Below, piece by piece: positions 1 through 64,000 of a stretch of 64,000 nt of DNA. Each line of letters begins with the position of its first letter. Within the stretch, counting starts at the first letter, position 1. The position numbers were made by a program, and so were the translations under genes. The stretch lies in contig NZ_DS544873.1 of assembly GCF_000154725.1 (NCBI RefSeq), positions 2,803,397 through 2,867,396 of the forward strand. Reading direction: 5' to 3'. The notes beneath the pieces were generated by a model. It searched no databases and had not been told where the DNA came from. It saw only the letters and a program-made list of their open reading frames with translations. This DNA is from Kordia algicida OT-1. GTDB taxonomy: Bacteria > Bacteroidota > Bacteroidia > Flavobacteriales > Flavobacteriaceae.

Positions 1-470
1 TGAATGCCTTCATAATATTTGTGATCTGCACCTAAATATGTATTGAGCGCAATGAGAAACATGTCTTCATATAGAATTACTTTTTTGCGATAGTCTTCTG
101 TAGTTACAGTCAATATTTTTGGCGGATCGTATTCTGGAAAGTAAAATTCTATATGTTGTAATACAGATTTGATATCGCGATGTACAGGCGCAAAATCATC
201 AAAAACAGCGTCAATTTCAGTTTTTAGCTCTTTTTGCAACGGATCGTTCATGGTGTATACCCAAGTAGAATCGGGCACTGAGCTTGGAAAGAATATCGGA
301 TAGGCTTTTTTTAATTCTGGTAAATCTGCTGGAGTCGCATTTAGAAAAATTTGGTCAAAACGAGCCACATTTACGTCTATTGGAATCGCTGCAATTTCTT
401 TTTCAAGTGTATTTTCATCAGCGCATCCAATCAATATCAACACACACAAGTACAATAGTTTTTTCATCAT
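1..470 (-). CDS. gldB: gliding motility lipoprotein GldB, N-terminal part (runs off the window)
   Basis: Open reading frame on the minus strand starting at 470 (a second in-frame ATG follows at 467) and still open at the window edge, giving about 156 residues. The start of the protein is a lipoprotein signal, a hydrophobic stretch ending LILIGCADEN with the lipobox cysteine at residue 16. The following region (DVNVARFDQIFL, PSSVPDSTWVYT, EFYFPEYDPPKI) matches what I know of GldB, a lipoprotein needed for flavobacterial gliding and T9SS function. Placement divergent from nadE also fits flavobacterial gene order. The assignment rests on recognition, not on a search; the C-terminus is missing here only because the window ends. 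Confidence 0.85.
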   Translation of the reverse strand, partial: MMKKLLYLCVLILIGCADENTLEKEIAAIPIDVNVARFDQIFLNATPADLPELKKAYPIFFPSSVPDSTWVYTMNDPLQKELKTEIDAVFDDFAPVHRDIKSVLQHIEFYFPEYDPPKILTVTTEDYRKKVILYEDMFLIALNTYLGADHKYYEGI

Positions 471-648
471 ATTTTAAGTTAATCCTTATAGCTAAACGCA
501 AACTATATTTATAAATTTTATTCCGCTTCCATATTTGTCTGCAAATTTACTTTTTTTATCTTGTAAAAAAATCGAAATAGATGAAATGCGTTTAGAATTA
601 TTCTTGGCGAATTCCATGAAACAGCATTAATTAAGAAAAAACAAACTA

Positions 649-1437
649 ATGAAAACTGAAAAGGTAATAGATCATATTGTAGGATGGTTAAAGGATTATG
701 CAACAAACGCAAAAGTGAATGGATTTGTAGTTGGAGTTTCTGGAGGAATTGATTCCGCAGTCACATCTACTTTGTGTGCAAAAACAGGATTACCAACTTT
801 GTGTATTGAAATGCCAATTCATCAAGCAAAAAGTCATGTGACACGTGCGCAAGAACATATAAAACAGTTAAAAGAACGCTTTGAGAATGTCACAGATGTT
901 CGTGCAGATTTAACGCCCGTTTTTGAAGAATTTAAAACAGAAGTTTCCTTAGAAGGCGAACAAGCAACGGTTGATATGGCTTTGGCAAATACCAGAGCAC
1001 GCTTACGTATGACGACTTTATATTACTACGCTGGTTTATTGGGAAGATTGGTAGCAGGAACAGGAAATAAGGTAGAAGATTTTGGTGTAGGTTTTTATAC
1101 TAAATATGGCGATGGCGGTGTTGATTTGAGTCCAATTGCTGATTTGATGAAAAGCGAAGTGTATGCATTGGGGAAAGTTCTTAAAGTTCCGACATCTATT
1201 ATGGAGGCAAAACCTTCCGATGGCTTATTTGGCGATGCGCGAAGTGATGAAGATCAAATTGGTGCTAACTACGATGAACTTGAATGGGCTATGCAAATGA
1301 ATGATGAAGGAAAAACCGCTGAAGACTTTACAGGAAGACAACAAGAAGTTTTTAAAATCTACAAAAGATATAATACTGCAAACCAACATAAAATGATTCC
1401 AATTCCAGTCTGCATAATACCGCAAAATCTTACATAA
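649..1437 (+). CDS. nadE: NH3-dependent NAD+ synthetase
   Basis: Last step of NAD biosynthesis: adenylates nicotinate adenine dinucleotide and amidates it with ammonia. The ATP-pyrophosphatase P-loop SGGIDSA is at residues 31-37; the dinucleotide-binding stretch GTGNKVEDFGVGFYTKYGDG lies near residues 135-155, followed by the conserved PSDGLFGDARSDEDQ region. At 262 residues it has the size of the ammonia-dependent class and lacks the N-terminal glutaminase domain of the larger class. The start ATG at 649 leaves 178 bases to the divergent gldB, room for both promoters. Cytoplasmic housekeeping enzyme, complete. Confidence 0.95.
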   Translation: MKTEKVIDHIVGWLKDYATNAKVNGFVVGVSGGIDSAVTSTLCAKTGLPTLCIEMPIHQAKSHVTRAQEHIKQLKERFENVTDVRADLTPVFEEFKTEVSLEGEQATVDMALANTRARLRMTTLYYYAGLLGRLVAGTGNKVEDFGVGFYTKYGDGGVDLSPIADLMKSEVYALGKVLKVPTSIMEAKPSDGLFGDARSDEDQIGANYDELEWAMQMNDEGKTAEDFTGRQQEVFKIYKRYNTANQHKMIPIPVCIIPQNLT

Positions 1438-1519
1438 AAAATCGCCTTTTTTAATAGTTTTTATAAAAATTTGTTTAAATTTGTTGCTACAGACCCCCTA
1501 AACCTGAAATAAAAATTGA

Positions 1520-1556
1520 TTCGTTTTTATGTTAGCATGACATAACCATAAACGAA
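1520..1556. repeat. inverted repeat in the leader of the response regulator gene
   Basis: Imperfect inverted repeat (arms TTCGTTTTTATGTT and ACATAACCATAAACGAA around GCATG) 50 bases upstream of the response regulator start. It could be a 5'UTR hairpin or an operator. There is no T-run directly after it, so it is not a clear terminator. Confidence 0.4.
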
Positions 1557-1606
1557 CCTTTCTTTATGTGATGGTCTGATTTAATAATAACTTTAAAAAC
1601 TAAATT

Positions 1607-2236
1607 ATGGTTAAAGTATTAATTGCAGACAATCATCCCATTGTTCGAAAAGGAATTAAAGCCTTATTCAAGAACTCTACAGAGATTGATGTAGTAGGTA
1701 AAGCTGCTACAACCTCTGAGCTTTTTGACTTTATTAGTCAAGAACACGTAGACGTTGTTTTACTTGAAATGGATATTCCCGAAGTCAATGGTATTACTGC
1801 TTTGAGAAGACTTAAAAAAGACTTCGCTGACGTAAAAGTGATTATGTTTAGTTCACACTCTGAAGATGTTTACGCTGTAAGCACATTAAGAGCTGGAGCT
1901 TCTGGTTACTTGTCAAAATCTGTCGCTACAAATGTTATTAAAGACGCTATTGTTAAAGTTGCCAATGGAGGCATCTATATTAGCAATGAATTGGCGCAAC
2001 GTTTAGCATTTGATGAAAGCACAAACAAACCTCGTCGATTCTTCAGACGTTTATCTACAAGAGAAGTAGAAGTATTAAAACTTTTAGCTTCTGGTAAACG
2101 TAACAAACATGTAGCAGAAGAATTGAACCTTAACGAAAAAACTGTGAGTACGTACAAAGCTCGCCTAATGCGAAAGTTGAATGTAGACAACTTAGTTGAC
2201 CTATTACAACAAGCAAAAGCATTGGAATTACTGTAA
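1607..2236 (+). CDS. NarL/FixJ-type response regulator with altered phosphorylation site
   Basis: DNA-binding regulator of 209 residues: receiver domain about 1-120, LuxR-type helix-turn-helix about 148-206 (LSTREVEVLKLLASGKRNKH and NEKTVSTYKARLMRKL). The receiver keeps D8, the Ser/Thr position in MFSSH and the lysine in GYLSK, but the acidic pair is D8-N9 and the position of the phospho-accepting aspartate (LLEMDIPEVNG) is Glu54. In this family that site is normally Asp, as in LLDxxMPxxNG. The protein may therefore be locked in an active-like state or respond to something other than phosphorylation. No histidine kinase is adjacent. Family is sure; target genes are unknown. Confidence 0.88.
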   Translation: MVKVLIADNHPIVRKGIKALFKNSTEIDVVGKAATTSELFDFISQEHVDVVLLEMDIPEVNGITALRRLKKDFADVKVIMFSSHSEDVYAVSTLRAGASGYLSKSVATNVIKDAIVKVANGGIYISNELAQRLAFDESTNKPRRFFRRLSTREVEVLKLLASGKRNKHVAEELNLNEKTVSTYKARLMRKLNVDNLVDLLQQAKALELL

Positions 2237-2321
2237 TTGCATTTGTGAAGATTTAATTCTTTACTACAGTAAAAAAGATTTTATGATGGTATGCATGCGT
2301 TTTTTAAATGCAGACATATCA

Positions 2322-3089
2322 TCATTTTTTTGTCTCATCATAAAGTTTTCTAGGAAAGCTTACGCATCCGCCACAAATAAGCAATGTTGAATTTCGCTCT
2401 TTTATGTGTTTGATGAGTTTCTTTTCTAGTGGCGAAAGCGGCAGTTTTTCTTTTTCTTCCAAACCTTCTAATCCTTTTACTCCGTAAGCTTGCAATTCAG
2501 GGTTGAACGATGTTAACCATTTTCTAAAGTATTTTCCGTTTCTTATGTCGTCAAAATATATATCGTTATATACTAATGGAGCATTTGCTATTGACGAATA
2601 GCCACATTGAAATCCGTAAATTCTCCTTTCTTTCAATTGATCTACAAAATCTGAAATTCTAAAGTTGGTTTCGTATAATTTATTGTGTAGTTCAATATGC
2701 GCGGATAGTTTTTCGTAATCGAAATATGAATTTACGTTTCCAGTACTTTCTTCATAACTAATTAGGCAAATAATAGAATCTCGTTTTGAAAATACATGTA
2801 CTTTATATTCTTTATATCTTGAATACCTTCCTAAAGGATGCTCGATAGTAATCGTATAAATTGCTTGTTTTAGATTGTTGTCTAATATTCTATCAAATTC
2901 AAAACCACCTCTTATGGAATTAATAAGACGAATGTGCTTAAATTTTTTCTTCTTTAGAGAATCCAGATTAAATTCTTGGTAGTTTTTAAAATATCCCTGA
3001 AGTTCGTAATCTGCTTCAATTCCTTCCTTACTTTGCGAGAACAGCAGCAATGATTGCAATAAAAATGTACACGTAATTATTTTTTTCAT
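2322..3089 (-). CDS. hypothetical exported protein
   Basis: A 255-residue protein with an N-terminal signal peptide (KKIITCTFLLQSLLLFSQS, likely cleaved after residue 19-20). The mature part is charged, without obvious membrane segments, and ends with LLICGGCVSFPRKLYDETKK, which contains a CGGC pair. I do not recognise the family. It is 17 bases downstream of dnaG on the same strand and may be read through from it, but the functions look unrelated. Expected location is periplasm or cell surface. Confidence 0.6.
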   Translation of the reverse strand: MKKIITCTFLLQSLLLFSQSKEGIEADYELQGYFKNYQEFNLDSLKKKKFKHIRLINSIRGGFEFDRILDNNLKQAIYTITIEHPLGRYSRYKEYKVHVFSKRDSIICLISYEESTGNVNSYFDYEKLSAHIELHNKLYETNFRISDFVDQLKERRIYGFQCGYSSIANAPLVYNDIYFDDIRNGKYFRKWLTSFNPELQAYGVKGLEGLEEKEKLPLSPLEKKLIKHIKERNSTLLICGGCVSFPRKLYDETKK

Positions 3090-3105
3090 GTGTGATTGCT
3101 TCTAG

Positions 3106-5067
3106 TTACATCACTCTTTTTAACTGCTCAGAAAGTGATTTTTTGAGGAAGATGTAATCCTTTATTTCTTCTAAAATACTTTGCAAATCTTCTAGCTTTG
3201 TGTCTTCTGACAGACTGAGTTTGAGTTCTTCTATCTTAAGGTTTATTAGAAAACAACGCAAACTAAGAATGGTTTCGCTTGTAAGTTGTGCAATGGTTTC
3301 TTCTTTTGGTTTTACAAAGATGTTTTGTGCTTCCCAATTGTGCAATTCGTAACGTTCTTCACGCATTAGAATGTCTGTGACTTCATTGGCAACTTCTGGT
3401 TCAATTTCATTGACAAATGTATCCAATTCTAAACTTCCTGTTGCATTGAGTTTTTCAATGGCTTTGTAATAAATTTTTTGAAATTTTTCATTTGCCAAGT
3501 CAATTTCATCTTGTTGCAAGTCTAAGTAGAGTTTTTGAAATACTTTGGCTTCAAAGAGTTCGCGTTCCATTTTTAATTCACCATCATCATCTTCCTTTAA
3601 AATCAAGTCTTCAAATGTTGCTTCCATGTTTCCGTAGAGCAATAATATTTCTATTAATTTACGCTCTAATATATATTGAACATCAACACTTTTTGCTTTT
3701 TCTTTAGGTTTGATGACTTCAAAAGCCTTCTTTTCTTGCTTTATTTTTTTGTTGGCGTCCTTAATTTCTTTGTTTTGCAATTGAGCCAAAGTCGCAAATA
3801 GTACTTCCTCTGAAATGTCCATGATACGAGACGTTTCACGCAAATACAATTCTTGTTTGATACGATCGGACACTTTCGAGATACTCGACATCATATCGTT
3901 GATGACTTCTGCCTTTTTGATCGGATCATTTTTGGCAACTTCCATTAATAAAGAAGCTTTGTAACTGATAAAATCTTTTACATTGTTTTCAAAGTATGCC
4001 AACACATCTTCCAACGCATTGTTTTTTGTAAAACTATCTGGATCTTCTCCATCAGGAAAGGTACATACGCGTACATTCATTCCTTGTTCTAAGATTAAAT
4101 CTACTCCACGAAGTGACGCACGAATTCCCGCCGCATCTCCATCATAGAGAACGGTTATATTTTTCGTTAAACGATTTATCAACCGAATTTGTTCCGCCGT
4201 TAAGGCAGTTCCTGAAGAAGAAACTACATTGTGTATTCCCGCTTGATGCATTTGAATGACATCTGTATAACCTTCTACCAAGTAACAGTTGTCTTCTTTT
4301 GCAATGGCTTGTTTTGCATAGTACAAACCGTATAAAACTTTACTTTTATGGTAAATATCACTTTCGGGCGAATTGAGATATTTGGCAGCTTTTTTATCAT
4401 TCGTCAAGATTCTTCCTCCAAAACCTAAGACACGTCCGCTCATACTGTGAATTGGAAACATGACTCTACCTTTGAAACGATCAAAACGTTTTTCGCCTTT
4501 TACAATGGTAAGTCCCGTTTTTTCCAGATACGTAAGATTGTAGCCTTCTTTTAAAGCTGTGTCGGTAAACGCACTCCATTCGTCCAACGCATAACCCAAT
4601 CCAAATTTTTTGATGGTTTCCTGCGTAAAACCTCGTTCTTTAAAATAGGTAAGTCCGATGGCTTTTCCTTGTGGCGCTTCCCAAAGTACTTCTTGATGAT
4701 ATTTTTTGGCATATTCCGACACCAAATACATGCTTTCTTTTTCGTTGGCTAAAGCTTTTTCTTCATCCGTACGCTCTGTTTCTTCAATTTCAATTCCGTA
4801 TTTATTGGCTAAATACCGAATGGCTTCTGGATAGGTAAAATGTTCGTGCTCCATTAAGAATGCAACGACGTTTCCTCCTTTTCCCGAACTGAAATCTTTC
4901 CAAATTTGTTTTACGGGCGATACCATAAACGAAGGTGTTCGTTCGTCTGAAAACGGACTTAATCCTTTGAAGTTACTTCCCGATTTTTTGAGTTGTACAA
5001 AATCGCCAATCACTTCTTCTACGCGAGAAATGTCAAATACAGCATCTATGGTTGATTTAGCGATCAA
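3106..5067 (-). CDS. dnaG: DNA primase, zinc-ligand residues replaced
   Basis: Makes RNA primers at the replication fork with DnaB helicase. Order of parts: N-terminal CHC2-like domain (about 1-100), the basic RNA-polymerase region (DRFKGRVMFPIHSMSGRVLG, about 196-215), Toprim with E265 in VEGYTDV, DGD at 309-311 and DPD at 342-344, then a helical C-terminal helicase-binding part to 653. Length is normal. The N-terminal domain keeps the fold signature (GLSPFSDERTPSF, then SGKGGN), but the four positions that hold Cys-His-Cys-Cys in typical DnaG are S37, S40, D58 and S61. The zinc site is therefore absent although the rest is intact. I believe other flavobacterial primases share this, but could not check. 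Confidence 0.95.
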   Translation of the reverse strand: MIAKSTIDAVFDISRVEEVIGDFVQLKKSGSNFKGLSPFSDERTPSFMVSPVKQIWKDFSSGKGGNVVAFLMEHEHFTYPEAIRYLANKYGIEIEETERTDEEKALANEKESMYLVSEYAKKYHQEVLWEAPQGKAIGLTYFKERGFTQETIKKFGLGYALDEWSAFTDTALKEGYNLTYLEKTGLTIVKGEKRFDRFKGRVMFPIHSMSGRVLGFGGRILTNDKKAAKYLNSPESDIYHKSKVLYGLYYAKQAIAKEDNCYLVEGYTDVIQMHQAGIHNVVSSSGTALTAEQIRLINRLTKNITVLYDGDAAGIRASLRGVDLILEQGMNVRVCTFPDGEDPDSFTKNNALEDVLAYFENNVKDFISYKASLLMEVAKNDPIKKAEVINDMMSSISKVSDRIKQELYLRETSRIMDISEEVLFATLAQLQNKEIKDANKKIKQEKKAFEVIKPKEKAKSVDVQYILERKLIEILLLYGNMEATFEDLILKEDDDGELKMERELFEAKVFQKLYLDLQQDEIDLANEKFQKIYYKAIEKLNATGSLELDTFVNEIEPEVANEVTDILMREERYELHNWEAQNIFVKPKEETIAQLTSETILSLRCFLINLKIEELKLSLSEDTKLEDLQSILEEIKDYIFLKKSLSEQLKRVM

Positions 5068-5197
5068 TGGTTTCGGGATTTTTAGGAATAGTTTTCAAAA
5101 ATACTAAGTTTTGAGGGAATTTTGGATGTTGAATGCTGAATTTTGAATTGTCTTTTACTGTAACTTTTACATTAGACAATAAATAATAGTTTCAAAG

Positions 5198-5241
5198 CAC
5201 TTCTCGACACAAAATCTTTTCAATATTTTACTCGAAGTGAC
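5198..5241 (-). repeat. dispersed repeat, copy in minus orientation
   Basis: Sequence CACTTCTCGACACAAAATC...ACTCGAAGTGACG. Read on the minus strand it matches the copy at 5279-5323 (TCACTTCGAGTAGATTTG...ATCGAGAAGT). The two copies form a head-to-head inverted pair between dnaG and the next gene. No coding function is evident. Confidence 0.65.
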
Positions 5242-5278
5242 GACTTAGTTTTCAATAGTAATTTTGAATTCTAAAACC

Positions 5279-5323
5279 ATCACTTCGAGTAGATTTGCAC
5301 AGCAAATTTGTATCGAGAAGTAC
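5279..5323 (+). repeat. dispersed repeat, copy in plus orientation
   Basis: TCACTTCGAGTAGATTTG followed by CAGCAAATTTGTATCGAGAAG; internally palindromic (CTTCGAG/ TCGAGAAG and AGATTTGC/GCAAATTT). Partner of the inverted copy at 5198-5241. Together they fill the 320-base gap upstream of dnaG; the rest of that gap shows nothing else to me. Confidence 0.65.
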
Positions 5324-5387
5324 TATGAAGTTTATCGTTTTATAGACGAACTCATCTTAAAAGTACAAGTAGCTAAAACCAAATCTG

Positions 5388-6446
5388 TTAAAATACGTCT
5401 AGACGTACACCAAATGAAATGTTGCGTTGTTTGGCATTTGGACTTTTGAATATGGGCGATAAGTCATATTTGCAATACAAACTTAAATCGTCCCAACCAA
5501 TGTAACCTGCCAAACCGTACACAAATGAGTTGGTGTTGAAGTTTCTACGAATTTCTTGGTCAACGCGATCGCCATCTTGCGAATATTTTAGTTTTTGCTT
5601 TACTGCAATGTTGAATCCGGCATAACCACCAATTCCAATTTTAAATTTTTGATGTGTGTTATAGCGAATGTAACGATCCGTTTCTTTTTTGTTGGAAGGA
5701 CCAAATTCGAAGTAAATTGGCACAACTAGATTGGTCGTTCTAATTTTGGAACGTCGCAAATCGTTTGGAAATTGTTCTAAGGTTGTCAAGTTGCCATTAT
5801 CAACAAATACACGATTTCCTGTTGGTTTTAAGTTGTTGTATTGCAACGATATTCCGTATTTGAATCTTACAAAATTATGTTCTTTAAAAAGGCGTGTTCG
5901 CCAGCTAATTCCAAATTCAAAGAATCGTGAACCTGCCATTCGGTAATCAGATTCGCTGAGTGATTTTCCTTCTTGTATGGCATTGTTAAGCCCGAAAGCA
6001 AATACTAAGTCAGAATAGGTTCGTCTGTCATAACGAAAAGGTCTTTTTTTAATTTTTCGTGTGTCAAATACTTCTCCAAAGCGAATAAAACTTCCTCTTT
6101 CCTGAATTCGGTAATCGAGCAATAGTTCGCGTTTTTCTTTTGCCATGCGATATTCAATATTTGCCGCTGTTAGCATTGCTGCTTTCTTTTTTTGTTGTTC
6201 GGCTTCTGCTGTTGTGATTTTCCCTTTTTCAAGTTCTGAGTTGATTTGTGCTACCGTATTTTTTAGCAATATTTTTTCATCTTCGGTAATGATACGTAAA
6301 CGATTTGCCAAATACTTTTTGGTTCGCTCTTTTTTGAGTGCTACAGAATCTTGTGTGCGTTTTGGAATGTTGTCTTTTTGTTGTGCATTTGCACTAAAAT
6401 TTATGCATAGGAATAGTAAGCATAAATACAATGTACTTGTTTTCAT
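5388..6446 (-). CDS. exported outer-membrane beta-barrel-like protein
   Basis: A 352-residue protein with a signal peptide ending near SANAQ (residue 22). Residues about 30-115 are highly charged and helical (KKERTKKYLANRL, QQKKKAAMLTAANIEYRMAKEKRELL), probably a periplasmic coiled segment. From about 125 on, alternating aromatic and polar strands (FIRFGEVFDTR, YSDLVFAFGLN, FFEFGISWRTRLF, FRFKYGISLQYNN) and the C-terminal NISFGVRLDVF are typical of outer-membrane barrels of the PorT/OmpW-like kind. It lies just downstream of the sigma/anti-sigma pair and could be their target, which is inference. Specific function unknown. Confidence 0.7.
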   Translation of the reverse strand: MKTSTLYLCLLFLCINFSANAQQKDNIPKRTQDSVALKKERTKKYLANRLRIITEDEKILLKNTVAQINSELEKGKITTAEAEQQKKKAAMLTAANIEYRMAKEKRELLLDYRIQERGSFIRFGEVFDTRKIKKRPFRYDRRTYSDLVFAFGLNNAIQEGKSLSESDYRMAGSRFFEFGISWRTRLFKEHNFVRFKYGISLQYNNLKPTGNRVFVDNGNLTTLEQFPNDLRRSKIRTTNLVVPIYFEFGPSNKKETDRYIRYNTHQKFKIGIGGYAGFNIAVKQKLKYSQDGDRVDQEIRRNFNTNSFVYGLAGYIGWDDLSLYCKYDLSPIFKSPNAKQRNISFGVRLDVF

Positions 6447-6493
6447 GTTCGTTTTTTTAGGATGTTATTGATGATTTTTTAACGTATAAACAA

Positions 6494-7282
6494 CTAATTA
6501 TCAGTTAGCGCCGTTCGTGTTTTTTGAACTCTGTGTTTGATAAGTTCGAATACTTTTCGTTTGAATGACATGTCTAATTCGTATTCTACTTCGCCCAATA
6601 ATTCGTCTGCAGTTGCGAATCGTAGGGCATCAGTTTCTTCTTCTTTTACTTCTAATTCTGCGAAGGATTCTTGCGCTTCTTTTAGCAACTGATTGATTTC
6701 TTCGTCAGTAATTGTAATGTTTTCTGTTTCCGACAATGCTGTAATAGAAGCTTTTAGTTCTTTAGTAATGTCTAACTCAACTTCTTTTTGTGCTACCACA
6801 GGTTGTAATTCTTTCAGTAGCGTATCAATTTTATGAATGGCTACTGTATTTTGAATTTCTTTTTGCAATTCTATTTTTAGTGGTGCTTTTATTGCCTTTT
6901 CAGCAGATGTTTCTTTTGGAGATGTTTTTATTTTTTCAAGCAGTTTTGTTTCTTCTGATTGTACAACTACTTCTTTAAATATTTCATCATTTGTAACTTC
7001 TTTTAAAACAACAGGCGTTTTTATATCTTTATTTTGTTTGATGATTTCTTTAGAATTTGTGTCAACAATCGTATCTGAGTTTGCATTTCTATCATTTTTC
7101 AGAAACATGAATGCAATGACACCAAATAATACTGCCAGACATGCTGCGTACGGAAGGTAAAAAGTTTTGCGTTTTTTCTTCTGATCGTTTGTATCTAGCT
7201 GACTAGCGAGCTTCTCCCAAGAATTTTCAGATACTTCCATCCTACGTTCTTCCAACTTATTTTTTAGTTCATGCGATTTCAT
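6494..7282 (-). CDS. single-pass membrane protein, probable anti-sigma partner
   Basis: 262 residues: about 43 cytoplasmic residues (MKSHELKNKLEERRMEVSEN), one membrane segment (LPYAACLAVLFGVIAFMFLK, about 43-62), then a long charged, Glu/Lys-rich region outside. Its start overlaps the end of the ECF sigma gene by 14 bases, so the two are translationally coupled. This layout is that of Bacteroidota sigma/anti-sigma pairs, but no zinc-binding anti-sigma motif is present, so the regulatory role is inferred from context and topology. Confidence 0.7.
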   Translation of the reverse strand: MKSHELKNKLEERRMEVSENSWEKLASQLDTNDQKKKRKTFYLPYAACLAVLFGVIAFMFLKNDRNANSDTIVDTNSKEIIKQNKDIKTPVVLKEVTNDEIFKEVVVQSEETKLLEKIKTSPKETSAEKAIKAPLKIELQKEIQNTVAIHKIDTLLKELQPVVAQKEVELDITKELKASITALSETENITITDEEINQLLKEAQESFAELEVKEEETDALRFATADELLGEVEYELDMSFKRKVFELIKHRVQKTRTALTDN

Positions 7283-7832
7283 TAGCTCTGTTTTTTTTTG
7301 ATCGTAGTTGTGATTGAAGCGTTTTTTTTGCTTTGAATAATTGTGTTTTGGACGTACTAATGGAAATATTCAACATTTCAGCAATTTCTTGATGTTTGTA
7401 TCCTTCTATTTCATAAAGATTGAATACAATTCGATATCCTTGCGGCAACATGTCAATTGCTTTTTGAATTTCTTCTACACCAGCATTCACGTCCATTTCA
7501 CAATCAGCAATTGCCGTGTAGCTTTCTATTTCTTCTACAGCAATAAGCGGATTTTTTTTTCGAAGAAAAGAAATCGATTCCCGAATCATAATTCTTCGTA
7601 TCCAACCTTCAAAACTTCCTGTATTTTTGTACGTTTTTAGTTGTGTAAATACTTTGAAAAATCCTGAAAGCATGGTTTCTTCGGCATCGTGAACGTTCGA
7701 AATATAGTATCGACAAACACTTAGCATTTTTGGTGCATGTTGTGCATATAACGTTTGCTGCGCTTTTCGGTCGTTGCGCTTAGCTCGTTTTATGAGTTGT
7801 GCTTCTTGTAGATGTAATTGAATAACTTTCAC
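7269..7832 (-). CDS. ECF-type RNA polymerase sigma factor
   Basis: 187 residues with region 2 (AQQTLYAQHAPKMLSVCRYY ... DAEETMLSGFFKVF, about 28-66; GSFEGWIRRIMIRESISFLR, about 72-91) and region 4 (LPQGYRIVFNLYEIEGYKH ... ISISTSKTQLFKAKKTL, about 125-175). The start used is GTG at 7832 (the codon reads CAC on the plus strand); no nearer ATG keeps region 2 intact. Overlaps the downstream membrane-protein gene by 14 bases, which suggests a co-translated sigma/anti-sigma unit. Target promoters cannot be read from the sequence. Confidence 0.88.
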   Translation of the reverse strand: MKVIQLHLQEAQLIKRAKRNDRKAQQTLYAQHAPKMLSVCRYYISNVHDAEETMLSGFFKVFTQLKTYKNTGSFEGWIRRIMIRESISFLRKKNPLIAVEEIESYTAIADCEMDVNAGVEEIQKAIDMLPQGYRIVFNLYEIEGYKHQEIAEMLNISISTSKTQLFKAKKTLQSQLRSKKNRANEIA

Positions 7833-7901
7833 TATACAGATTGCTTTCTATGTATATAGACGCAAATTTTATGCAAATGGTTGTCTGCACATGAAAAAAA
7901 A

Positions 7902-8879
7902 TTATTTTTTTCTATCAATCACATAGTTGACCATTAATTCTAATGAATCTTTATATGTTGATTGAGGATAGATTTCTAGGAGTTTGAGCGCTTTTTCTTG
8001 ATACGATTTCATTTGGGTAATTGCATATTCCAATCCGCCTGTTTTTTTCACAAAAGCAATGACTTCTTTGACTCTTTTTTTGTCTTTGTTGTGATTTTTT
8101 ATGGAATTAATCACCCACTTTTTTTCTTGTTTGGTGCAATGATTCAAAGCATAAATTAATGGAAGTGTCATTTTTTGCTCTTTGATGTCAATTCCGGTGG
8201 GCTTTCCAATTTGCGTATCGCCATAATCAAATAAGTCATCTTTTATCTGAAATGCCATTCCGATATATTCACCAAATAGTCGTAAGTTTTCAACTTCTTC
8301 ATCAGAAGCATTTACAGATTTTGCACCCATTGCACAGCAAGCTGCAATTAAAGTTGCCGTTTTTTGTCGAATGATCTCGTAATATACATCTTCTGTAATA
8401 TCTAGTTTACGAGCTTTTTCAATCTGTAACAATTCGCCCTCGCTCATTTCGCGCACTGCGACAGAAATAATTTTCAGCAAATCAAAATCGCCATTATCAA
8501 TAGAAAGTAACAATCCTTTCGACAGTAAATAATCACCGACTAATACTGCAATTTTATTCTTCCATAAAGCATTGATCGAGAAAAAACCTCGTCTTCTGTT
8601 GGAATCATCAACCACATCATCATGTACAAGTGTTGCCGTATGTATTAGTTCGATTACGGAAGCTCCACGATAAGTCCGATCGTTTACCAATCCATCAGAA
8701 ACCATTTTAGAAACTAGAAACACAAACATAGGACGCATTTGCTTCCCTTTACGATTTACAATGTAGTGTGTGATACGATTGAGTAGTGCGACTTTGGAAG
8801 TCATCGAGTTGGAAAACTTCTTTTCAAAGAGTTCCATTTCTGTAATAATAGGCTGTTTTATCTGCGCAACTACTTTCAT
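7902..8879 (-). CDS. polyprenyl (octaprenyl-type) diphosphate synthase
   Basis: Chain-length-building trans-prenyltransferase that makes the side chain of the quinone. First aspartate-rich motif DDVVD at 87-91 with downstream RRR, second motif DDLFD at 214-218 followed by GKPTGIDIKEQKMTLP. Length 325 matches IspB-type enzymes. A TATCTTTG -7-like box sits directly upstream, about 8 bases from the ATG, so the message may be almost leaderless. Member of a conserved flavobacterial neighbourhood with rlmN, queA and aroA. Exact chain length made is not predictable here. Confidence 0.92.
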   Translation of the reverse strand: MKVVAQIKQPIITEMELFEKKFSNSMTSKVALLNRITHYIVNRKGKQMRPMFVFLVSKMVSDGLVNDRTYRGASVIELIHTATLVHDDVVDDSNRRRGFFSINALWKNKIAVLVGDYLLSKGLLLSIDNGDFDLLKIISVAVREMSEGELLQIEKARKLDITEDVYYEIIRQKTATLIAACCAMGAKSVNASDEEVENLRLFGEYIGMAFQIKDDLFDYGDTQIGKPTGIDIKEQKMTLPLIYALNHCTKQEKKWVINSIKNHNKDKKRVKEVIAFVKKTGGLEYAITQMKSYQEKALKLLEIYPQSTYKDSLELMVNYVIDRKK

Positions 8880-9183
8880 TCGGCTGCAAAGATATTAACT
8901 AATTCGATGATTTTATAGTTTTTAACAAGTTTCGAACAGTTCCTAGGTATAATTTATCGTTTTATTTTAGTTATTCCAGTGTTAACAACAAGTGGTTTGG
9001 GTTATTTTGACAGGAACAGATTTCACACTGCTTTAAATTTCTTTTTCAAAAGTTGTGAATTTTTAGACTATTTCTTTGGTTAATCCACAAAAATATACAC
9101 ATTCACGATAAAAATAATGTCAATACGCCTGAGTTCTGTTTTTTTTTATAACTTTAAATGTATTAATATGTAAAGCCTTGATT
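8880..9183. other. divergent intergenic region
   Basis: About 300 AT-rich bases between the divergent polyprenyl synthase and T9SS genes. It must hold both promoters; apart from TATCTTTG next to the synthase start and a TAACTTTA box upstream of 9184 I see no structured element. Confidence 0.5.
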
Positions 9184-10308
9184 ATGAAAAAAATTACTTT
9201 ATTACTCTTATTAGCATTTTACCAATTTGGTTATGCACAACTGTCTGAAGACTTTGAAGCCAGCACGGCAATTCCTGCAGGATGGGCAAGTTTTATTGGA
9301 ACGAATGGTTTAGGAACTACTCAAAACTGGCAAATCAACGATGGTGCAACTAACAATGTGGCTTTTGTTACTTGGGAAGCTGTTTTAGGTGGAAATGCCG
9401 AAGATTGGCTAGTAACTCCACAATTTACCGTAGATGCAACAAATTTTATTTTGTCGTTTGACCAATCGGATAGTTTTGCTACCGACTACGGTTCTACGTA
9501 TACAGTTAGAGTTTCTACAGGTGCAAGCCAAACTACACATGCCGATTTTACCATTGTTGATACACAAACTGAAACCGATGTTTGGTCTGGTGGACCATTG
9601 GCACAGCACACGGTAGATTTATCAGCATATGTTGGACAACCTATTTATGTTGCTTTCGTTTTGGAGCAAAACGATGGTGACCGTTGGATTATTGATAATG
9701 TAGAAATGATTGCAGATGCAACTGCTCCAGATCCAGCTACAACTCCAACTCCAGCAGATATGGCAACTGGTGTTGTTATTGATCCTGCTGATGACAATAT
9801 GGACGGAAATCCAGATAATTCTGTAACGTTTGCTTGGGAAGCGGCGACAACAGGCGATCCTGCAACTGCATACGATGTATATTTGGGCGATTCGCCAACA
9901 ACCCTAGCTTTGTTAGGAACTTTAGGGAATACTACGGTAGATATTACAGGAATGGAATATGATACTGAATATTTTTGGCAAATTGTTGCGAAAAATGTTG
10001 GTGGAGACGCGATGAATTCTCCAATTTGGAGTTTTACAACAGAAGCAGATCCTTTGTCTGTAGAAGAAGTGAATTCGAATGATTTTAAATATTATCCAAA
10101 TCCAACAAAAGGAATAGTACAGTTTGAAAGTACTTTACAGATTGATAAATTGGAAGTTATTAATTTGTTCGGACAACGTGTCATGCGTGTTGATGATAAT
10201 GTGCTAACTACAAAACAATTGGATGTTTCTTCATTGAAAGCCGGAACATATATTATGATTGTTACTATTGGCGATTCTGTAAGTTCTTATAAGATTGTGA
10301 AAGAGTAA
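9184..10308 (+). CDS. T9SS-exported protein with adhesin-like jellyroll domain
   Basis: I start at ATG 9184, because the upstream in-frame start at 9178 is TTG. 374 residues: signal peptide (KKITLLLLLAFYQFGYAQ), a choice-of-anchor/cleaved-adhesin type domain (SEDFEASTAIPAGWASF ... WLVTPQF ... YVAFVLEQNDGDRWIIDNVE, about 20-175), a fibronectin-like domain (SVTFAWEAATTGDPATAYDV ... EYFWQIVAKN, about 190-285), and a C-terminal type IX sorting domain (YYPNPTKGIVQFES ... LFGQRVMRV ... LKAGTYIMIV ... YKIVKE). Such proteins are secreted to the surface; ligand unknown. A terminator follows. Confidence 0.88.
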   Translation: MKKITLLLLLAFYQFGYAQLSEDFEASTAIPAGWASFIGTNGLGTTQNWQINDGATNNVAFVTWEAVLGGNAEDWLVTPQFTVDATNFILSFDQSDSFATDYGSTYTVRVSTGASQTTHADFTIVDTQTETDVWSGGPLAQHTVDLSAYVGQPIYVAFVLEQNDGDRWIIDNVEMIADATAPDPATTPTPADMATGVVIDPADDNMDGNPDNSVTFAWEAATTGDPATAYDVYLGDSPTTLALLGTLGNTTVDITGMEYDTEYFWQIVAKNVGGDAMNSPIWSFTTEADPLSVEEVNSNDFKYYPNPTKGIVQFESTLQIDKLEVINLFGQRVMRVDDNVLTTKQLDVSSLKAGTYIMIVTIGDSVSSYKIVKE

Positions 10309-10334
10309 AAATTGTTTATTACAAAAGATATTTT

Positions 10335-10367
10335 AAGCCTTTGAAGTTTTTCTTTGAAGGCTTTTTT
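10335..10367 (+). terminator. intrinsic terminator after the T9SS gene
   Basis: AAGCCTT ... AAGGCTTTTTT hairpin followed by T-rich sequence, 27 bases after the stop codon. Confidence 0.8.
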
Positions 10368-10470
10368 ATTTTTTTGATTGAAAGATTAAAAGATTGAACA
10401 ATTGAAAAGGTTTTTTGTAACAAGAGAAGCTTCTTGGTGCTTAATACTAACTTCTCAAAACTAAAAGAAC

Positions 10471-11514
10471 TTATTCTTTATTTGCCAATTGTCCACAAGC
10501 TGCGTCAATGTCTTTTCCACGAGAACGCCTTACTGTGACAGTGATTCCGTTTTGTTCTAGTGAATCTACATATCGATCAATCGCTTTGTTACTTGCCTGT
10601 TGAAATTGTCCATCGTCAATTGGATTGTATTCGATAAGATTGACTTTACTCGGAACATCTTTACAAAATTTCACCAACGCATTGATGTCTTTTTGCTGAT
10701 CGTTAATTCCATCCCAAACTACATATTCATACGTAATTTTGTTTTTAGTTTTGTCGTACCAATACGTCAATGCTTCTTTTAAATCTTTTAGCGGAAAGTG
10801 TTCGTTGAAAGGCATAATTTCCGTTCGGACTTCGTCTATCGCTGAATGTAGAGAAACGGCAAGTTTGAATTTGACTTCATCGTCTGCCATTTTCTTTATC
10901 ATTTTTGGAACGCCCGAAGTGGAAACTGTAATTCTTTTTGGCGACATTCCTAAACCTTCTTCTGAAGTGATTTTTTCGATCGCTTTTAGTACGTTGTTAT
11001 AATTCATCAATGGTTCACCCATTCCCATGAATACAATGTTTGACAGCGGTCTTCCATGATACAATCTACTTTCGCGATCAATAGCAACTACCTGATCGTA
11101 GATTTCATCAGGATTTAGATTTCGCATACGTTTTAATCGCGCCGTAGCGCAAAATTTACAATCCAAACTGCAACCTACCTGACTCGATACACATGCGGTT
11201 GTTCGTGTACTTGTCGGAATTAAAACCGATTCTACCACAAGTCCATCGTGCAAGCGTACGGCATTTTTGATGGTTCCGTCATTACTGCGTTGCATTTTGT
11301 CCACACGAATGTGATTGATAACAAAGTTTTCTTCTAACATTTTACGCGTTTCTTTTGAGATATTTGTCATATCGTCAAAACTATGCGCGCCTTTTTGCCA
11401 TAACCATTCATAGACTTGATTTCCACGAAAAGCTTTGTCTCCTTCTGATACAAAAAAATCACGAAGTTGTTCTTTGCTTAATGCACGAATGTCTTTTTTT
11501 ACCGCTTGCTTCAT
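10471..11514 (-). CDS. rlmN: 23S rRNA (A2503) / tRNA (A37) C2-methyltransferase, radical SAM
   Basis: Radical SAM enzyme that methylates C2 of A2503 in 23S rRNA and A37 in some tRNAs. The cluster motif is C115-SLD-C119-KF-C122 (SSQVGCSLDCKFCATARL); the second catalytic cysteine is C341 in DIDAACGQL near the C-terminus; GMGEPLMN and the SxSGVP motif (TVSTSGVPKMI) are present. Length 347 is normal. A TATTTTTG box ends 4 bases before the ATG, so the message may be leaderless. Stands alone between a T9SS gene and a secreted-protein gene. Confidence 0.95.
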   Translation of the reverse strand: MKQAVKKDIRALSKEQLRDFFVSEGDKAFRGNQVYEWLWQKGAHSFDDMTNISKETRKMLEENFVINHIRVDKMQRSNDGTIKNAVRLHDGLVVESVLIPTSTRTTACVSSQVGCSLDCKFCATARLKRMRNLNPDEIYDQVVAIDRESRLYHGRPLSNIVFMGMGEPLMNYNNVLKAIEKITSEEGLGMSPKRITVSTSGVPKMIKKMADDEVKFKLAVSLHSAIDEVRTEIMPFNEHFPLKDLKEALTYWYDKTKNKITYEYVVWDGINDQQKDINALVKFCKDVPSKVNLIEYNPIDDGQFQQASNKAIDRYVDSLEQNGITVTVRRSRGKDIDAACGQLANKE

Positions 11515-11612
11515 GCTGCAAAAATAGGGAGAATTTGTGAGTTTTGAATTGTTAGTGTGTCAATATATATTCATTTAGAAAAGAAGCAATTGAAAGTAGG
11601 GAAAACTACATG

Positions 11613-12659
11613 TTATCGTTTTTTAATTTCAATCTCCAAATCAAAGTCACCTTCCGTTACTCCTTCTGCACCAACTACGCCAATGACAATTTTATACGAA
11701 CGATTGATGGCATTTACGCGTACTTTTCGCGTATGATCTTGGGTTTTTCCACGCCATTTTCGATCCCATTTGTAATCTGCTTCACACGTAACACAACTGC
11801 TCAGTTTTGGTGGCAATTGTTCGTTATTTATGCCAACTTGATATGCATAGAGACTAAAGTTCTGATTTTTATTTTTTGGAATGACTTTGATAAACATTTC
11901 TGAATATTTCGGAATCGTCGTCTCATATAAGACATGATTTCCTCTGAATTTTTTGTTTTGAGTTGCTGGAAAACAAGCCACACTACTGTTTGCTGCCCAA
12001 GATAAATCTTGAATCAAACCACCTTTGTTCAGGTTTCCATTTACGGTAGTAATTGCACCTTTGGTTATAATTTTTGTGACTTTAACTTCGGAAGTCATCG
12101 CTATCATTTCTTCTCCACCATTGAGTTTTATTTCTAAGGTAAAATCGCCACTAGTCAAACCTTCTGCACCAACTACTACAATCACAACTTTGTATGGATT
12201 GTTGATGGCGTTTAAGTGAACTTGTCGTGTGTGATCTTGTGTTTTTCCACGTCGTTTGTAATCCCATTTATAATCTGCTTCACAGGTAACACAACTACTC
12301 AAATTTGGTGGTAATTGATTATTTGCCGCGCCAACTTGATATGCATAGAGACTAAAGTTTTGTTTTTTGTTTTTCGGAATAACCTTGATAAACATTTCTG
12401 ATCGTTTCGGAATTGTTGTCGTGTAGAAAACATGATTTCCAGAAAATTTTTGATTTTTAGTCGCAGGAAAACAAGCTACACTACTGTTTGCTGCCCAAGA
12501 TAAATCGGCAATTTGTTTTCCATTAGCTAAATTTCCTGAGTACGCAACCGTACTGTTAGGTTGGACTTTTAGCACAGGAATTTGATTGTTTCTATTTTGA
12601 GCAAATGCAACACTTGTAATTAGCATACAGCAGATTATATTGAGAATACTTGTTTTCAT
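11613..12659 (-). CDS. secreted protein made of two tandem copies of an unknown domain
   Basis: 348 residues with a signal peptide (ending VAFAQ, residue 20) and an internal duplication of about 135-140 residues: copy 1 about 34-175, copy 2 about 205-345. Both copies contain LSWAANSSVACFPAT, NHV.Y.TTIPK.SEMFIKVIPK, FSLYAYQVG, the vicinal motif SSCVTCEADYKWD, RGKTQDHTR and VVGAEG....GDF.LEI. Each copy has three cysteines (ACFPAT and CVTC), suggesting a disulfide or metal site. The copies are nearly identical at DNA level too, so the duplication is recent or kept by conversion. I do not recognise the domain; it may be a lectin-like or pre-peptidase-like beta-sandwich. Confidence 0.72.
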   Translation of the reverse strand: MKTSILNIICCMLITSVAFAQNRNNQIPVLKVQPNSTVAYSGNLANGKQIADLSWAANSSVACFPATKNQKFSGNHVFYTTTIPKRSEMFIKVIPKNKKQNFSLYAYQVGAANNQLPPNLSSCVTCEADYKWDYKRRGKTQDHTRQVHLNAINNPYKVVIVVVGAEGLTSGDFTLEIKLNGGEEMIAMTSEVKVTKIITKGAITTVNGNLNKGGLIQDLSWAANSSVACFPATQNKKFRGNHVLYETTIPKYSEMFIKVIPKNKNQNFSLYAYQVGINNEQLPPKLSSCVTCEADYKWDRKWRGKTQDHTRKVRVNAINRSYKIVIGVVGAEGVTEGDFDLEIEIKKR

Positions 12660-12883
12660 AGAGTGATATTTTTAGGTTGACTTGTTGAGAATATACACAA
12701 TACTTTGTTGTTACTGAGTTGTATTCTTCAGTTTTTAAATGTAGCAAAAAACAACCCTCATTGAAGACTACATGTGTTTTTGGTTAGGAATCTTGTGTAA
12801 ATAACGTCAGTTAGATATAAATCATTCAATTTACATTTATAGTAACTTTAAAAATAATTCTGCTATATAATTCATTTTTAAGG
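12660..12883. other. intergenic, no recognised element
   Basis: AT-rich upstream region of the duplicated-domain gene; promoter presumably lies here but I see no clear consensus. It continues into the repeat at 12884. Confidence 0.4.
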
Positions 12884-13181
12884 TTTTATTTTCATTTTCT
12901 TTGCTTACCCAAAGAATACTGAATCAAGTTCAGCACAGGCATCAACAAAAGAAAGGGAACTTTTAGTTCGTATGATTTCTATTTCCAATTATGGAACTCA
13001 TGAATCTTTGATTTCCAGAGGTATTTTTAGTTTTTCTTTTAGGGAAAAACTAAAACCGCATGAATTTTTCTAAATTTTAGTTCACCATGCTCTATTTTCA
13101 GTTATGGAGTTCATGAATTAACATTTCTCCAAGGCTTCGAAAATTTTTAACGAAAAACTCCTGCTATACTGCGGAAAAGAA
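12884..13181 (+). repeat. dispersed repeat, long copy A with two internal 50-base inserts
   Basis: Matches the shorter copy B at 27076-27252 over its whole length (shared blocks CTTTGCTTACCCAAAGAA, AAAGAAAGGGAACTTTT, CCAGAGGTATTTTTAG, CATGAATTTTTCTAAATTTT, TATACTGCGGAAAAGAA). Copy A differs by two extra segments, 12965-13014 and 13079-13126, that resemble each other (AGTTC....ATG.T.TATTT, then TTATGGARYTCATGAAT) and both sit after TTTT and before TCCA/CCA. A third difference is a palindrome CTGAATCAAGTTCAG. No open frame; non-coding mobile or relic sequence. Confidence 0.85.
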
Positions 13182-13279
13182 TTGTTTCAAACTAAAATTC
13201 TTACGTCGAACTCACGTTAAATAGTTATTTAGAGACATCCTGATTTATAAATAGTGAAAGATCAATTTTCTGAAAAAAC

Positions 13280-13304
13280 AAAATCCTGCCAAAGACAGGA
13301 TTTT
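13280..13304 (-). terminator. terminator after queA
   Basis: AAAATCCTG CCAAAGA CAGGATTTT hairpin 25 bases beyond the queA stop, with A-run and T-run on either side so it could act from both strands. Confidence 0.8.
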
Positions 13305-13329
13305 GAATATGTTTTTATGTGTTTTCTTT

Positions 13330-14385
13330 TTATAGAATTAACATTGCATCTCCGTAAGAGTAGAATTGATATCCTTCTTTGATTGCTTCTTCGTACGCTT
13401 TAAGGATAAATTCGTGACCCGCAAAGGCTGAAACCATCATTAATAGTGTTGATTTTGGTGTATGAAAGTTTGTAATCATACAGTTTGCAATACTGAATTC
13501 GTATGGAGGAAAGATGAACTTGTTTGTCCAACCTTCATATTCATTCAATGTTAAATCTGAAGAAACAGAACTTTCTAATGCTCGCATTACTGTTGTTCCT
13601 ACAGCACAAACACGTTGTTTTCTCGTTTTTGCATTGTTTACAGTTGCTACGGCTGGTGCTTCAATTTTTAATTCTTCCGAATCCATTTTATGCTTTGATA
13701 AGTCTTCTACTTCTACAGGATTAAAAGTTCCTAGTCCTACGTGTAGTGTAACTTCAGCAAAGTCGATTCCTTTAATTTCTAAACGCTTTAATAAGTGTTT
13801 TGAGAAGTGTAAACCTGCTGTTGGTGCGGCAACGGCTCCTTCTTCTTTTGCATAGATGGTTTGGTAACGTTCTTCATCTTCTGGCTCAACATCTCTTTTG
13901 ATGTATTTTGGAAGTGGCGTTTGTCCAAGTTCACCTAATTTTGTTCTGAATTCTTCGTACGAACCGTCGTATAGGAAACGTAACGTACGACCTCTTGAAG
14001 TTGTATTATCAATGACCTCAGCGACTAAACTTTCGTCTTCTCCGAAATATAGTTTGTTTCCGATTCTGATTTTACGTGCAGGATCAACTAAAACATCCCA
14101 CAAACGCTGATCTTCATTTAATTCTCTTAATAAAAAGACTTCAATTCTTGCTCCTGTTTTTTCTTTGTTTCCAAATAGTCTTGCAGGAAATACTTTCGTG
14201 TTGTTTAATACCATTACGTCACCTTCATCGAAATAGTCCACTAAATCTTTGAATTTTTTGTGCTCTATGGTTTGTTTTTCACGATTTAACACCATTAAAC
14301 GTGCTTCATCTCTGTGTTCAGAAGGATATTCGGCTAATAAATCTTCAGGAAGGTCAAAATTGAAATGCGATAGCTTTTTTGCCAT
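13330..14385 (-). CDS. queA: S-adenosylmethionine:tRNA ribosyltransferase-isomerase
   Basis: Transfers and rearranges the ribosyl group of SAM onto 7-aminomethyl-7-deazaguanine in tRNA, the penultimate step to queuosine. Family signatures: [20 protein letters not shown] at the start, [18 protein letters not shown] (about 57-74), [13 protein letters not shown] (about 183-195), [13 protein letters not shown] (about 213-225), and the C-terminal [17 protein letters not shown]. 351 residues, normal. Its own promoter (14416-14447) lies in the short gap after aroA, so it is not simply the tail of an operon. Confidence 0.96.
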
Positions 14386-14415
14386 AAGTCTTTTAAGTTA
14401 TTTTTTTAAGAACCG

Positions 14416-14447
14416 CAAATATACAATCTCAAAATAGGCGTTGTCAA
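14416..14447 (-). promoter_or_regulatory. flavobacterial promoter for queA
   Basis: On the minus strand: TTG (14445-14447), 21-base spacer, TATATTTG (14416-14423). This matches the TTG-N17..23-TAnnTTTG consensus exactly, 31 bases upstream of the queA ATG. Confidence 0.75.
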
Positions 14448-14464
14448 GTATTTAGGGAGTTTTT

Positions 14465-15694
14465 TTAGATTTCTGTCATTTCTATACCAATATTTTCCAA
14501 ATCTCTCCAAAAATCTGGGAAGGATTTAGATACCACATCGGCTTTTTCTATTTGTAAAGGAACACGCAAAGCCAATGGTGTAAATGCCATTGCCATTCGG
14601 TGATCTTTATAAGTAGCGATGGAAATGTTTTTGTTAATGGTACTTGCTTTGTGTAAATATAAGGATGCATCTGTGATATCTACAGAAGCACCAAGTTTTT
14701 CTAGCTCCACTTTGAGTGCGACTAAACGATCGGTTTCTTTGATTTTTAACGTGTGTAAACCAATCATTTCACAAGATAGTTGCAATCCGAAAGCCGTGAC
14801 TGCAATGGTTTGTGCAATGTCTGGCGCGTTTTTTAAATCGAGCGTAATGGTTTCCTGTGTTGCTTCATGCGTTTTGGTCAGCGTGATTGTGTTGTTTTTG
14901 AATGTTGTTTCTACACCAAATTTTGTATAAATTTCCGCCAAACATGAATCTCCTTGCAAACTGTCTTGTTTGTAGGATGAAAGTTCGATACTTGTTCCAA
15001 TTCCGCTTAAAGCGATTAAACTGTAAAAGTACGACGCCGAACTCCAATCTGATTCTACCGTAAAGGTTTTTGCTTCATTTGTTGCTTCAAACTTTGCAAC
15101 AGTGATGGTGTTTCCTTCAAAATTGGTTTCTACACCAAGTTCGTTCAATAAAGAAAGCGTCATGTTTATGTATGGAACCGACGTGATTTTTCCATTCAGC
15201 GTAAGCGTTAATCCATTTTTTAATGTTGGCGCAATTAGTAGTAATGCAGAGATGTACTGACTACTTATATTTGCATCAAGCGTCACTAGATTTCCTTGTA
15301 ATTGCTGCCCTTTTATTTGCAATGGCGGATAACCTTCGTTATTGGTGTATTGAATGTCTGCGCCCAATTGTCCTAGTGCTTCTACTAATATTTTGATGGG
15401 ACGTTCTTGCATACGAGACGAACCCGTTAGCGTAATTTCTTGTCCATTTCGTGTTGCATAATACGCCGTTAGGAAACGCATGGCAGTTCCTGCGTGATGA
15501 ATGTCTTTTACTGAATCCGCAGATTGTAATGCTTTTTGCATCAAGGTAGCATCATCAGAATTGGAAATGTTTTTGATGCTGATATTTGGATATAAAGCCT
15601 GCAAGAGTAATAACCGATTGGATTCACTTTTGGAACCTGTAATGGCAATTTTTGATTGTTTTTGAAGTGTTGATTGTTGAAGCTTTATGTTCAT
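14465..15694 (-). CDS. aroA: 3-phosphoshikimate 1-carboxyvinyltransferase (EPSP synthase)
   Basis: Sixth shikimate-pathway step. I start at ATG 15694 (MNIKLQQSTLQ, 409 residues); the frame stays open to 15742, but that extension runs through a dispersed repeat (15713-15755) and carries no family sequence. Motifs: GSKSESNRLLLLQAL (substrate lysine and serine), HHAGTAMRFLTAYYA, SRMQERPI, LKIKETDRLVALKVEL, and YKDHRMAMAFTPLAL near the C-terminus. Slightly divergent at NAGTAMR, where many have NSGTAMR. It lies apart from the other aromatic genes (22.6-26.9 kb). Confidence 0.95.
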   Translation of the reverse strand: MNIKLQQSTLQKQSKIAITGSKSESNRLLLLQALYPNISIKNISNSDDATLMQKALQSADSVKDIHHAGTAMRFLTAYYATRNGQEITLTGSSRMQERPIKILVEALGQLGADIQYTNNEGYPPLQIKGQQLQGNLVTLDANISSQYISALLLIAPTLKNGLTLTLNGKITSVPYINMTLSLLNELGVETNFEGNTITVAKFEATNEAKTFTVESDWSSASYFYSLIALSGIGTSIELSSYKQDSLQGDSCLAEIYTKFGVETTFKNNTITLTKTHEATQETITLDLKNAPDIAQTIAVTAFGLQLSCEMIGLHTLKIKETDRLVALKVELEKLGASVDITDASLYLHKASTINKNISIATYKDHRMAMAFTPLALRVPLQIEKADVVSKSFPDFWRDLENIGIEMTEI

Positions 15695-15712
15695 TATACT
15701 GTATTTTGTTCG

Positions 15713-15755
15713 TAGCGTCACTTCGAGGTAATTCTGAATCAAGTTGAGAATGACG
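15713..15755. repeat. dispersed palindromic repeat
   Basis: GCGTCACTTCGAGG ... TTCTGAATCAAGTTGAGAATGACGC: outer arms GCGTCA/TGACGC, inner TTCTGAA..TTGAGAA. The same family occurs at 33551-33583, 48659-48684 and in part at 12917. Confidence 0.65.
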
Positions 15756-15793
15756 CAGGTTGTTCGTTTAGATTCGCGTAAAAACGTATGTTT

Positions 15794-16120
15794 TTATTTT
15801 AATTTTTCGTTGTTGTGATGACGATCATGATCGCGTTTAGTTTTTTTGTCCATTTTTTTGTCGAATGCTTCCTGCAAGTCAATTCCTGTTTGATTTGCCA
15901 AGCATAAGACGACAAAAACAACATCTGCCAATTCTTCGCCTAAGTCTTTGTTTTTGTCACTTTCTTTTTCACTTTGTTCTCCATAACGTCTGGCAATGAT
16001 ACGTGCTACTTCTCCAACTTCTTCTGTGAGTTGTGCCATGTTTGTGAGTTCATTGAAATAGCGAACTCCATGTTCTTTTATCCAATTATCAACGTCAAGT
16101 TGTGCTGCTTTTAGGTTCAT
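15794..16120 (-). CDS. MazG-like nucleotide pyrophosphohydrolase
   Basis: 108-residue all-alpha NTP pyrophosphatase domain protein. The metal-binding pattern is visible: E-E-V-G-E (LTEEVGEVARIIARRYGEQ, about 30-48) and E-E-L-A-D (DLGEELADVVFVVLCLANQ, about 61-79). Single-domain members hydrolyse non-canonical or excess nucleoside triphosphates. The C-terminus KRDHDRHHNNEKLK is basic and His-rich. It lies 99 bases upstream of the aroA start on the same strand, with a repeat between. Confidence 0.85.
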   Translation of the reverse strand: MNLKAAQLDVDNWIKEHGVRYFNELTNMAQLTEEVGEVARIIARRYGEQSEKESDKNKDLGEELADVVFVVLCLANQTGIDLQEAFDKKMDKKTKRDHDRHHNNEKLK

Positions 16121-16142
16121 AAGACTGCGTTTTTTTATGTAA

Positions 16143-16290
16143 AAAGAGACTGCCTGAAAAATTAGAAATTCGTCGTTTGATTTCTCATATTAATTAAAAA
16201 TAAACTTGATGAGATTTCGGAACCTGTACAGAATTTATTTCAATATCAAGTCCAAAATGACGCTTCTAGAAACTTTTCAGACAGCTTCTT
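16143..16290. repeat. large palindromic dispersed element, copy 1
   Basis: About 148 bases bounded by AAAGAGACTGCCTGAAAAATT and the near inverse TTCTAGAAACTTTTCAGACAG. Left end matches the element at 33475-33609 (AAAGAGACTG....AAAA.T..A.AATT.CGTC). Non-coding, lies between two same-strand genes; MITE- or REP-like. Confidence 0.7.
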
Positions 16291-16314
16291 GTAAAAATAT
16301 GGCTTTTCAGCGAA

Positions 16315-18321
16315 TTATATTTTCTTTAGCACTACTTTTTCTTTTTCTTTTTCAACCAACATTTTATAGAATTCACGCAATGCGCCGTATTTGTCTGGTG
16401 TAATAACAGATGAATTGATTTCTTTCATCATTACCACACTGATTCCCGTTGGTGTTTTGGAAATGTTGTATGAATATGTTCCTAAATTTCCTGGCATTTT
16501 TACCGCAGTAGCTTCTGGCATGGATTCTACTTCGTAACCTGCTGGCAATTGAATGTTCATCATTATTTTTCGTTTCCACGGATATCCGAAATCTACCGGA
16601 TATACTCTTTCTTCCGCTTTGAAAATATTTTCTGCCGTTCCCATAAAGAATAAAGGTGAGAAGTAAATTTTATCTCCTATCACTTCTGCTTGTGATTCTT
16701 TTGTAAATGAGTACGATTCTAAAACTGGCTTTCCTATTTTCTTTACATTTTTTACACTATGCTCATCAATTTCAATATCTTCAATACTGTTTTCTAGTTT
16801 TTCTAGATAGTCTTCTTTATCAGCTTGTGTATAGATTTCTCTAAAGTTTAATGCGTAATGTGACGTAAGTTGTGTACGTTGTTTTCCAGAAACATCTCCG
16901 TTTTCGTCTAATGCTAAACTTACTGATGTGTTGCGCAAAGCAGCATTTCTTGGCATTAAACTGATTTGGTTCCAACTTCCGTCTTTACGAATCAGCCTTC
17001 CAGACCAGTTGAGTGCGCGCAATGGTAATACGTTTGGTTCTCCATAATAGTTTGTTGCATCTAGTAAGATTACAGCATCTTCTACTTCAATGGCGCAGAT
17101 TACATAGTTGAATCCGTTTAAGGTTGGAAACATTTTTATTCCGTGTCCGCGTGTGCTTAATATGACAGGATTTGCGTTTACACCTGCATGACGTAACATT
17201 GCTGTGAGCATTAAGTTCATATCGGCTACATTTCCTGTACTCTCTTTGTATGCTTTACGAACTCCTAAGTCAGTATATTTCCCATAGTTTCCGTTCCATT
17301 TTATTTTGTTACGAACGTAGTTGTAAATCATTGCCGCTTTTTTCATATCGCCAGAAACTCCAGCTACCAAACCATCAATATCACTTTTAAAGTAAGATGA
17401 TTTTTCAAGTTGTCCACCAAAGGCTTCACTTCTGTAGATTGTTTTTACCACATCATCCCACGATTTTGCTAAGTATTTTGGAATGCTGTTTGGCATTTGT
17501 GTTTGTGCCAATTCAAATTTTACCGCACTGCGATAGTTTTCAATGTTGCTTACAAAACTTTCTTCTTTTAGTGCTGGAATATTTTTTAGATCAAATTTGG
17601 AGATGTTGTATGTAAAGTCAATTTCGTCTCTACTAAAAGTTGTTTTATTAACTGCAAAACCACTTCGCGAACTACCTGTAATTGTAATTTTTCCTGAACG
17701 ACTTGTTTCTTTTGGAGTAAGTCTAAAATATCCTTTGTAATGCTTTTTATACGTAAAATATTCGTGTGCTTCAAATACAACTTCGATATGATTTACAGGA
17801 ATGTCATATTGAAACTGAATTTCGTTGATATTCTGCAAATATGGAGAGATCATTTTGTATTTATATTCTACAATAGAGCCTTCTTTTACATTTGGCATGG
17901 TAATTTTTTCCACATCTATATATTCCGAACGCTTTTCTTTAAAGATTCCATCTTTTCTTAGTTTGGTATCTTTTATTTTTCCGTTTTCTAGATTGTATGT
18001 GTATGCTTTGAGTCCTGCAACTTTTTCGCGCTCGCCATTTCCTTTGTAAAGTGGAATGTAGTGTGTGGCATATTCAAAACCATCTTTGTTATATATTTTG
18101 ATACGCTTGTGCACATTGGTTTCTATTTGAAATCCTTGTCCTTGTATATATCGTGTGGTTAGGTATGTTCTTTCATAGAGTACCGCAGCAGCAGCTTCTG
18201 GATCTTTTGGATGTTGTTTTTCTTCTAAAGCTTCTTTTGGAATGTCTCCGAATTTCACTTCTTGCGCATGGATTGTCATAAAACATACCAATGCAAAAGC
18301 AAATAGTATATATTTTTTCAT
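16315..18321 (-). CDS. exported DUF3857 protein with inactive-looking transglutaminase-like domain
   Basis: 668 residues: signal peptide (ending TIHAQ, about 19), DUF3857 region about 50-270, transglutaminase-like core about 300-450, C-terminal DUF2569/DUF3858-like beta region. In the paralogue just downstream the core reads GYGDCKGLTNYMMALLQ with the catalytic Cys; here the aligned stretch is STGNVADMNLMLTAMLR, so the cysteine is missing, although the His-containing TRGHG and the Asp in LLDATNYYG remain. It is probably a structural or binding module. Paired with 18354-20261 (32-base gap), likely one operon of periplasmic or surface proteins. Function unknown. Confidence 0.82.
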   Translation of the reverse strand: MKKYILFAFALVCFMTIHAQEVKFGDIPKEALEEKQHPKDPEAAAAVLYERTYLTTRYIQGQGFQIETNVHKRIKIYNKDGFEYATHYIPLYKGNGEREKVAGLKAYTYNLENGKIKDTKLRKDGIFKEKRSEYIDVEKITMPNVKEGSIVEYKYKMISPYLQNINEIQFQYDIPVNHIEVVFEAHEYFTYKKHYKGYFRLTPKETSRSGKITITGSSRSGFAVNKTTFSRDEIDFTYNISKFDLKNIPALKEESFVSNIENYRSAVKFELAQTQMPNSIPKYLAKSWDDVVKTIYRSEAFGGQLEKSSYFKSDIDGLVAGVSGDMKKAAMIYNYVRNKIKWNGNYGKYTDLGVRKAYKESTGNVADMNLMLTAMLRHAGVNANPVILSTRGHGIKMFPTLNGFNYVICAIEVEDAVILLDATNYYGEPNVLPLRALNWSGRLIRKDGSWNQISLMPRNAALRNTSVSLALDENGDVSGKQRTQLTSHYALNFREIYTQADKEDYLEKLENSIEDIEIDEHSVKNVKKIGKPVLESYSFTKESQAEVIGDKIYFSPLFFMGTAENIFKAEERVYPVDFGYPWKRKIMMNIQLPAGYEVESMPEATAVKMPGNLGTYSYNISKTPTGISVVMMKEINSSVITPDKYGALREFYKMLVEKEKEKVVLKKI

Positions 18322-18353
18322 ATGAGTGTAATTGTTATTATTATGTTAGGTGT

Positions 18354-20261
18354 TTATTTTTTGACTAATACAATTTTAGAGCTGTCGTATTTGACTATTT
18401 TTTTGATAAATTTTCGATAGTTTTTATAGTCTTCTTTTGGATACAAACCATCTTTTATTTTAATGGTTCTTTGGTATTGTAGGGTTTGATCGCCCTTTTT
18501 TGTAATGGTAAATGTATAGCTTCCAAATTTGGTATCGTAGGTGACATTGTTAGGAATTGCTTCGATGGCAAAACCTGCTGGTAGTTTGATTTCGTAATCA
18601 TCCGTATCATAATAACCACGCTGAATTTCTAGCGGGAATTTACGATTTCGGTAACGATCAGGAATACTGGTACTTCTGTTGAATGCGTTTGGCGCAAATA
18701 ACATACGATCGCCCGTAATAACTCCGTATGCATCTGCATTAAATTTTATTTTTTCAGTAAATGTGATGTTTTCTTTGTCGTTTTCAAGCTTGATTTCGTC
18801 AATGTTTACATTGTTAACTGTTTGAAAGTATTTTTTGTAACGTTTGTCTTTTTCTACATCAGACCAATCTGCTAAGTAATAGCGTCTATCATATTGAATT
18901 CCTTGTGTTTTGATCGTAACATTTGCATTGATGTTTCCGTTAGCATCTAAAGTGTAAGAACCTGTAGTTTCTTGTAAGTTTTCGTCAGTAGTATATTTTT
19001 TTGTATGCTTTATTTTTCCACCTTCAGGAGTAATAACCAACACGTTTCTATCGTCTGTAAAGTCGCCAATATGACCAAAAGGTACTTTTTGACTTGTACA
19101 TTCTAACCAGATATCTTCACCATCATTCGGAATGTTTAGAATGACGTGATTTCCTTGTGCTAGCGAAGCAAAATCATCATAAAAACCAACGATTTCATTT
19201 CCTGCTTCTACATGTGTGTAATAAGATTCTACTCCTGCAATTTGCAAAAGTGCCATCATGTAGTTCGTGAGTCCTTTACAATCGCCATAACCAACTTTGT
19301 CTACTTCATTTGCTGGAATTGGCTGAAAACCTCCAATACCTACTTGCACACTGATGTAGCGCGTTTTGTTTTGCATAAATTCGTAGATAATTTTGGCTTT
19401 TTCACGATCGGAAGTAATTCCTGCAACCATACTTTCAATTTTAGCTTTTGTTGCTGCATCAACCGTAGCACGACCTGTTAACAAATTGTGATACATCCAC
19501 GAGCCAAATTCTTCCCAATTGTTGATTTCGCCTGTAACGCCATCATAGTTAAATTTGTTTAGCGCAAAGAATACTTTTGGTTCTATTTCAGCATCTGACG
19601 GACTTAACGCTTCAGGCTTTATTCCAGGAACATCTTCTAAAATATAGCTCAATGAGCCTTCTTTTTCATCTTTAATGACACCAAATTTTTCTAGATTGAG
19701 TTCTTTTTTGTGTAATGTAAATGCTAATGGATAAGTGATTTTGTAACGACTTTTTTGAATTCCAACATAGTAATTCACAGGATTGAAACTTGGTAAATTT
19801 GCTGTGTTTTCTGTTTGAACTTCACTCGTAAATACTGCCGTGAAAGGATATTCTATCGGTGTATAGTCCATATATTTTACACGCGAATCTGAATACATGG
19901 TTCCGCCATCAACGGCACTGACATCTTCAAAATCTCGCTCTCGGACTTTTTTAATTTGCTTTCCGTATTTGTCATAGATTCTAACTTCTGCATTTTTGAC
20001 ACGAATGTTATTGTCGTACCAAACGACAGCACCAATTTTATTGATTCCGTTTTCGTTTAAGACCGTAACGACACGTTTTTGAGAAATTTCTAAATCGTTG
20101 ACGGCTTTTACATTTACAATTGTTTCGCTTAGTCGAACAACTGCATTTGCGTTTTTTTTAAGTGTTGGTGGAAGTGTTAAATAACTTGTGAGATCGTCTT
20201 GCGCTTTTACTCCAAAAGATGTGAGTAAAAAAACAGCAATCGCGACTAATTTTATGCGCAT
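18354..20261 (-). CDS. exported DUF3857 / transglutaminase-like protein
   Basis: 635 residues with signal peptide (ending GVKAQ, residue 21), N-terminal DUF3857 (about 50-240), transglutaminase core (about 270-400) with the Cys in VGYGDCKGLTNYMMALLQ, His in THVEAGNEIVG region or QGNHVIL, and Asp further on, then a C-terminal beta domain ending IVLVKK. Unlike its upstream neighbour's paralogue it keeps the catalytic cysteine, so it could be an active peptidase or cross-linking enzyme in the cell envelope. The substrate is not known for this family. Confidence 0.85.
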   Translation of the reverse strand: MRIKLVAIAVFLLTSFGVKAQDDLTSYLTLPPTLKKNANAVVRLSETIVNVKAVNDLEISQKRVVTVLNENGINKIGAVVWYDNNIRVKNAEVRIYDKYGKQIKKVRERDFEDVSAVDGGTMYSDSRVKYMDYTPIEYPFTAVFTSEVQTENTANLPSFNPVNYYVGIQKSRYKITYPLAFTLHKKELNLEKFGVIKDEKEGSLSYILEDVPGIKPEALSPSDAEIEPKVFFALNKFNYDGVTGEINNWEEFGSWMYHNLLTGRATVDAATKAKIESMVAGITSDREKAKIIYEFMQNKTRYISVQVGIGGFQPIPANEVDKVGYGDCKGLTNYMMALLQIAGVESYYTHVEAGNEIVGFYDDFASLAQGNHVILNIPNDGEDIWLECTSQKVPFGHIGDFTDDRNVLVITPEGGKIKHTKKYTTDENLQETTGSYTLDANGNINANVTIKTQGIQYDRRYYLADWSDVEKDKRYKKYFQTVNNVNIDEIKLENDKENITFTEKIKFNADAYGVITGDRMLFAPNAFNRSTSIPDRYRNRKFPLEIQRGYYDTDDYEIKLPAGFAIEAIPNNVTYDTKFGSYTFTITKKGDQTLQYQRTIKIKDGLYPKEDYKNYRKFIKKIVKYDSSKIVLVKK

Positions 20262-20373
20262 ACTTTGTGTGTGTTTTTTATATTCGGGGGGAATATGCTA
20301 CGAATATACTAAAAGTAATTTATTCGCAAAGAAGAAAGTTAATAAGCGTAATGTAAAGTTAATAAACGTCGTA

Positions 20374-20826
20374 TTATTCTTTATTTTTACTATCGATGAT
20401 AATCGTTACGGGACCATCATTGAGTAACGCTACTTTCATATCGGCTCCAAAAATGCCCGTTTGCACCTTTTTTTGAATATCCTTTTCAAGTTGTGCCACA
20501 AATGCTTCGTACAACGGAATGGAAATTTCTGGCTTTGCTGCTTTGATGTAACTTGGTCGATTTCCTTTTTTGGTACTTGCGTGCAACGTAAATTGACTTA
20601 CGACAATTACCTCTCCGTTTGTGTCGATTAAGGAAGTATTCATCACACCGTTTTCATCATTGAAGATGCGAAGTTTGGAAATTTTGGCTGACAACCAAAC
20701 GATGTCTTCGTGTGTGTCTTCGTGTTCAATTCCAAGAAGAATAAGCAAACCATGACCAATATTGGCTACTTTTTCTTGATTGACTGTAACGCTTGCTTCT
20801 GAGACTCTTTGAATGACTGCTTTCAT
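20374..20826 (-). CDS. dtd: D-aminoacyl-tRNA deacylase
   Basis: Hydrolyses D-amino acids (and glycine mischarged on tRNA-Ala) from tRNA. 150 residues with the family start [15 protein letters not shown], the SQFTLHA motif followed by KKGNRPSY (about 78-94), and [19 protein letters not shown] near the C-terminus, which holds the Gly-cisPro partner of the active site. Lies 5 bases downstream of rsgA and is probably co-transcribed with it. Confidence 0.96.
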
Positions 20827-20831
20827 GTAAT

Positions 20832-21785
20832 TTACTGATCTTTGAATTCGTCAACGCGGTAACTATTTTCGTCACCTTCTATGATTTGCAGGTAACTTTT
20901 GTAGCGCGACCAAGCGATTTCGCCTTCTTCTACTGCGTCTTTGATGGCACATTTTGGTTCTTCAATGTGAATACAATTATTGAATTTACATTCGTTCTTA
21001 AGCGCGAAAAATTCTGGGAAATAATCACCTACTTCTTCCTTTTCCATGTCTACAATTCCAAAACCTTTGATGCCTGGCGTATCAATGATTTTTGCACCAA
21101 ACTTTAAATCGAACATTTCGGCAAAAGTGGTTGTGTGTTGCCCTTGTTTGTGTTGCTCTGAGATTTCTTTGGTTTTTAGGTTTAATTCGGGTGCGATTGC
21201 GTTGACTAAGGTAGATTTCCCAACACCAGAATGCCCTGCAAACATGCTTACTGTGCCTTTCATTCGTTCTTTAATGGCGTCTACATTTTTTTGCTCTTTG
21301 GCAGATATTTCAATACACTCATAGCCGATGTTTTCGTATATATCTTTGAGATACATGACTTCAGCTCTGCGTTCAATTTCAGTATAGGAATCAATTTTAT
21401 TAAATGCTAATACGCACGGAATCGAATAGGCTTCTGCGGTAACTAGAAAACGATCTATAAAGCTTGGAAACGTTGGCGGATTGTCGATCGTTATTAGTAA
21501 AAAAACCTGATCGATATTTGCCGCGATGATATGTGTTTGTTTGGAAAGGTTGACCGATTTTCGAATAATGTAGTTTTTACGATCAAAGATCTCATCAATA
21601 ATTCCTGTTTCTACGTCATTGTTTGTTTCGAGCGTGAAGTTTACTTTGTCACCAACCGCAATAGGATTGGTACTTTTAATGCCTTTAAGCCTGAACTTTC
21701 CTTTAATTCTACATTCATATTCTTTTCCTTCTTCGGTTTTCACCAAATACCAACTTCCCGTAGATTTATAAACAGTTCCTATCAT
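20832..21785 (-). CDS. rsgA: ribosome small-subunit maturation GTPase RsgA
   Basis: Late 30S assembly GTPase. I start at ATG 21785 ([11 protein letters not shown], 317 residues); the longer frame begins with TTG at 21800. N-terminal OB fold, then circularly permuted GTPase motifs in the order G4 (LAFNKID), G1 (GHSGVGKST), G3 (DTPGIKGFG), and a C-terminal zinc knuckle with Cys-Cys-His-Cys ([15 protein letters not shown]). A short leader ends in CTTTGCAGGAATG, like the polyprenyl synthase and rlmN leaders. First gene of the rsgA-dtd pair. Confidence 0.95.
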
Positions 21786-21899
21786 TCCTGCAAAGATCAA
21801 GATTATTCTTAAAATAACAAAAGGTTATGTGACAGCTTTTTAACGAATATGCGATTCTTTGTAAATCTCTCATTTTTTTGAATTATAAAAATTATTTTA

Positions 21900-21979
21900 T
21901 CTCGTTTTTATAAACCATCAGCAACCTATTTACCTATAAAACAACAATTTACCGCTCGTTTATAAACCGTCAATGGTGT
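21900..21979 (+). promoter_or_regulatory. direct repeats upstream of the 22 kb peptide gene
   Basis: Two direct copies of CTCGTTT(TT)ATAAACCRTCA, starting at 21901 and 21955 and so about 54 bases apart, 70-140 bases before the peptide start. The ACCRTCANYR part resembles a LytTR-type half site, but that is only suggestive. Confidence 0.4.
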
Positions 21980-22045
21980 TTCTTTTTTAGTCAAGCTAAT
22001 CTTTGTTGCTTTGAGTTATTAATAAATTTAAAAACTATAACTATT

Positions 22046-22243
22046 ATGAAAAAACTACAGTTAAAAAATCTACAATTAAACAAAAAATCTATTGCTGAAT
22101 TTAACACCTCAGCTTTAAAAGGAGGCCTTTCGGGTTGGGCATGTGAAAACCCTAGTGAACAACCTTCAGAAGAAAATCCAATGGATAGTTGGTACCGTTC
22201 CATCTGTATTGGATGTGAGGAAAGCAACGGAATTCTTTGCTAG
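22046..22243 (+). CDS. GG-leader natural product precursor peptide
   Basis: 65 residues. N-terminal 27 residues are the Bacteroidota leader type (MKKLQLKNLQLNKKSIAEFN then LKGG), cut expected after GG at 26-27. The 38-residue core LSGWACENPSEQP... has four cysteines (ACE, SICIGC, and the final ILC), Trp and Ser residues. Leaders of this type belong to class I lanthipeptide-like and GG-cleaved peptide families; processing would need a bifunctional ABC transporter/peptidase that is not in this window. Followed by a strong terminator and faces another precursor gene. Confidence 0.72.
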   Translation: MKKLQLKNLQLNKKSIAEFNTSALKGGLSGWACENPSEQPSEENPMDSWYRSICIGCEESNGILC

Positions 22244-22260
22244 AAATTTTTAGTCATAAA

Positions 22261-22286
22261 AAAAGCGCGCCAGTTGGCGCGCTTTT
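22261..22286. terminator. bidirectional terminator between two convergent peptide genes
   Basis: AAAAGCGCGCCAGTTGGCGC and complement: a GC-rich perfect stem GCGCGCC/GGCGCGC flanked by A-run and T-run, only 10 bases before the end of the minus-strand peptide gene. Confidence 0.9.
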
Positions 22287-22295
22287 AATTAGTAC

Positions 22296-22499
22296 TCAGC
22301 AAAAACGACTCACGCAGCGAGCGGTTGCATTTTCCTTACACGGACTGTAACAAGAAACCATCGTCCGCGGAGGATTACAAGCATTATAATCTGATCCCGA
22401 GGCTAAACCTCCTACGGCACTAACTACATTGTAATAGTTTAGCTTAGCTACTTTACTTTTTGTCATACTAAATCTAGCAATTGACTTCTCTTTTTTCAT
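22296..22499 (-). CDS. short Cys-rich peptide with leader-like N-terminus and Gly-Gly
   Basis: 67 residues. N-terminal MKKEKSIARFSMTKSKVAKLN resembles the GG-leader peptides; a possible cut is after VGG at 30-31. The 36-residue remainder has five cysteines (ACNPP, SCYSPC, RCVSRFC). It is convergent with the peptide gene at 22046, sharing one terminator. It differs from the others in a longer leader and a more arginine-rich core. Upstream lies ACTACATAGT, similar but not identical to the TACT..AGTA element of the array. Precursor role is inferred. Confidence 0.62.
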   Translation of the reverse strand: MKKEKSIARFSMTKSKVAKLNYYNVVSAVGGLASGSDYNACNPPRTMVSCYSPCKENATARCVSRFC

Positions 22500-22565
22500 A
22501 ATATAATGGTTTTAATGTTATACTATGTAGTTACAAAAATCTAGCCAATGTTACCCAATTTAGCA

Positions 22566-23648
22566 TTAATTATTAATAATTTTCTTTTGGTGATTGATTG
22601 ATTCTTGGTGAATTGCCTTAAAGATGCGTAATACAAATTCTTCACTAAGTTGATTTTGTTCTCCTTCAAGAATCATTTTTCCAAGAATTTCATTCCAACG
22701 TCTTGTTTGTAAAATGGCAACGTTTTTATCTTTTTTCAAGACTCCAATTTTATCAGCTACTTTCATACGTTTTCCTAACATTTCGATCAATTGATGATCT
22801 ATGACATCAATTTGTGTACGTAATGTGTTGAGTGCATTTCTATAGTCTGCTTCGGTATCTGTTGCCTTTCTAATTTTTAAATCTTCCATGATTTCCACCA
22901 ATCGCTTTGGCGTAATTTGTTGTTTGGCATCACTCCAAGCATTATCAGGATCGTAATGTGTTTCTACCATTAAACCGTCATAATTTAAGTCTAATGCCGT
23001 TTGACAGATATCAAAAATGATGTCTCTACGTCCTGCAATGTGTGACGGATCGAGAATTAATGGCAAATCTGGAAAACGATTTTGTAATTCAATTGGAATT
23101 TGCCATTCTGGATTGTTTCGGTAACGTGTTTTTTCGTAGGTTGAAAATCCTCTGTGAATCACACCCAATTTTGCAATGTTTGCAGCATGTAAGCGTTCTA
23201 CAGCACCAAGCCATAATGGTAAATCTGGATTTACAGGATTTTTTACCAAGACGATTTTGTCGGTTCCGTTTAACGCATCTGCAATTTCCTGAACGATGAA
23301 TGGACTTACTGTGGATCGTGCACCAATCCATAATACATCAATATCGTGTTCTAAGGCTAAACGTACGTGTGTGGCATTGGCAACTTCAGTTGCCGTCATC
23401 ATTCCTGTTTCTTCTTTGGCTTTTTGCAACCATTTGAGTCCGAGTGCGCCAACACCTTCAAAGTTTCCTGGACGTGTACGCGGTTTCCATATTCCTGCAC
23501 GAAGTACAGTTGCATCTGTGTCTTTGAGTTCGTGTGCAATTTTTAGTACTTGATCTTCTGTTTCTGCACTGCAAGGTCCTGCAATGACAAGTGGATGTTC
23601 TAACCCGAAGGCATTTAGCCAGTTTCCTAGTTCTTTTTTATTTTCCAT
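22566..23648 (-). CDS. bifunctional DAHP synthase / chorismate mutase
   Basis: First step of the shikimate pathway joined to chorismate mutase. N-terminal DAHP synthase of the KDSA-like type about 1-255 (PLVIAGPCSAETEDQ, RAGIWKPRTRPGNFEGVG, LVKNPVNPDLPLWLGAVERL, LILDPSHIAGRRD), C-terminal AroQ chorismate mutase about 268-350 (NALNTLRTQIDVIDHQLIEMLGKRMKVADKIG). Fusions of this order are usual in Bacteroidota, where the mutase domain can provide feedback sensing. It is the last gene of the aromatic cluster but separated from tyrA by a 426-base repeat-rich gap. Confidence 0.93.
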   Translation of the reverse strand: MENKKELGNWLNAFGLEHPLVIAGPCSAETEDQVLKIAHELKDTDATVLRAGIWKPRTRPGNFEGVGALGLKWLQKAKEETGMMTATEVANATHVRLALEHDIDVLWIGARSTVSPFIVQEIADALNGTDKIVLVKNPVNPDLPLWLGAVERLHAANIAKLGVIHRGFSTYEKTRYRNNPEWQIPIELQNRFPDLPLILDPSHIAGRRDIIFDICQTALDLNYDGLMVETHYDPDNAWSDAKQQITPKRLVEIMEDLKIRKATDTEADYRNALNTLRTQIDVIDHQLIEMLGKRMKVADKIGVLKKDKNVAILQTRRWNEILGKMILEGEQNQLSEEFVLRIFKAIHQESINHQKKIINN

Positions 23649-23965
23649 GATTTATTTTTTGTTATTCGTTATTCGCTGTTTGATGTGTGTTATTGGTTTA
23701 CGCTGAGCCTGTCGAAGCGTTATTCGTTATTCGTTATTCGTTATTCGTTATTCGTAAAATGTTTACACTTCTTTTTAAATCAAAACGTAAGCTCATAAAC
23801 TTATCAACTTTTTAAACTTCTTTTATTTTGTTTATCGTTATTTGTTATCTGTTATTTAACTTGATTATCGACACGAGTTCGGAAACTCACGCTAGCATTT
23901 GTTGTTTCCCAGTTTCTTAGGAAGTTCCGCGTTTACTTCCACTCCGCTCAGTAATCTTTGATGTG
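23649..23965. other. repeat-rich intergenic region
   Basis: Gap between tyrA and the DAHP synthase. Holds GTTATTC heptamer repeats (2 copies at 23661, 5 copies at 23719-23753), a CGCTGAGCCTGTCGAAGCG palindrome at 23701-23719, and further GAGCGGAGT-type dispersed pieces. No gene seen. Confidence 0.6.
23719..23753 (+). repeat. heptanucleotide tandem repeat (GTTATTC)5
   Basis: Five perfect head-to-tail copies of GTTATTC; two more at 23661-23674. Related arrays at 28804-28859. Confidence 0.9.
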
Positions 23966-24070
23966 CGTTAAGGATTGAGGCATTTTGACTGCGCTCAGCG
24001 CAGGCTGTGTTGGAGCTCCTCGTAGAGAGCGACTGCCGAAAGCCTGACCCGTTAGGGAAACGCCCAAATT
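23966..24070. repeat. dispersed flavobacterial repeat, copy 1
   Basis: Begins GTTAAGGATTGAGGCATTTT and ends AGCCTGACCCGTTAGGGAAA followed by CGCCCAAATT. Same ends as the copy at 38873-38952; inverted related piece at 34736-34780. Here a TGACTGCGCTCAGCGCAGG palindrome sits inside. Confidence 0.7.
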
Positions 24071-24074
24071 GTTT

Positions 24075-24923
24075 TTATTTTATTCCGTTTAATATTTTTT
24101 TTATGTGATTTGTGTTTTCCATTTCTTCATAGATTCCTTCAAAATTGTCTTGCAACATCAGGGTTTTGAATTCCTGTAAGTTGGCAATGTATTCGTCGAG
24201 CGTTTCAATGACATTGGTTTTGTTTTGCTCAAATATTGGTGTCCACATCGCTGGCGAACTTTTTGCCAAACGTACTGTAGACGCAAATCCGCTTCCTGCT
24301 AAATCGAATATATCGCGTTCGTTTTTTTCTTTTTCAATGACCGTTTTTCCTAGCATAAACGAGCTTATGTGTGACAAATGCGATACATAGGCAATGTGTT
24401 TGTCGTGCGATTTTGGGTCCATATATCGAATGCGCATGCCTAAGTTTTTGAACAATTCCAACGCTTTTTCTTGCAAGGTAAACGCCGTTTTTTCTACTTC
24501 GCAAATGATGTTTGTTTTCCCTTGAAATAGTCCTCTGATGGCTGCCGATGGTCCTGAAAATTCTGTTCCTGCAATTGGATGCGCTGCCAAAAAATTTCTG
24601 CGTTTTGGATGCGTTGCAATGCTTTCGCAGATTTTTTCTTTGGTTGAACCTGCATCGATCACCAATGTATTGTCGTTAATTGTCGCTAAAACTTCCGAAA
24701 TAACATCAATAGAGACATGTACGGGAATTGTGATGATGACAATATCTGCATTTTGCACTTCTGAGCGTGTTGCTTTTTGATGTATGAGCTGTCTTTGCAG
24801 TGCTTCTTCCAAGTGTGCATCGTTTATATCAATACCATAGATGGTTGCTTCAGGATAATGTTCCTGAATGTCTAGTGACATGCTTCCGCCAATGAGTCCG
24901 ATTCCGATGATGTATACGTTCAT
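24075..24923 (-). CDS. tyrA: prephenate dehydrogenase
   Basis: Oxidative decarboxylation of prephenate to 4-hydroxyphenylpyruvate for tyrosine. N-terminal Rossmann fold (VYIIGIGLIGGSMSLDI, 3-19), NAD-binding and substrate motifs (VIDAGSTKEKI, AAHPIAGTEFSGP about 108-120), and the helical dimer domain with HIAYVSHLSHISSF. 282 residues: a stand-alone dehydrogenase without mutase or ACT parts. Starts 4 bases after the aminotransferase stop, so it is in the same operon. Confidence 0.92.
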   Translation of the reverse strand: MNVYIIGIGLIGGSMSLDIQEHYPEATIYGIDINDAHLEEALQRQLIHQKATRSEVQNADIVIITIPVHVSIDVISEVLATINDNTLVIDAGSTKEKICESIATHPKRRNFLAAHPIAGTEFSGPSAAIRGLFQGKTNIICEVEKTAFTLQEKALELFKNLGMRIRYMDPKSHDKHIAYVSHLSHISSFMLGKTVIEKEKNERDIFDLAGSGFASTVRLAKSSPAMWTPIFEQNKTNVIETLDEYIANLQEFKTLMLQDNFEGIYEEMENTNHIKKILNGIK

Positions 24924-24927
24924 TTTG

Positions 24928-26079
24928 TTATGCTTCTATTCTGTTGATGACTTCTTTTATTTTTTCTTCTGTAACGCAGAGCGAGAAACGCACATATCCT
25001 TCGCCTTGTGTGCCAAAAATGCTTCCCGGCGTGATAAATACGTCTTTTTCATAGAGTAATTTGTCGACGAAAGCTTCCGAACTGAGCGTATTTTCTTTGG
25101 GTAATTTTGCCCATACAAACATTCCTGAAGTTTCTGCATCAAATTTACAGTGCAGTTTGGTCGCTAATTCCCAAATGAGTTTACGCCGTTTTTCATATAT
25201 ATTATTGAGCGTTGTAAACCAATCGCTAGAACGTTCTAATGCTTTGATAGCTCCTTTTTGAATTCCATAAAACATTCCAGAATCCATATTGCTTTTTACT
25301 TTGAGCACATGCTGAATGTGTCTTGCTTTTCCCATGACCATTCCTGTACGCCAACCAGCCATATTGAACGATTTGCTGAGTGAATTTAGCTCTAAAGCCA
25401 CATCTTTTGCTCCTTCTATCGACAAAATACTTAAGGGTTCATCATTTAAGATAAAACTATATGGATTGTCGTTGATGATGAGAATTTCATGTTTTTTTGC
25501 AAACGTAATGATATCTTTAAAGAACGATTTGCTTGCTTTTGCGCCTGTTGGCATGTGCGGATAGTTGATCCACATGAGTTTTACCTTGCTTAAATCTTCT
25601 TTTGCTAATTTTTCTAAGTTTGGCAACCAATCGCTTTCTGCATCTAAATCGTAATATTTCGGAATTGCGCCCAAGAGTTTCGTGACCGAAGTGTACGTTG
25701 GATAACCCGGATTGGCAATTAATACCTCATCACCTTCATCTAAGTACGCCATTGATATGTGCATGATACCTTCTTTACTTCCCATGAGTGGCAAGACTTC
25801 CGTAGCTGCGTCAAGCGAAACTTGGTAATTTTTTTGATAGAAGTCTGCAATGGCATTTCGCAATTCAGGAATTCCTTGATAGCTTTGGTATTTGTGTGCG
25901 GTTTCGTCGTGTAAACTTGCTTCAAGTGCATCTACCACAACGGTTGGCGGTTGCAAATCGGGACTTCCAATTCCAAGATTGATTATTGGTTTTCCTTTGG
26001 CTACTAGGCTTCTTACTTCTCGCAGTTTTCTCGAAAAGTAGTATTCTTCAACAGTATGTATGCGTTTTGCAGGAATCAT
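24928..26079 (-). CDS. class I/II PLP-dependent aminotransferase (aromatic pathway)
   Basis: 383 residues; fold-type I aminotransferase with LGIGSPDLQPP, MGSKEGIMH, NPGYPTYTS, the PLP-lysine in ELNSLSKSFNMAGWRTG (about residue 231) and the substrate arginine near GYVRFSLCV. Lying between pheA (4-base overlap) and tyrA (4-base gap), it most likely transaminates phenylpyruvate, hydroxyphenylpyruvate or prephenate; by sequence alone it could also be a DapL- or AlaC-like enzyme. The role is inferred from the operon. Confidence 0.88.
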   Translation of the reverse strand: MIPAKRIHTVEEYYFSRKLREVRSLVAKGKPIINLGIGSPDLQPPTVVVDALEASLHDETAHKYQSYQGIPELRNAIADFYQKNYQVSLDAATEVLPLMGSKEGIMHISMAYLDEGDEVLIANPGYPTYTSVTKLLGAIPKYYDLDAESDWLPNLEKLAKEDLSKVKLMWINYPHMPTGAKASKSFFKDIITFAKKHEILIINDNPYSFILNDEPLSILSIEGAKDVALELNSLSKSFNMAGWRTGMVMGKARHIQHVLKVKSNMDSGMFYGIQKGAIKALERSSDWFTTLNNIYEKRRKLIWELATKLHCKFDAETSGMFVWAKLPKENTLSSEAFVDKLLYEKDVFITPGSIFGTQGEGYVRFSLCVTEEKIKEVINRIEA

Positions 26080-26906
26080 GCGTTTCGTCGATTTTTATAA
26101 GTTCCTAAGATTTTTAAGCTTGTTGTCATGATTTCCAATACGGAAATGGCTTTGGTGTAATCTTCATAGTTTTCGAAGGTAACATCTACGAAGAAAGCAT
26201 ATTTCCAAGGTGTTTCAATGATGGGTAATGATTGTATTTTAGTGAGATTGAGTTTGCAATCACTCATAACATTGAGTACGGTTGCGAGACTTCCCCTTTT
26301 GTGATCGAGTTCAAATCGCAAGGATGCTTTGTCAATTTGATCGATTCCGTTTTTGGGTTGTTGTTTTTGGAGAATGACGAAACGTGTCATGTTGGTTTTG
26401 ATGGTTTGAATTTCGCCTGAGAGTATTTCTAACTCAAATAATTCTGCCGCCATTTTGGTTGCAATTGCTGCTATTCCCGTTCGTTTTTGCTCTTGAATTC
26501 TTTGTGCAACCGCAGCTGTGTCTACATCTTCTACCAATTTGATATGTGGATATTGCTTGAAGAATTCTTTGCATTGTAAAAGTGCCATTGGATGCGAACA
26601 GACTTCGTTGATATCCTGAATGGTTTGGTTGGGCAATGCCATTAATTGATGTTGAATGTTTAGGTAGAATTCTCCGTTGATGTGAATATTGTTGGCATCA
26701 ATCAGCGCATAATTGGGAATGATAGAACCTGCAATCGTGTTTTCAATTGCCATGATGGCGTACTCACTTTTTTCTTGTAATAAACTTGCTATCAATGCAT
26801 CAAAAGATAGACATTCGTCGAGTTGCACTTCGTTTCCGAAGTACGCTTGTGCTACTTTGTGATGGTTGGAACCTTGAATTCCTTGTATGGCAATGGTTTG
26901 TTTCAT
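26076..26906 (-). CDS. pheA: prephenate dehydratase with ACT domain
   Basis: Makes phenylpyruvate for phenylalanine. N-terminal periplasmic-binding-like catalytic domain (about 1-185) with IENTIAGSIIPNYALI, SHPMALLQCKEFF and TAAVAQ; the TRF signature appears as MTRFVIL (about 173-179). C-terminal ACT domain (about 190-276), with the SLRFELDHKRGSLATVLNVM stretch corresponding to the usual phenylalanine-sensing site. 276 residues, no fused mutase. First structural gene of the operon; upstream lie a leader peptide, a terminator and a dispersed repeat. Confidence 0.93.
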   Translation of the reverse strand: MKQTIAIQGIQGSNHHKVAQAYFGNEVQLDECLSFDALIASLLQEKSEYAIMAIENTIAGSIIPNYALIDANNIHINGEFYLNIQHQLMALPNQTIQDINEVCSHPMALLQCKEFFKQYPHIKLVEDVDTAAVAQRIQEQKRTGIAAIATKMAAELFELEILSGEIQTIKTNMTRFVILQKQQPKNGIDQIDKASLRFELDHKRGSLATVLNVMSDCKLNLTKIQSLPIIETPWKYAFFVDVTFENYEDYTKAISVLEIMTTSLKILGTYKNRRNA

Positions 26907-27075
26907 TTACTTAATTCTTCAATTTATTGCACTTTTTTATTTTCTTTAGTTTTGTTTTCAAACAGAAACCATTTCGTTTTCATATGAAATGTAAATTAAC
27001 CTCAGTTCTATATAATTAATTCAATTTATACTTACATTAATTTTAAGCCTTCTGTTTCGAATCACATTTTTCATC
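26907..27075. other. untranslated leader between attenuator and pheA
   Basis: AT-rich; no frame of note. Continues into repeat copy B and then the attenuator terminator. Confidence 0.4.
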
Positions 27076-27252
27076 TTCTATTTTCGTTTTCTTTGCTTAC
27101 CCAAAGAAAAGAAACAAAAGAAAGGGAACTTTTCCAGAGGTATTTTTAGTTTTTCTTTTTAGGAAAAACTAAAACCACATGAATTTTTCTAAATTTTTTC
27201 CAAGGCTTCAAAAATTTTTAACGAAAAATTCCTGTTATACTGCGGAAAAGAA
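27076..27252 (+). repeat. dispersed repeat, short copy B
   Basis: Shares all blocks with copy A at 12884-13181 but lacks its two 50-base inserts and the inner palindrome. It sits inside the untranslated leader of the aromatic operon, between the attenuator terminator and pheA. Confidence 0.85.
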
Positions 27253-27324
27253 AAATATCGAACTAAACTTTTTTTAAATTGAATTTACTTTAGTTATCTA
27301 TAATTTCACTCTTTTAATTTTACT

Positions 27325-27357
27325 CCAAAAAAAAAGTTCCGAATGATTTCGGAACTT
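27325..27357 (-). terminator. attenuator terminator of the aromatic operon
   Basis: On the minus strand: AAGTTCCGAA-ATCA-TTCGGAACTT followed by a run of T (the plus strand reads CCAAAAAAAAA). Perfect 10-bp stem. It begins 32 bases after the stop codon of the leader peptide. The leader's GGAACT (27403-27408) can pair with the AGTTCC of its first arm. Confidence 0.88.
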
Positions 27358-27389
27358 ACTTTATATGTTTTCTGTTTATCTACATTTAA

Positions 27390-27479
27390 CTATATAACAA
27401 GGAGTTCCAGCTTCTTTCCGTAAAAGAAGTAAAAATATCCTTGCCAAAAATAGTTTGCGTTAAACATGTTGTTTTTCAT
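27390..27479 (-). CDS. Phe/Tyr/Trp-rich leader peptide of the aromatic operon
   Basis: 29 codons from ATG 27479 to TAG 27390-27392, too short for ordinary gene finding. Residues 10-20 read YFWQGYFYFFY: nine aromatic residues of eleven, each a product of this pathway. A promoter-like TTG-N18-TACTTTAG lies at 27490-27518, just upstream. After the tract come GGAACT and, 32 bases past the stop, a perfect terminator hairpin whose first arm GGAACT can pair with. A ribosome stalled on the aromatic codons would leave GGAACT free and block the terminator; a ribosome reaching the stop would cover it. This is the standard logic of ribosome-mediated attenuation. Confidence 0.85.
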   Translation of the reverse strand: MKNNMFNANYFWQGYFYFFYGKKLELLVI

Positions 27480-27489
27480 TTTGTTACAG

Positions 27490-27518
27490 CTAAAGTATAG
27501 ATTAATTTTAATATTCAA
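27490..27518 (-). promoter_or_regulatory. promoter of the aromatic operon leader
   Basis: Minus strand TTG (27516-27518), spacer 18, TACTTTAG (27490-27497): one mismatch to TAnnTTTG. It lies 11 bases before the leader peptide ATG. Confidence 0.55.
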
Positions 27519-27623
27519 AATCGTTTTCCAATATTTTTTGAAGAAAAACGTTTTTATCAATAATCTATCGTGTTTTTTGATTTTATTTGATTTAAAGTTA
27601 AGAAATACTGATAAAAATTTATG

Positions 27624-27631
27624 TAATTTTG
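27624..27631 (+). promoter_or_regulatory. -7 element of the gldA promoter
   Basis: TAATTTTG, an exact TAnnTTTG, 18 bases before the gldA ATG. No TTG at a proper distance upstream, so only the -7 box is supported. Confidence 0.45.
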
Positions 27632-27649
27632 GTTCATTAATTCCTGTCT

Positions 27650-28543
27650 ATGTCAATTGTAGTAGAAAATATCACAAAAATTTATGGAGAACAGAAAGCA
27701 TTGAACAATGTTTCTTTTCAAGTTACTAAAGGAGAAATTGTTGGCTTTTTAGGTCCAAATGGTGCTGGAAAATCTACCATGATGAAAATTTTGACGACGT
27801 ATTTGAAAGCTTCTTCAGGAAGTGCTAGCGTGAATGCGTTTGATACGAAAACCGCCGCACGCAATGTCCAAAAGAGTGTTGGGTATCTTCCTGAGCACAA
27901 TCCGCTGTACTTAGATATGCATGTGCGCGAATATTTGGCGTTTAACGCGAATGTGTATAAGGTTTCGAAATCTCGTATTGATGAAGTGATTGAAATGACT
28001 GGTTTGTTGCCAGAAGCACGCAAGAAGATTAGCGAATTATCTAAAGGATATCGTCAGCGTGTCGGATTGGCAAATGCATTGTTGCACGATCCAGAAGTGT
28101 TGATTTTGGATGAACCGACTACAGGACTTGATCCGAATCAGTTGACAGAGATTCGTAATTTGATTACTTCGATTGGAAAGGAAAAAACTATTTTTCTTTC
28201 TACACATATCATGCAAGAAGTAGAAGCTATTTGCGATCGTGTGATTATTATTAATAAAGGAGAGATTGTTGCCGATACCACATTAGCGAAACTTCAAAAA
28301 GATCAACAACAGGTAATTGAAGTGGAATTTGATTATCGCATTGAAGATGTGCTATTAGAGCAACTTCCGCATGTCGTAAATGTTGTGAATACTCGCGATT
28401 TGGTCTACGAAATTACTTTTGATACTTCTAAAGATATGCGTCCAACTGTATTTGATTTTGCACATGACAATAGTTTGAAGACGTTGCAAATTAATCAGAA
28501 GAATAAGAATTTGGAGAGTTTGTTTCGAGAGTTGACTGCTTAG
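27650..28543 (+). CDS. gldA: gliding-associated ABC transporter ATP-binding subunit GldA
   Basis: ATPase subunit of the GldA-GldF-GldG transporter required for flavobacterial gliding. 297 residues: Walker A GPNGAGKST (about 36-44), Q-loop VGYLPEHNPLYLDM, ABC signature LSKGYRQRV (about 128-136), Walker B VLILDEPTTGLD (about 149-160), H-loop STHIMQE. The C-terminal 70 residues form the extra domain of this subfamily. The permease genes gldF/gldG are not next to it, which is usual for flavobacteria. Distinguishing GldA from other ABC-2 type ATPases rests on overall resemblance. Confidence 0.85.
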   Translation: MSIVVENITKIYGEQKALNNVSFQVTKGEIVGFLGPNGAGKSTMMKILTTYLKASSGSASVNAFDTKTAARNVQKSVGYLPEHNPLYLDMHVREYLAFNANVYKVSKSRIDEVIEMTGLLPEARKKISELSKGYRQRVGLANALLHDPEVLILDEPTTGLDPNQLTEIRNLITSIGKEKTIFLSTHIMQEVEAICDRVIIINKGEIVADTTLAKLQKDQQQVIEVEFDYRIEDVLLEQLPHVVNVVNTRDLVYEITFDTSKDMRPTVFDFAHDNSLKTLQINQKNKNLESLFRELTA

Positions 28544-28803
28544 AATCGCTTCGCTTTTAGACTTGTTTCCGCTTGGGCGGAAATCTCTTAGATCGCTTTG
28601 CTTTTAGACGCGGCTTTGCCTTTTAGTGTTTTTTTGTTTTTTGTGGATTTGTTCTTCGTAATTTCAAAGTGACTTGTTACGACACCAATTCCTATTACCC
28701 AAAACCAAATACCCGATTCAAAACGTCATTGCGAACACAGTAAAATAATCTGCTTCTTTTTAACCTGTTTCGTGCTTTGAAACTGATTTAACATTTTAAC
28801 TTC
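28544..28803. other. intergenic with short repeats
   Basis: Two direct copies of ATCGCTTYGCTTTTAGAC (28546 and 28591) around a hairpin TTTCCGCTTGGGCGGAAA at 28566-28583, directly after gldA. No gene seen. Confidence 0.5.
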
Positions 28804-28859
28804 GTTATTCGTTATTCGTTATTTGTTGTTTGTTGTTTGTTGTTTGTTGTTTGTTGTTT
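28804..28859 (+). repeat. heptanucleotide tandem repeat, 8 units
   Basis: GTTATTC x2, GTTATTT, then GTTGTTT x5, all seven bases long and in perfect register. Lies in the convergent gap between gldA and the GIN-domain gene. Confidence 0.9.
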
Positions 28860-28903
28860 AAAAGTTCTCAATACTCAATTCTAAATTCTCACAACTAAAA
28901 AAT

Positions 28904-29650
28904 CTAATCCTGAAAGATCAAACTTCCTGTGTAATGCGCTGTTAGTGTGACTAAAGTCGGACGATTTACTGCAATCACATCGCCAGTTCCGTAGATGTCG
29001 CCTGAAAGTTCTAGTTGCGGATTGATAATGATGTCATTGCTTCCACGTGAAAAGATGGAAATTGTATTTGCTGCAAAATCTTTTGCTTCTACACGTGAGT
29101 TTCCGCCTGGAAAGTTGATATCAAACGTATTGGTAGTTCCTGAGATGAACAGATTTGATAAGTTATTGAATATTATATTTACTTCCTGATTTTCAATTTG
29201 TAAGTTAAAATTCCCAGAAGCCGCACTGTCATTGGTAAAGTTTTCTGAGATTAAAGTGAGACTTGGAAATGTCAAGATTCCGTCGGAACGCACTTCAAAT
29301 TGTGTTTTGCTTCGTATTTCTGTAATGTTAGATGAAGTTACATAAATCGTAGTGATTCCGTATTCACGCACATAATTACAATCGTTATTATCTGCTAAAA
29401 ATAGTTTATCGTCTATGACAGTTGCTTCAACATCATTGATAAGATTTGCGCCAGTTTCTATGATAATTTCTTGACTTAAACCATCCTTTACTACCAAATT
29501 GATTCCTTCGCCAACTTCAATTTTAGAGAAATCATTTACACGTACTTCTTCCGTGATAATACTTCCAGAAGCTTGAAAACAGTCGTTCGCATCTTCTTTA
29601 TCACAAGAAATGAACGCAATGAATAGGAAGGTGAAGTATGTTTTTCTCAT
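28904..29650 (-). CDS. GIN-domain (DUF2807) lipoprotein
   Basis: 248 residues. Lipoprotein signal with the lipobox cysteine at residue 16 (FLFIAFISCDKED). The rest is a repetitive beta-rich fold of the head-GIN type (VNDFSKIEVGEGINLVVKDG ... ITEIRSKTQFEVRSDGIL ... VEAKDFAANTISIFSRGSND), probably a right-handed beta-helix on the cell surface or in the periplasm. Biochemical function of the family is unknown. It starts 5 bases after the next upstream gene's stop, so the two are probably one operon. Confidence 0.85.
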   Translation of the reverse strand: MRKTYFTFLFIAFISCDKEDANDCFQASGSIITEEVRVNDFSKIEVGEGINLVVKDGLSQEIIIETGANLINDVEATVIDDKLFLADNNDCNYVREYGITTIYVTSSNITEIRSKTQFEVRSDGILTFPSLTLISENFTNDSAASGNFNLQIENQEVNIIFNNLSNLFISGTTNTFDINFPGGNSRVEAKDFAANTISIFSRGSNDIIINPQLELSGDIYGTGDVIAVNRPTLVTLTAHYTGSLIFQD

Positions 29651-29655
29651 TATTT

Positions 29656-30195
29656 TTACTTTGATTTACGTGATTTTTTATTAAAATTTAAAAAATACAC
29701 TGCTGATATCATGTGTTTGCTCACGTTCGGCATATCTTTATTCGTGACTGCTATATTGAAAGCGTATGTTAATTTTAGTGTTCGTGTTCCATAGCCAATT
29801 TCTGGTCGTACACGAAAACTGTTATTTTTTTCCATATCAAAATACCAAACTGCTGCCGCGCCTAGGTTGATTCCCCATAAATTTGAAAACCCTGCTATTT
29901 TTGGTGCAATGATATAATCATCATTGATATAATGTTCTGTTGAAATGGAATATCCTTTTCCGCCATCGCCATAACCTGCATTTCCCCATTGGTATTGAAA
30001 ATATCCTATTTCAATCATGGTTTCTCTTGCGCCGTGAACTCCAAATAAAACTCCATTTAATAGCGGATATTTTTCAGCTTCTGCTTCAAAACCAAGTTTG
30101 TTTTTTTTAGTTTCTTCTTCTGTTGCAATTTGCGCATTACCGAATTGACAGAGAAAAAACACTAATATTGTACTATATAAAATGCTCTTTTTCAT
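29656..30195 (-). CDS. hypothetical small outer-membrane or exported protein
   Basis: 179 residues with signal peptide (KKSILYSTILVFFLCQFGNAQ, 2-22). The mature part alternates aromatic and polar residues (IEIGYFQYQWGNAGYG, NLGAAAVWYFDM, RVRPEIGYGTRTLKLTYAFNI) and ends in a basic tail, a small beta-barrel pattern. No recognised family. Between the PagL-like gene and the GIN lipoprotein, all on one strand. Confidence 0.65.
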   Translation of the reverse strand: MKKSILYSTILVFFLCQFGNAQIATEEETKKNKLGFEAEAEKYPLLNGVLFGVHGARETMIEIGYFQYQWGNAGYGDGGKGYSISTEHYINDDYIIAPKIAGFSNLWGINLGAAAVWYFDMEKNNSFRVRPEIGYGTRTLKLTYAFNIAVTNKDMPNVSKHMISAVYFLNFNKKSRKSK

Positions 30196-30244
30196 CTTTT
30201 TGTTTTTTGATTGCTATCTTAAAGAGTCTTTTATTTTTAGTTTG

Positions 30245-31357
30245 TTACAATCGGATTCCCAAGCCAACTTCTACGGCTTCTGCTTTGGCTGCATGCGATT
30301 TGAGTGTTAAGGCTGCAAACCATTTTTTACCGAAGTATCTTTTCATTCCGACACGCACATAGGTTCTTCCTTCAAAATCGACAGGATAGTATGCGTAATA
30401 TCCTAATTGTGTGACGACTGATAGTTTGTTTACAAATAGTTCATGTCCGACAAATATACCAACACGTTTAAAATCTTCATCACCTTCTACTTCTCCGTTT
30501 GGAAATGCAATTGATCGGTATCGAATCCATTCTTTTAAGAAGTTAGAGAAAAATACTTCTGTTCCGACTTGTATGGCGCTTTTTCTTCCCAAACGCTTGT
30601 CTGCATATGCAGAAACTACTGTAAAACCGTATTGTCCGCTTCCAATCGCGTCACTTTCATTAATTCCAGCACGTAAAACAAAATTGAATTTTATTGGTTC
30701 GGCAAAGCTTTCTTTGAATTCGTTTTCTTGATATTCAATCAGAGAAGTATCGTCTAAGCTATAGGTAACACCAACATTTAGCGCAAGTGTATTGATACTT
30801 GTATTTGGCGCTTTTACATTGGCATTGGAATAGTGTATGAACGATAATCCTGCTTGAATTCCGAACTTTTTAAATAGGTTTTCCTTTTTATAATTGAGCA
30901 TCAAATAAGTACTACTCATAAAACGCGAACCAAACGCGATGTTTCTAAAGTTGTTTTCTTTGTCGTACGGATTGCTAGTATATGCCAAACCTTGTCCAAT
31001 ACGCAACATTAAATTTCGCTTTAAAAAGTAGAAATTATAGTGTGCATATAGTGCCACATTTTTACCTAAGAATTCATTTTTTAGGTTTTGATAGCTTAGT
31101 GAAACTCCATAATCTGGATAGTTGTAAAATTGTGACCAATTGTCATAGCCAAAGGTTTTTTGGTTGTAACTGATGATAAAACCTTCTGGATGCCCTGTGA
31201 TTAAATGTAGAATATCGTCATTGTGACGTGCAATGTTTCCACTAAAATAGTTGATATCAATCGTAGCCGCTTTGGGTAATTGTTCTTTTTTAGAAGTCGT
31301 TTCTTGAGCAATACAAAAACACGAATAGAGAAATATGAGGAAAACTACTTTTTTCAT
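30245..31357 (-). CDS. PagL-like lipid A deacylase / acyloxyacyl hydrolase family protein
   Basis: 370 residues, signal peptide ending CIAQ (about 18). The barrel strands end in the motif FIHYSNANVKAPNTSIN (about 176-192), which matches the PagL active site H-x-S-N...PN, with His and Ser as catalytic residues. An outer-membrane enzyme that would remove an ester-linked acyl chain from lipid A. Longer than proteobacterial PagL, as in other Bacteroidota members. A conserved Glu of the triad cannot be assigned confidently by eye. Promoter TACATTTG lies 9 bases upstream of the ATG. Confidence 0.8.
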   Translation of the reverse strand: MKKVVFLIFLYSCFCIAQETTSKKEQLPKAATIDINYFSGNIARHNDDILHLITGHPEGFIISYNQKTFGYDNWSQFYNYPDYGVSLSYQNLKNEFLGKNVALYAHYNFYFLKRNLMLRIGQGLAYTSNPYDKENNFRNIAFGSRFMSSTYLMLNYKKENLFKKFGIQAGLSFIHYSNANVKAPNTSINTLALNVGVTYSLDDTSLIEYQENEFKESFAEPIKFNFVLRAGINESDAIGSGQYGFTVVSAYADKRLGRKSAIQVGTEVFFSNFLKEWIRYRSIAFPNGEVEGDEDFKRVGIFVGHELFVNKLSVVTQLGYYAYYPVDFEGRTYVRVGMKRYFGKKWFAALTLKSHAAKAEAVEVGLGIRL

Positions 31358-31365
31358 TGCGTTGA

Positions 31366-31401
31366 CAAATGTAGGTTATATTTTAAAAATTAATCTTTCA
31401 A
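31366..31401 (-). promoter_or_regulatory. promoter of the PagL-like gene
   Basis: Minus strand TTG (31399-31401), 25-base spacer (a little long), TACATTTG (31366-31373), an exact -7 match. Confidence 0.5.
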
Positions 31402-31447
31402 CGCATCATTTATTGATAAAAGACCATTTTTTTAGGCTAAATGTATG

Positions 31448-31494
31448 TTAACTACTGCATCCACGTACTTCTAGTAATGGAAAACCACTTATTG
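31448..31494 (+). promoter_or_regulatory. shared upstream element of precursor genes, copy 1
   Basis: Contains CACGTACTTCTAGTAATGG; the core TACTTCTAGTA (31466-31476) is an inverted repeat TACT-N3-AGTA. Followed by AAAACC and ACTTATTG. The precursor start is 50 bases on. Other copies at 32224, 32572, 33167 and, inverted, 47051. Confidence 0.75.
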
Positions 31495-31543
31495 TAACTG
31501 TTTCATTTTTATATATTTATGAATCACTAAAAAACCTATACCC

Positions 31544-31738
31544 ATGAAAAAGAAATCAATTAAGAAATTAGCACTTTTGAAAGCTTCTATTTCAAAATTA
31601 AATACCAACGCATTGTCTGGCGGAACAGCACAGAGTGCAAACGAATTTTGCATAAGTATTAATATTTGTGAAACGATAGATTATACAGCATGCAATGGCG
31701 TATTTGGCTGTCAATTGTACCTTACAATGGATTGTTAA
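31544..31738 (+). CDS. GG-leader four-cysteine precursor peptide 1
   Basis: 64 residues: leader MKKKSIKKLALLKASISKLN then ALSGG, cut expected after residue 27; core of 37 residues with C-x4-C-x-T-x-DYT-x-C-x-G-x3-C-x-L-Y. The same core pattern recurs in the next four peptides, so the family makes variants of one scaffold. An extra C-terminal Cys (TMDC) distinguishes it. Leader is of the Bacteroidota class I lanthipeptide / GG-peptide kind; Thr and Ser near the cysteines could form thioether rings. No modifying enzyme or exporter lies in the window. Confidence 0.8.
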   Translation: MKKKSIKKLALLKASISKLNTNALSGGTAQSANEFCISINICETIDYTACNGVFGCQLYLTMDC

Positions 31739-31754
31739 TCAAAACTTATTAATC

Positions 31755-31946
31755 ATGAAAAAAAAGTCTATTAAAAAATTAAAGTTACAGAAAGCTTCTA
31801 TCTCCATCTTAAATACGGAAGTTTTAAAAGGAGGAACTATTGGTGGAACATTATTTTGTCAGTCAGTAAATATTTGTGAAACAAGAGATTTTACACGTTG
31901 TTTCGGAGAACTGAATTGTCAAATTTACGATACAAACGCACGATAA
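31755..31946 (+). CDS. GG-leader four-cysteine precursor peptide 2
   Basis: 63 residues starting at ATG 31755, chosen because it begins the leader MKKKSIKKLKLQKASISILN; an in-frame ATG at 31695 only lies in the previous gene. Cut expected after VLKGG (27). Core: TIGGTLFCQSVNICETRDF.. with C-x4-C-x-T-x-DFT-x-C-x-G-x3-C-x-I-Y. It lies 16 bases after peptide 1 with no terminator between, so both are on one transcript. Confidence 0.8.
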   Translation: MKKKSIKKLKLQKASISILNTEVLKGGTIGGTLFCQSVNICETRDFTRCFGELNCQIYDTNAR

Positions 31947-31968
31947 TTTTTATTAAAAAAAAATACCC

Positions 31969-32157
31969 ATGAAAAAAAGAAACATTGAAAAGTTACAATT
32001 AAAGAAAGCTGCTATTTCTAATTTGAATGCAGATAAGTCTGTCGGAGGAACAGGAGATACACAGTTTTGTCTTTCTTATAATTTCTGTGAAACTATCGAT
32101 TATTCGGCATGTAATGGAGAATTTATTTGTCAGATTTATACGAGTCCGCAACGTTAG
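31969..32157 (+). CDS. GG-leader four-cysteine precursor peptide 3
   Basis: 62 residues; leader MKKRNIEKLQLKKAAISNLN then SVGG; core TGDTQFCLSYNFCETIDYSA.. with C-x4-C-x-T-x-DYS-x-C-x-G-x3-C-x-I-Y. Last gene of the first three-peptide transcript (22 bases after peptide 2), closed by the hairpin at 32180. Confidence 0.8.
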   Translation: MKKRNIEKLQLKKAAISNLNADKSVGGTGDTQFCLSYNFCETIDYSACNGEFICQIYTSPQR

Positions 32158-32179
32158 TTTATTGAATATCACATGCATT

Positions 32180-32210
32180 AAAGAGAAATACATCTGTATT
32201 TCTCTTTTTT
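32180..32210 (+). terminator. terminator after precursor peptide 3
   Basis: AAAGAGAAATA CATCTG TATTTCTCTTTTTT: perfect stem followed by T-run, 22 bases after the stop. Confidence 0.85.
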
Positions 32211-32223
32211 CGTTTTCAGAACT

Positions 32224-32278
32224 AAATACAGCAATCACGTAGTGAAAGTAGTGTAAAACCTGCTTGGTAACTTATTGT
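32224..32278 (+). promoter_or_regulatory. shared upstream element, copy 2 (degenerate, no peptide follows)
   Basis: AAATACAGCAATCACGTAG then TGAAAGTAGTG, AAAACC and TAACTTATTG. The flanks match the other copies but the TACT-N3-AGTA core has drifted to GTAGTGAAAGTAG. No peptide gene follows before the next terminator at 32521. Confidence 0.55.
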
Positions 32279-32520
32279 TTTTTAATAGTTTTACAATAAC
32301 CAAATGGTATTAATGGAAAACCTGCACATTGTTGCATTTTACCAAAAATGTTCACAAGCGTATCGCTATAAGTATTTAATTTTAAATTTCTCCGAGTTTA
32401 AAATTTCCATAATAATAAAATAGACTATACGCTATACTATAAATAAAAATATACTTTTGTCATTTTTGATAAAAGTTATAAAACTGATTTCTAAAAATAA
32501 TCGATTTTATGTTTAGTTGA
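32279..32520 (+). other. untranslated stretch between a promoter-like element and a terminator
   Basis: About 240 AT-rich bases with no start codon leading to a leader-like frame; contains TAATGGAAAACCTGCAC, an echo of the upstream element. It may be a dead module or yield a small RNA. Confidence 0.35.
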
Positions 32521-32553
32521 AAAGAGGAATTTAAGGCATTCCTCTTTTTTTTT
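32521..32553 (+). terminator. terminator closing the peptide-less module
   Basis: AAAGAGGAAT TTAAGGC ATTCCTCTTTTTTTTT: strong stem and T-run. Confidence 0.85.
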
Positions 32554-32571
32554 GTTTTTATGACAAATGTT

Positions 32572-32607
32572 AAATACAGCGAACACGTACTTCTAGTAAT
32601 GGAAAAC
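32572..32607 (+). promoter_or_regulatory. shared upstream element, copy 3
   Basis: AAATACAGCGAACACGTACT with core TACTTCTAGTA at 32588-32598, then AATGGAAAACC. Nearly identical to copy 1 over 20 bases, 58 bases before precursor 4. Confidence 0.75.
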
Positions 32608-32664
32608 CAACGTTGTTTTGTGACGTTTTTTAATAATTTTATGATGAATCAAAAAAGTAACGTC

Positions 32665-32865
32665 ATGAAAAAGAAATCAATTCAAAAGTTATCATTGAAA
32701 AAAGCTTCCGTTTCAAAACTTAATGCAAATGCTGTAAAAGGAGGAACTGGACTTTCGCAGGTTGTATGTGAATCTCAAGATTTTTGTGTCACTATTGATT
32801 ACACAAGATGTAGAGGAGAATATAACTGTCAGATATATCCTTACCCAACAGATCAAAATTTTTAG
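32665..32865 (+). CDS. GG-leader four-cysteine precursor peptide 4
   Basis: 66 residues from ATG 32665 (the longer frame from 32560 lacks leader character and overlaps the upstream element). Leader MKKKSIQKLSLKKASVSKLN then AVKGG; core TGLSQVVCESQDFCVTIDYT.. with C-x4-C-x-T-x-DYT-x-C-x-G-x3-C-x-I-Y and a longer tail (PYPTDQNF). Own upstream element and separate transcript. Confidence 0.8.
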   Translation: MKKKSIQKLSLKKASVSKLNANAVKGGTGLSQVVCESQDFCVTIDYTRCRGEYNCQIYPYPTDQNF

Positions 32866-33124
32866 ATAATAGATAATTATGTTTGTTGTCTGACTTAAAA
32901 AATTACAGCCATGAAAAGAGTTAATTATTTAAGTTTGTAAAAAACATATCTGTTTCTGTCGTGTTTAACCAACATTATGACAGATTTGGAATTCTGATTA
33001 TATACATGAGTTAATTACTGTTCGTCAAACCAATCGTATTACTAGTTATGATGGAAATCTTACACACGGTTTGTTAATCCGAGAACCGAAGATTGCTAAT
33101 AGATAAGATGCAAGTGTATAGCAA
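32866..33124 (+). pseudogene. possible decayed precursor remnant
   Basis: ATG 32911 opens MKRVNYLSL then a stop at 32938-32940; this resembles the first residues of the leader MKKKSIKKLSL. The following 180 bases are closed in all useful frames and end at a terminator (33125). Weak evidence, the frame being only nine codons. Confidence 0.3.
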
Positions 33125-33155
33125 AAGAGAGGAAATTAATTTCCTCTCTTTCCTT
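33125..33155 (+). terminator. terminator before the precursor 5 module
   Basis: AAGAGAGGAAA TTAA TTTCCTCTCTT, then CCTTTTA: long perfect stem. Confidence 0.82.
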
Positions 33156-33166
33156 TTATACCTATT

Positions 33167-33216
33167 AATACAGAGAACACATACTTTTAGTACCGTAAAA
33201 GGATACCTAATTATTG
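33167..33216 (+). promoter_or_regulatory. shared upstream element, copy 4
   Basis: AATACAGAGAACACATACTT with core TACTTTTAGTA at 33182-33192, then CCGTAAAAGG and TAATTATTG, 42 bases before precursor 5. Confidence 0.7.
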
Positions 33217-33257
33217 CTGCTATTTCTTAACTTTAAATCAAACTAAAAACCATAATC

Positions 33258-33461
33258 ATGAAAAAAAGATCAATTAAAAAGTTAGCCTTAAAGAAATCAG
33301 CTATTTCTACTCTTAATGCAAACAGTGCTAAAGGAGGAACAAATGAGCCATGGCAATCCGTGTATATTTGTGAGTCTGTAAATTGGTGCCAAACGCTAGA
33401 TTATACTGCCTGTGACGGTGGTTGGAACTGTGGAATTTTTGATAGAACAGGAAACTTATAG
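33258..33461 (+). CDS. GG-leader four-cysteine precursor peptide 5
   Basis: 67 residues; leader MKKRSIKKLALKKSAISTLN then SAKGG; core TNEPWQSVYICESVNWCQTL.. with C-x4-C-x-T-x-DYT-x-C-x-G-x3-C-x-I-F. The most divergent core, richer in Trp (three). Own upstream element. Closes the array; the large palindrome at 33475 begins 13 bases after its stop. Confidence 0.8.
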   Translation: MKKRSIKKLALKKSAISTLNANSAKGGTNEPWQSVYICESVNWCQTLDYTACDGGWNCGIFDRTGNL

Positions 33462-33474
33462 AAAAATAACAAAC

Positions 33475-33609
33475 AAAGAGACTGTTTTAAAAGTCTAAAT
33501 TTCGTCAAACCGAACTTGATTCGGTTTCGCATAACAGTTAGAAATTAACAGAATGAGATTCTGAGTCGAGCTCAGAATGACGCAAAAACAGTCTTAAAAC
33601 AGTCTCTTT
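33475..33609. repeat. large palindromic dispersed element, copy 2
   Basis: Ends AAAGAGACTGTTTTAAAAG and CTTAAAACAGTCTCTTT are exact or near inverse repeats; inside are two further hairpins (ACCGAACTTGATTCGGTTT and GATTCTGAGTCGAGCTCAGAA). Lies between convergent genes and could also work as a two-way terminator. Related to 16143-16290. Confidence 0.8.
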
Positions 33610-33639
33610 ACCTTTTTAATTTATAATAAAGCGAGCAAT

Positions 33640-34596
33640 TTAAAAAACCTCTTTAGCAATCGCATTGATATTGCTAGATCTTCCCATAGAATAGTAATGC
33701 AAAATTGGCACACCAGCCGCCACCAATTCTTTACTTTGCTGCGTACACCATTCAATTCCTACTTGGCGTACTGCTTTGTTATCTTTACATCGAACAACAG
33801 CCATAATCAAATCGTCTGGCAAATCTACTTTGAAGCGATGCGGAATTAAATTCAATTGTTTGCGCGTCGCAATGGGTTTTAATCCTGGAATAATTGGCAC
33901 AGTGATTCCTTCACTTCGGCATTTTTCAACAAATTCAAAATATTTCTGATTGTCAAAAAACATTTGCGTTACTATATATTCCGCGCCTGCTTTTATCTTT
34001 TTCTTTAAGAAATGAATGTCCGAATCCAAACTTGGCGCTTCCATATGTTTTTCAGGATAACCTGCTACACCAATACAAAAGTCTGTTTTTGATGAGTTTT
34101 GCAATTCTTCATCCAAATATTTTCCGTTATTTAAGTCTTGAATCTGACTCACCAATTCAGAAGCATAGCGATGTCCATCTTTTTCTGCTTTAAAATACGT
34201 TTCACTTTTTACAGCATCGCCACGCAAAGCCACTACGTTATCAATTCCCAAAAAATCTAAATCGATCAAGAAATTTTCGGTGTCTTCTTTCGTAAATCCA
34301 CCACATAAAATATGCGGAATTGCGTCTACTTGATATTTATTTTGAATTGCCGCACAAATTCCAACCGTTCCCGGACGTTTTTTCACTACTTGTTTCTTCA
34401 ACAAACCGTTATCCAACTCCTTAAACGTATATTCTTCTCGATGATAGGTTACATCAATAAATGGTGGTTTGTAATCCATTAACGGATCAATATTATCAAA
34501 AATTGACTTGATATCTTGTCCTTTTAACGGCGGTAATATTTCAAAAGAGAACAATGTTTTCCCTTCTGATTTCGCGATATGATCTGTTACTTTCAT
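33640..34596 (-). CDS. metF: 5,10-methylenetetrahydrofolate reductase
   Basis: Reduces methylene-THF to methyl-THF for MetH. FAD-dependent TIM barrel, 318 residues. Visible: SFEILPPLKGQD (start of barrel), FIDVTYHRE, VVALRGDAVK (the ALRGD signature, about 118-127), CIGVAGYPEKHMEAP, GAEYIVTQMFFDN, and PGLKPI near the C-terminal half. Third gene of the methionine unit on this strand, after metH and the homocysteine methyltransferase; 366 bases separate it from metH. Confidence 0.95.
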   Translation of the reverse strand: MKVTDHIAKSEGKTLFSFEILPPLKGQDIKSIFDNIDPLMDYKPPFIDVTYHREEYTFKELDNGLLKKQVVKKRPGTVGICAAIQNKYQVDAIPHILCGGFTKEDTENFLIDLDFLGIDNVVALRGDAVKSETYFKAEKDGHRYASELVSQIQDLNNGKYLDEELQNSSKTDFCIGVAGYPEKHMEAPSLDSDIHFLKKKIKAGAEYIVTQMFFDNQKYFEFVEKCRSEGITVPIIPGLKPIATRKQLNLIPHRFKVDLPDDLIMAVVRCKDNKAVRQVGIEWCTQQSKELVAAGVPILHYYSMGRSSNINAIAKEVF

Positions 34597-34962
34597 GTTT
34601 TTTATAGTATTGAGAATTGAGTAATTAGTATTGAGACTTGCTTACTCGGCTCTTATATTTTTCGTTTTTTGCCTTTTTTGTTTATTTGACAACCAATCCA
34701 ACATTCATAATTCTGAATTCATAATTCTAAATTCAATTAGGGCGTTCCCTTCGGTCGTGCTATCCGTTATATCTTTTTAAACAATTCTTTTTTTCGATTG
34801 TCTTTTAAAAAAATGACTTCAACTCATATTTACAATACACAGATTGCTTCGTCGTTCCTCCTCGCAATGATATTTCCTATATTAAAAAGGATGCCACTCC
34901 TATCACTAACGCCAAGTTCCTACAAAAGTGAGAAACTCAAACCTACATTATAAAATCATTCA
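34597..34962. other. repeat-bearing gap between metH and metF
   Basis: No gene. Contains the piece GGGCGTTCCCTTCGGTCGTG at 34739 onward, an inverted relative of the 23966 and 38873 repeats, and AATTCATAATTCTGAATTC-like palindromic AT-rich sequence at 34697-34735. Confidence 0.5.
34736..34780 (-). repeat. dispersed flavobacterial repeat, partial inverted copy
   Basis: GGGCGTTCCC...TGCTATCCGTTATATCTTTTT is the inverse of the right-hand half of the 38873-38952 copy (AAAAAGATATAGCGGATAGC ... GGGTAACGCCC). Confidence 0.6.
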
Positions 34963-37674
34963 TCAATCCGCCAACGTTGGATGCAACCATTTTTGTGCTT
35001 TTTCTATGGTAATTCCTTTTCGTTTTGCGAAATCTTCCACTTGATCGTTCTTTATTTTACCAAGTCCAAAATATTTGGCTTCTTCGTTTCCAAAGTAATA
35101 TCCTGAAACTGCTGCTGCTGGCCACATGGCTAGACTTTCTGTTAACGAAACACCAATAACATTTTCTACATCGAGCAATTCCCATATGGTTTCTTTTTCC
35201 AAATGATCGGGACATGCTGGATAACCTGGTGCAGGACGAATTCCTTTGTAAACTTCTTTGATGAGTTCTTCATTGGTCAATGCTTCATTTGCCGCATAAC
35301 CCCAATGTTTCGTTCGTACTTGTTTGTGTAAATACTCCGCAAAGGCTTCTGCAAAACGATCGGCAATGGCTTGCGCCATAATTGCGTTGTAATCGTCGTT
35401 TTGTTCTTTGTAACTGTTTGCCAATTCATCTGCTCCAAAAATAGCCGTACAAAACGCACCCATATAATCAGTTTTCCCTGTTTCTTTTGGGGCAATGAAG
35501 TCTGCTAATGCAATGTTTGGAACTTCTGCACGTTTTTCCAATTGCTGACGAAGTGTTCTAAAAACTGCTATTTCTTTTCCTTTTTTCTGAATGGAAATGT
35601 CATCATCATTTACCGTATTTGCTTCAAACAATCCAAAAATTGCTTTGGCTTTGAGCGATTGTTTTGCAATGATTTCTTCTACCATTTTTGTGGCATCATC
35701 ATACAATTGTGTTGCTTGTTCACCCACAACGTCATCCGTTAAGATATCTGGAAAACGTCCATGTAAATCCCACGAGCGGAAAAACGGACTCCAATCGATA
35801 TATGGAACCAGTTCTCTAAGACTTAACTGCGTAAGCTTTTGAATTCCAAGTTCTTTTGGCTTTACAATGGTACTTGTTTCCCAATCGATTTTATATTTTT
35901 TTGCACGTGCAGCTTCTAATGAAATGTATGATTTTGCTTTTTTACGTTTTAAGAACTTTTCACGGAATTCGTCGTAATCTTGTTTTAACTTATCGCGATA
36001 GTCTTTCGATTTTTTCTTGTTTAGTAAATCGCCCACAACCGTTACAGCCCTTGATGCATCGTTGACATGTACGACAGCATTTTTGTATTCTGGATCAATT
36101 TTTACAGCCGTATGTGCTTTGGAAGTTGTTGCGCCACCAATAAGCAACGGAATTTCCAGATTTTGACGTTCCATTTCTTTGGCTAAATACACCATTTCAT
36201 CTAGCGAAGGCGTAATTAAACCAGATAAACCAATGACATCTACATTTTCTGCTTTTGCCGTTTCAATGATTTTTTCTGGCGGAACCATCACTCCTAAGTC
36301 TACAATTTCATAGTTGTTACAACCCAATACGACACTTACAATGTTTTTCCCGATATCGTGAACATCGCCTTTTACCGTTGCCATTAACACTTTTCCAATT
36401 GCTTGTTGTTGCTCGCCTTTTTCTGCTTCAATAAAAGGTTGCAAATACGCCACCGCTTTTTTCATTACTCGTGCCGATTTTACTACTTGTGGTAAAAACA
36501 TTTTTCCGGAACCGAATAAATCTCCCACGACATTCATTCCAATCATCAGGTTTCCTTCTATAACTTCAATTGGTTTTTCTGCTTGCAAACGTGCTTCTTC
36601 TACATCTTCTACAATGTATTTATCAATTCCTTTTACGAGCGAATGTGTGATACGATCTTGCAATTCGTAACTACGCCATTCTTGCACCGTTTCGGTGTCT
36701 GCTTTTTTTACTCCTTTGTACGATTCTGCCAAGTCTAATAAACGTTCGGTAGCATCATCGCGCCTGTCTAAAATAACATCTTCAACGTGTTCTAAGAGTT
36801 CTTTTGGAATGTCGTCATAGACTTCTAACATCGTCGGATTTACGATTCCCATGTTCATTCCCGCTTGAATGGCATGATAGAGAAATACAGAGTGCATCGC
36901 TTCTCGTACGACATTGTTTCCACGAAAAGAGAACGATACATTACTTACGCCACCGCTAACGCTTACGTTTGGATAGGTTTCGCGTGTCCAACGTGTGGCT
37001 TCTATAAAATCGATTGCATTTTTTCGGTGTTCTTCCATTCCCGTGGCTACAGGAAATATATTTAAATCGAAGATGATATCTTCTTCCGGAAATCCAACTT
37101 TGTTGACTAAGACATCGTAGGAACGTGCTACAATTTCCAATCGGCGTTCATAGTTGTCTGCTTGTCCAACTTCATCAAAAGCCATGACAATTACGGCAGC
37201 TCCATACCGTTTGATTTGTGTTGCTTCCCAAATGAATTTTTCTTCACCTTCTTTTAGAGAGATTGAATTTACCACACATTTTCCTTGAACAACTTGCAAT
37301 CCAGCTTCAATGATTTCCCATTTAGAACTGTCGATCATAATTGGCACACGACAAATATCTGGTTCGGCAGCAATAAGGTTGAGAAATTTTACCATGGCTT
37401 CTTTTCCATCAATCAAACCATCATCCATATTGATATCGATGATTTGTGCGCCACCATCAACTTGATGTCTGGCGATTGCCAACGCTTCATCAAATTTTTC
37501 TTCTTTTACAAGTCGCAAAAATTTTCGTGAACCAGCTACATTGGTACGTTCTCCAACGTTGATAAAGTTGCTATTTTCATTTAAAACCAAAGGTTCTAAG
37601 CCTGAAAGACGCATGAATTTTGTTTGTTTGCGTTTTGCTTGGTTGCTGATGTTGGCTCCTTCTGGATTTTTCAT
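34963..37674 (-). CDS. metH: cobalamin-dependent methionine synthase, folate/B12/activation part
   Basis: 903 residues carrying the modules after the homocysteine domain: pterin-binding (about 25-290; [29 protein letters not shown]), B12 cap (about 335-420), B12-binding with DVHDIGKN at 437-444 where His439 is the lower cobalt ligand, and the C-terminal SAM-binding activation domain (about 575-903; [19 protein letters not shown]). The first module is encoded separately upstream (37747-38748), so MetH is split into two chains, as I believe is usual in flavobacteria. Controlled by the SAM-I riboswitch upstream of the partner gene. Confidence 0.95.
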
Positions 37675-37746
37675 TTTTTATCCTCTTTTCGTTTCAATTA
37701 CACTTCAACAAGCTCAGTGTACTTTGTTCCTTTTTTCTTTTTTGAC

Positions 37747-38748
37747 TTATGCGTTTACAACTACGTTGCGTGGTTTGTATTTTGCCGCTACTGCTGCGAT
37801 GGCGCTTATATGATCGGGAGTTGTACCGCAACATCCACCAATAATGTTGATGAGATTTTTTTTGAGGTATTCTTCTATTTGCACTGCCATTTCTTCGGGA
37901 GTTTCATCATATTCCCCAAAGGCGTTTGGCAATCCTGCGTTTGGATGTGCCGAAACTGCAAAGTCCGTTTTGTTGGCAATGGCTTCTAAGTGTGGTTGTA
38001 ATAGGTTTGCTCCTAATGCGCAATTGAATCCTACCGAGAGTAACGGAATGTGTGATACCGAGATAAGAAATGCTTCTGCCGTTTGCCCTGATAGTGTACG
38101 TCCACTAGCATCTGTAATTGTTCCGCTGAGCATGGTTGGGATTTCAATTTTTCTTTCTGCTTTTACTTCTTCAATAGCAAATAGTGCTGCTTTGGCATTG
38201 AGCGTATCAAATACGGTTTCTACTAGAAGAATGTCTACGCCACCATCTATAAGTGCTTCTACTTGTTGTTTGTAGGCGATGCGTAATTCGTCAAAGGTTA
38301 CAGCACGATATCCTGGATCGTTTACGTCTGGCGACATGCTTGCTGTTTTGTTGGTTGGCCCGATAGAACCTGCTACAAATCGTGGTTTGTGAGGTTCTTT
38401 TTCGGTGAATTCGTCCGCGACTTCTTTGGCTATTTTTGCCGATTCGTAGTTAAGTTCGTAGACTAAGTCTTCCATTTCATAGTCAGCCATGGCGATAGTT
38501 GTCCCAGAAAATGTATTGGTTTCTACAATATCTGCACCCGCCGCAAAGTATTTTGCATGTACTTCTTTGATGGCGTGAGGTTGTGTGATGGATAGTAAGT
38601 CATTGTTACCTTGCAATGGTACTTGAAAGTCTTTAAAACGTTCGCCGCGAAAGTCTGCTTCTGTGAATTTGTAAGCTTGTAACATGGTTCCCATTGCGCC
38701 ATCGAGGACAAGGATTCTTTTTTCTATTTCGTTCCAGATGTTTTTCAT
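37747..38748 (-). CDS. homocysteine-binding module of split methionine synthase
   Basis: 333-residue homocysteine S-methyltransferase barrel. Start [18 protein letters not shown]; zinc ligands Cys in GFNCALGA (about 238) and the CC pair in [14 protein letters not shown] (about 307-308). On its own it could act as a B12-independent homocysteine methyltransferase, but with the truncated metH lying 72 bases downstream, it is best read as the missing N-terminal module. First gene after the SAM-I riboswitch. Confidence 0.93.
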
Positions 38749-38997
38749 TGTATTTTTTCGCTTCGACTTTGCTCAGCAGTCTTTGTTTTTTGTTTCTTAT
38801 GATCTTTTTGTTGCGATTTTGCTTCGCAATTTTTTGTTGCTTTTAGTTTCCCGATTTCTCGGGAACTTCGGCGTTAAGGATAGCAGCGGCATCCTTTTTT
38901 GGTAAAAAAAGATATAGCGGATAGCCTGACCCGTTAGGGTAACGCCCAAATTATTGTTATCAAAAAAGTGTAAGGAAATGATGAGAATTTCTCTTTG
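38749..38997 (-). other. leader region between SAM-I riboswitch and metH module
   Basis: Holds the dispersed repeat 38873-38952 and GAAGTTCCCGAGAAATCGGG-type hairpin (38849-38868). No clear intrinsic terminator directly after the aptamer, so how the riboswitch acts is not visible. Confidence 0.45.
38873..38952. repeat. dispersed flavobacterial repeat, copy 2
   Basis: GTTAAGGATAGCAGCGGCAT then CCTTTTTTGGTAAAAAAAG and GATATAGCGGATAGCCTGAC, ending GGGTAACGCCCAAATT. I recall this element type as frequent between flavobacterial genes. Confidence 0.7.
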
Positions 38998-39095
38998 TTA
39001 TCTATCCGCTTGCGCAGTAGAATGTAGCACCTTCTTTATGTGTAAAGGGTTGCTAAGGCTTCATCGGGTCTATTCCCTCAGCCTTTCTTGATAAC
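38998..39095 (-). promoter_or_regulatory. SAM-I (S-box) riboswitch
   Basis: Read on the minus strand: P1 GTTATCAAGA pairing with the terminal GATAAC (38998-39003), then AGGCTGAGGGA, GACCCGATGAAGCC, TAGCAACC, AAGGTGCTAC. These are the conserved core blocks of the S-box (AGG-GAGGGA, CCCGATGAA, GCAACC, GGTGC). It binds SAM and should reduce expression of the split methionine synthase and metF when SAM is high. Confidence 0.93.
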
Positions 39096-39418
39096 GACAG
39101 TATAGGTATGAACTATTTTTTTACAAATTAACGGCATAGAAAAGGAAGATGCAAGTATTTTGCGATGATTTTTATGCGATAACGTTTTCGCATCTTGACT
39201 TTGCTTGGTTTGATGGGGTTTGCATCTCGACTGCGCTCGATGTGACAGGTTGTTTGTTGTTTGAAACTTTGAGTATTATTTAGGACTTTGCATGAACTTT
39301 AGGGTTCGTAGCTGTTCTCGATATACCAAATCAGAGATTTGGCATTTGATCTGACGGTTTGAAAATGGAATTTGAATTGTTTTACTTTTTTAACTTTTCA
39401 ACTTATAAACTCACAAAC
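39096..39418. other. intergenic with dispersed repeats
   Basis: Upstream of the riboswitch. Contains GACTTTGCTTGG and CTCGACTGCGCTCGATGTGA palindromic pieces (39197-39245) and TTGTTTGTTGTTTG. Promoter for the metH unit is expected near 39100-39150 but not distinct. Confidence 0.4.
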
Positions 39419-40399
39419 TTAATTTTGTAATTTGAGTTCTACAGATGGTTTGAGTTCGTAGAAGAAGGTTACGTTTGGTGCTTCTATCGGATAGGTAATT
39501 TTCATTTCGAGTGGAATGCTGAGTGATGACTCGTTTCTGTGCAACCAAATGTCATCATGTATGTGTACTTTGGTGTCCACTACCATGGTATCATATGTTT
39601 CATTACCAGCAATGTTTATGGTTGTCGCGGGAAATGTATCTGGCAATTCTTTGTTTCCGTTACTATTTTTTACGGCTTCACGAACGTCTAAGATAATCGC
39701 TGCTTGTTTTTCTTTTTTAGCTTCTTTTCCTTTTTCTTGCGGATAGGTTAGACTTGCTTGCACGATAACATTGTTTGGAATGATTGCACAGTTTTCTGAG
39801 AGTTGTGGCAGCATATTCCAAAGGATTGGCACGTAGGATTCTCGGTATAGTAACGCGTCTAGTGTTTCACTGAATAAGATGTGGTATTTTTTGGCATCTG
39901 GAATTTGAAAGGTAACCGCGTCTGCTGTGTGATATTCTGTTACATAATTTGTTAATGCTAGTTTTTCGATAAGTTTTTCTGCCATTTTAATGGAAGCAGC
40001 ATTTATTTCGAGAATAGTAAATTGTACTTCTGAAGCTTTGAATAATGGTGCAATTAACGTAATAAAAGGCGCATACGGTCCACAACCGGCATAGAAGATG
40101 TTGATGATTTCATTGGGATGCTGTTGTTGTTTTTGACGAATGAGCTTTACCATTCCATCCAAAAATTTTGCAGTTCTGCGATAATCTAATAAGCAAGCCG
40201 CCGCATGATTGAGTGAGAGTGCCATTCCACTAGCTGTTGGTACAGCCGCCATATGTTGCATGCCTTTTCCTTCTTCGGCGATGTTGGTCGTTTCTAGATA
40301 GTGTTTGTGAATTTCATCAATCGAGTTTTTGATGGTATCGAAGTCTGATTGATTGTTGAGAATGGTTGTTGAGAGCTTTTTGATGGTATTGGTCAGCAT
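39419..40399 (-). CDS. SAM-dependent methyltransferase-like protein
   Basis: 326 residues. Rossmann-type SAM site: IFYAGCGPYAPF (101-112), acidic end of strand 2 E131 (FTILEINAAS), then D160 in YHTADAVTF. The stretch ILFSETLDALLYRE (174-187) recalls the double-acid loop of arginine-methyltransferase-like folds, and the C-terminal part is beta-rich (VTFFYELKPSVELKLQ), also PRMT-like. The substrate is unknown; it stands alone. It could be a small-molecule methyltransferase instead. Confidence 0.6.
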   Translation of the reverse strand: MLTNTIKKLSTTILNNQSDFDTIKNSIDEIHKHYLETTNIAEEGKGMQHMAAVPTASGMALSLNHAAACLLDYRRTAKFLDGMVKLIRQKQQQHPNEIINIFYAGCGPYAPFITLIAPLFKASEVQFTILEINAASIKMAEKLIEKLALTNYVTEYHTADAVTFQIPDAKKYHILFSETLDALLYRESYVPILWNMLPQLSENCAIIPNNVIVQASLTYPQEKGKEAKKEKQAAIILDVREAVKNSNGNKELPDTFPATTINIAGNETYDTMVVDTKVHIHDDIWLHRNESSLSIPLEMKITYPIEAPNVTFFYELKPSVELKLQN

Positions 40400-40429
40400 G
40401 CTTGTTTTGATTTTGCATAAAAGTAAGTG

Positions 40430-40747
40430 ATGCTTTTGAATTTAACAACCCGTATTTCTATGTGTTTTGTATTGTTGTATTTGCTGACAGTTGTTTTTTT
40501 TATTTATTTCTTGTTTGAAAGTATTGTGCAGTATTGCAGGAAGCTTTTGTTTGCGTTGGAAAGCATGTTGCAGCATTGCAGGAACGATTTGTTTGCGTTG
40601 GATTTCGTGTTGCAGGTCTGCGAGAAGGTTTTGTTTGTGTTTGAAACCGTCTCGCAGGTCTGCAGGAAGCTTTCAAACACGTTGGGAAGTCTGTCGCATT
40701 GCTGCGAGAAGGTTTCAAACGAGTTTTTATTGCTAATTTTTCAATGA
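40430..40747 (+). CDS. doubtful small ORF made of 14-residue repeats
   Basis: 105 codons from ATG 40430: a hydrophobic N-terminus (MCFVLLYLLTVVFFIYFLFE) followed by five 14-residue repeats encoded by the 42-bp tandem array, consensus ESxxQxCRKLLFAL. The start is 30 bases from the divergent methyltransferase start, leaving little promoter room, and two other frames across the array are open too. The ORF may be a by-product of a repeat whose length is divisible by three. Confidence 0.25.
   Translation: MLLNLTTRISMCFVLLYLLTVVFFIYFLFESIVQYCRKLLFALESMLQHCRNDLFALDFVLQVCEKVLFVFETVSQVCRKLSNTLGSLSHCCEKVSNEFLLLIFQ
40517..40726. repeat. 42-bp tandem repeat, five units
   Basis: Units of exactly 42 bases at 40517, 40559, 40601, 40643 and 40685. 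Shared parts: GAAAG start, TTGCAG.ATTGCAGGAA middle, TTTGTTTGCGTTG end. Units 4 and 5 have the inverted end TTTCAAACRCGTTG instead of TTTTGTTTGCGTTG. All spacing is exact while the sequence has diverged by 15-35 %. Confidence 0.92.
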
Positions 40748-40834
40748 AATGATTAAAATTCAGCTTTTTATTGCGAATTATTTAAAAACTTACATTTTTC
40801 TTACATTATCGTTTTATTCATATTTTTTCCACAA

Positions 40835-40871
40835 AAAAACACGCTACAGTTTGTGTTACGTAGCGTGTTTT
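40835..40871 (-). terminator. terminator after the large T9SS gene
   Basis: AAAAACACGCTAC ... GTAGCGTGTTTTT, a long stem with T-runs in both directions, 23 bases past the stop of the minus-strand gene. Confidence 0.88.
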
Positions 40872-40893
40872 TGTAGTGATGTTTTGGATTTTT

Positions 40894-43800
40894 TTAGTAA
40901 ATCACTTTTTGGATTTTTTGTTTTCCATTTTTTAGTGTGACTTTTATAATGAGCGCACTATTGGTTTGCCTTAAATTTGTAATGTTGTATACTTCTTCAT
41001 TGATATCTTTACGGTCAATGAGACGTTTTCCTAGAATGTCGTGAATGGTAATGTCTGCTATTTGGCTTTTGTAAGCGTGTACTTTTATTTGATTTTCGTT
41101 TGTTGTTATAACGATTCCTGTGTTGGAATTGAATTCTTCTATGTCTAATGTACTCGCACTTGGCGCAAGGTATTTTAATACAAAACGATCGGCATAGTTT
41201 CCATTTTCTGAGTAGAAGCTGTATGGAGCTGTGCGTAAGTCGTGAATTTCGCCTGTATACAAGTCTTCCAAATATATATCTTGATTGGTATTTTCAAATA
41301 ATCCATCAAGCGCATTTATAGCAATTGTGTAGTTTCCGCTTTGCGCGATTTGTATTCCTAATGGTACTTCATCTGTATCTTGAAATGGTAATGATCTTCC
41401 TTGAATGGACATTTCTGTATTGTCTACTATTGAATACATATGTGTTGGCGCATCGCTTAGATTGTCTCCATCAAATAGTCTGTCTTTATCATTTGATGCG
41501 CCTGTGATATATCCTATGAGGATGGAAGATGCTTTGTTGTCTGAAGCAATGATGTCTAGCCAAATTCTGTGTTTTTCTATGACCGCATTTTCACCATCAT
41601 TTTCAAATTGACCAACATCTGTTGGATCTTCACCAGCTCTGTAAAATTGATCGTTGGTATATGCTACACCACGCATAGAGTTGTTGAACTGAATTGTTGA
41701 CGACGTTGGTGCTGCATCATCCATAAGTACGAAGAATGCTTGTCCAGCCGCAATATTTCCGTTGAAACCTATTGGGTTTGATCCTGTACTGTTGTACTGA
41801 ATGTAATCGTCTTCATTGTAATTGTATGCGTATCCGTTGTAGAAAGGATCTGCATATAAGTCACTTGGCGTACTTAGGTGTCTCCATAAATATACTGTTC
41901 CTGTGATTGTTGATGGATTTGTATCATCCGTAATTACAGAAGCATTTGCTGCAATGAACGCATCCGCAGATATTGCTGATGGGTAAGGATTTCCTACTAA
42001 ATTCCAGTTGTCATCTAAAGCTGTTGCTACAGTTCCGCCACCGCCAGGATAGTCAACTCCTGTATACGTTCCTCTGCTCACTGGCGTATTAATGATTCCG
42101 TTGTTTGGACGTCCTACAAATTCTGCTGTGTTGGCTACACTTGTTCCTGAAAGTCCACGAATTATGTATCCAGTTCCGATGTCCATGTTTCCAGAAGCAC
42201 TTTGCCATTCTCCATAATTTCCGACACCATTTCCACTAACAGTAGCTGTCCATTGATATATGAGATAGGAAGCAGTTCCTGGCGATACATCTGCAACATC
42301 AAAACCTTCTACAGCAGATGACCAATAGATGTAATCGAATCCATTAAGACCTGTTACTGTACGATCCATATTGATTTCACCTGTGTTGTTGTTGGTTACT
42401 ACATCTGTGACTTGAATTAGGTTGGCACCATCGCTCATATGAATGGTTCCGCCAGCTTCTACATTGATCCAATCAGTCACCGTAAGCGATGAACCTGAAT
42501 CCATTTCTAGATAAGCACCATTTTTTACCGTGATATTTCGAGCGAGTCCGTTGCCCGATGTTCTGGTGTCAATTGCCATTCCGTTGTCTTTGATAATAAC
42601 ACAATCGTCTGATGTTGGAACGATTCCTTGTGACCAGTTGGAAGCATTTCCCCAACCATCAATGGTACTATCAAAGATTCTTGTATTGTTGGTTACGTTA
42701 AAGTTAGAACTCACTGCTCCACAACCGTTTGCGAGATTTGCATCAATAGTGAATGAATAGTTTGCTTCTTCTAGTTGTGCTAAGGTTGGCATTGCATATA
42801 CTGTTTCATAACTTCCTGAAACGTATGGTGCATCTCCAATATTATCATTATCCGTATCAATATATAAGTCAATGATTCCTGCTGGTGTTGTTGTCCAATC
42901 TACAGCCGTTACGTCTTTGTCTCCAAATAGTTTTACATTATCTACTGCAATTCCATCAGACCAAACTGCATAAAAGCGAATACGTACACTGACCGTAGGT
43001 TGATTGATGTAGGCAGATAAGTCATAAGAAAGGTTGTCAAATTTCGTTCCGATTCCTACATCGGCAATGATGTCCGCAGTAAGTGCTGTCCAGTTTGTTC
43101 CATCTGTAGAAACTTCTACTGTAAAGTAATCATCTGCACCGCCATTTCCATCTTCTAAATAGTGTGAATAATAGCAATCAAAACTGAATGCGAGATTGAC
43201 ATAATCGGTTGTATCGTATGAGGTTGTCGATTGTAAAGCATTGTGTGTAATGTATGAGTTTCCACCTCCGTCAGCTCCAACATCAGAGTTACAGATAACA
43301 AATTGGTCATTCCCAAATCCTGAAGATATTGCAGGGAACCATACTTCTTCTGATGGCACAAATGTACTTGTTTGATTCTGCCAAGCAGAACGCGCATTGA
43401 TAGCCGCTCCGTTATCATTTAGAATGATGTTACTGAAAACTCCTAAATCACCAGATTCAAAGTCTTCATCAATTAGAAATACATCTTCAACATCTCCTGA
43501 TACTGAGATTTCTAGCATATCATTTTCCCCGCATACTACTCTGTTATTGATATCTGGTGTGATAGTAACTGTTGGTATGGGATTAAATTTTGCGGTGATT
43601 GGTTCACGCACCCAAGATTCACAGAATCCGTTGAATGCGGTCACATAATAGGTTGTTGTTGCTGAAATTGATGGTGTTGTCCAGTTTCCTGTGAGTGTTG
43701 TTGCTACTAGATTTCCGCCCGTTTCTGCATCGTACCATCTGTATTGTGTAATGAACGGTGTTCCCGAACCTGTAACAGATAGATTTACAGTTCCTGGACC

Positions 43801-46443
43801 ACATGTTTCTCCTTCTGTAATGGTATCAATTATAGCATCACAGTAGGGTTCTACTGTAAATAGATAATCTTCTGCTTCTCCATACTGATCGATTGTTGAA
43901 CCTGTATCTACAAAGTTTTCACATGGATTAAAGTCATGCGAGTTGTTGTAATCAAATATTGAATAGTCATATCCGGTGTAGTTTCTGACACGTATTCTGT
44001 AGTCGCCTGCAGCAGTTCCTAATGGAATGATAAAACCAAAAGTTGTCGTTGTGGTTGAGATAAAGTTGGAGTTGTAAACTTCTTCTGTTGTTTCGTCAAA
44101 TACATCGTCTTGATTCCAATCTACCCAAGCTTTCCAAGTGCATCTAAAAGGTGCTTCTACGTATACGTTCACTCCTTCACCTTCTACTTGCCTTGCTAGG
44201 GTAGGTAAACCTGTAAAATCTTGGTATCCTGTACTAAAACTAGAACCTGTGTTGGTAACATCTTCTAGTGTTCCTAAGAATGCTACTTCTTCAATGTACA
44301 TTGTTCCTGGCGTATCTGTTGTGGGTTGACATGGTCCTGGAACGATTGTCGGCGTAGTTACACAAATATCAAATGTACCTTCACTTGTTCCATAACTGTA
44401 TACACGTACATAATAGGTATTTCCAATAGTTAGACCTGTAGCATTGATTACTTCCAAACCTGCTCCTGTAGTTCCGTCGGCACATGCAATATTAGTTCCA
44501 TTACAAGCTCCTGATCGAAGGTCTAATACAAGATCACTGATTGTTCCTGGAGTTGCTGTAATGTCATGACTGGTTGCCGTAGCGACAAAGCTATACCATA
44601 CGTCATCATCAGCGTTTCCTGTAAAACCACCACAACTAAAAGCAGCTATACTTTGTGAAGCATCTATCGTAGTTCCAGTGACACTTGTGATACATGTATT
44701 GTTTGGACTTACACTTAATGAAGTTGCAGATGCACAATCGTCATTTACAGGTGGAATTATTGGTGTGGTCACACAGATATCAAAAGTGCCTTCATTTCCC
44801 GTACTTCCAAAGCTGTAGACACGTACGTAATAAGTTGTTCCTATGGTTAAACCTGAAGCATTTAGTACTTCGGCGTTTGTTCCTGTTGTGGCATCTGCAC
44901 AATCAATATTTGTTCCTGTACACGCACCTGATCGTAGATCGATTACTGCATTTGTAAGCGTTCCTGGAGTTACTGTAATATCATGATCTGTTGCTGTTGC
45001 TGTAAAGCTATACCAAACATCATCGTTTGCATCACCTGTTGCAGCATTACAACTGATGGCAGCAATACTTTGTGTTGCCAATTCTGTAGTTCCTGAAATA
45101 CTTGTTGTACAAGTATCGGCACTTACGGTTAATACCGTAGCATTTGAGCAATCATCATTTAAAGGTGGTTGTGGCGGCGTTGTCACACAGATATCAAATG
45201 TACCAGCTCTTGATGCATTTCCTCTGCTATATACACGAACATAATAAGTTGTTCCGATGGTTAAACCTGTTGCATTTAGCACCTCAGCATTTGCGCCACC
45301 GGTATTATCGGCACAGTCAATGTTAGTTCCATTACAGGCACCCGATCGTAAATCGATCACAACATTTCTAATGGTTCCTGGTGTCACAGTAATATCATGC
45401 TCAAACGCTGTTGCAACAAAACTATACCAAACGTCATCATCGGCATTTCCTGTAGAACCATTACACGTGATTGCTGCAAGACTTTGCGTTGCGTTTTCCG
45501 TTGTTCCCGTTGCACTTGTAGCACAAACTCCTGTAGGACTTACTCCTAAAGAAATGGCGTTTGCACAGTCGTCATTAGAGGGAATTATTACGGGCGTTGT
45601 TACACAGATATCAAATGTTCCATCATTTCCAGCGCCACCATAGCTGAATACACGAATATAATAGGTTGATCCGATGGTTAAACCTGTAGCGTTGATAACT
45701 TCATCATTACCTCCTGTTGTATTATCTGCACAATCTATACTTGTGGCATTACAAGTTCCTGATCTTAGGTCTACTACTAAATCATTTATTGTTCCTGGAC
45801 TTACAGTTATGTCGTGATCTGTCGCTGTTGCTACAAAGCTATACCAAACATCATCATCGGCATTTCCGGTAAAACCATTACATGTTAATGCTGCTATACT
45901 TTGTGTTGCATTTGTTGAATCTCCTGAAGTAAGTGTTACACAGGTACTTGTTGGACTTACGCTTAATGAAGTTGCGTTGGCACAGTCATCATTTAGCGGT
46001 GTAACCGGTGCTGCCGTAATTAGTGTTACTACAATATCACCATTAAGATTGTTTGTAGTGGCGCAATTGTAACGATTTAAATGAATTCGGTAATCGCCTG
46101 TAGTTGTTGGAGTAAAATCAATGGAGGCTGCTGTTCCAGTACACGCAGGACCATTGTCATCATTGTATGCAACGGAAGTTCCTGAAGCATCTCTGACTGT
46201 CATTTGTGTATCATAACCTGATCCACAGTTAGAGAGCCTGTATGTTGCTCCAGCAATCATATTTGTTACTTGAAAATTTCTTCGACCTCCTTGATTCGCT
46301 GGTGGTGTACAGGTAATACTGTTACCAACAACCGTAGGTGCTGCTGTAGTACAAGCATTGTTATTAATTCCTGCGCATTGTGCAGAGGCTACAACGCAGA
46401 AAAGACACACGGCTATGAGTGTCATCCAATAGGGGAACTTCAT
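40894..46443 (-). CDS. large T9SS-exported surface protein with fourfold repeated domains
   Basis: 1849 residues. Signal peptide (ending VVASAQ, 22), an initial pre-peptidase-like domain (about 23-145), then four tandem domains of about 139 residues (about 146-700), each NDDCxNATxLxVS ... DDVWYSFVATATxHDITVxPGT ... DLRSGxCNxTxIxCAD ... TYYxRVYSxG..GTFDICVTTP with paired cysteines, then a GEVED-type domain (about 700-870), an Ig-like segment, a concanavalin-like domain (LAFSFDCYYSHYLEDGNGG) and a C-terminal type IX sorting domain (IHDILGKRLID ... KVTLKNGKQKIQKVIY). Secreted and probably displayed on the surface; adhesin role inferred. No protease catalytic site seen. Confidence 0.88.
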   Translation of the reverse strand: MKFPYWMTLIAVCLFCVVASAQCAGINNNACTTAAPTVVGNSITCTPPANQGGRRNFQVTNMIAGATYRLSNCGSGYDTQMTVRDASGTSVAYNDDNGPACTGTAASIDFTPTTTGDYRIHLNRYNCATTNNLNGDIVVTLITAAPVTPLNDDCANATSLSVSPTSTCVTLTSGDSTNATQSIAALTCNGFTGNADDDVWYSFVATATDHDITVSPGTINDLVVDLRSGTCNATSIDCADNTTGGNDEVINATGLTIGSTYYIRVFSYGGAGNDGTFDICVTTPVIIPSNDDCANAISLGVSPTGVCATSATGTTENATQSLAAITCNGSTGNADDDVWYSFVATAFEHDITVTPGTIRNVVIDLRSGACNGTNIDCADNTGGANAEVLNATGLTIGTTYYVRVYSRGNASRAGTFDICVTTPPQPPLNDDCSNATVLTVSADTCTTSISGTTELATQSIAAISCNAATGDANDDVWYSFTATATDHDITVTPGTLTNAVIDLRSGACTGTNIDCADATTGTNAEVLNASGLTIGTTYYVRVYSFGSTGNEGTFDICVTTPIIPPVNDDCASATSLSVSPNNTCITSVTGTTIDASQSIAAFSCGGFTGNADDDVWYSFVATATSHDITATPGTISDLVLDLRSGACNGTNIACADGTTGAGLEVINATGLTIGNTYYVRVYSYGTSEGTFDICVTTPTIVPGPCQPTTDTPGTMYIEEVAFLGTLEDVTNTGSSFSTGYQDFTGLPTLARQVEGEGVNVYVEAPFRCTWKAWVDWNQDDVFDETTEEVYNSNFISTTTTTFGFIIPLGTAAGDYRIRVRNYTGYDYSIFDYNNSHDFNPCENFVDTGSTIDQYGEAEDYLFTVEPYCDAIIDTITEGETCGPGTVNLSVTGSGTPFITQYRWYDAETGGNLVATTLTGNWTTPSISATTTYYVTAFNGFCESWVREPITAKFNPIPTVTITPDINNRVVCGENDMLEISVSGDVEDVFLIDEDFESGDLGVFSNIILNDNGAAINARSAWQNQTSTFVPSEEVWFPAISSGFGNDQFVICNSDVGADGGGNSYITHNALQSTTSYDTTDYVNLAFSFDCYYSHYLEDGNGGADDYFTVEVSTDGTNWTALTADIIADVGIGTKFDNLSYDLSAYINQPTVSVRIRFYAVWSDGIAVDNVKLFGDKDVTAVDWTTTPAGIIDLYIDTDNDNIGDAPYVSGSYETVYAMPTLAQLEEANYSFTIDANLANGCGAVSSNFNVTNNTRIFDSTIDGWGNASNWSQGIVPTSDDCVIIKDNGMAIDTRTSGNGLARNITVKNGAYLEMDSGSSLTVTDWINVEAGGTIHMSDGANLIQVTDVVTNNNTGEINMDRTVTGLNGFDYIYWSSAVEGFDVADVSPGTASYLIYQWTATVSGNGVGNYGEWQSASGNMDIGTGYIIRGLSGTSVANTAEFVGRPNNGIINTPVSRGTYTGVDYPGGGGTVATALDDNWNLVGNPYPSAISADAFIAANASVITDDTNPSTITGTVYLWRHLSTPSDLYADPFYNGYAYNYNEDDYIQYNSTGSNPIGFNGNIAAGQAFFVLMDDAAPTSSTIQFNNSMRGVAYTNDQFYRAGEDPTDVGQFENDGENAVIEKHRIWLDIIASDNKASSILIGYITGASNDKDRLFDGDNLSDAPTHMYSIVDNTEMSIQGRSLPFQDTDEVPLGIQIAQSGNYTIAINALDGLFENTNQDIYLEDLYTGEIHDLRTAPYSFYSENGNYADRFVLKYLAPSASTLDIEEFNSNTGIVITTNENQIKVHAYKSQIADITIHDILGKRLIDRKDINEEVYNITNLRQTNSALIIKVTLKNGKQKIQKVIY
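44341..46000 (-). repeat. four in-frame tandem repeats of about 416 bp
   Basis: Equivalent points (codons for NDDC) at about 44731, 45149, 45564 and 45978, so 414-418 bases apart. High DNA identity suggests recent expansion or gene conversion within the surface protein gene. Confidence 0.85.
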
Positions 46444-46531
46444 GTCTGGTAGTTTATAGGTTTAGATATAGGGAACTTTTCTGTTTTCTAAAATTAGAAA
46501 ATTTATCTTTTCACTCAACTCTGCTTTAATG

Positions 46532-46597
46532 CATTTCGACGTCATTTTTGAACATTTCGCCGAAATGGAAATCATTTTTACGCAACGAGCCGTCATT
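46532..46597. promoter_or_regulatory. phased CATTT repeats upstream of the T9SS gene
   Basis: CATTT starts at 46532, 46543, 46553, 46573 and 46593 (steps 11, 10, 20, 20), several as CATTTCG or GTCATTT. Spacing near one or two DNA turns suggests a protein bound along one face, about 90-150 bases upstream of the start. Confidence 0.45.
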
Positions 46598-46723
46598 TCT
46601 ATGTTATTATAAATAAGGCAATTACGGCTTCTGAAAACCTAAAAAATAATTTTAATTGAAAATAACTATCTTTAGAGTTCTGGTGTGCAGATTTACCGTT
46701 GTTTTTTGGCTTTCTTGACAAAA

Positions 46724-46750
46724 AAAACGAACCGAAGTTCGTTCTTTTTG
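46724..46750 (-). terminator. terminator after the 47 kb peptide gene
   Basis: Minus strand AAAAAGAACGAAC TTCG GTTCGTTTTTTTT: stem with a UUCG-type tetraloop and a long T-run, 22 bases past the stop. Confidence 0.88.
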
Positions 46751-46772
46751 AAGTTTTTCTGTTTTGTCATAA

Positions 46773-47024
46773 TTATTGACAGTTTCTACATGTTGGAAAT
46801 TCTGTTTGTGTAATACAGTCGTTGAAAATGCTTTGACATTCTTTTCCTTCCGTTCGAGCGCAATCTGCAGTTGCAATACAAATGTTGATTCCGTTTGCGT
46901 TGACATACGTACGAATACATACTTGAACTGAGTTTGTCGTGTTTCCACCTCTGCTTTGTGAAGCATCAAGATTGGAGATCGTTTTTCTGTTAAGCGCTAA
47001 ATTTTTTAATTTCTTTTTTTTCAT
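46773..47024 (-). CDS. GG-leader Cys-rich precursor peptide (remote from the array)
   Basis: 83 residues; leader MKKKKLKNLALNRKTISNLD then SQSRGG (cut after residue 28), core of 55 residues with seven cysteines (VCIR, ICIA, DCAR, ECQS, DCIT, TCRN, final NCQ). The core differs from the 31-33 kb family, but its upstream region has the same TACT...AGTA element. Single gene with its own terminator; no maturation or export gene nearby. Confidence 0.75.
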   Translation of the reverse strand: MKKKKLKNLALNRKTISNLDASQSRGGNTTNSVQVCIRTYVNANGINICIATADCARTEGKECQSIFNDCITQTEFPTCRNCQ

Positions 47025-47050
47025 GATCTTACCGTTTAAATATTAATAAT

Positions 47051-47100
47051 CAATAAGTTACTTATCTTTTTTTACTAGAAAGTATGGTAATACCGTATTT
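47051..47100 (-). promoter_or_regulatory. shared upstream element, copy 5 (remote)
   Basis: Minus strand: AAATACGGTATTACCATACT with core TACTTTCTAGTA (47073-47084; one base longer spacer), then GATAAGTAACTTATTG. The flanks AAATAC.G and TAACTTATTG match copies 1-2 of the array 15 kb away. Confidence 0.65.
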
Positions 47101-47200
47101 AACACTTCGACTCCGCTCAGTGTAACGCAATTCTTTTTGTTTTATAAAATGTTATACACTTTTTCGTTCCGTTTAGTGTAGCGTACTTCTTTTTTCGATG

Positions 47201-47521
47201 TTAAACTTCAGGTGCCAATTCTATATACAACTCATTTAAGTTTTCAGTGATTGGAATTTGGCATCCTAAACGGCTGTTTTCTTTTACATAAAAGGTTTCT
47301 GCCAACATTAAGTCTTCATCAATGCTCATTTCTGGAAGTTCATGTTTTGATAATATATAACACTGACAAGAAGCACACATTGCCATTCCGCCACAAGTTC
47401 CTTCTACGGGCAATTCGTAAGCTTTGCATATTTCCATAAGATTCATCGCCATGTCTGTCGGCGCTTGTACTGAATGCTTCTTCCCTTTTCTATCTTTTAT
47501 ATAAATGGTAATATCTGACAT
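47201..47521 (-). CDS. 2Fe-2S ferredoxin
   Basis: 106 residues, plant/adrenodoxin-type fold. Cluster ligands Cys in GTCGGMAMCASCQCYIL (C-x5-C-x2-C, about 43-51) and the fourth Cys in LGCQIP (about 89). Its place 12 bases after a ferredoxin-reductase-like gene, at the end of the siroheme/sulfite reductase block, suggests it donates electrons to sulfite reductase. This partnership is inference. Confidence 0.9.
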   Translation of the reverse strand: MSDITIYIKDRKGKKHSVQAPTDMAMNLMEICKAYELPVEGTCGGMAMCASCQCYILSKHELPEMSIDEDLMLAETFYVKENSRLGCQIPITENLNELYIELAPEV

Positions 47522-47533
47522 TTTATTTTGGAT

Positions 47534-48589
47534 TTAATAGATCGTTTGAACCGTTTCTCTTTTGGCTTCTTTTTTGGAACCGTCAAATCCTTCTACTCCA
47601 GAAACTGTAGTGTATTTCATAACATATTTTTTCCCTGGATTGATGCGTTGATAAGCGCTTTGACACATAACTGCCGCTTCATGAAATCCAGAAAGTATCA
47701 GTTTTAGTTTTCCTTTGTACGTATTAACATCTCCAATTGCATATACGCCCGGAATGTTGGTTTGGTAATCGTATGAGTTATCTACTTTAATGGCATTTTT
47801 TTCAATTTCTAATCCCCAATCGCCCAACGGACCAAGTTTTGGAGATAGTCCAAATAATGGAATGAAATGATCTACTTCTAAAAAAGCTGGTTCTTCTCCT
47901 TTTTTCTGAACCGTAACTCCTGAAAGTTCATTTTCCCCATGCAAATCTGTTATTTCTGCAGGTGTAATCAGGTTAATTTTTCCTTGGTTTTTGAGTTCCT
48001 GAACTTTTTCAACAGAATCCAATGCACCACGAAATTCGTTTCTTCTGTGCACTAAGGTAACTTCCGAAGCAACATCTGCTAGAAAGATTGACCAATCTAA
48101 AGCAGAATCGCCGCCACCAGCAATGACTACTTTTTTGTTGCGATATACTTCTGGATCGCGAATGATGTATGCCACGCCATTGTCTTCATATTTTTGAAGG
48201 TTTGCAATAGGTGGTTTTCGCGGTTCAAACGAGCCCAATCCGCCTGCAATGACAACCACAGGCGCGTGATGTTTTGTTCCTTTGTTTGTGGTCACTATAA
48301 AGGTATCGTCTTCTAATCGCTCTAAGGTTTCTGCACGTTCTCCTAAGGTAAATCCTGGTTCAAATGATTCAATTTGTTTGAGTAAGTTTTTGATTAAATC
48401 GCCTGCTAAGATTTCTGGAAAACCTGGAATGTCATAGATTGGTTTTTTAGGATATATTTCTGCACATTGTCCGCCAGGTTGTGGCAACGCGTCTATAAGA
48501 TGTGTTTTTAGTTTGAGTAATCCTGCTTCAAAAACTGTAAAAAGTCCTGTAGGTCCAGCTCCGATGATGAGTATGTCTGTGTGTATCAT
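47534..48589 (-). CDS. ferredoxin-NADP+ reductase-like flavoprotein
   Basis: 351 residues, thioredoxin-reductase-like fold without the redox CxxC. FAD motif IIGAGPTGLFTVFEAG (6-21), QPGGQC (about 37-42), NAD(P) motif VVIAGGGDSALDW (about 150-162) and the second FAD motif GVYAIGDVNTY (about 283-293). It resembles the YumC-type ferredoxin/flavodoxin-NADP reductase. Adjacent to the ferredoxin gene; together they would supply electrons to sulfite reductase. Confidence 0.85.
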   Translation of the reverse strand: MIHTDILIIGAGPTGLFTVFEAGLLKLKTHLIDALPQPGGQCAEIYPKKPIYDIPGFPEILAGDLIKNLLKQIESFEPGFTLGERAETLERLEDDTFIVTTNKGTKHHAPVVVIAGGLGSFEPRKPPIANLQKYEDNGVAYIIRDPEVYRNKKVVIAGGGDSALDWSIFLADVASEVTLVHRRNEFRGALDSVEKVQELKNQGKINLITPAEITDLHGENELSGVTVQKKGEEPAFLEVDHFIPLFGLSPKLGPLGDWGLEIEKNAIKVDNSYDYQTNIPGVYAIGDVNTYKGKLKLILSGFHEAAVMCQSAYQRINPGKKYVMKYTTVSGVEGFDGSKKEAKRETVQTIY

Positions 48590-48698
48590 TTTTAATAATA
48601 GTATTGAGATTTTAGTATTGAGTATTTAGATTTTATTGTGTTTTTAGATTGAGCTTGTGATTCTGAATCAAGTTCAGAATGACGTTCCCAATTGCTTG

Positions 48699-49280
48699 TT
48701 ATTTTTCTTCTAATAAGGTTTCTGTGATTTCGTTGAGTGCGTTTACTTTGTATTCAAAATCACCTTTGAGTCGTTTTCGATAACTGTGTAAGTTTTTTAC
48801 CAATTCGTTGATATTTTCTGGAATGATTTGTTCAAAAAACTGTCGCAAGCGTTTTGCCGTTGTGGGCGATTTTCCATTGGTCGATATGGCAATTTTCACG
48901 TTTCCTTTAGTGACAATTCCGCCTAAATAGAAATCGCAGTATTGTGGCTGATCGGCTAAGTTGACCAACAAACTTCTTCGTTTTGCTTCCAAAAAGATAT
49001 TTAGGTTTACCATTTGATCGTCTGTCGCAGCAATTACCATATGCTTTTCGTCTAAATATTCGTTGGCAAATGCATCTTTGATGAGTGTAACTGTTGGATG
49101 TGTTTTTGCAAGAACTTTAATTTCTTCTCTGATGAAAGGTGCAACTAGCGCTACTTTTGCATTCGGACTCGATTTGAGTAAGAAGCTTAGTTTTTCCAAT
49201 CCGACATTACCGCCGCCAACAATAAGAATATTGAGTTGCGCTACTTTTAAGAATATCGGATATAGTTCATTTTTCTCCAT
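48699..49280 (-). CDS. precorrin-2 dehydrogenase / sirohydrochlorin ferrochelatase-like (CysG-N type)
   Basis: 193 residues with the NAD-binding start NILIVGGGNVGLEKLSFLL (about 16-34), VIAATDDQMVNLNIF, LVNLADQPQYCDFYLGGIV and ISTNGKSPTTAKRLRQFFEQ. It corresponds to the N-terminal dehydrogenase/chelatase part of CysG. It lies 3 bases after the uroporphyrinogen methyltransferase, completing siroheme synthesis for the sulfite reductase of the same operon. Confidence 0.92.
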   Translation of the reverse strand: MEKNELYPIFLKVAQLNILIVGGGNVGLEKLSFLLKSSPNAKVALVAPFIREEIKVLAKTHPTVTLIKDAFANEYLDEKHMVIAATDDQMVNLNIFLEAKRRSLLVNLADQPQYCDFYLGGIVTKGNVKIAISTNGKSPTTAKRLRQFFEQIIPENINELVKNLHSYRKRLKGDFEYKVNALNEITETLLEEK

Positions 49281-49283
49281 AGC

Positions 49284-50060
49284 TTAGATTACTTTTTGTA
49301 ATGGAAATGTTTTTTTATTGATTGCTATTTGATTCTTCACTTGTTGCATTGCTTCATTTACCACTTCCCCAATCACAATGATTGCAGGAGCCGCCAAGTT
49401 TTGATCTTTTACTTTTTTTATGATAGAATCTACCGTTCCAAAAACTGATTTTTCGTTATCAGTTGTTCCGTTTTGAATGATTCCTACTGGCATTTTGTGT
49501 TTCCCTTCATGTTTGAATAGTGTGACAATTTCCGAGAGTTTACTCATTCCCATAAGAATGACTACCGTGGCAGAAGATTGTGCCGCCAAAGCAACGTCTT
49601 TTGAGAGTTTCCGTGCCGAAGTTGTACCTGTGATGACCCAGAAACTTTCAGAAATACCGCGTTTTGTCAATGGAATATTTGAATATGCAGGAACCGCAAT
49701 TGCAGAAGTAATTCCAGAGATTACAGCCGTTTCCAATCCGTAGTTTTTTGCATATACTACTTCTTCTGCTCCACGCCCAAATATGAATGGATCGCCACCT
49801 TTTAAGCGTACTACATGACCCGATTTGTATGCGTTTTGCACAATAAGTTCATTGATTTCATCTTGACTGTATTTGTGGAATCCTTTGCGTTTTCCCACAA
49901 AAATATGTTCCGCACTTGACGCATATTGCAACAATTCTCTGTTTACCAACGCATCATATAGTACAACATTGGCATCTTGTAGTGCTTTGACTCCTTTGAG
50001 CGTGATGAGTTCTGGATCGCCAGGTCCTGCGCCCAATACGGTTAGTTTTGGCTTATGCAT
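49284..50060 (-). CDS. cobA: uroporphyrinogen-III C-methyltransferase
   Basis: 258 residues, SUMT family: VLGAGPGDPELITLKGVKAL (8-27), YDALV, VRLKGGDPFIFGRGAEEV (about 82-99), GITSAIAVPAYSNIPLTKRG, and VILMGMSKL. Makes precorrin-2 for siroheme. Its start overlaps the end of the sulfite reductase gene by 8 bases, a sign of translational coupling. Confidence 0.95.
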   Translation of the reverse strand: MHKPKLTVLGAGPGDPELITLKGVKALQDANVVLYDALVNRELLQYASSAEHIFVGKRKGFHKYSQDEINELIVQNAYKSGHVVRLKGGDPFIFGRGAEEVVYAKNYGLETAVISGITSAIAVPAYSNIPLTKRGISESFWVITGTTSARKLSKDVALAAQSSATVVILMGMSKLSEIVTLFKHEGKHKMPVGIIQNGTTDNEKSVFGTVDSIIKKVKDQNLAAPAIIVIGEVVNEAMQQVKNQIAINKKTFPLQKVI

Positions 50061-52161
50061 GAGTCAACTCCTCCTTTCTATACGTTTTTAGTTGTTGTAA
50101 AAACCAAACTGCATCTCGCAAGTAACTTTTGGCAAAAATTGCAGTTGGTTCGTTTTGCTGAATTTGATAGACAAATGTTGCAAAAGTGTCTGGCAATTCA
50201 ATTTTTTTTGTCGCCACAAACACTTCATCAAATTGATTGATAATCGTTGCATGCGAATTCGTTTTTTGCTGTGCTGAGAGCAATAACGCTTTCGCGGAAT
50301 TGACAATGGCAGCGTAACTATGATAGATACTGTCACTATATACTTCATCTTTCAATGCCGCCGAAGCATTTTCGATTTTTTCTTCACTTTCTAGAAATAG
50401 TGTTTCTACCAAATCGATTACGACACCAGCACATTCTCCAATTCCAACGGCTTTTACATATGGTTTTTCATGTCCCCAATCGATATAATCGTCTTCTGCT
50501 AATGCTGAACTGTCTGATAATGGTTTTAATAATTGGTAGAAGTATGATTTTTCTTTTCGTTCGTAGTAACTTAAGAATGATTCTTCTGCTAGCGCGTTCA
50601 TTTTGAAGTCATCTAGAATTTCTCGCAATGCAGCTGGTCCTCGTTTGCTTGGAATTTTTAATACTTTGTCTGCAAAACGACCATTTCCATCGCCCAAAAT
50701 ACCGCCACCCAGTAATATTTGTAATGCTGGCGCCACCAATTTCCCAGATTTTATCGTCATTCCTTGAAAGCCAATTTCTGCCATATTGTGCTGTCCGCAA
50801 GCATTCATACAACCACTTATTTTGATAGTTATGTCTTTTGTGGTAATGAAATCCTTGTATTCGGTTGCGATTACTTTTTCTAATTCGCGCGCAATTCCTG
50901 TACTGCTTGCAATTCCGAGATTACAAGTGTCTGTTCCTGGGCACGCTGTGATGTCTATGAGTTTGTTATAACCTGTTTCAGCAAATCCAAGTTTTGTGAG
51001 TTCTTGATAGAAAAATGGCAGTAATGCTTCTTTTACATGGCGAATGAGTATGTTTTGACGCAACGTAAAACGCAATTCATCCGCAGCATATTTTTTGATT
51101 AAGTCTGCTAATAATCGAGCTTTGTCTGTGTAAAAATCGCCTAAAGGTACGCGAATTCCAATCGCAAAAAGTCCTGGTTGTTTTTGAGGAATTACATTCG
51201 TTTCTTTCCAGTATTGAAAGGCTGTCGCATCAAGTATAGTATCAAATGTATACGAATGTTCTTCAAACGTTGGTGCAATGTCAAAAGCTGTTGTATCAAT
51301 ATTGACTTTTGTTTGAGACAGCGCTTTTCGTTCCGCATTTACCAATTTTATAAAAGCTTCCAAGCCAAGATCTTTGATTAGAAATTTCATCCGTGCTTTT
51401 CCTCGTTTTGCACGTTCGCCATGACGATCAAAAATGCGCAATACACTTTCTATTAACGGAATGATTTCATCTGAAGCTAAAAACTCATAGAATACATCTG
51501 CATGTCGTGGTTGTGAGCCCAATCCGCCACCGAGCAAAACTTTAAAACCACGTTTTCCGTTTTGAATTTTAGCAATAAATCCAAGATCGTGAATGTACGT
51601 AAGTGCCGTATCTTTTTCGGTTGCTGAAAAAGCAATTTTGAATTTCCTACCCATTTCTTGGGAAATTGGATTTCGCAAGAAGAATTTGAACGTTGCATCC
51701 GCATACGGCGACACGTCAAAAGCTTCTTCTGGGTCAATTCCTGCGGTTTCACTTGCTGTAATGTTTCGCACCGTATTTCCGCAAGCTTCTCGTAAGGTGA
51801 TGTCATCTTTTTCAAGTTGTGCCCATAATTCTGGCGTTCGATCGAGACTTACATGGTGAATTTGAATGTCTTGTCGTGTGGTAATGTGCAATCTTCCTGT
51901 GGAATATTCGTCAGCAACATCGGCAATTCTGTGTAATTGCGCACTTGACACTTTTCCGTATGGTAGTTTGATGCGAATCATTTGTACGCCATGTTGTCGT
52001 TGTCCGTACACGCCACGCGCTAAACGAAGACTTCTAAATTTTTCTTCATCTACTTTTCCTTCTTTGAATTCGCGAATTTTTCGTTCTAATTCAATGATGT
52101 CTTTTTCGACAATCGGGTTTTCTATTTCAGTTCTAAAGCTTTGCATTTGTTTGGTTTTCAA
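50053..52161 (-). CDS. ferredoxin-type sulfite (nitrite/sulfite family) reductase with C-terminal extension
   Basis: 702 residues. Residues about 1-490 are the siroheme/4Fe-4S reductase: ferredoxin-like half domain, RQHGVQMIRIKLPYG, TGRLHITTRQDIQIHHV, then cluster ligands in TACPGTDTCNLGIASSTG and SGCMNACGQHNMAEIGF. The last about 190 residues (SFLSYYERKEKSYFYQLLKP ... DAVWFLQQLKTYRKEEL) are helical and look like a HEPN-type extension seen in Bacteroidota homologues. Context (cysN/D/H, siroheme genes, Cys-rich leader peptide) argues for sulfite rather than nitrite. Expression is probably controlled by the attenuator just upstream. Confidence 0.9.
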   Translation of the reverse strand: MKTKQMQSFRTEIENPIVEKDIIELERKIREFKEGKVDEEKFRSLRLARGVYGQRQHGVQMIRIKLPYGKVSSAQLHRIADVADEYSTGRLHITTRQDIQIHHVSLDRTPELWAQLEKDDITLREACGNTVRNITASETAGIDPEEAFDVSPYADATFKFFLRNPISQEMGRKFKIAFSATEKDTALTYIHDLGFIAKIQNGKRGFKVLLGGGLGSQPRHADVFYEFLASDEIIPLIESVLRIFDRHGERAKRGKARMKFLIKDLGLEAFIKLVNAERKALSQTKVNIDTTAFDIAPTFEEHSYTFDTILDATAFQYWKETNVIPQKQPGLFAIGIRVPLGDFYTDKARLLADLIKKYAADELRFTLRQNILIRHVKEALLPFFYQELTKLGFAETGYNKLIDITACPGTDTCNLGIASSTGIARELEKVIATEYKDFITTKDITIKISGCMNACGQHNMAEIGFQGMTIKSGKLVAPALQILLGGGILGDGNGRFADKVLKIPSKRGPAALREILDDFKMNALAEESFLSYYERKEKSYFYQLLKPLSDSSALAEDDYIDWGHEKPYVKAVGIGECAGVVIDLVETLFLESEEKIENASAALKDEVYSDSIYHSYAAIVNSAKALLLSAQQKTNSHATIINQFDEVFVATKKIELPDTFATFVYQIQQNEPTAIFAKSYLRDAVWFLQQLKTYRKEELTHA

Positions 52162-52168
52162 GAATTAA

Positions 52169-52204
52169 AAAAGTCCTTATGAATGGTGTTTCAAAAGGAC
52201 TTTT
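52169..52204 (-). terminator. attenuator terminator upstream of sulfite reductase
   Basis: Minus strand AAAAGTCCTT ... AAGGACTTTTTTAATT, ending 8 bases before the sulfite reductase start. Its first arm continues as TCCTTTTG, which can pair with CAAAAGGA (52237-52244) at the end of the leader peptide gene. Confidence 0.85.
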
Positions 52205-52230
52205 ATTGAGTTATGTATATGAGTTTTACG

Positions 52231-52314
52231 TCATGTTCCTTTTGGTGTACGAAAAATGTGAGAGCAACACATACAGTTGCAGTTCATGATATGTTTGTTT
52301 GAAGTTTTCATCAT
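52231..52314 (-). CDS. Cys-rich leader peptide of sulfite reductase
   Basis: 27 codons, ATG ATG at 52309-52314 to TGA at 52231-52233, between cysN and the reductase. Residues 12-17 read CNCMCC: four cysteines and one methionine of six, the end products of this pathway. The last codons (PKGT, stop) contain CAAAAGGA, an 8-base complement of the first arm of the terminator 27 bases downstream. A ribosome halted at Cys codons would leave this segment free to disrupt the terminator. There is no other apparent role for so short a frame. Confidence 0.85.
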   Translation of the reverse strand: MMKTSNKHIMNCNCMCCSHIFRTPKGT

Positions 52315-52382
52315 ATTTGATGTTGTTTTGTTTTTCTTAATTTTATTTTTAGCCTAACTGTCAAATCGAGTGCAGTCGAGAT

Positions 52383-53630
52383 TTATTTAATAAACCCAAC
52401 GCCTGCGGTTGTATTGGTTTGTAAATCGATCAAGATGAAACCACCGTTGTATTTGTTATCTTGATAACTATCATAAAATAACGGTTTGTTGAGTTTGAGC
52501 TGAATGTTGCCAATTTCATTGAGTTGCAATTGAGACGCTGCTGTTTTTTCTACTGAAAAATTGGTTTCTTCAATCGTATCTACTTCTACAATTTTTGCCA
52601 AGACATTGTGAACGCCGTGTTGCAAACCATATTTTGTAGCTGCTGTCAACGGTTTTTTGTCCATCCAACAAACGGTAGCTTGCAGTTCTTTTGCAATTTT
52701 TGGTGGTTCATTGGTTTTTACAATCATGTCGCCTCTGCTCACATTGACATCATCTTCCAGCGTAAGCGTGATGGAACTTCCTATTCCTGCTTTGTCAAAT
52801 TTTTCATCATAAAAATAGATTTCTTTTACTGTTGATTGTGTTCCTGAAGGTAGCACGGTAACTTGATCGCCTACAGAGATTTCGCCACCATATAGTTTTC
52901 CCGCATATCCTCTAAAGTCATGATAATCTTCTGTTTTTGGTCGGATGACTGTTTGTACAGGAAAACGCGTTTGTGCTTCTTCATAGACATCTTGCACCTG
53001 AATTTCTTCTAAGTGTTCCACCAAGGTTTTCCCTTTGTACCAAGTCATATTTTGTGATGATTTGACTACGTTGTCTCCTTGCAGCGCGCTTACAGGAATG
53101 CAGGTTATGTTTTGTTCTTTGTAAGTAGATTTTGAGATAAGTTCCTGAATTTCTTGTTGAACTGCATTGTATTTTTCTTCTGAGTAATCGACCAAATCCA
53201 TTTTATTTACCGCAATAATAATGTCTTTTATACGTAATAGATTGTTGATGTAAAAGTGACGCGATGTTTGTTCAATGACTCCTTTTCTGGCATCAATGAG
53301 AATGATGGCTACTTGTGAGGTTGATGCGCCCGTAACCATGTTTCTAGTGTATTCTACATGTCCTGGCGTATCGGCAATGATGTAACTTCTGTGTTGTGTT
53401 GAAAAATAGATATGTGCCACATCGATGGTGATTCCTTGCTCGCGCTCTGCGACTAATCCGTCGGTTGCGAGTGAAAAATCTAGATAGTCAAATCCTCTTT
53501 GTTTGCTCTTTTTTTCTATGGCTTCGAGTTTGTCGTCTGTGAGCGATTGTGTATCGTACAGAATTCTACCAATTAAGGTACTTTTTCCATCATCGACGCT
53601 TCCTGCGGTTGCTATTTTTAGTACTTCCAT
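52383..53630 (-). CDS. cysN: sulfate adenylyltransferase subunit 1 (GTPase)
   Basis: 415 residues: G1 AGSVDDGKSTL (9-19), switch II DTPGHVEYTRNM (about 89-100), NKMD (about 144), then two beta-barrel domains of the EF-Tu type. GTP hydrolysis drives ATP sulfurylase CysD. No APS kinase (CysC) domain is fused. A dispersed GAGTGCAGTCGAG element abuts the stop codon. In operon after cysD (90-base gap). Confidence 0.95.
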   Translation of the reverse strand: MEVLKIATAGSVDDGKSTLIGRILYDTQSLTDDKLEAIEKKSKQRGFDYLDFSLATDGLVAEREQGITIDVAHIYFSTQHRSYIIADTPGHVEYTRNMVTGASTSQVAIILIDARKGVIEQTSRHFYINNLLRIKDIIIAVNKMDLVDYSEEKYNAVQQEIQELISKSTYKEQNITCIPVSALQGDNVVKSSQNMTWYKGKTLVEHLEEIQVQDVYEEAQTRFPVQTVIRPKTEDYHDFRGYAGKLYGGEISVGDQVTVLPSGTQSTVKEIYFYDEKFDKAGIGSSITLTLEDDVNVSRGDMIVKTNEPPKIAKELQATVCWMDKKPLTAATKYGLQHGVHNVLAKIVEVDTIEETNFSVEKTAASQLQLNEIGNIQLKLNKPLFYDSYQDNKYNGGFILIDLQTNTTAGVGFIK

Positions 53631-53720
53631 TTTTTTATGCTAGCTGTTAGCTTGTTCTTATTTATTTTCTGCTAAAGGCTAATCGCCAATAGCTAAGGGC
53701 AAAATTTTCTAAAGAAAATT

Positions 53721-54626
53721 TTAAAAATATCCTTGTTGTTTTCTTTTTTCCATGGCTGCTTCCGAGCGTTTGTCATCAATTCGTGCGCCACGTTCTGAAA
53801 TGGTAGATTGTCGTATTTCTTGTACTACCGAAGCAATGTCGTATGCGTTTGAGAGTACTGCTGCCGTACAACTCATGTCACCAACTGTTCTAAACCGAAT
53901 GACGCGTTCTTCTGTTTTTTCATCTTCTTCACGATAGACAACATCATCATTTGCAGACCAGATTAATCCGTCTCTTAAAAATGTTGCTCGTGTGTGTGCA
54001 AAGTAGATGGATGGAATTTCAATGTTTTCTTTTTCGATGTAACTCCACACGTCTAGTTCTGTCCAATTGGATATTGGAAATACACGTACATTTTGTCCAT
54101 GATTAATTTTCCCGTTGAGCATATCAAATACTTCTGGGCGTTGATTTTTTTCATCCCATTGTCCAAAGTCATCTCTTACGGAAAAAATTCGTTCTTTGGC
54201 ACGTGCTTTTTCTTCATCGCGTCGCGCGCCACCAATACAAGCATCAAAACCAAATTCTTCTATCGCATCTAATAGGGTTTCCGTTTGCAGTATGTTTCTG
54301 CTTGCGTATTTCCCTGTTTCTTCTTGTACTTTTCCCGCGTCAATATTGTCTTGTACGTTTCTTACGATGAGTTGTAAGCCTAGTTTCTTTACAAGTCTGT
54401 CACGAAATTCAATAGTTTCCGGGAAATTGTGACCTGTATCAATGTGCAATAGTGGAAACGGAATTTTTGCCGGAAAGAAGGCTTTTTGCGCCAATCTTAC
54501 CAACGTAATCGAATCTTTTCCTCCAGAAAATAACAATACTGGTTTTTCAAATTGTGCGACGACTTCTCTGAAAATATGTATCGCTTCACTTTCTAAAATG
54601 TTTGTTTGTAATACTTTCGTACTCAT
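53721..54626 (-). CDS. cysD: sulfate adenylyltransferase subunit 2
   Basis: 301 residues, PP-loop ATPase: LFSGGKDSITLVRLA (about 33-47), IGGARRDEEKARAKERIFS (about 136-154), NWTELDVWSYIEKENI. Forms APS from sulfate and ATP together with CysN. 10 bases downstream of cysH. Confidence 0.96.
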   Translation of the reverse strand: MSTKVLQTNILESEAIHIFREVVAQFEKPVLLFSGGKDSITLVRLAQKAFFPAKIPFPLLHIDTGHNFPETIEFRDRLVKKLGLQLIVRNVQDNIDAGKVQEETGKYASRNILQTETLLDAIEEFGFDACIGGARRDEEKARAKERIFSVRDDFGQWDEKNQRPEVFDMLNGKINHGQNVRVFPISNWTELDVWSYIEKENIEIPSIYFAHTRATFLRDGLIWSANDDVVYREEDEKTEERVIRFRTVGDMSCTAAVLSNAYDIASVVQEIRQSTISERGARIDDKRSEAAMEKRKQQGYF

Positions 54627-54636
54627 GTTTTTGTTC

Positions 54637-55251
54637 TTATGAATGCAGTCCGCATTCTCTGTTTTCTAATACTTTTGTTGGATCGAAATAGTTGAATTCG
54701 TTTGGAATTTGATGTGCTTCTAGGTATTCGTCTAATTGCGCATCTGACCAATGATAGAACGGACTTACTTTCAAAACGCCATCTTTTCCAAGAGAAACAA
54801 TATCTATAGAATCGCGAAAAGCAGTTTGTCCTTTTCTTAGGTTTGTAAACCAAATTTTTGGCTTATGAAATTCCATTGCTCGTTTAAAAGGTTCTAACTT
54901 TACTTGTTGGGTAAATAGTTGATGCTTTTCATCGTTTACATCTGGAATTCCCAATACAATGTCTCTGTGTGCAGCCGTTTGTTTTGGTACATATAAATCA
55001 ATGTTTAGGTTTAATTGTTCTATTAATGTTTCAGCATGTTTGTAGGTGTTTGGCGTGTTGTAACCAGTATCACACCAAATTACGTCAATGTCTGGCTTCA
55101 CTTGTGTACACGCATGTAATATTGCACCTTCATACGGTCTGAAATTTGTAGTTACGACCGCTTTTCCTTCTTGTGAAACCGCCCAAGCAATGATTTCATC
55201 AGGTGATTTTTCACGTACTATTTCGTTTATTTTTTGAATGTCTGTTTGCAT
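54637..55251 (-). CDS. cysH: phosphoadenylyl/adenylyl-sulfate reductase
   Basis: 204 residues. PP-loop region and the C-terminal nucleophile motif ECGLHS. The CC..C-C cysteine pairs that bind a 4Fe-4S cluster in APS reductases are not seen, and no CysC is present in the window, so whether APS or PAPS is the substrate is open. Short for the family because the C-terminal region is compact. Immediately follows the DUF2061 gene (1-base gap). Confidence 0.9.
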   Translation of the reverse strand: MQTDIQKINEIVREKSPDEIIAWAVSQEGKAVVTTNFRPYEGAILHACTQVKPDIDVIWCDTGYNTPNTYKHAETLIEQLNLNIDLYVPKQTAAHRDIVLGIPDVNDEKHQLFTQQVKLEPFKRAMEFHKPKIWFTNLRKGQTAFRDSIDIVSLGKDGVLKVSPFYHWSDAQLDEYLEAHQIPNEFNYFDPTKVLENRECGLHS

Positions 55252-55252
55252 T

Positions 55253-55504
55253 TTATTTTCCCCATTTTATAGTGTTCCACAATCGTTCATGAAAAAAGTA
55301 TAGCACCATTTTTGTCAACATTTCTATAGATCCAATCGCAAAAGCCATTGTTAAGGTTCCTGTAATTAGCCAAGAGATTAAAACCGTATCTAAGGTTCCG
55401 ATAACTCTCCAACTGATTGATTTTACAAAGCTTCGCAATGGTTTTTCAGAGTGAACATCTGTTTTGTAATTGCTTTTATTTTTGATTATTTGATTTAAAA
55501 TCAT
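55253..55504 (-). CDS. DUF2061 small membrane protein
   Basis: 83 residues with one DUF2061 domain: KPLRSFVKSISWRVIGTLDT, then membrane segment TVLISWLITGTLTMAFAIGS (about 40-59) and a second hydrophobic stretch MVLYFFHERLWNTIKWG. Such genes often sit in sulfate-assimilation operons of Bacteroidota; role unknown, possibly related to sulfate entry. First gene after the IR-bearing promoter region at 55557. Confidence 0.85.
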   Translation of the reverse strand: MILNQIIKNKSNYKTDVHSEKPLRSFVKSISWRVIGTLDTVLISWLITGTLTMAFAIGSIEMLTKMVLYFFHERLWNTIKWGK

Positions 55505-55555
55505 GTCAATTTTTATTAAAATACTATTACTCTATAGACTTACTAGATTATTTAT

Positions 55556-55591
55556 CAAATGTATTTCTTTTTTTTAGAAAGACATACATTT
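55556..55591 (-). promoter_or_regulatory. promoter with overlapping inverted repeat for the cysH block
   Basis: Minus strand: AAATGTATGTCTTTCT - spacer - AAGAAATACATTT, an inverted repeat whose right arm includes TACATTTG (55556-55563), an exact -7 box. No TTG -33 box, so an activator bound to the repeat may replace it. It lies 52 bases upstream of the DUF2061 start. Confidence 0.55.
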
Positions 55592-55617
55592 TTTATTAAA
55601 AAGTGTTGAACTTTTTT

Positions 55618-56784
55618 TTAGCTTAAAGCTTGATTTAAATCTTCAATGATATCATATACATTTTCCAATCCTACAGAAACCCGAATGAGTCCATCTGTAA
55701 TACTGGTTTCCAATCGATCTTCCACCGATAGTTTACTGTGCGTGGTTGATGCAGGATGCGTTACAATACTTCGTGCATCTCCCAAATTTGCTGATAGTGA
55801 ACACATTTTTATGCTATTTAAAAATTTTCTTCCTGCATCTACGCCACCTTTTACTTCAAACGAAACTACGTTTCCGCCAAGTTTCATCTGCTTTTTAGCA
55901 ATTTCGTATTGTGGATGCGACTTTAAGAACGGATATTTTACCCAATTTACTTGTGGATGTTCTTCCAGAAATTCTGCAACTTTTAAGGCATTTTCACAAT
56001 GACGATCTACACGAACAACTAAAGTTTCCAAACTTTTTGATAAAACCCACGCATTGAATGGCGATAATGCTGGACCTGTGTTTCTTGCGAATAGATAGAT
56101 TTCACGAATTAAATCGGCACGACCAACCGTTACGCCACCTAATACACGACCTTGTCCATCAATGAGTTTTGTTGCGGAATGAATGACCAAATCTGCTCCA
56201 AATTTGATCGGTTGTTGTAAATATGGTGTGGCAAAACAGTTGTCTATGATGAGAATTAGGTTGTGTTTTTTGGCAATTTTTCCTAAAGTTTCTAGATTGA
56301 TGATATCAACTGCTGGATTTGTTGGTGATTCAGCATACAATACTTTTGTATTTGGCTGAATTAAAGATTCAATTTTGTCAATTTCGTTGACTTTGAAATA
56401 GCTCGTTTCAATGTTCCATTTTGGTAAAAACTTTGTAAATAGACTATTTGTTGAACCAAAAATAGATCGTGAAGATACAATATGATCGCCACTATTGAGC
56501 AATGCTGCAAAGGTTGAAAATACTGCCGACATTCCTGTTGCAAAAGCGTGTCCGGCTGCTGCACCTTCTAATTTACAGATTTTTGATACAAATTCGGAGG
56601 TATTCGGATTCGTAAATCGGCTATAAATATTCCGTTGTTTTTCTTCCGCAAAGGAAGCGCGCATGTCTTCAGCATCTTCAAAGACAAAGCTTGAGGTTAG
56701 GTATAACGGATTGGAATGTTCAAGAAAACTGGAGCGTTCGAGTTGTGTTCGAATCGCTTGAGTTTCTATATGTTGTGAGTTCAT
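55618..56784 (-). CDS. O-succinylhomoserine sulfhydrylase / trans-sulfuration enzyme
   Basis: 388 residues, Cys/Met metabolism PLP family. AGHAFATGMSAVFST, SRSIFGSTNSLFTKFLPKWN, PLP-lysine in HSATKLIDGQGRVLGG (about residue 204), and GDARSIVTHPASTTHSKLS. Closest in feel to MetZ; MetB/MetC activity cannot be excluded. It is a paralogue of MetY (60474-61769) in the same block, so two sulfhydrylases may use differently activated homoserine. Confidence 0.88.
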   Translation of the reverse strand: MNSQHIETQAIRTQLERSSFLEHSNPLYLTSSFVFEDAEDMRASFAEEKQRNIYSRFTNPNTSEFVSKICKLEGAAAGHAFATGMSAVFSTFAALLNSGDHIVSSRSIFGSTNSLFTKFLPKWNIETSYFKVNEIDKIESLIQPNTKVLYAESPTNPAVDIINLETLGKIAKKHNLILIIDNCFATPYLQQPIKFGADLVIHSATKLIDGQGRVLGGVTVGRADLIREIYLFARNTGPALSPFNAWVLSKSLETLVVRVDRHCENALKVAEFLEEHPQVNWVKYPFLKSHPQYEIAKKQMKLGGNVVSFEVKGGVDAGRKFLNSIKMCSLSANLGDARSIVTHPASTTHSKLSVEDRLETSITDGLIRVSVGLENVYDIIEDLNQALS

Positions 56785-57050
56785 TTTTTGTTGTTTGTTT
56801 AGGTCGCTTTGCTCCTGTTATGAGTTGGTCGCTGCGCTCCGTTGTGTGTTTTGTTGTTTGTTGTTTGTTAATATGTTTTTTCTACTTTTTATTTCAAAAC
56901 ATAAACTGTTCAACTTATAAACCTATAAACTTCAAAATTGTTAATTTACTTGCTGGAACCTCATGAAACTTATATTGTTTCCAAGTATTCTCGACTTCGC
57001 TCGAATTGACACTTTTTCAATTTAACATTCAACATTTAGCATTTATTATT
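56785..57050. other. intergenic between thrA and metZ-like gene
   Basis: 266 bases with TTGTTTGTTGTTTG repeats (56846-56870) and a CTCGACTTCGCTCGA palindrome (56993-57007). No Cys/Met-rich leader frame found here. Confidence 0.45.
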
Positions 57051-59453
57051 TTAAAGTTTTTCTGTTAATCGTAAGATATCTCCAAAAACGCCTCTTGCCG
57101 TAACTGCAGCGCCTGCGCCAGCTCCTTGAATGACTAAAGGTTGTTCTTTGTAAGCTTCCGTGTAAATTTCAAAAATAGAGTCTGAACCTTTTATTTGTCC
57201 CAAAGCACTATTGCTTGGCACAGAAATTAATTTGACTTCCAAAACTCCTGTTTCCGTTGATAAATCGCCCACATAACGCAATACATGATTTTTTTGTTGA
57301 TTGGCTTTGATGAGTTTGTAGGTTTGATCTAAATCGGTAATGTTATTTTTAAATTTTTGTAAACTGATCGCTTGTAAGTGTACTGGCAATAGGTTTTGAA
57401 TGGTAATGTCTGAGAATTCGTGTTTTAAATCCAATTCTCTGGCAAGGATTAATAATTTTCGTGCAACGTCATTTCCCGATAAGTCTTCACGCGCATCAGG
57501 TTCGGTAAAACCTTTTTCCTCAGCTTGTTTTAAAACGGTACTAAATTCTACATCTTCCACAGAAAACGTATTGAAAAGATAACTTAACGAGCCTGAAAAT
57601 ACACCGCGAATTTTCTTTATTTTTTCGCCCGATTTGTGCAATAGTTTTATCGTATCAATCAATGGTAAACCAGCTCCTACATTGGTTTCGTACAAATAAT
57701 TTTTTTGATGCTTTTTCAGTTCTTTTCGCAACGTATCATAAAATGAGTACTCAACTGTGTTCGCAATTTTATTTGCCGAAACCAAATCGAAGCCATTATT
57801 AACTAAACTTATATAATTATGTATAAATTCTTTGCTCGCTGTTGTATCAACCGCAATTAAATTTTCGAGATGATTGTTTTTTGCGTAATCGATAATTTGT
57901 TGCACCGTGTACGCAACTTTTTCTTTTGGAAATGTTTCTTGCCAATTGTCAGCAATTCCGTTTTTGTCTAAATATACATGTTGTGAATCGGCGACAGCAA
58001 ATACATTTAGCTTGATGTTATTTTTGTCTAATATGTCTTTTTTGCTTTGCACGATTTGATCGAGTAATGTTCCACCAACTAAACCTTTTCCAAAGACAGC
58101 GATGTTTATTTTTTTAGAGATTCCGAAGATTTGTCCATGAATCACATTGATTGCTTTGTGCAATTGTGTTTTTTTCACTACCAAACTCACGTTTTTTCCT
58201 GAAACCGTATTGTTAAATAGAATCGGAACAATTTGATTTTTGATTAATGCATTGTATGGTTTGTGAAATTCGCTTAAGTTTTGCCCAACAATCGAGATGA
58301 CTGCAACATCATCAATGACAGAGATTTTGTTGACATCTTTGGTATAGAAATCATTTTCAAATTCACGTTCAAGCGCAATGATTGCATTGGAAGCTTGATT
58401 GGCATCAATTACCAAACCAATTCCACGTTCGGAAGAACCTTGCGAAATGATACTTACATTGATATCTTTTTCTCCGAGTGTTTTAAAAATGCGCGCATCT
58501 ACACCAACTCTACCCAACAAGCCTCCGCCTTCTAAGTTTACCAAGGCAACATTGTCTAATACTGAAATCGATTTGATTCCTTTTTTGATTGTTTTTTGCT
58601 TGATGATTGTTCCTTCATCCGAACTGTTGAATGTGTTTAAGATGCGTAAAGGAATGTTTTTTTCAATGAGTGGAACAATGGTTTTTGCATGTAGAATGTT
58701 TGCGCCAAAGTTTGCCAATTCGTTCGCTTCATTGAATGAGAGTTCTTCTATTTTTTTCGCATCCGCAACCAAATCTGGATTTGCTGTAAAGATTCCGTCT
58801 ACATGTGTGTAATTTTGTAATTCTTCCGCATCTAAAAAATTAGCCAATAAAGCTGCCGTGTAATTGCTTCCGTTTCTTCCAAGTGTTGTGGTTTCATTGT
58901 TTTGATTCGATCCAATAAAACCTGTGACGATGTTTACTGTTGTTCCATTGTGCGATTTGAAATGATTGATAACATTTTTTCGCGATATTACATCTAACGG
59001 ACGTGCATTTCCAAAAACATTATCTGTTTTTATAAGGTTTCTGGCATCAGTAAAATGTGCATTGACACCTTCTTTTTTGAGCAGATTGGTAACCAATTTT
59101 GCTGCAATTATTTCGCCTTGAGAGACCACTTGATCTTTTATTTTTTCGCTGTAATCGCCCAATAGTGAAACACCTTGAAATAAATTTTCTAATGTTGTAA
59201 ATTCCTCTGAAAAATCAACAGCTCTGTCTATTTGACTTTGATAGGCTTTAAACGCTGTAAATTGCTCATGATAGGATTCTTTATGAGCGGCTTTTTCTAA
59301 CATTTCCAATAACTCATCGGTGGCATTTCCACGTGCAGATAACACAACGGCAATATCTTCTTGCTGCTTTGCTTTGTCTCTTATGATTTGAATCGCTGTT
59401 TTGATTCCTTTTCCGTTAGCGAGTGATTTTCCGCCAAATTTTAATATTTTCAT
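57051..59453 (-). CDS. thrA: bifunctional aspartokinase / homoserine dehydrogenase
   Basis: 800 residues. Aspartokinase about 1-290 (start KILKFGGKSLANG; TTLGRNGSNYTAALLANFL), two ACT-type regulatory segments about 310-455 (ISIVGQN in the second), homoserine dehydrogenase about 460-800 (INIAVFGKGLVGGTLLDQI, NVGAGLPLIDTIKLL, EDLSGNDVARKLLILARE). Provides homoserine to MetX 20 bases upstream. In this position it serves methionine more than threonine supply. Confidence 0.95.
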   Translation of the reverse strand: MKILKFGGKSLANGKGIKTAIQIIRDKAKQQEDIAVVLSARGNATDELLEMLEKAAHKESYHEQFTAFKAYQSQIDRAVDFSEEFTTLENLFQGVSLLGDYSEKIKDQVVSQGEIIAAKLVTNLLKKEGVNAHFTDARNLIKTDNVFGNARPLDVISRKNVINHFKSHNGTTVNIVTGFIGSNQNNETTTLGRNGSNYTAALLANFLDAEELQNYTHVDGIFTANPDLVADAKKIEELSFNEANELANFGANILHAKTIVPLIEKNIPLRILNTFNSSDEGTIIKQKTIKKGIKSISVLDNVALVNLEGGGLLGRVGVDARIFKTLGEKDINVSIISQGSSERGIGLVIDANQASNAIIALEREFENDFYTKDVNKISVIDDVAVISIVGQNLSEFHKPYNALIKNQIVPILFNNTVSGKNVSLVVKKTQLHKAINVIHGQIFGISKKINIAVFGKGLVGGTLLDQIVQSKKDILDKNNIKLNVFAVADSQHVYLDKNGIADNWQETFPKEKVAYTVQQIIDYAKNNHLENLIAVDTTASKEFIHNYISLVNNGFDLVSANKIANTVEYSFYDTLRKELKKHQKNYLYETNVGAGLPLIDTIKLLHKSGEKIKKIRGVFSGSLSYLFNTFSVEDVEFSTVLKQAEEKGFTEPDAREDLSGNDVARKLLILARELDLKHEFSDITIQNLLPVHLQAISLQKFKNNITDLDQTYKLIKANQQKNHVLRYVGDLSTETGVLEVKLISVPSNSALGQIKGSDSIFEIYTEAYKEQPLVIQGAGAGAAVTARGVFGDILRLTEKL

Positions 59454-59473
59454 TTCGTTTTGTGTTGTCCTTG

Positions 59474-60508
59474 TTAGATCGATGATTTTTGAACTTGAAA
59501 TATGTTTCTGAGTAATAGACTCAATTGTCCAAATTCCATTAAAAATGCGTCGTGTCCGTGAATGGACTGAATTTCGTCGTGATATATGTTTTCTTTGACA
59601 CGTTTGAGTCTCCTGAAGGTTTCAACATCTTCATCTGGTGAAAAAAATATGTCACTGTTGATACTTATAATGTGAATGTTTCCTGTAATTTTTGAAGCTA
59701 CTTTTTCAAGTGATGTTCTACCTCTAGTAATATCGATGGTTTTTAAAAGCTGATTCATCAGTTTGTATGCTGCCAATTGATAGCGTTGTTGCAATTTTTT
59801 TCCGTGATGTACCAACCAACTTTCGGTATTGAATAGTTCTTTTTCTGTATCGCGTGTTCGCTGAAATTTTACTTTGAGTGAAAAAGGTGTACGATAGCAC
59901 AACATGGCATGAATACGAGCATCTTCAATCGGATTGCTAGAGTTTTCAAGGATACGTTCCTGCAAAAAGCAATTTCCAATTAACCAATCGGTCGATTTCC
60001 AATCGGCTGCAATCGGAATTAGATTTTGAATCAAATTTGGTTCTAAGACTGCCATTTCCCAAGCAATTCCACCACCTAACGATCCGCCAATAGCGGCAAA
60101 AAGTTTGTTGATTTTTAAATATTCTAATCCTCTGATGAATAGTTTAGCAATGTCTCTTGCCACAAAGTCCTTATAGTGTTTTATCAATCCTGTTTCTTGT
60201 GAAAAACCATTGCCTGGAATGTCGAAACTCAAAATTTTAAAATGATTGGTATCAATACATTTACCATCTCCAATAAGCTTATTCCACCAACCATTTACAC
60301 CTGTAACTTCTGAGTTTCCTGTCAGTGCATGATTTACCAAAACGATTGGCGCATCTGCACTATCCGAACCTACAAGTTGGTAACTCAACTTTAGGTTTGG
60401 ATAGTACGCGCCGCTTTCTGTAAAGAAATCTGAGATCGTAATATGTGTTATTTTCTGTCTCAAAATAGCTGTTTTATGATGCTGGAATTCCCGCAGTAAT
60501 TTTTTCAA
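59474..60508 (-). CDS. metX: homoserine O-acetyltransferase
   Basis: 344 residues, alpha/beta hydrolase of the MetX type: VLVNHALTGNSEV (about 56-68), nucleophile Ser in AAIGGSLGGGIAWEMAV (about 139-155), ISINSDIFFSPDED (Asp) and IHGHDAFLMEF (His) near the end. The only ATG in frame is at 60508, giving a 35-base overlap with metY; the first about 20 residues (KKLLREFQHHKTAILRQ) are not typical of the family, so a non-ATG start nearer ITHITISDFFTES is possible. Supplies O-acetylhomoserine to MetY. Confidence 0.92.
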   Translation of the reverse strand: MKKLLREFQHHKTAILRQKITHITISDFFTESGAYYPNLKLSYQLVGSDSADAPIVLVNHALTGNSEVTGVNGWWNKLIGDGKCIDTNHFKILSFDIPGNGFSQETGLIKHYKDFVARDIAKLFIRGLEYLKINKLFAAIGGSLGGGIAWEMAVLEPNLIQNLIPIAADWKSTDWLIGNCFLQERILENSSNPIEDARIHAMLCYRTPFSLKVKFQRTRDTEKELFNTESWLVHHGKKLQQRYQLAAYKLMNQLLKTIDITRGRTSLEKVASKITGNIHIISINSDIFFSPDEDVETFRRLKRVKENIYHDEIQSIHGHDAFLMEFGQLSLLLRNIFQVQKSSI

Positions 60509-61769
60509 ATACGGTTTGTAAGTCTGCTTTTAAATCTTCTACATCTTCCAAGCCAACTGATAATCGAATTAAATCTTGCGTCACACCTGTAGAAACCTGT
60601 TGCGCTTCCGTTAATTGTTGATGCGTCGTACTTGCTGGATGAATGATGAGCGATTTTGTGTCTCCAATATTGGCTAAGAGTGAGAATACTTTTGTTTCGT
60701 CGGCAATACGTTTTGCGGCTTCAAAACCTGCTTTGATTCCAAATGTTACGATGCCGCTTTGACCTTTTGGCAAGTATTTCTCAGCTAATGCTTTGTAGTT
60801 GCTTGTTTCCAATCCTGGATAGTTTACCCAAGCAACAGCTTCTTGTGTTTGCAACCATGTTGCTAATTCGAGTGCGTTTTGACTATGCTGTTTGATTCTG
60901 ATTGGCAATGTTTCTAATCCTTGAATGATTTGAAATGCGTTGAACGGACTTAATGCCGAACCAAAATCACGCAATCCTTCAATACGTACTTTGGCAATGA
61001 ATGCGGCTTCTTCTAAAGCTTCACTATAAATTAATCCGTGATATCCTGCAGATGGTTCTGTGAATTCTGGGAATTTCCCGTTGGTCCAATCAAAAGTTCC
61101 TGCGTCAATGATTGCGCCTCCGAGTGCAGTTCCGTTTCCGTTGATGTATTTTGTAAGTGAATGAATGACAATGTTTGCGCCGTGTTTGATAGGATTCAGT
61201 AAGTAAGGTGTGGCAATGGTATTGTCGACTATGAGAGGGATTTTGTTTGCTTTGGCTTGTGCGGAAATTTTTTCAATGTCTAATACATCTAATTTTGGAT
61301 TTCCAAGTGACTCGATGAAAACGGCTCTTGTGTTTTCTTGTACCGCATCTGTAAAGCTATTTTCTTCTGCTGGATCTACGAATGTTGTGGTAATTCCGAG
61401 TCTTGGCAAGGTTACATTTAGCAAATTATACGTTCCGCCATACAGACTGTTGGAAGCTACAATATGATCGCCTGCTCTGAGCAATGTGAGCAATGTAGTA
61501 GCAATGGCAGAAGTTCCTGATGCGGTAACTACGGCTGCGATTCCACCTTCTAATGAAGCTAAACGCTGTTCTAAAATATCGTTTGTTGGATTGTTGATTC
61601 TGGTATAAATATTTCCTGGTTCTGCTAAGGAAAATAAGTTGGACGCATGATCGGAGTTGTTAAACACATATGCTGTTGATTGATAAATTGGAACAGCTCG
61701 TGTGCCGCCGTTTTGCGTTGTGTCGTGTCCTGAATGTAATGCTTTTGTTGCGAATTGTTGTGTACTCAT
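60474..61769 (-). CDS. metY: O-acetylhomoserine sulfhydrylase
   Basis: 431 residues from ATG 61769 (MSTQQFATKALHSGH). The frame extends to 61871, but those 34 residues are Lys/Arg-rich leader sequence with no family match and begin 7 bases from a terminator. PLP lysine in HSLTKYINGNGTALGG (about 205), AVVTASGTSAIATTLLTLLR, FSLLANIGDTKSLIIHPAST. Joins sulfide to O-acetylhomoserine to form homocysteine. Preceded by two tandem leader-peptide/terminator units. Confidence 0.93.
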   Translation of the reverse strand: MSTQQFATKALHSGHDTTQNGGTRAVPIYQSTAYVFNNSDHASNLFSLAEPGNIYTRINNPTNDILEQRLASLEGGIAAVVTASGTSAIATTLLTLLRAGDHIVASNSLYGGTYNLLNVTLPRLGITTTFVDPAEENSFTDAVQENTRAVFIESLGNPKLDVLDIEKISAQAKANKIPLIVDNTIATPYLLNPIKHGANIVIHSLTKYINGNGTALGGAIIDAGTFDWTNGKFPEFTEPSAGYHGLIYSEALEEAAFIAKVRIEGLRDFGSALSPFNAFQIIQGLETLPIRIKQHSQNALELATWLQTQEAVAWVNYPGLETSNYKALAEKYLPKGQSGIVTFGIKAGFEAAKRIADETKVFSLLANIGDTKSLIIHPASTTHQQLTEAQQVSTGVTQDLIRLSVGLEDVEDLKADLQTVFEKITAGIPAS

Positions 61770-61879
61770 GTTTTCTTGTTTGTGTTTGTTTGCACTTCGA
61801 TTTCGCTCAGTGCGCTTTGATTTGTTTATTATTTTATGTCTATTTTTTGAATTTACTTTTTTGATTTTCAACCAACGAA

Positions 61880-61920
61880 AAAAGGTCCTTTTGGAAGTGT
61901 ATTACCAAAAGGACCTTTTT
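61880..61920 (-). terminator. attenuator terminator proximal to metY
   Basis: Minus strand AAAAGGTCCTTTTGG ... CCAAAAGGACCTTTTTT: 15-bp stem and T-run, 110 bases before the metY start and 17 bases after the leader peptide stop. Confidence 0.9.
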
Positions 61921-61937
61921 TTTACATGATAAATAGT

Positions 61938-62060
61938 TTAATACCTATCTGGAACTTTTTGATAATAGTAAGCTTGGCTACAACACATCATGCACATAGC
62001 CATCATACAACATATTGTCATTGTTGTTTTGATTGTTGCTATTTGAAAAAATTCACTCAT
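61938..62060 (-). CDS. Cys/Met-rich leader peptide, proximal to metY
   Basis: 40 codons, ATG 62058-62060 to TAA 61938-61940. Residues 17-27 read CCMMAMCMMCC, five Met and five Cys of eleven, both products of the operon. Followed by AYYYQ and, 17 bases past the stop, by a strong terminator. In contrast to the other leaders, I find only a weak complement (CAAAAAG against CTTTTGG) to the terminator arm, so the switch itself is less well supported. A small hydrophobic membrane peptide is an alternative reading. Confidence 0.7.
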   Translation of the reverse strand: MSEFFQIATIKTTMTICCMMAMCMMCCSQAYYYQKVPDRY

Positions 62061-62098
62061 TGGTTTTTTGAAAAAAAATTATTTTAAAATATAATCAT

Positions 62099-62127
62099 GA
62101 AAAAAGCCTCTGCAATTGCAGAGGCTT
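62099..62127 (-). terminator. attenuator terminator, distal to metY
   Basis: Minus strand AAGCCTCTGC AATT GCAGAGGCTTTTTTC: perfect 10-bp stem with T-run, 32 bases past the stop of the distal leader peptide. Confidence 0.92.
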
Positions 62128-62159
62128 AAAATTATTGTTGAATGCTTTTTTAAAGTTAG

Positions 62160-62237
62160 CTAAATACAATAGTTGTCCCCTGCGGCATCTCTGCTACACA
62201 TCATACAACACATCATATTTGAAACTTTATTAAACAT
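62160..62237 (-). CDS. Cys/Met-rich leader peptide, distal to metY
   Basis: 25 codons, ATG 62235-62237 to TAG 62160-62162, just 20 bases after an excellent -7 box. Residues 8-14 read MMCCMMC. Downstream in the frame, GCAGGGG (62177-62183) can pair with CCTCTGC in the first arm of the terminator (one G-U), and GCAGAG also pairs with CTCTGC. Same plan as the aromatic and sulfite reductase leaders. Together with the proximal unit it would place two Cys/Met checkpoints in series before metY. Confidence 0.82.
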   Translation of the reverse strand: MFNKVSNMMCCMMCSRDAAGDNYCI

Positions 62238-62256
62238 TTTTCGTCTTTGTTTGTTA

Positions 62257-62288
62257 CAAAGGTAAAGTCATAATTATTTATTTTCCAA
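62257..62288 (-). promoter_or_regulatory. flavobacterial promoter of the metY block
   Basis: Minus strand TTG (62286-62288), 21-base spacer, TACCTTTG (62257-62264): exact consensus. Transcription would begin only a few bases before the distal leader peptide. Confidence 0.8.
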
Positions 62289-62352
62289 ATATTTTTCAAA
62301 AAAAAATTGTTTTTAACAGTTTTGTTAAGAAATGTAAAATTCTATTTTTTTG

Positions 62353-62385
62353 TTGTTTGTTTGTACGAAGATTTTTATACATTTG
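62353..62385 (+). promoter_or_regulatory. flavobacterial promoter of metK
   Basis: TACATTTG at 62378-62385 with TTG at 62353-62355 (spacer 22) or 62357-62359 (spacer 18). Gives a leader of about 205 bases that holds the SAM-II-like element. Confidence 0.75.
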
Positions 62386-62395
62386 CATCTGATTT

Positions 62396-62514
62396 TTGAG
62401 GAGAAATTTGAACTGATTGCAACCTCAAGTGCTGAACTTGTTTCAGTACCTAGTTCACTAAGTCGTGGACTAGATCCTGAAATGAATTCAGGATATTTAA
62501 AAAATGCTAAAGCA
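62396..62514 (+). promoter_or_regulatory. SAM-II-like riboswitch with inserted hairpins, upstream of metK
   Basis: P1 is TTGAGG (62396-62401) / CCTCAA (62423-62428), enclosing AGAAATTTGAACTGATTGCA; this matches the SAM-II loop pattern ATTT-AA--GATTGCAA. The 3' strand AAAAAATGCTAAAGC (62500-62513) matches the conserved AAA-GCTAAA end of the pseudoknot. Between them, where SAM-II allows variable length, lie three short hairpins (62430-62451, 62451-62472, 62474-62493). A downstream CTTTAGC (62529-62535) can pair with GCTAAAG and compete. Fits SAM feedback on SAM synthetase. Confidence 0.72.
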
Positions 62515-62596
62515 GTAATTTTATACTTCTTTAGCCGACAAAGCAATCTCTTTTTTATTTTTCCTTTCACTTTAACCATTAAAAAGAAGATTTATT

Positions 62597-63853
62597 ATGT
62601 CATATTTTTTTACCTCTGAATCCGTTTCAGAAGGACATCCAGACAAAGTAGCAGATCAGATTTCTGACGCTTTAATCGATAATTTTTTAGCCTTTGATCC
62701 TGAGTCAAAAGTAGCTTGTGAAACCTTAGTTACTACAGGTCAAGTTATTCTTGCAGGAGAAGTAAAATCGAATACTTATTTAGACGTTCAAAAGATTGCT
62801 AGAGAAGTAGTTAACAAAATTGGCTATACGAAAAGCGAATATATGTTTGATGGAAATTCTTGTGGTGTTTTATCGGCAATTCACGAGCAATCTGAAGATA
62901 TTAATAGAGGTGTTGATAGAGCTACGAAAGAAGAACAAGGTGCTGGTGACCAAGGAATGATGTTTGGCTATGCAACAAAGGAGACAGAAAATTTAATGCC
63001 TTTAGCGTTAGATTTGTCACATTTAATGTTGATTGAATTGGCAGCTTTGCGTAGAGAAAATGAGGATATTACCTATTTACGTCCAGATGCAAAAAGCCAG
63101 GTAACTATTGAATATGATGACAACAATGTACCTTCAAGAGTAGAAGCGATTGTGATTTCTACTCAGCATGATGATTTTGATGAAAGAGATGAAGTAATGT
63201 TGGCTAAAATCCGTAAGGATATTGTTGAGATTTTAATTCCACGTGTAAAGTCAAAATTAAAACCAGAAATTCAAGCATTATTTGGTGATGATATTAAGTA
63301 TCACATCAATCCAACTGGAAAGTTTGTTATTGGTGGACCTCACGGAGATACAGGTTTGACAGGAAGAAAAATTATTGTTGACACGTACGGTGGAAAAGGT
63401 GCGCATGGTGGTGGAGCTTTTTCAGGAAAAGATCCAAGTAAAGTAGATAGAAGTGCAGCGTATGCAACACGTCACGTAGCAAAAAACTTAGTTGCGGCTG
63501 GCGTTGCTGATGAGATTTTAGTACAAGTTTCTTACGCTATTGGAGTGGTTGAACCAATGGGAATTTTTGTAGATACGTATGGAACTGCAAAAGTTGATTT
63601 ATCAGATGGAGAAATTGCAGAGAAAGTAAAAGAGGTATTTGACATGCGTCCTGCGGCGATTGAAAGTCGTTTAAAATTACGCACACCGATGTATAGCGAA
63701 ACAGCGGCTTATGGACATATGGGACGTAAAAACGAAACTGTTTCAAAAACGTTTACAACGCCAAATGGAGAAACAAAAACATTAGATGTTGAGTTATTTA
63801 CTTGGGAAAAACTAGACTACGTAGATAAAGTAAAAACAGCTTTCGGATTGTAA
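62597..63853 (+). CDS. metK: S-adenosylmethionine synthetase
   Basis: Makes SAM from methionine and ATP. 418 residues: [20 protein letters not shown] at the start, [12 protein letters not shown] (about 115-126), [20 protein letters not shown] (about 250-270), [19 protein letters not shown] (about 274-292) and the C-terminal HMGRKNE. Full length. Divergent from the metY block with both promoters in the 360-base gap. A terminator follows. Confidence 0.97.
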
Positions 63854-63880
63854 GATTCTGAGCTTAGTTATATGTTAAAA

Positions 63881-63916
63881 AGGTCGCTTCTGTTGCTATG
63901 GAAGCGGCTTTTTTTG
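63881..63916 (+). terminator. terminator after metK
   Basis: AGGTCGCTTC ... GGAAGCGGCTTTTTTT hairpin with T-run, about 28 bases after the stop. Confidence 0.82.
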
Positions 63917-64000
63917 TACAACCCTTTTTCGTTTCAAATAAAATAGTACCTTTAGCCTAGCTACATTCATTAAATTATCAATATAATTTAAACTAAAAAA

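Follow-up and report, generated by a model that had tools for sequence, protein, structure and literature searches.

In attenuators of the trp and his type, a leader open reading frame (ORF) carries codons for the amino acid of the pathway, an antiterminator arm lies within or after this ORF, and an intrinsic terminator precedes the operon. Ribosome-mediated attenuation is a known class of mechanism, and polycysteine attenuators of mycobacteria were reportedly described by Canestrari in 2020. The part of PMC1262725 available to us predicts Cys leaders before mycobacterial cys genes, with no conserved terminator hairpin at these leaders and no conserved RNA structure before actinobacterial methionine operons. 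In the accessible sections of the tandem riboswitch review PMC9481103, T box-Met elements are combined with SAM-I in both orders, and the terms attenuat, uORF and leader peptide have no match in this text. For Flavobacterium psychrophilum, the accessible portion of PMC9723704 describes strong indications that leader peptides attenuate operons for amino acids; the genes given there (pheA, hisG and others) do not include metY or cys genes, and the word "methionine" is absent from its main text. Little was found in the open-access literature on control by leader-peptide attenuation in Bacteroidota, and the titles and abstracts among the matches listed gave no description of serial Met/Cys attenuators.

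We analysed a 64,000-nt stretch of Kordia algicida OT-1 DNA (the window), in which two units, U1 and U2, lie upstream of metY. Judged from their sequences, U1 and U2 are very probably ribosome-mediated Met/Cys transcription attenuators arranged in series on one leader transcript. The leader ORF, the antiterminator arm and the intrinsic terminator are common to these units and to trp/his-type attenuators, as far as the latter are covered by the accessible parts of PMC2965389 and PMC1262725, while the Met/Cys codons, the Bacteroidota host, the two serial units and a partly supported protector (1:2) helix set U1 and U2 apart. As in the mycobacterial polycysteine attenuators, a Cys-codon leader stands before cys genes, whereas in U1 and U2 terminators and antiterminators are clear, Met is dominant and the units are serial. 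T box-Met/SAM-I tandems likewise place two transcription-controlling sensors in one leader, according to the available part of PMC9481103, whereas the charge sensor in U1 and U2 would be a translated leader peptide. In contrast to the candidates in the accessible part of PMC9723704, the leaders described here precede metY, and the F. psychrophilum locus of our set (L047) carries both units. Judged by the open-access papers searched, three aspects seem to be new: a specificity for Met/Cys combined with intrinsic terminators, a serial design that is conserved, and the exchange of units for SAM-I.

Organization of the metY leader region

On the minus strand of the window, a promoter-like sequence is followed by the U1 leader and terminator, the U2 leader and terminator, and metY (Table 1). 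All elements named in the original prediction were found on this strand, with recomputed coordinates within two bases. The promoter-like sequence is called Bacteroidota type on the basis of TTG/TAnnTTTG, which we take to be the promoter consensus of this phylum. Among the 722 ATG ORFs of 10-60 codons in the window (425 on the plus and 297 on the minus strand), leader 1 ranked first in Cys/Met density (7/7 residues) and leader 2 second (6/7). None of 2000 dinucleotide shuffles of the 571-nt region yielded an ORF with 6/7 Cys/Met, and a chance origin of the Cys/Met leaders is excluded. The U1 leader scored 93.6 bits with the covariance model R1 and the U2 leader 112.7 bits with R2, each window sequence being part of the training set of its own model. 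Both terminators were recovered by a dedicated stem search; a generic terminator pattern scan of the region listed terminator 1 and not terminator 2, and gave no enrichment of terminator-like sites there (7 vs 10.3 in shuffles).

Analysis of the pairing partners revealed that the GCAGGGG/CCTCTGC duplex (62183-62177 with 62124-62118), previously assigned to the metY-adjacent unit, exists and belongs to the promoter-proximal U1, with CCTCTGC forming the 5' arm of the U1 terminator. The metY-adjacent U2 has a separate antiterminator, absent from the original prediction, in which TATTATCAAAA pairs with TTTTGGTAATA (61910-61900) in an 11-pair duplex of -8.9 kcal/mol. The region presents small reading frames dense in Met and Cys codons, intrinsic terminators that separate these frames from metY, and antiterminators that can compete with the terminators, with the 5' arm within reach of the ribosome.

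Table 1. Features of the metY leader region and of the cluster behind it (window positions)
Feature	Position	Strand	Basis
Promoter-like TTG-N21-TACCTTTG	62257..62288	-	sequence
U1 leader ORF MFNKVSNMMCCMMCSRDAAGDNYCI, MMCCMMC	62160..62237	-	sequence, ORF ranking
U1 antiterminator 5' arm GCAGGGG, within leader ORF	62177..62183	-	covariation, alignment A3
U1 intrinsic terminator AAGCCTCTGC-AATT-GCAGAGGCTTTTTT	62100..62127	-	stem search and generic pattern scan
U2 leader ORF MSEFFQIATIKTTMTICCMMAMCMMCCSQAYYYQKVPDRY, run ICCMMAMCMMCC = CCMMAMCMMCC	61938..62060	-	sequence, ORF ranking
U2 antiterminator 5' arm TATTATCAAAA	61957..61967	-	11-pair duplex, covariation A4
U2 intrinsic terminator; 61910-61900 pairs with U2 antiterminator arm	61878..61921	-	stem search
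metY, O-acetylhomoserine sulfhydrylase, first gene	60474..61769	-	NCBIfam TIGR01326, 629.6 bits, above cut-off
Downstream genes on the metY strand, including metX-like, aspartate kinase/homoserine dehydrogenase, O-succinylhomoserine sulfhydrylase-like, DUF2061, cysH-like, cysD, cysN, nitrite/sulfite reductase, uroporphyrinogen-III methyltransferase and two more	47534..60508	-	profile matches
U3 leader ORF MMKTSNKHIMNCNCMCCSHIFRTPKGT, Cys-rich	52231..52314	-	R2 match, 47.1 bits
U3 terminator	52167..52204	-	stem, folding

A third unit inside the cluster

The genes behind metY include several of methionine and sulfur metabolism; MetX, O-succinylhomoserine sulfhydrylase, CysH and sulfite reductase fall below the NCBIfam curated cut-offs and are named by resemblance. 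Inside the cluster, a further unit, U3 (52314-52167), sits before the nitrite/sulfite reductase gene. Its leader (5/7 Cys/Met) is the densest small minus-strand ORF after U1 and U2, equalled by one plus-strand ORF, and TCCTTTTG at 52199-52192 pairs with CAAAAGGA at 52244-52237 in the leader tail. The search for this gene covered 11 Kordia genomes, of which 5 gave no match at the cut-off; where the gene was found, it has a leader before it in 6/6. At the other 18 nitrite/sulfite reductase loci, a clear Cys-rich leader was seen only in L161, with the gene start mis-set in L144; Cys leaders before nitrite/sulfite reductase also occur in L213 and L225. In a hand-picked list, the Cys share of Cys+Met is 0.32 for U1, 0.39 for U2 and 0.62 for sulfite reductase leaders, and this rise toward sulfite reductase suggests that leader composition fits the genes behind the leaders. 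In two genomes (L195, and L210, which is the same place as L194), U1 stands, with no U2 nearby, ahead of genes for a hexapeptide transferase and a PLP enzyme, which are probably a serine acetyltransferase and a cysteine synthase.

Conservation of the units and replacement by SAM riboswitches

A scan of genome contigs gave 559 candidate metY loci, of which the best 80 were analysed; the closest metY among relatives, from a Kordia MAG, is 97% identical. R1 was built from 27 U1 and R2 from 30 U2 sequences, both models were run on the window and the 80 loci, and a unit was counted where a match of at least 50 bits lay upstream of metY on its strand. Both units were found at 23 loci, U1 only at 9, U2 only at 9 (including L048, with merely 167 nt of upstream sequence) and neither at 39. 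These counts restate the direct ORF scan, because most positives built the models (26/32 for R1 and 29/32 for R2). The expectation that the peptides are kept in relatives with the same operon was borne out, since 5/5 other Kordia metY loci and 18 more of the 80 have both units. Besides Kordia, the genera with conserved units include Flavobacterium, Christiangramia and Salegentibacter, and leaders, terminators and antiterminators are conserved together.

Comparison with Rfam revealed SAM-I at 38 of the 39 loci without units and SAM-II at the remaining one (L080), before metY and on its strand; in L045, SAM-I lies about 1.4 kb upstream. At the 41 loci with one or both units, no SAM riboswitch was found on the metY strand in the upstream sequence scanned. 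Opposite-strand SAM-II matches before a divergent gene occur at loci both with and without units. In the window, the Rfam scan gave neither SAM-I nor SAM-II on the metY strand of the leader, the only SAM-II match being sub-threshold and on the other strand, and T-box is absent among the Rfam matches listed. Rfam Phe_leader was rejected (27.3 bits vs a gathering score of 55).

The SAM-II-like element of the window (62392-62520, plus strand) precedes a divergent metK and reaches 42.4 bits against a gathering score of 44, a threshold that many relatives pass at the corresponding site. Four Flavobacterium loci (L028, L036, L041 and L071) contain, between U2 and metY, a small ORF whose C-terminal motif is similar (LLFQMY in L036 and L041); the first 43 residues of the L036 ORF had no Pfam match. 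Several Flavobacterium loci carry a degenerate second U1+U2 array downstream of metY (L013:4405-4737, L031:5609-5965 and others), which is followed by an apparent metY remnant in L031 and by SAM-I and a metX-like ORF in L013.

Covariation of the antiterminator helices

The U1 antiterminator was examined in alignment A3 (79 rows, 78 distinct), in which this helix is not part of the model's structure. The helix between GCAGAGG in the leader tail and CCTCTGC in the terminator is paired in 90.0% of cells vs 36-51% in slid controls, with a covariation score of 0.211 vs 0.091 when shuffled and at most 0.098 when slid. Cells changed on both sides number 24 vs 3.5 in shuffles, a count reached by 0/500 shuffles; slid controls gave up to 19 such cells (at +2), near the observed value, and matched neither the paired cells nor the covariation score. 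Less favourably, changes on both sides occur in 4 of the pairs, a value reached by 25/500 shuffles. The change is three-way, with CCTCTGC, CCGCTGC, CCCTTGC and CCTTTGC each accompanied by a fitting antiterminator and terminator 3' arm. Five rows are gapped at the arm, some misfit (L175 and L187, for example), and the seventh and last helix position pairs in only 34/65 rows. Of the 63/78 rows scored, 60 have the arm inside the ORF, in the three frames 39, 18 and 3 times, and 3 more have it past the stop codon; the arm is read in all three frames, indicating that the tail is kept as RNA and not as peptide. A candidate protector (1:2) helix, TGCAATA/TATTGCA, pairs in many U1 rows and is weak in the window's own sequence.

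For U2, alignment A4 (79 rows, 76 distinct) also contains U3 sequences and a small number of rows from U1 or unrelated sites. The helix (TATT)RCCAAAAG/CTTTTGGY(AATA) is paired in 85.7% of cells vs 28-58% when slid, with a covariation score of 0.230 vs at most 0.113 when slid and 0/500 shuffles reaching it. Both-sided cells number 27, which is equalled at slide -2, where the paired cells and the covariation score are not matched. After removal of seven U1 or unrelated rows, the native U2/U3 duplexes of 68 non-redundant sequences scored -12.04 vs -9.35 +/- 0.26 kcal/mol when permuted (0/2000); U3 of the window scored only -4.7 in this set because the segment taken clipped its arm. Terminator conservation alone does not account for the U2 helix, because part of it sits in the terminator loop.

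Folding with the ribosome as a constraint and a proposed mechanism

Nine units were folded with an imposed ribosome footprint, whose sizes were assumed from general knowledge. Before the terminator 3' arm exists, the antiterminator had a probability of 0.96-1.00 in most stalled states, with lower values for U2 of the window (0.41-0.70) and of L037 (0.83-0.98). In U1 of the window it reached 0.98-1.00 with a stalled ribosome, and 0.00 both with the ribosome at the stop codon and without a ribosome. With the ribosome at the stop codon, 8/9 units gave 0.00-0.04, the exception being U1 of L004 (1.00). In 5/9 units, U3 of the window among these, the antiterminator forms at 0.83-1.00 without a ribosome; for these units, the model would have the polymerase read through a leader that is not translated. 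Full-length equilibrium folding favoured the terminator in 8/9 units whatever the state of the ribosome, stalling included, and antitermination would therefore have to be kinetic.

We propose that transcription would begin within a few bases past 62257, so that RNA polymerase would reach U1 early. When Met-tRNA and Cys-tRNA are charged, the ribosome translating the leader would pass the Met/Cys codons to the stop codon and cover the antiterminator arm, upon which the terminator would form and transcription would stop. When Met or Cys is short, the ribosome would stall on the Met/Cys run, whose end lies 12 nt before the U1 arm, and the arm would pair with the 5' half of the terminator before the 3' half is made, allowing the polymerase to pass. 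Past U1, the polymerase would meet the same test at U2, so that metY and the genes behind it, if co-transcribed, would be expressed only after two readings of Met/Cys shortage; the Cys-weighted U3 may repeat the test inside the cluster before sulfite reductase. The series may sharpen the response, and we infer a steeper or two-input response, in line with the original prediction.

Alternative readings of the leaders and of their arrangement

An internal Met is present in every listed leader (40 U1 and 32 U2) and Cys is absent from 8/40 U1 leaders, which would agree with methionine alone as the signal and with incidental Cys codons. We consider this reading unlikely, as Cys occurs in 32/32 U2 leaders and 9/9 sulfite reductase leaders, its share is higher before sulfite reductase, and CC lies inside the Met/Cys run of U1 in the window. 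The peptides are also short, conserved and Cys/Met-rich, as working small thiol- or metal-binding proteins could be; this is hardly credible, because the order and number of Cys and Met vary among leaders, the reading frame of the tail is not constant, and the tail covaries as RNA with antiterminator and terminator. Conserved structure beyond the terminator in Flavobacterium U2, the hairpin TTATAG/CTATAA, could point to a ligand-binding riboswitch of a new class in which the ORFs are incidental. This hairpin was not detected in the U2 sequences of Kordia and Christiangramia, the Rfam scan gave no family at or above the gathering score for the metY leader, and the Met/Cys codons are the most constant feature, which together make such a riboswitch very improbable.

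U1 and U2 might also be independent attenuators, with U2 using its own promoter and the units not in series. In Flavobacterium L208, a TonB-dependent receptor gene (L208:646-3492, Pfam), whose substrate is perhaps a sulfur compound, lies between U1 and U2, and four further genomes have a U1-U2 spacing of 3.2-3.3 kb as in L208, with a similar ORF start behind U1. Directly before U2, TTTGG-N15-22-TANNTTTA, a pattern devised after viewing some sequences, occurs in 6/8 U2-only loci. Kordia has a conserved TATATTTT after terminator 1, but its TTG partner is not kept in L002, L003 and L005. Against a separate promoter for U2, neither TTG-N17-23-TANNTTTG nor TANNTTTG alone was found between the units in any of the 24 tandem loci. 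Before U1, by pattern match alone, TTG-N17-23-TANNTTTG is present in 12/24 tandem loci, including 6/6 Kordia (18-22 nt before the U1 ATG in 11/24 and 50 nt in L059), and the full pattern is missing in 12/24. Independent action of the units is improbable; the L208-type spacing and the promoter-like sequence before U2 suggest that the units are separable modules, which appear in series in Kordia. Serial Cys/Met leader-peptide attenuators, as originally predicted, are upheld at the level of sequence by the anatomy, by the co-conservation of leaders, terminators and covarying antiterminators, and by a promoter pattern that lies before U1 and not between the units.

Distribution beyond the metY set

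R1 matches at E<=1e-5 were found in 29/299 genomes of the family, two of which (L184 and L188) were rejected for having no Cys/Met leader at the match, and in 16/296 genomes of the phylum, all within the family. R2 matched 74/299 genomes at E<=0.001, of which only 17 reached E<=1e-6; the weaker matches were set aside, as the loci inspected among them mostly had no leader. In the genome itself R1 gave 20 matches at E<=1, the U1 site being the only one not below 38 bits and one match covering that site on the other strand; the further matches were rejected, since no Cys/Met leader was found at them on the match strand. Five other TGYTGYATGATG sites were also rejected, as they lie within longer ORFs on either strand (short ORFs being listed for the plus strand only).

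R2 matched 20/296 phylum genomes at E<=1e-6, two of them outside the family, in an order that does not belong to the window's class; metY was found in 32/58 genomes of this order, including 5/5 of one family. Examination of 31 distinct metY loci of these 32 revealed two Cys/Met leaders with terminators and no SAM-I at 6/31, one leader followed by SAM-I at 13/31 (L257, L258, L267, L271, L273, L274, L276-L279, L283, L285 and L290), a leader only at 3/31 and SAM-I only at 9/31. These are threshold counts alone, a leader being accepted at 4/7 Cys/Met with a terminator or at 5/7; the single leaders of L257, L258, L271 and L290 reach only 4/7, and the hairpin of L285 has no T run. The antiterminator is often GAAGGGC with GCCCTTC, and native duplexes scored -12.8 vs -10.33 +/- 0.35 (0/5000, n=28), with weak duplexes in L271 (-5.1) and L257 (-7.0).

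We favour, by a modest margin of confidence, the view that across Bacteroidota a Met/Cys tRNA-charging leader may serve as a modular first checkpoint upstream of metY. It would be coupled serially to another copy of itself, as a pseudo-cooperative gate, or to SAM-I, as a two-input gate for tRNA charging and SAM. If so, methionine, together with cysteine, would join the amino acids sensed by classical attenuation, and two natural architectures would be on record, one with two translated sensors in a row and one that joins a translated sensor to a SAM-I riboswitch. Attenuation of this kind depends on a ribosome that closely follows RNA polymerase; the checkpoint would therefore also imply tight transcription-translation coupling in Bacteroidota, and the units offer a direct test of it. 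Because relatives have exchanged the sensor ahead of metY, it also becomes possible to test how RNA switches evolve.

Elsewhere in the window, a methionine synthase in two ORFs (the homocysteine-binding part and the rest; 34963-38748, minus strand) lies behind a SAM-I element at 38995-39097 on the same strand, and a Flavo-1 RNA (51.9 bits) is found at 38865-38935 on the plus strand. With the attenuators, the SAM-II-like element and SAM-I, three kinds of Met-related RNA switch occur within 25 kb.
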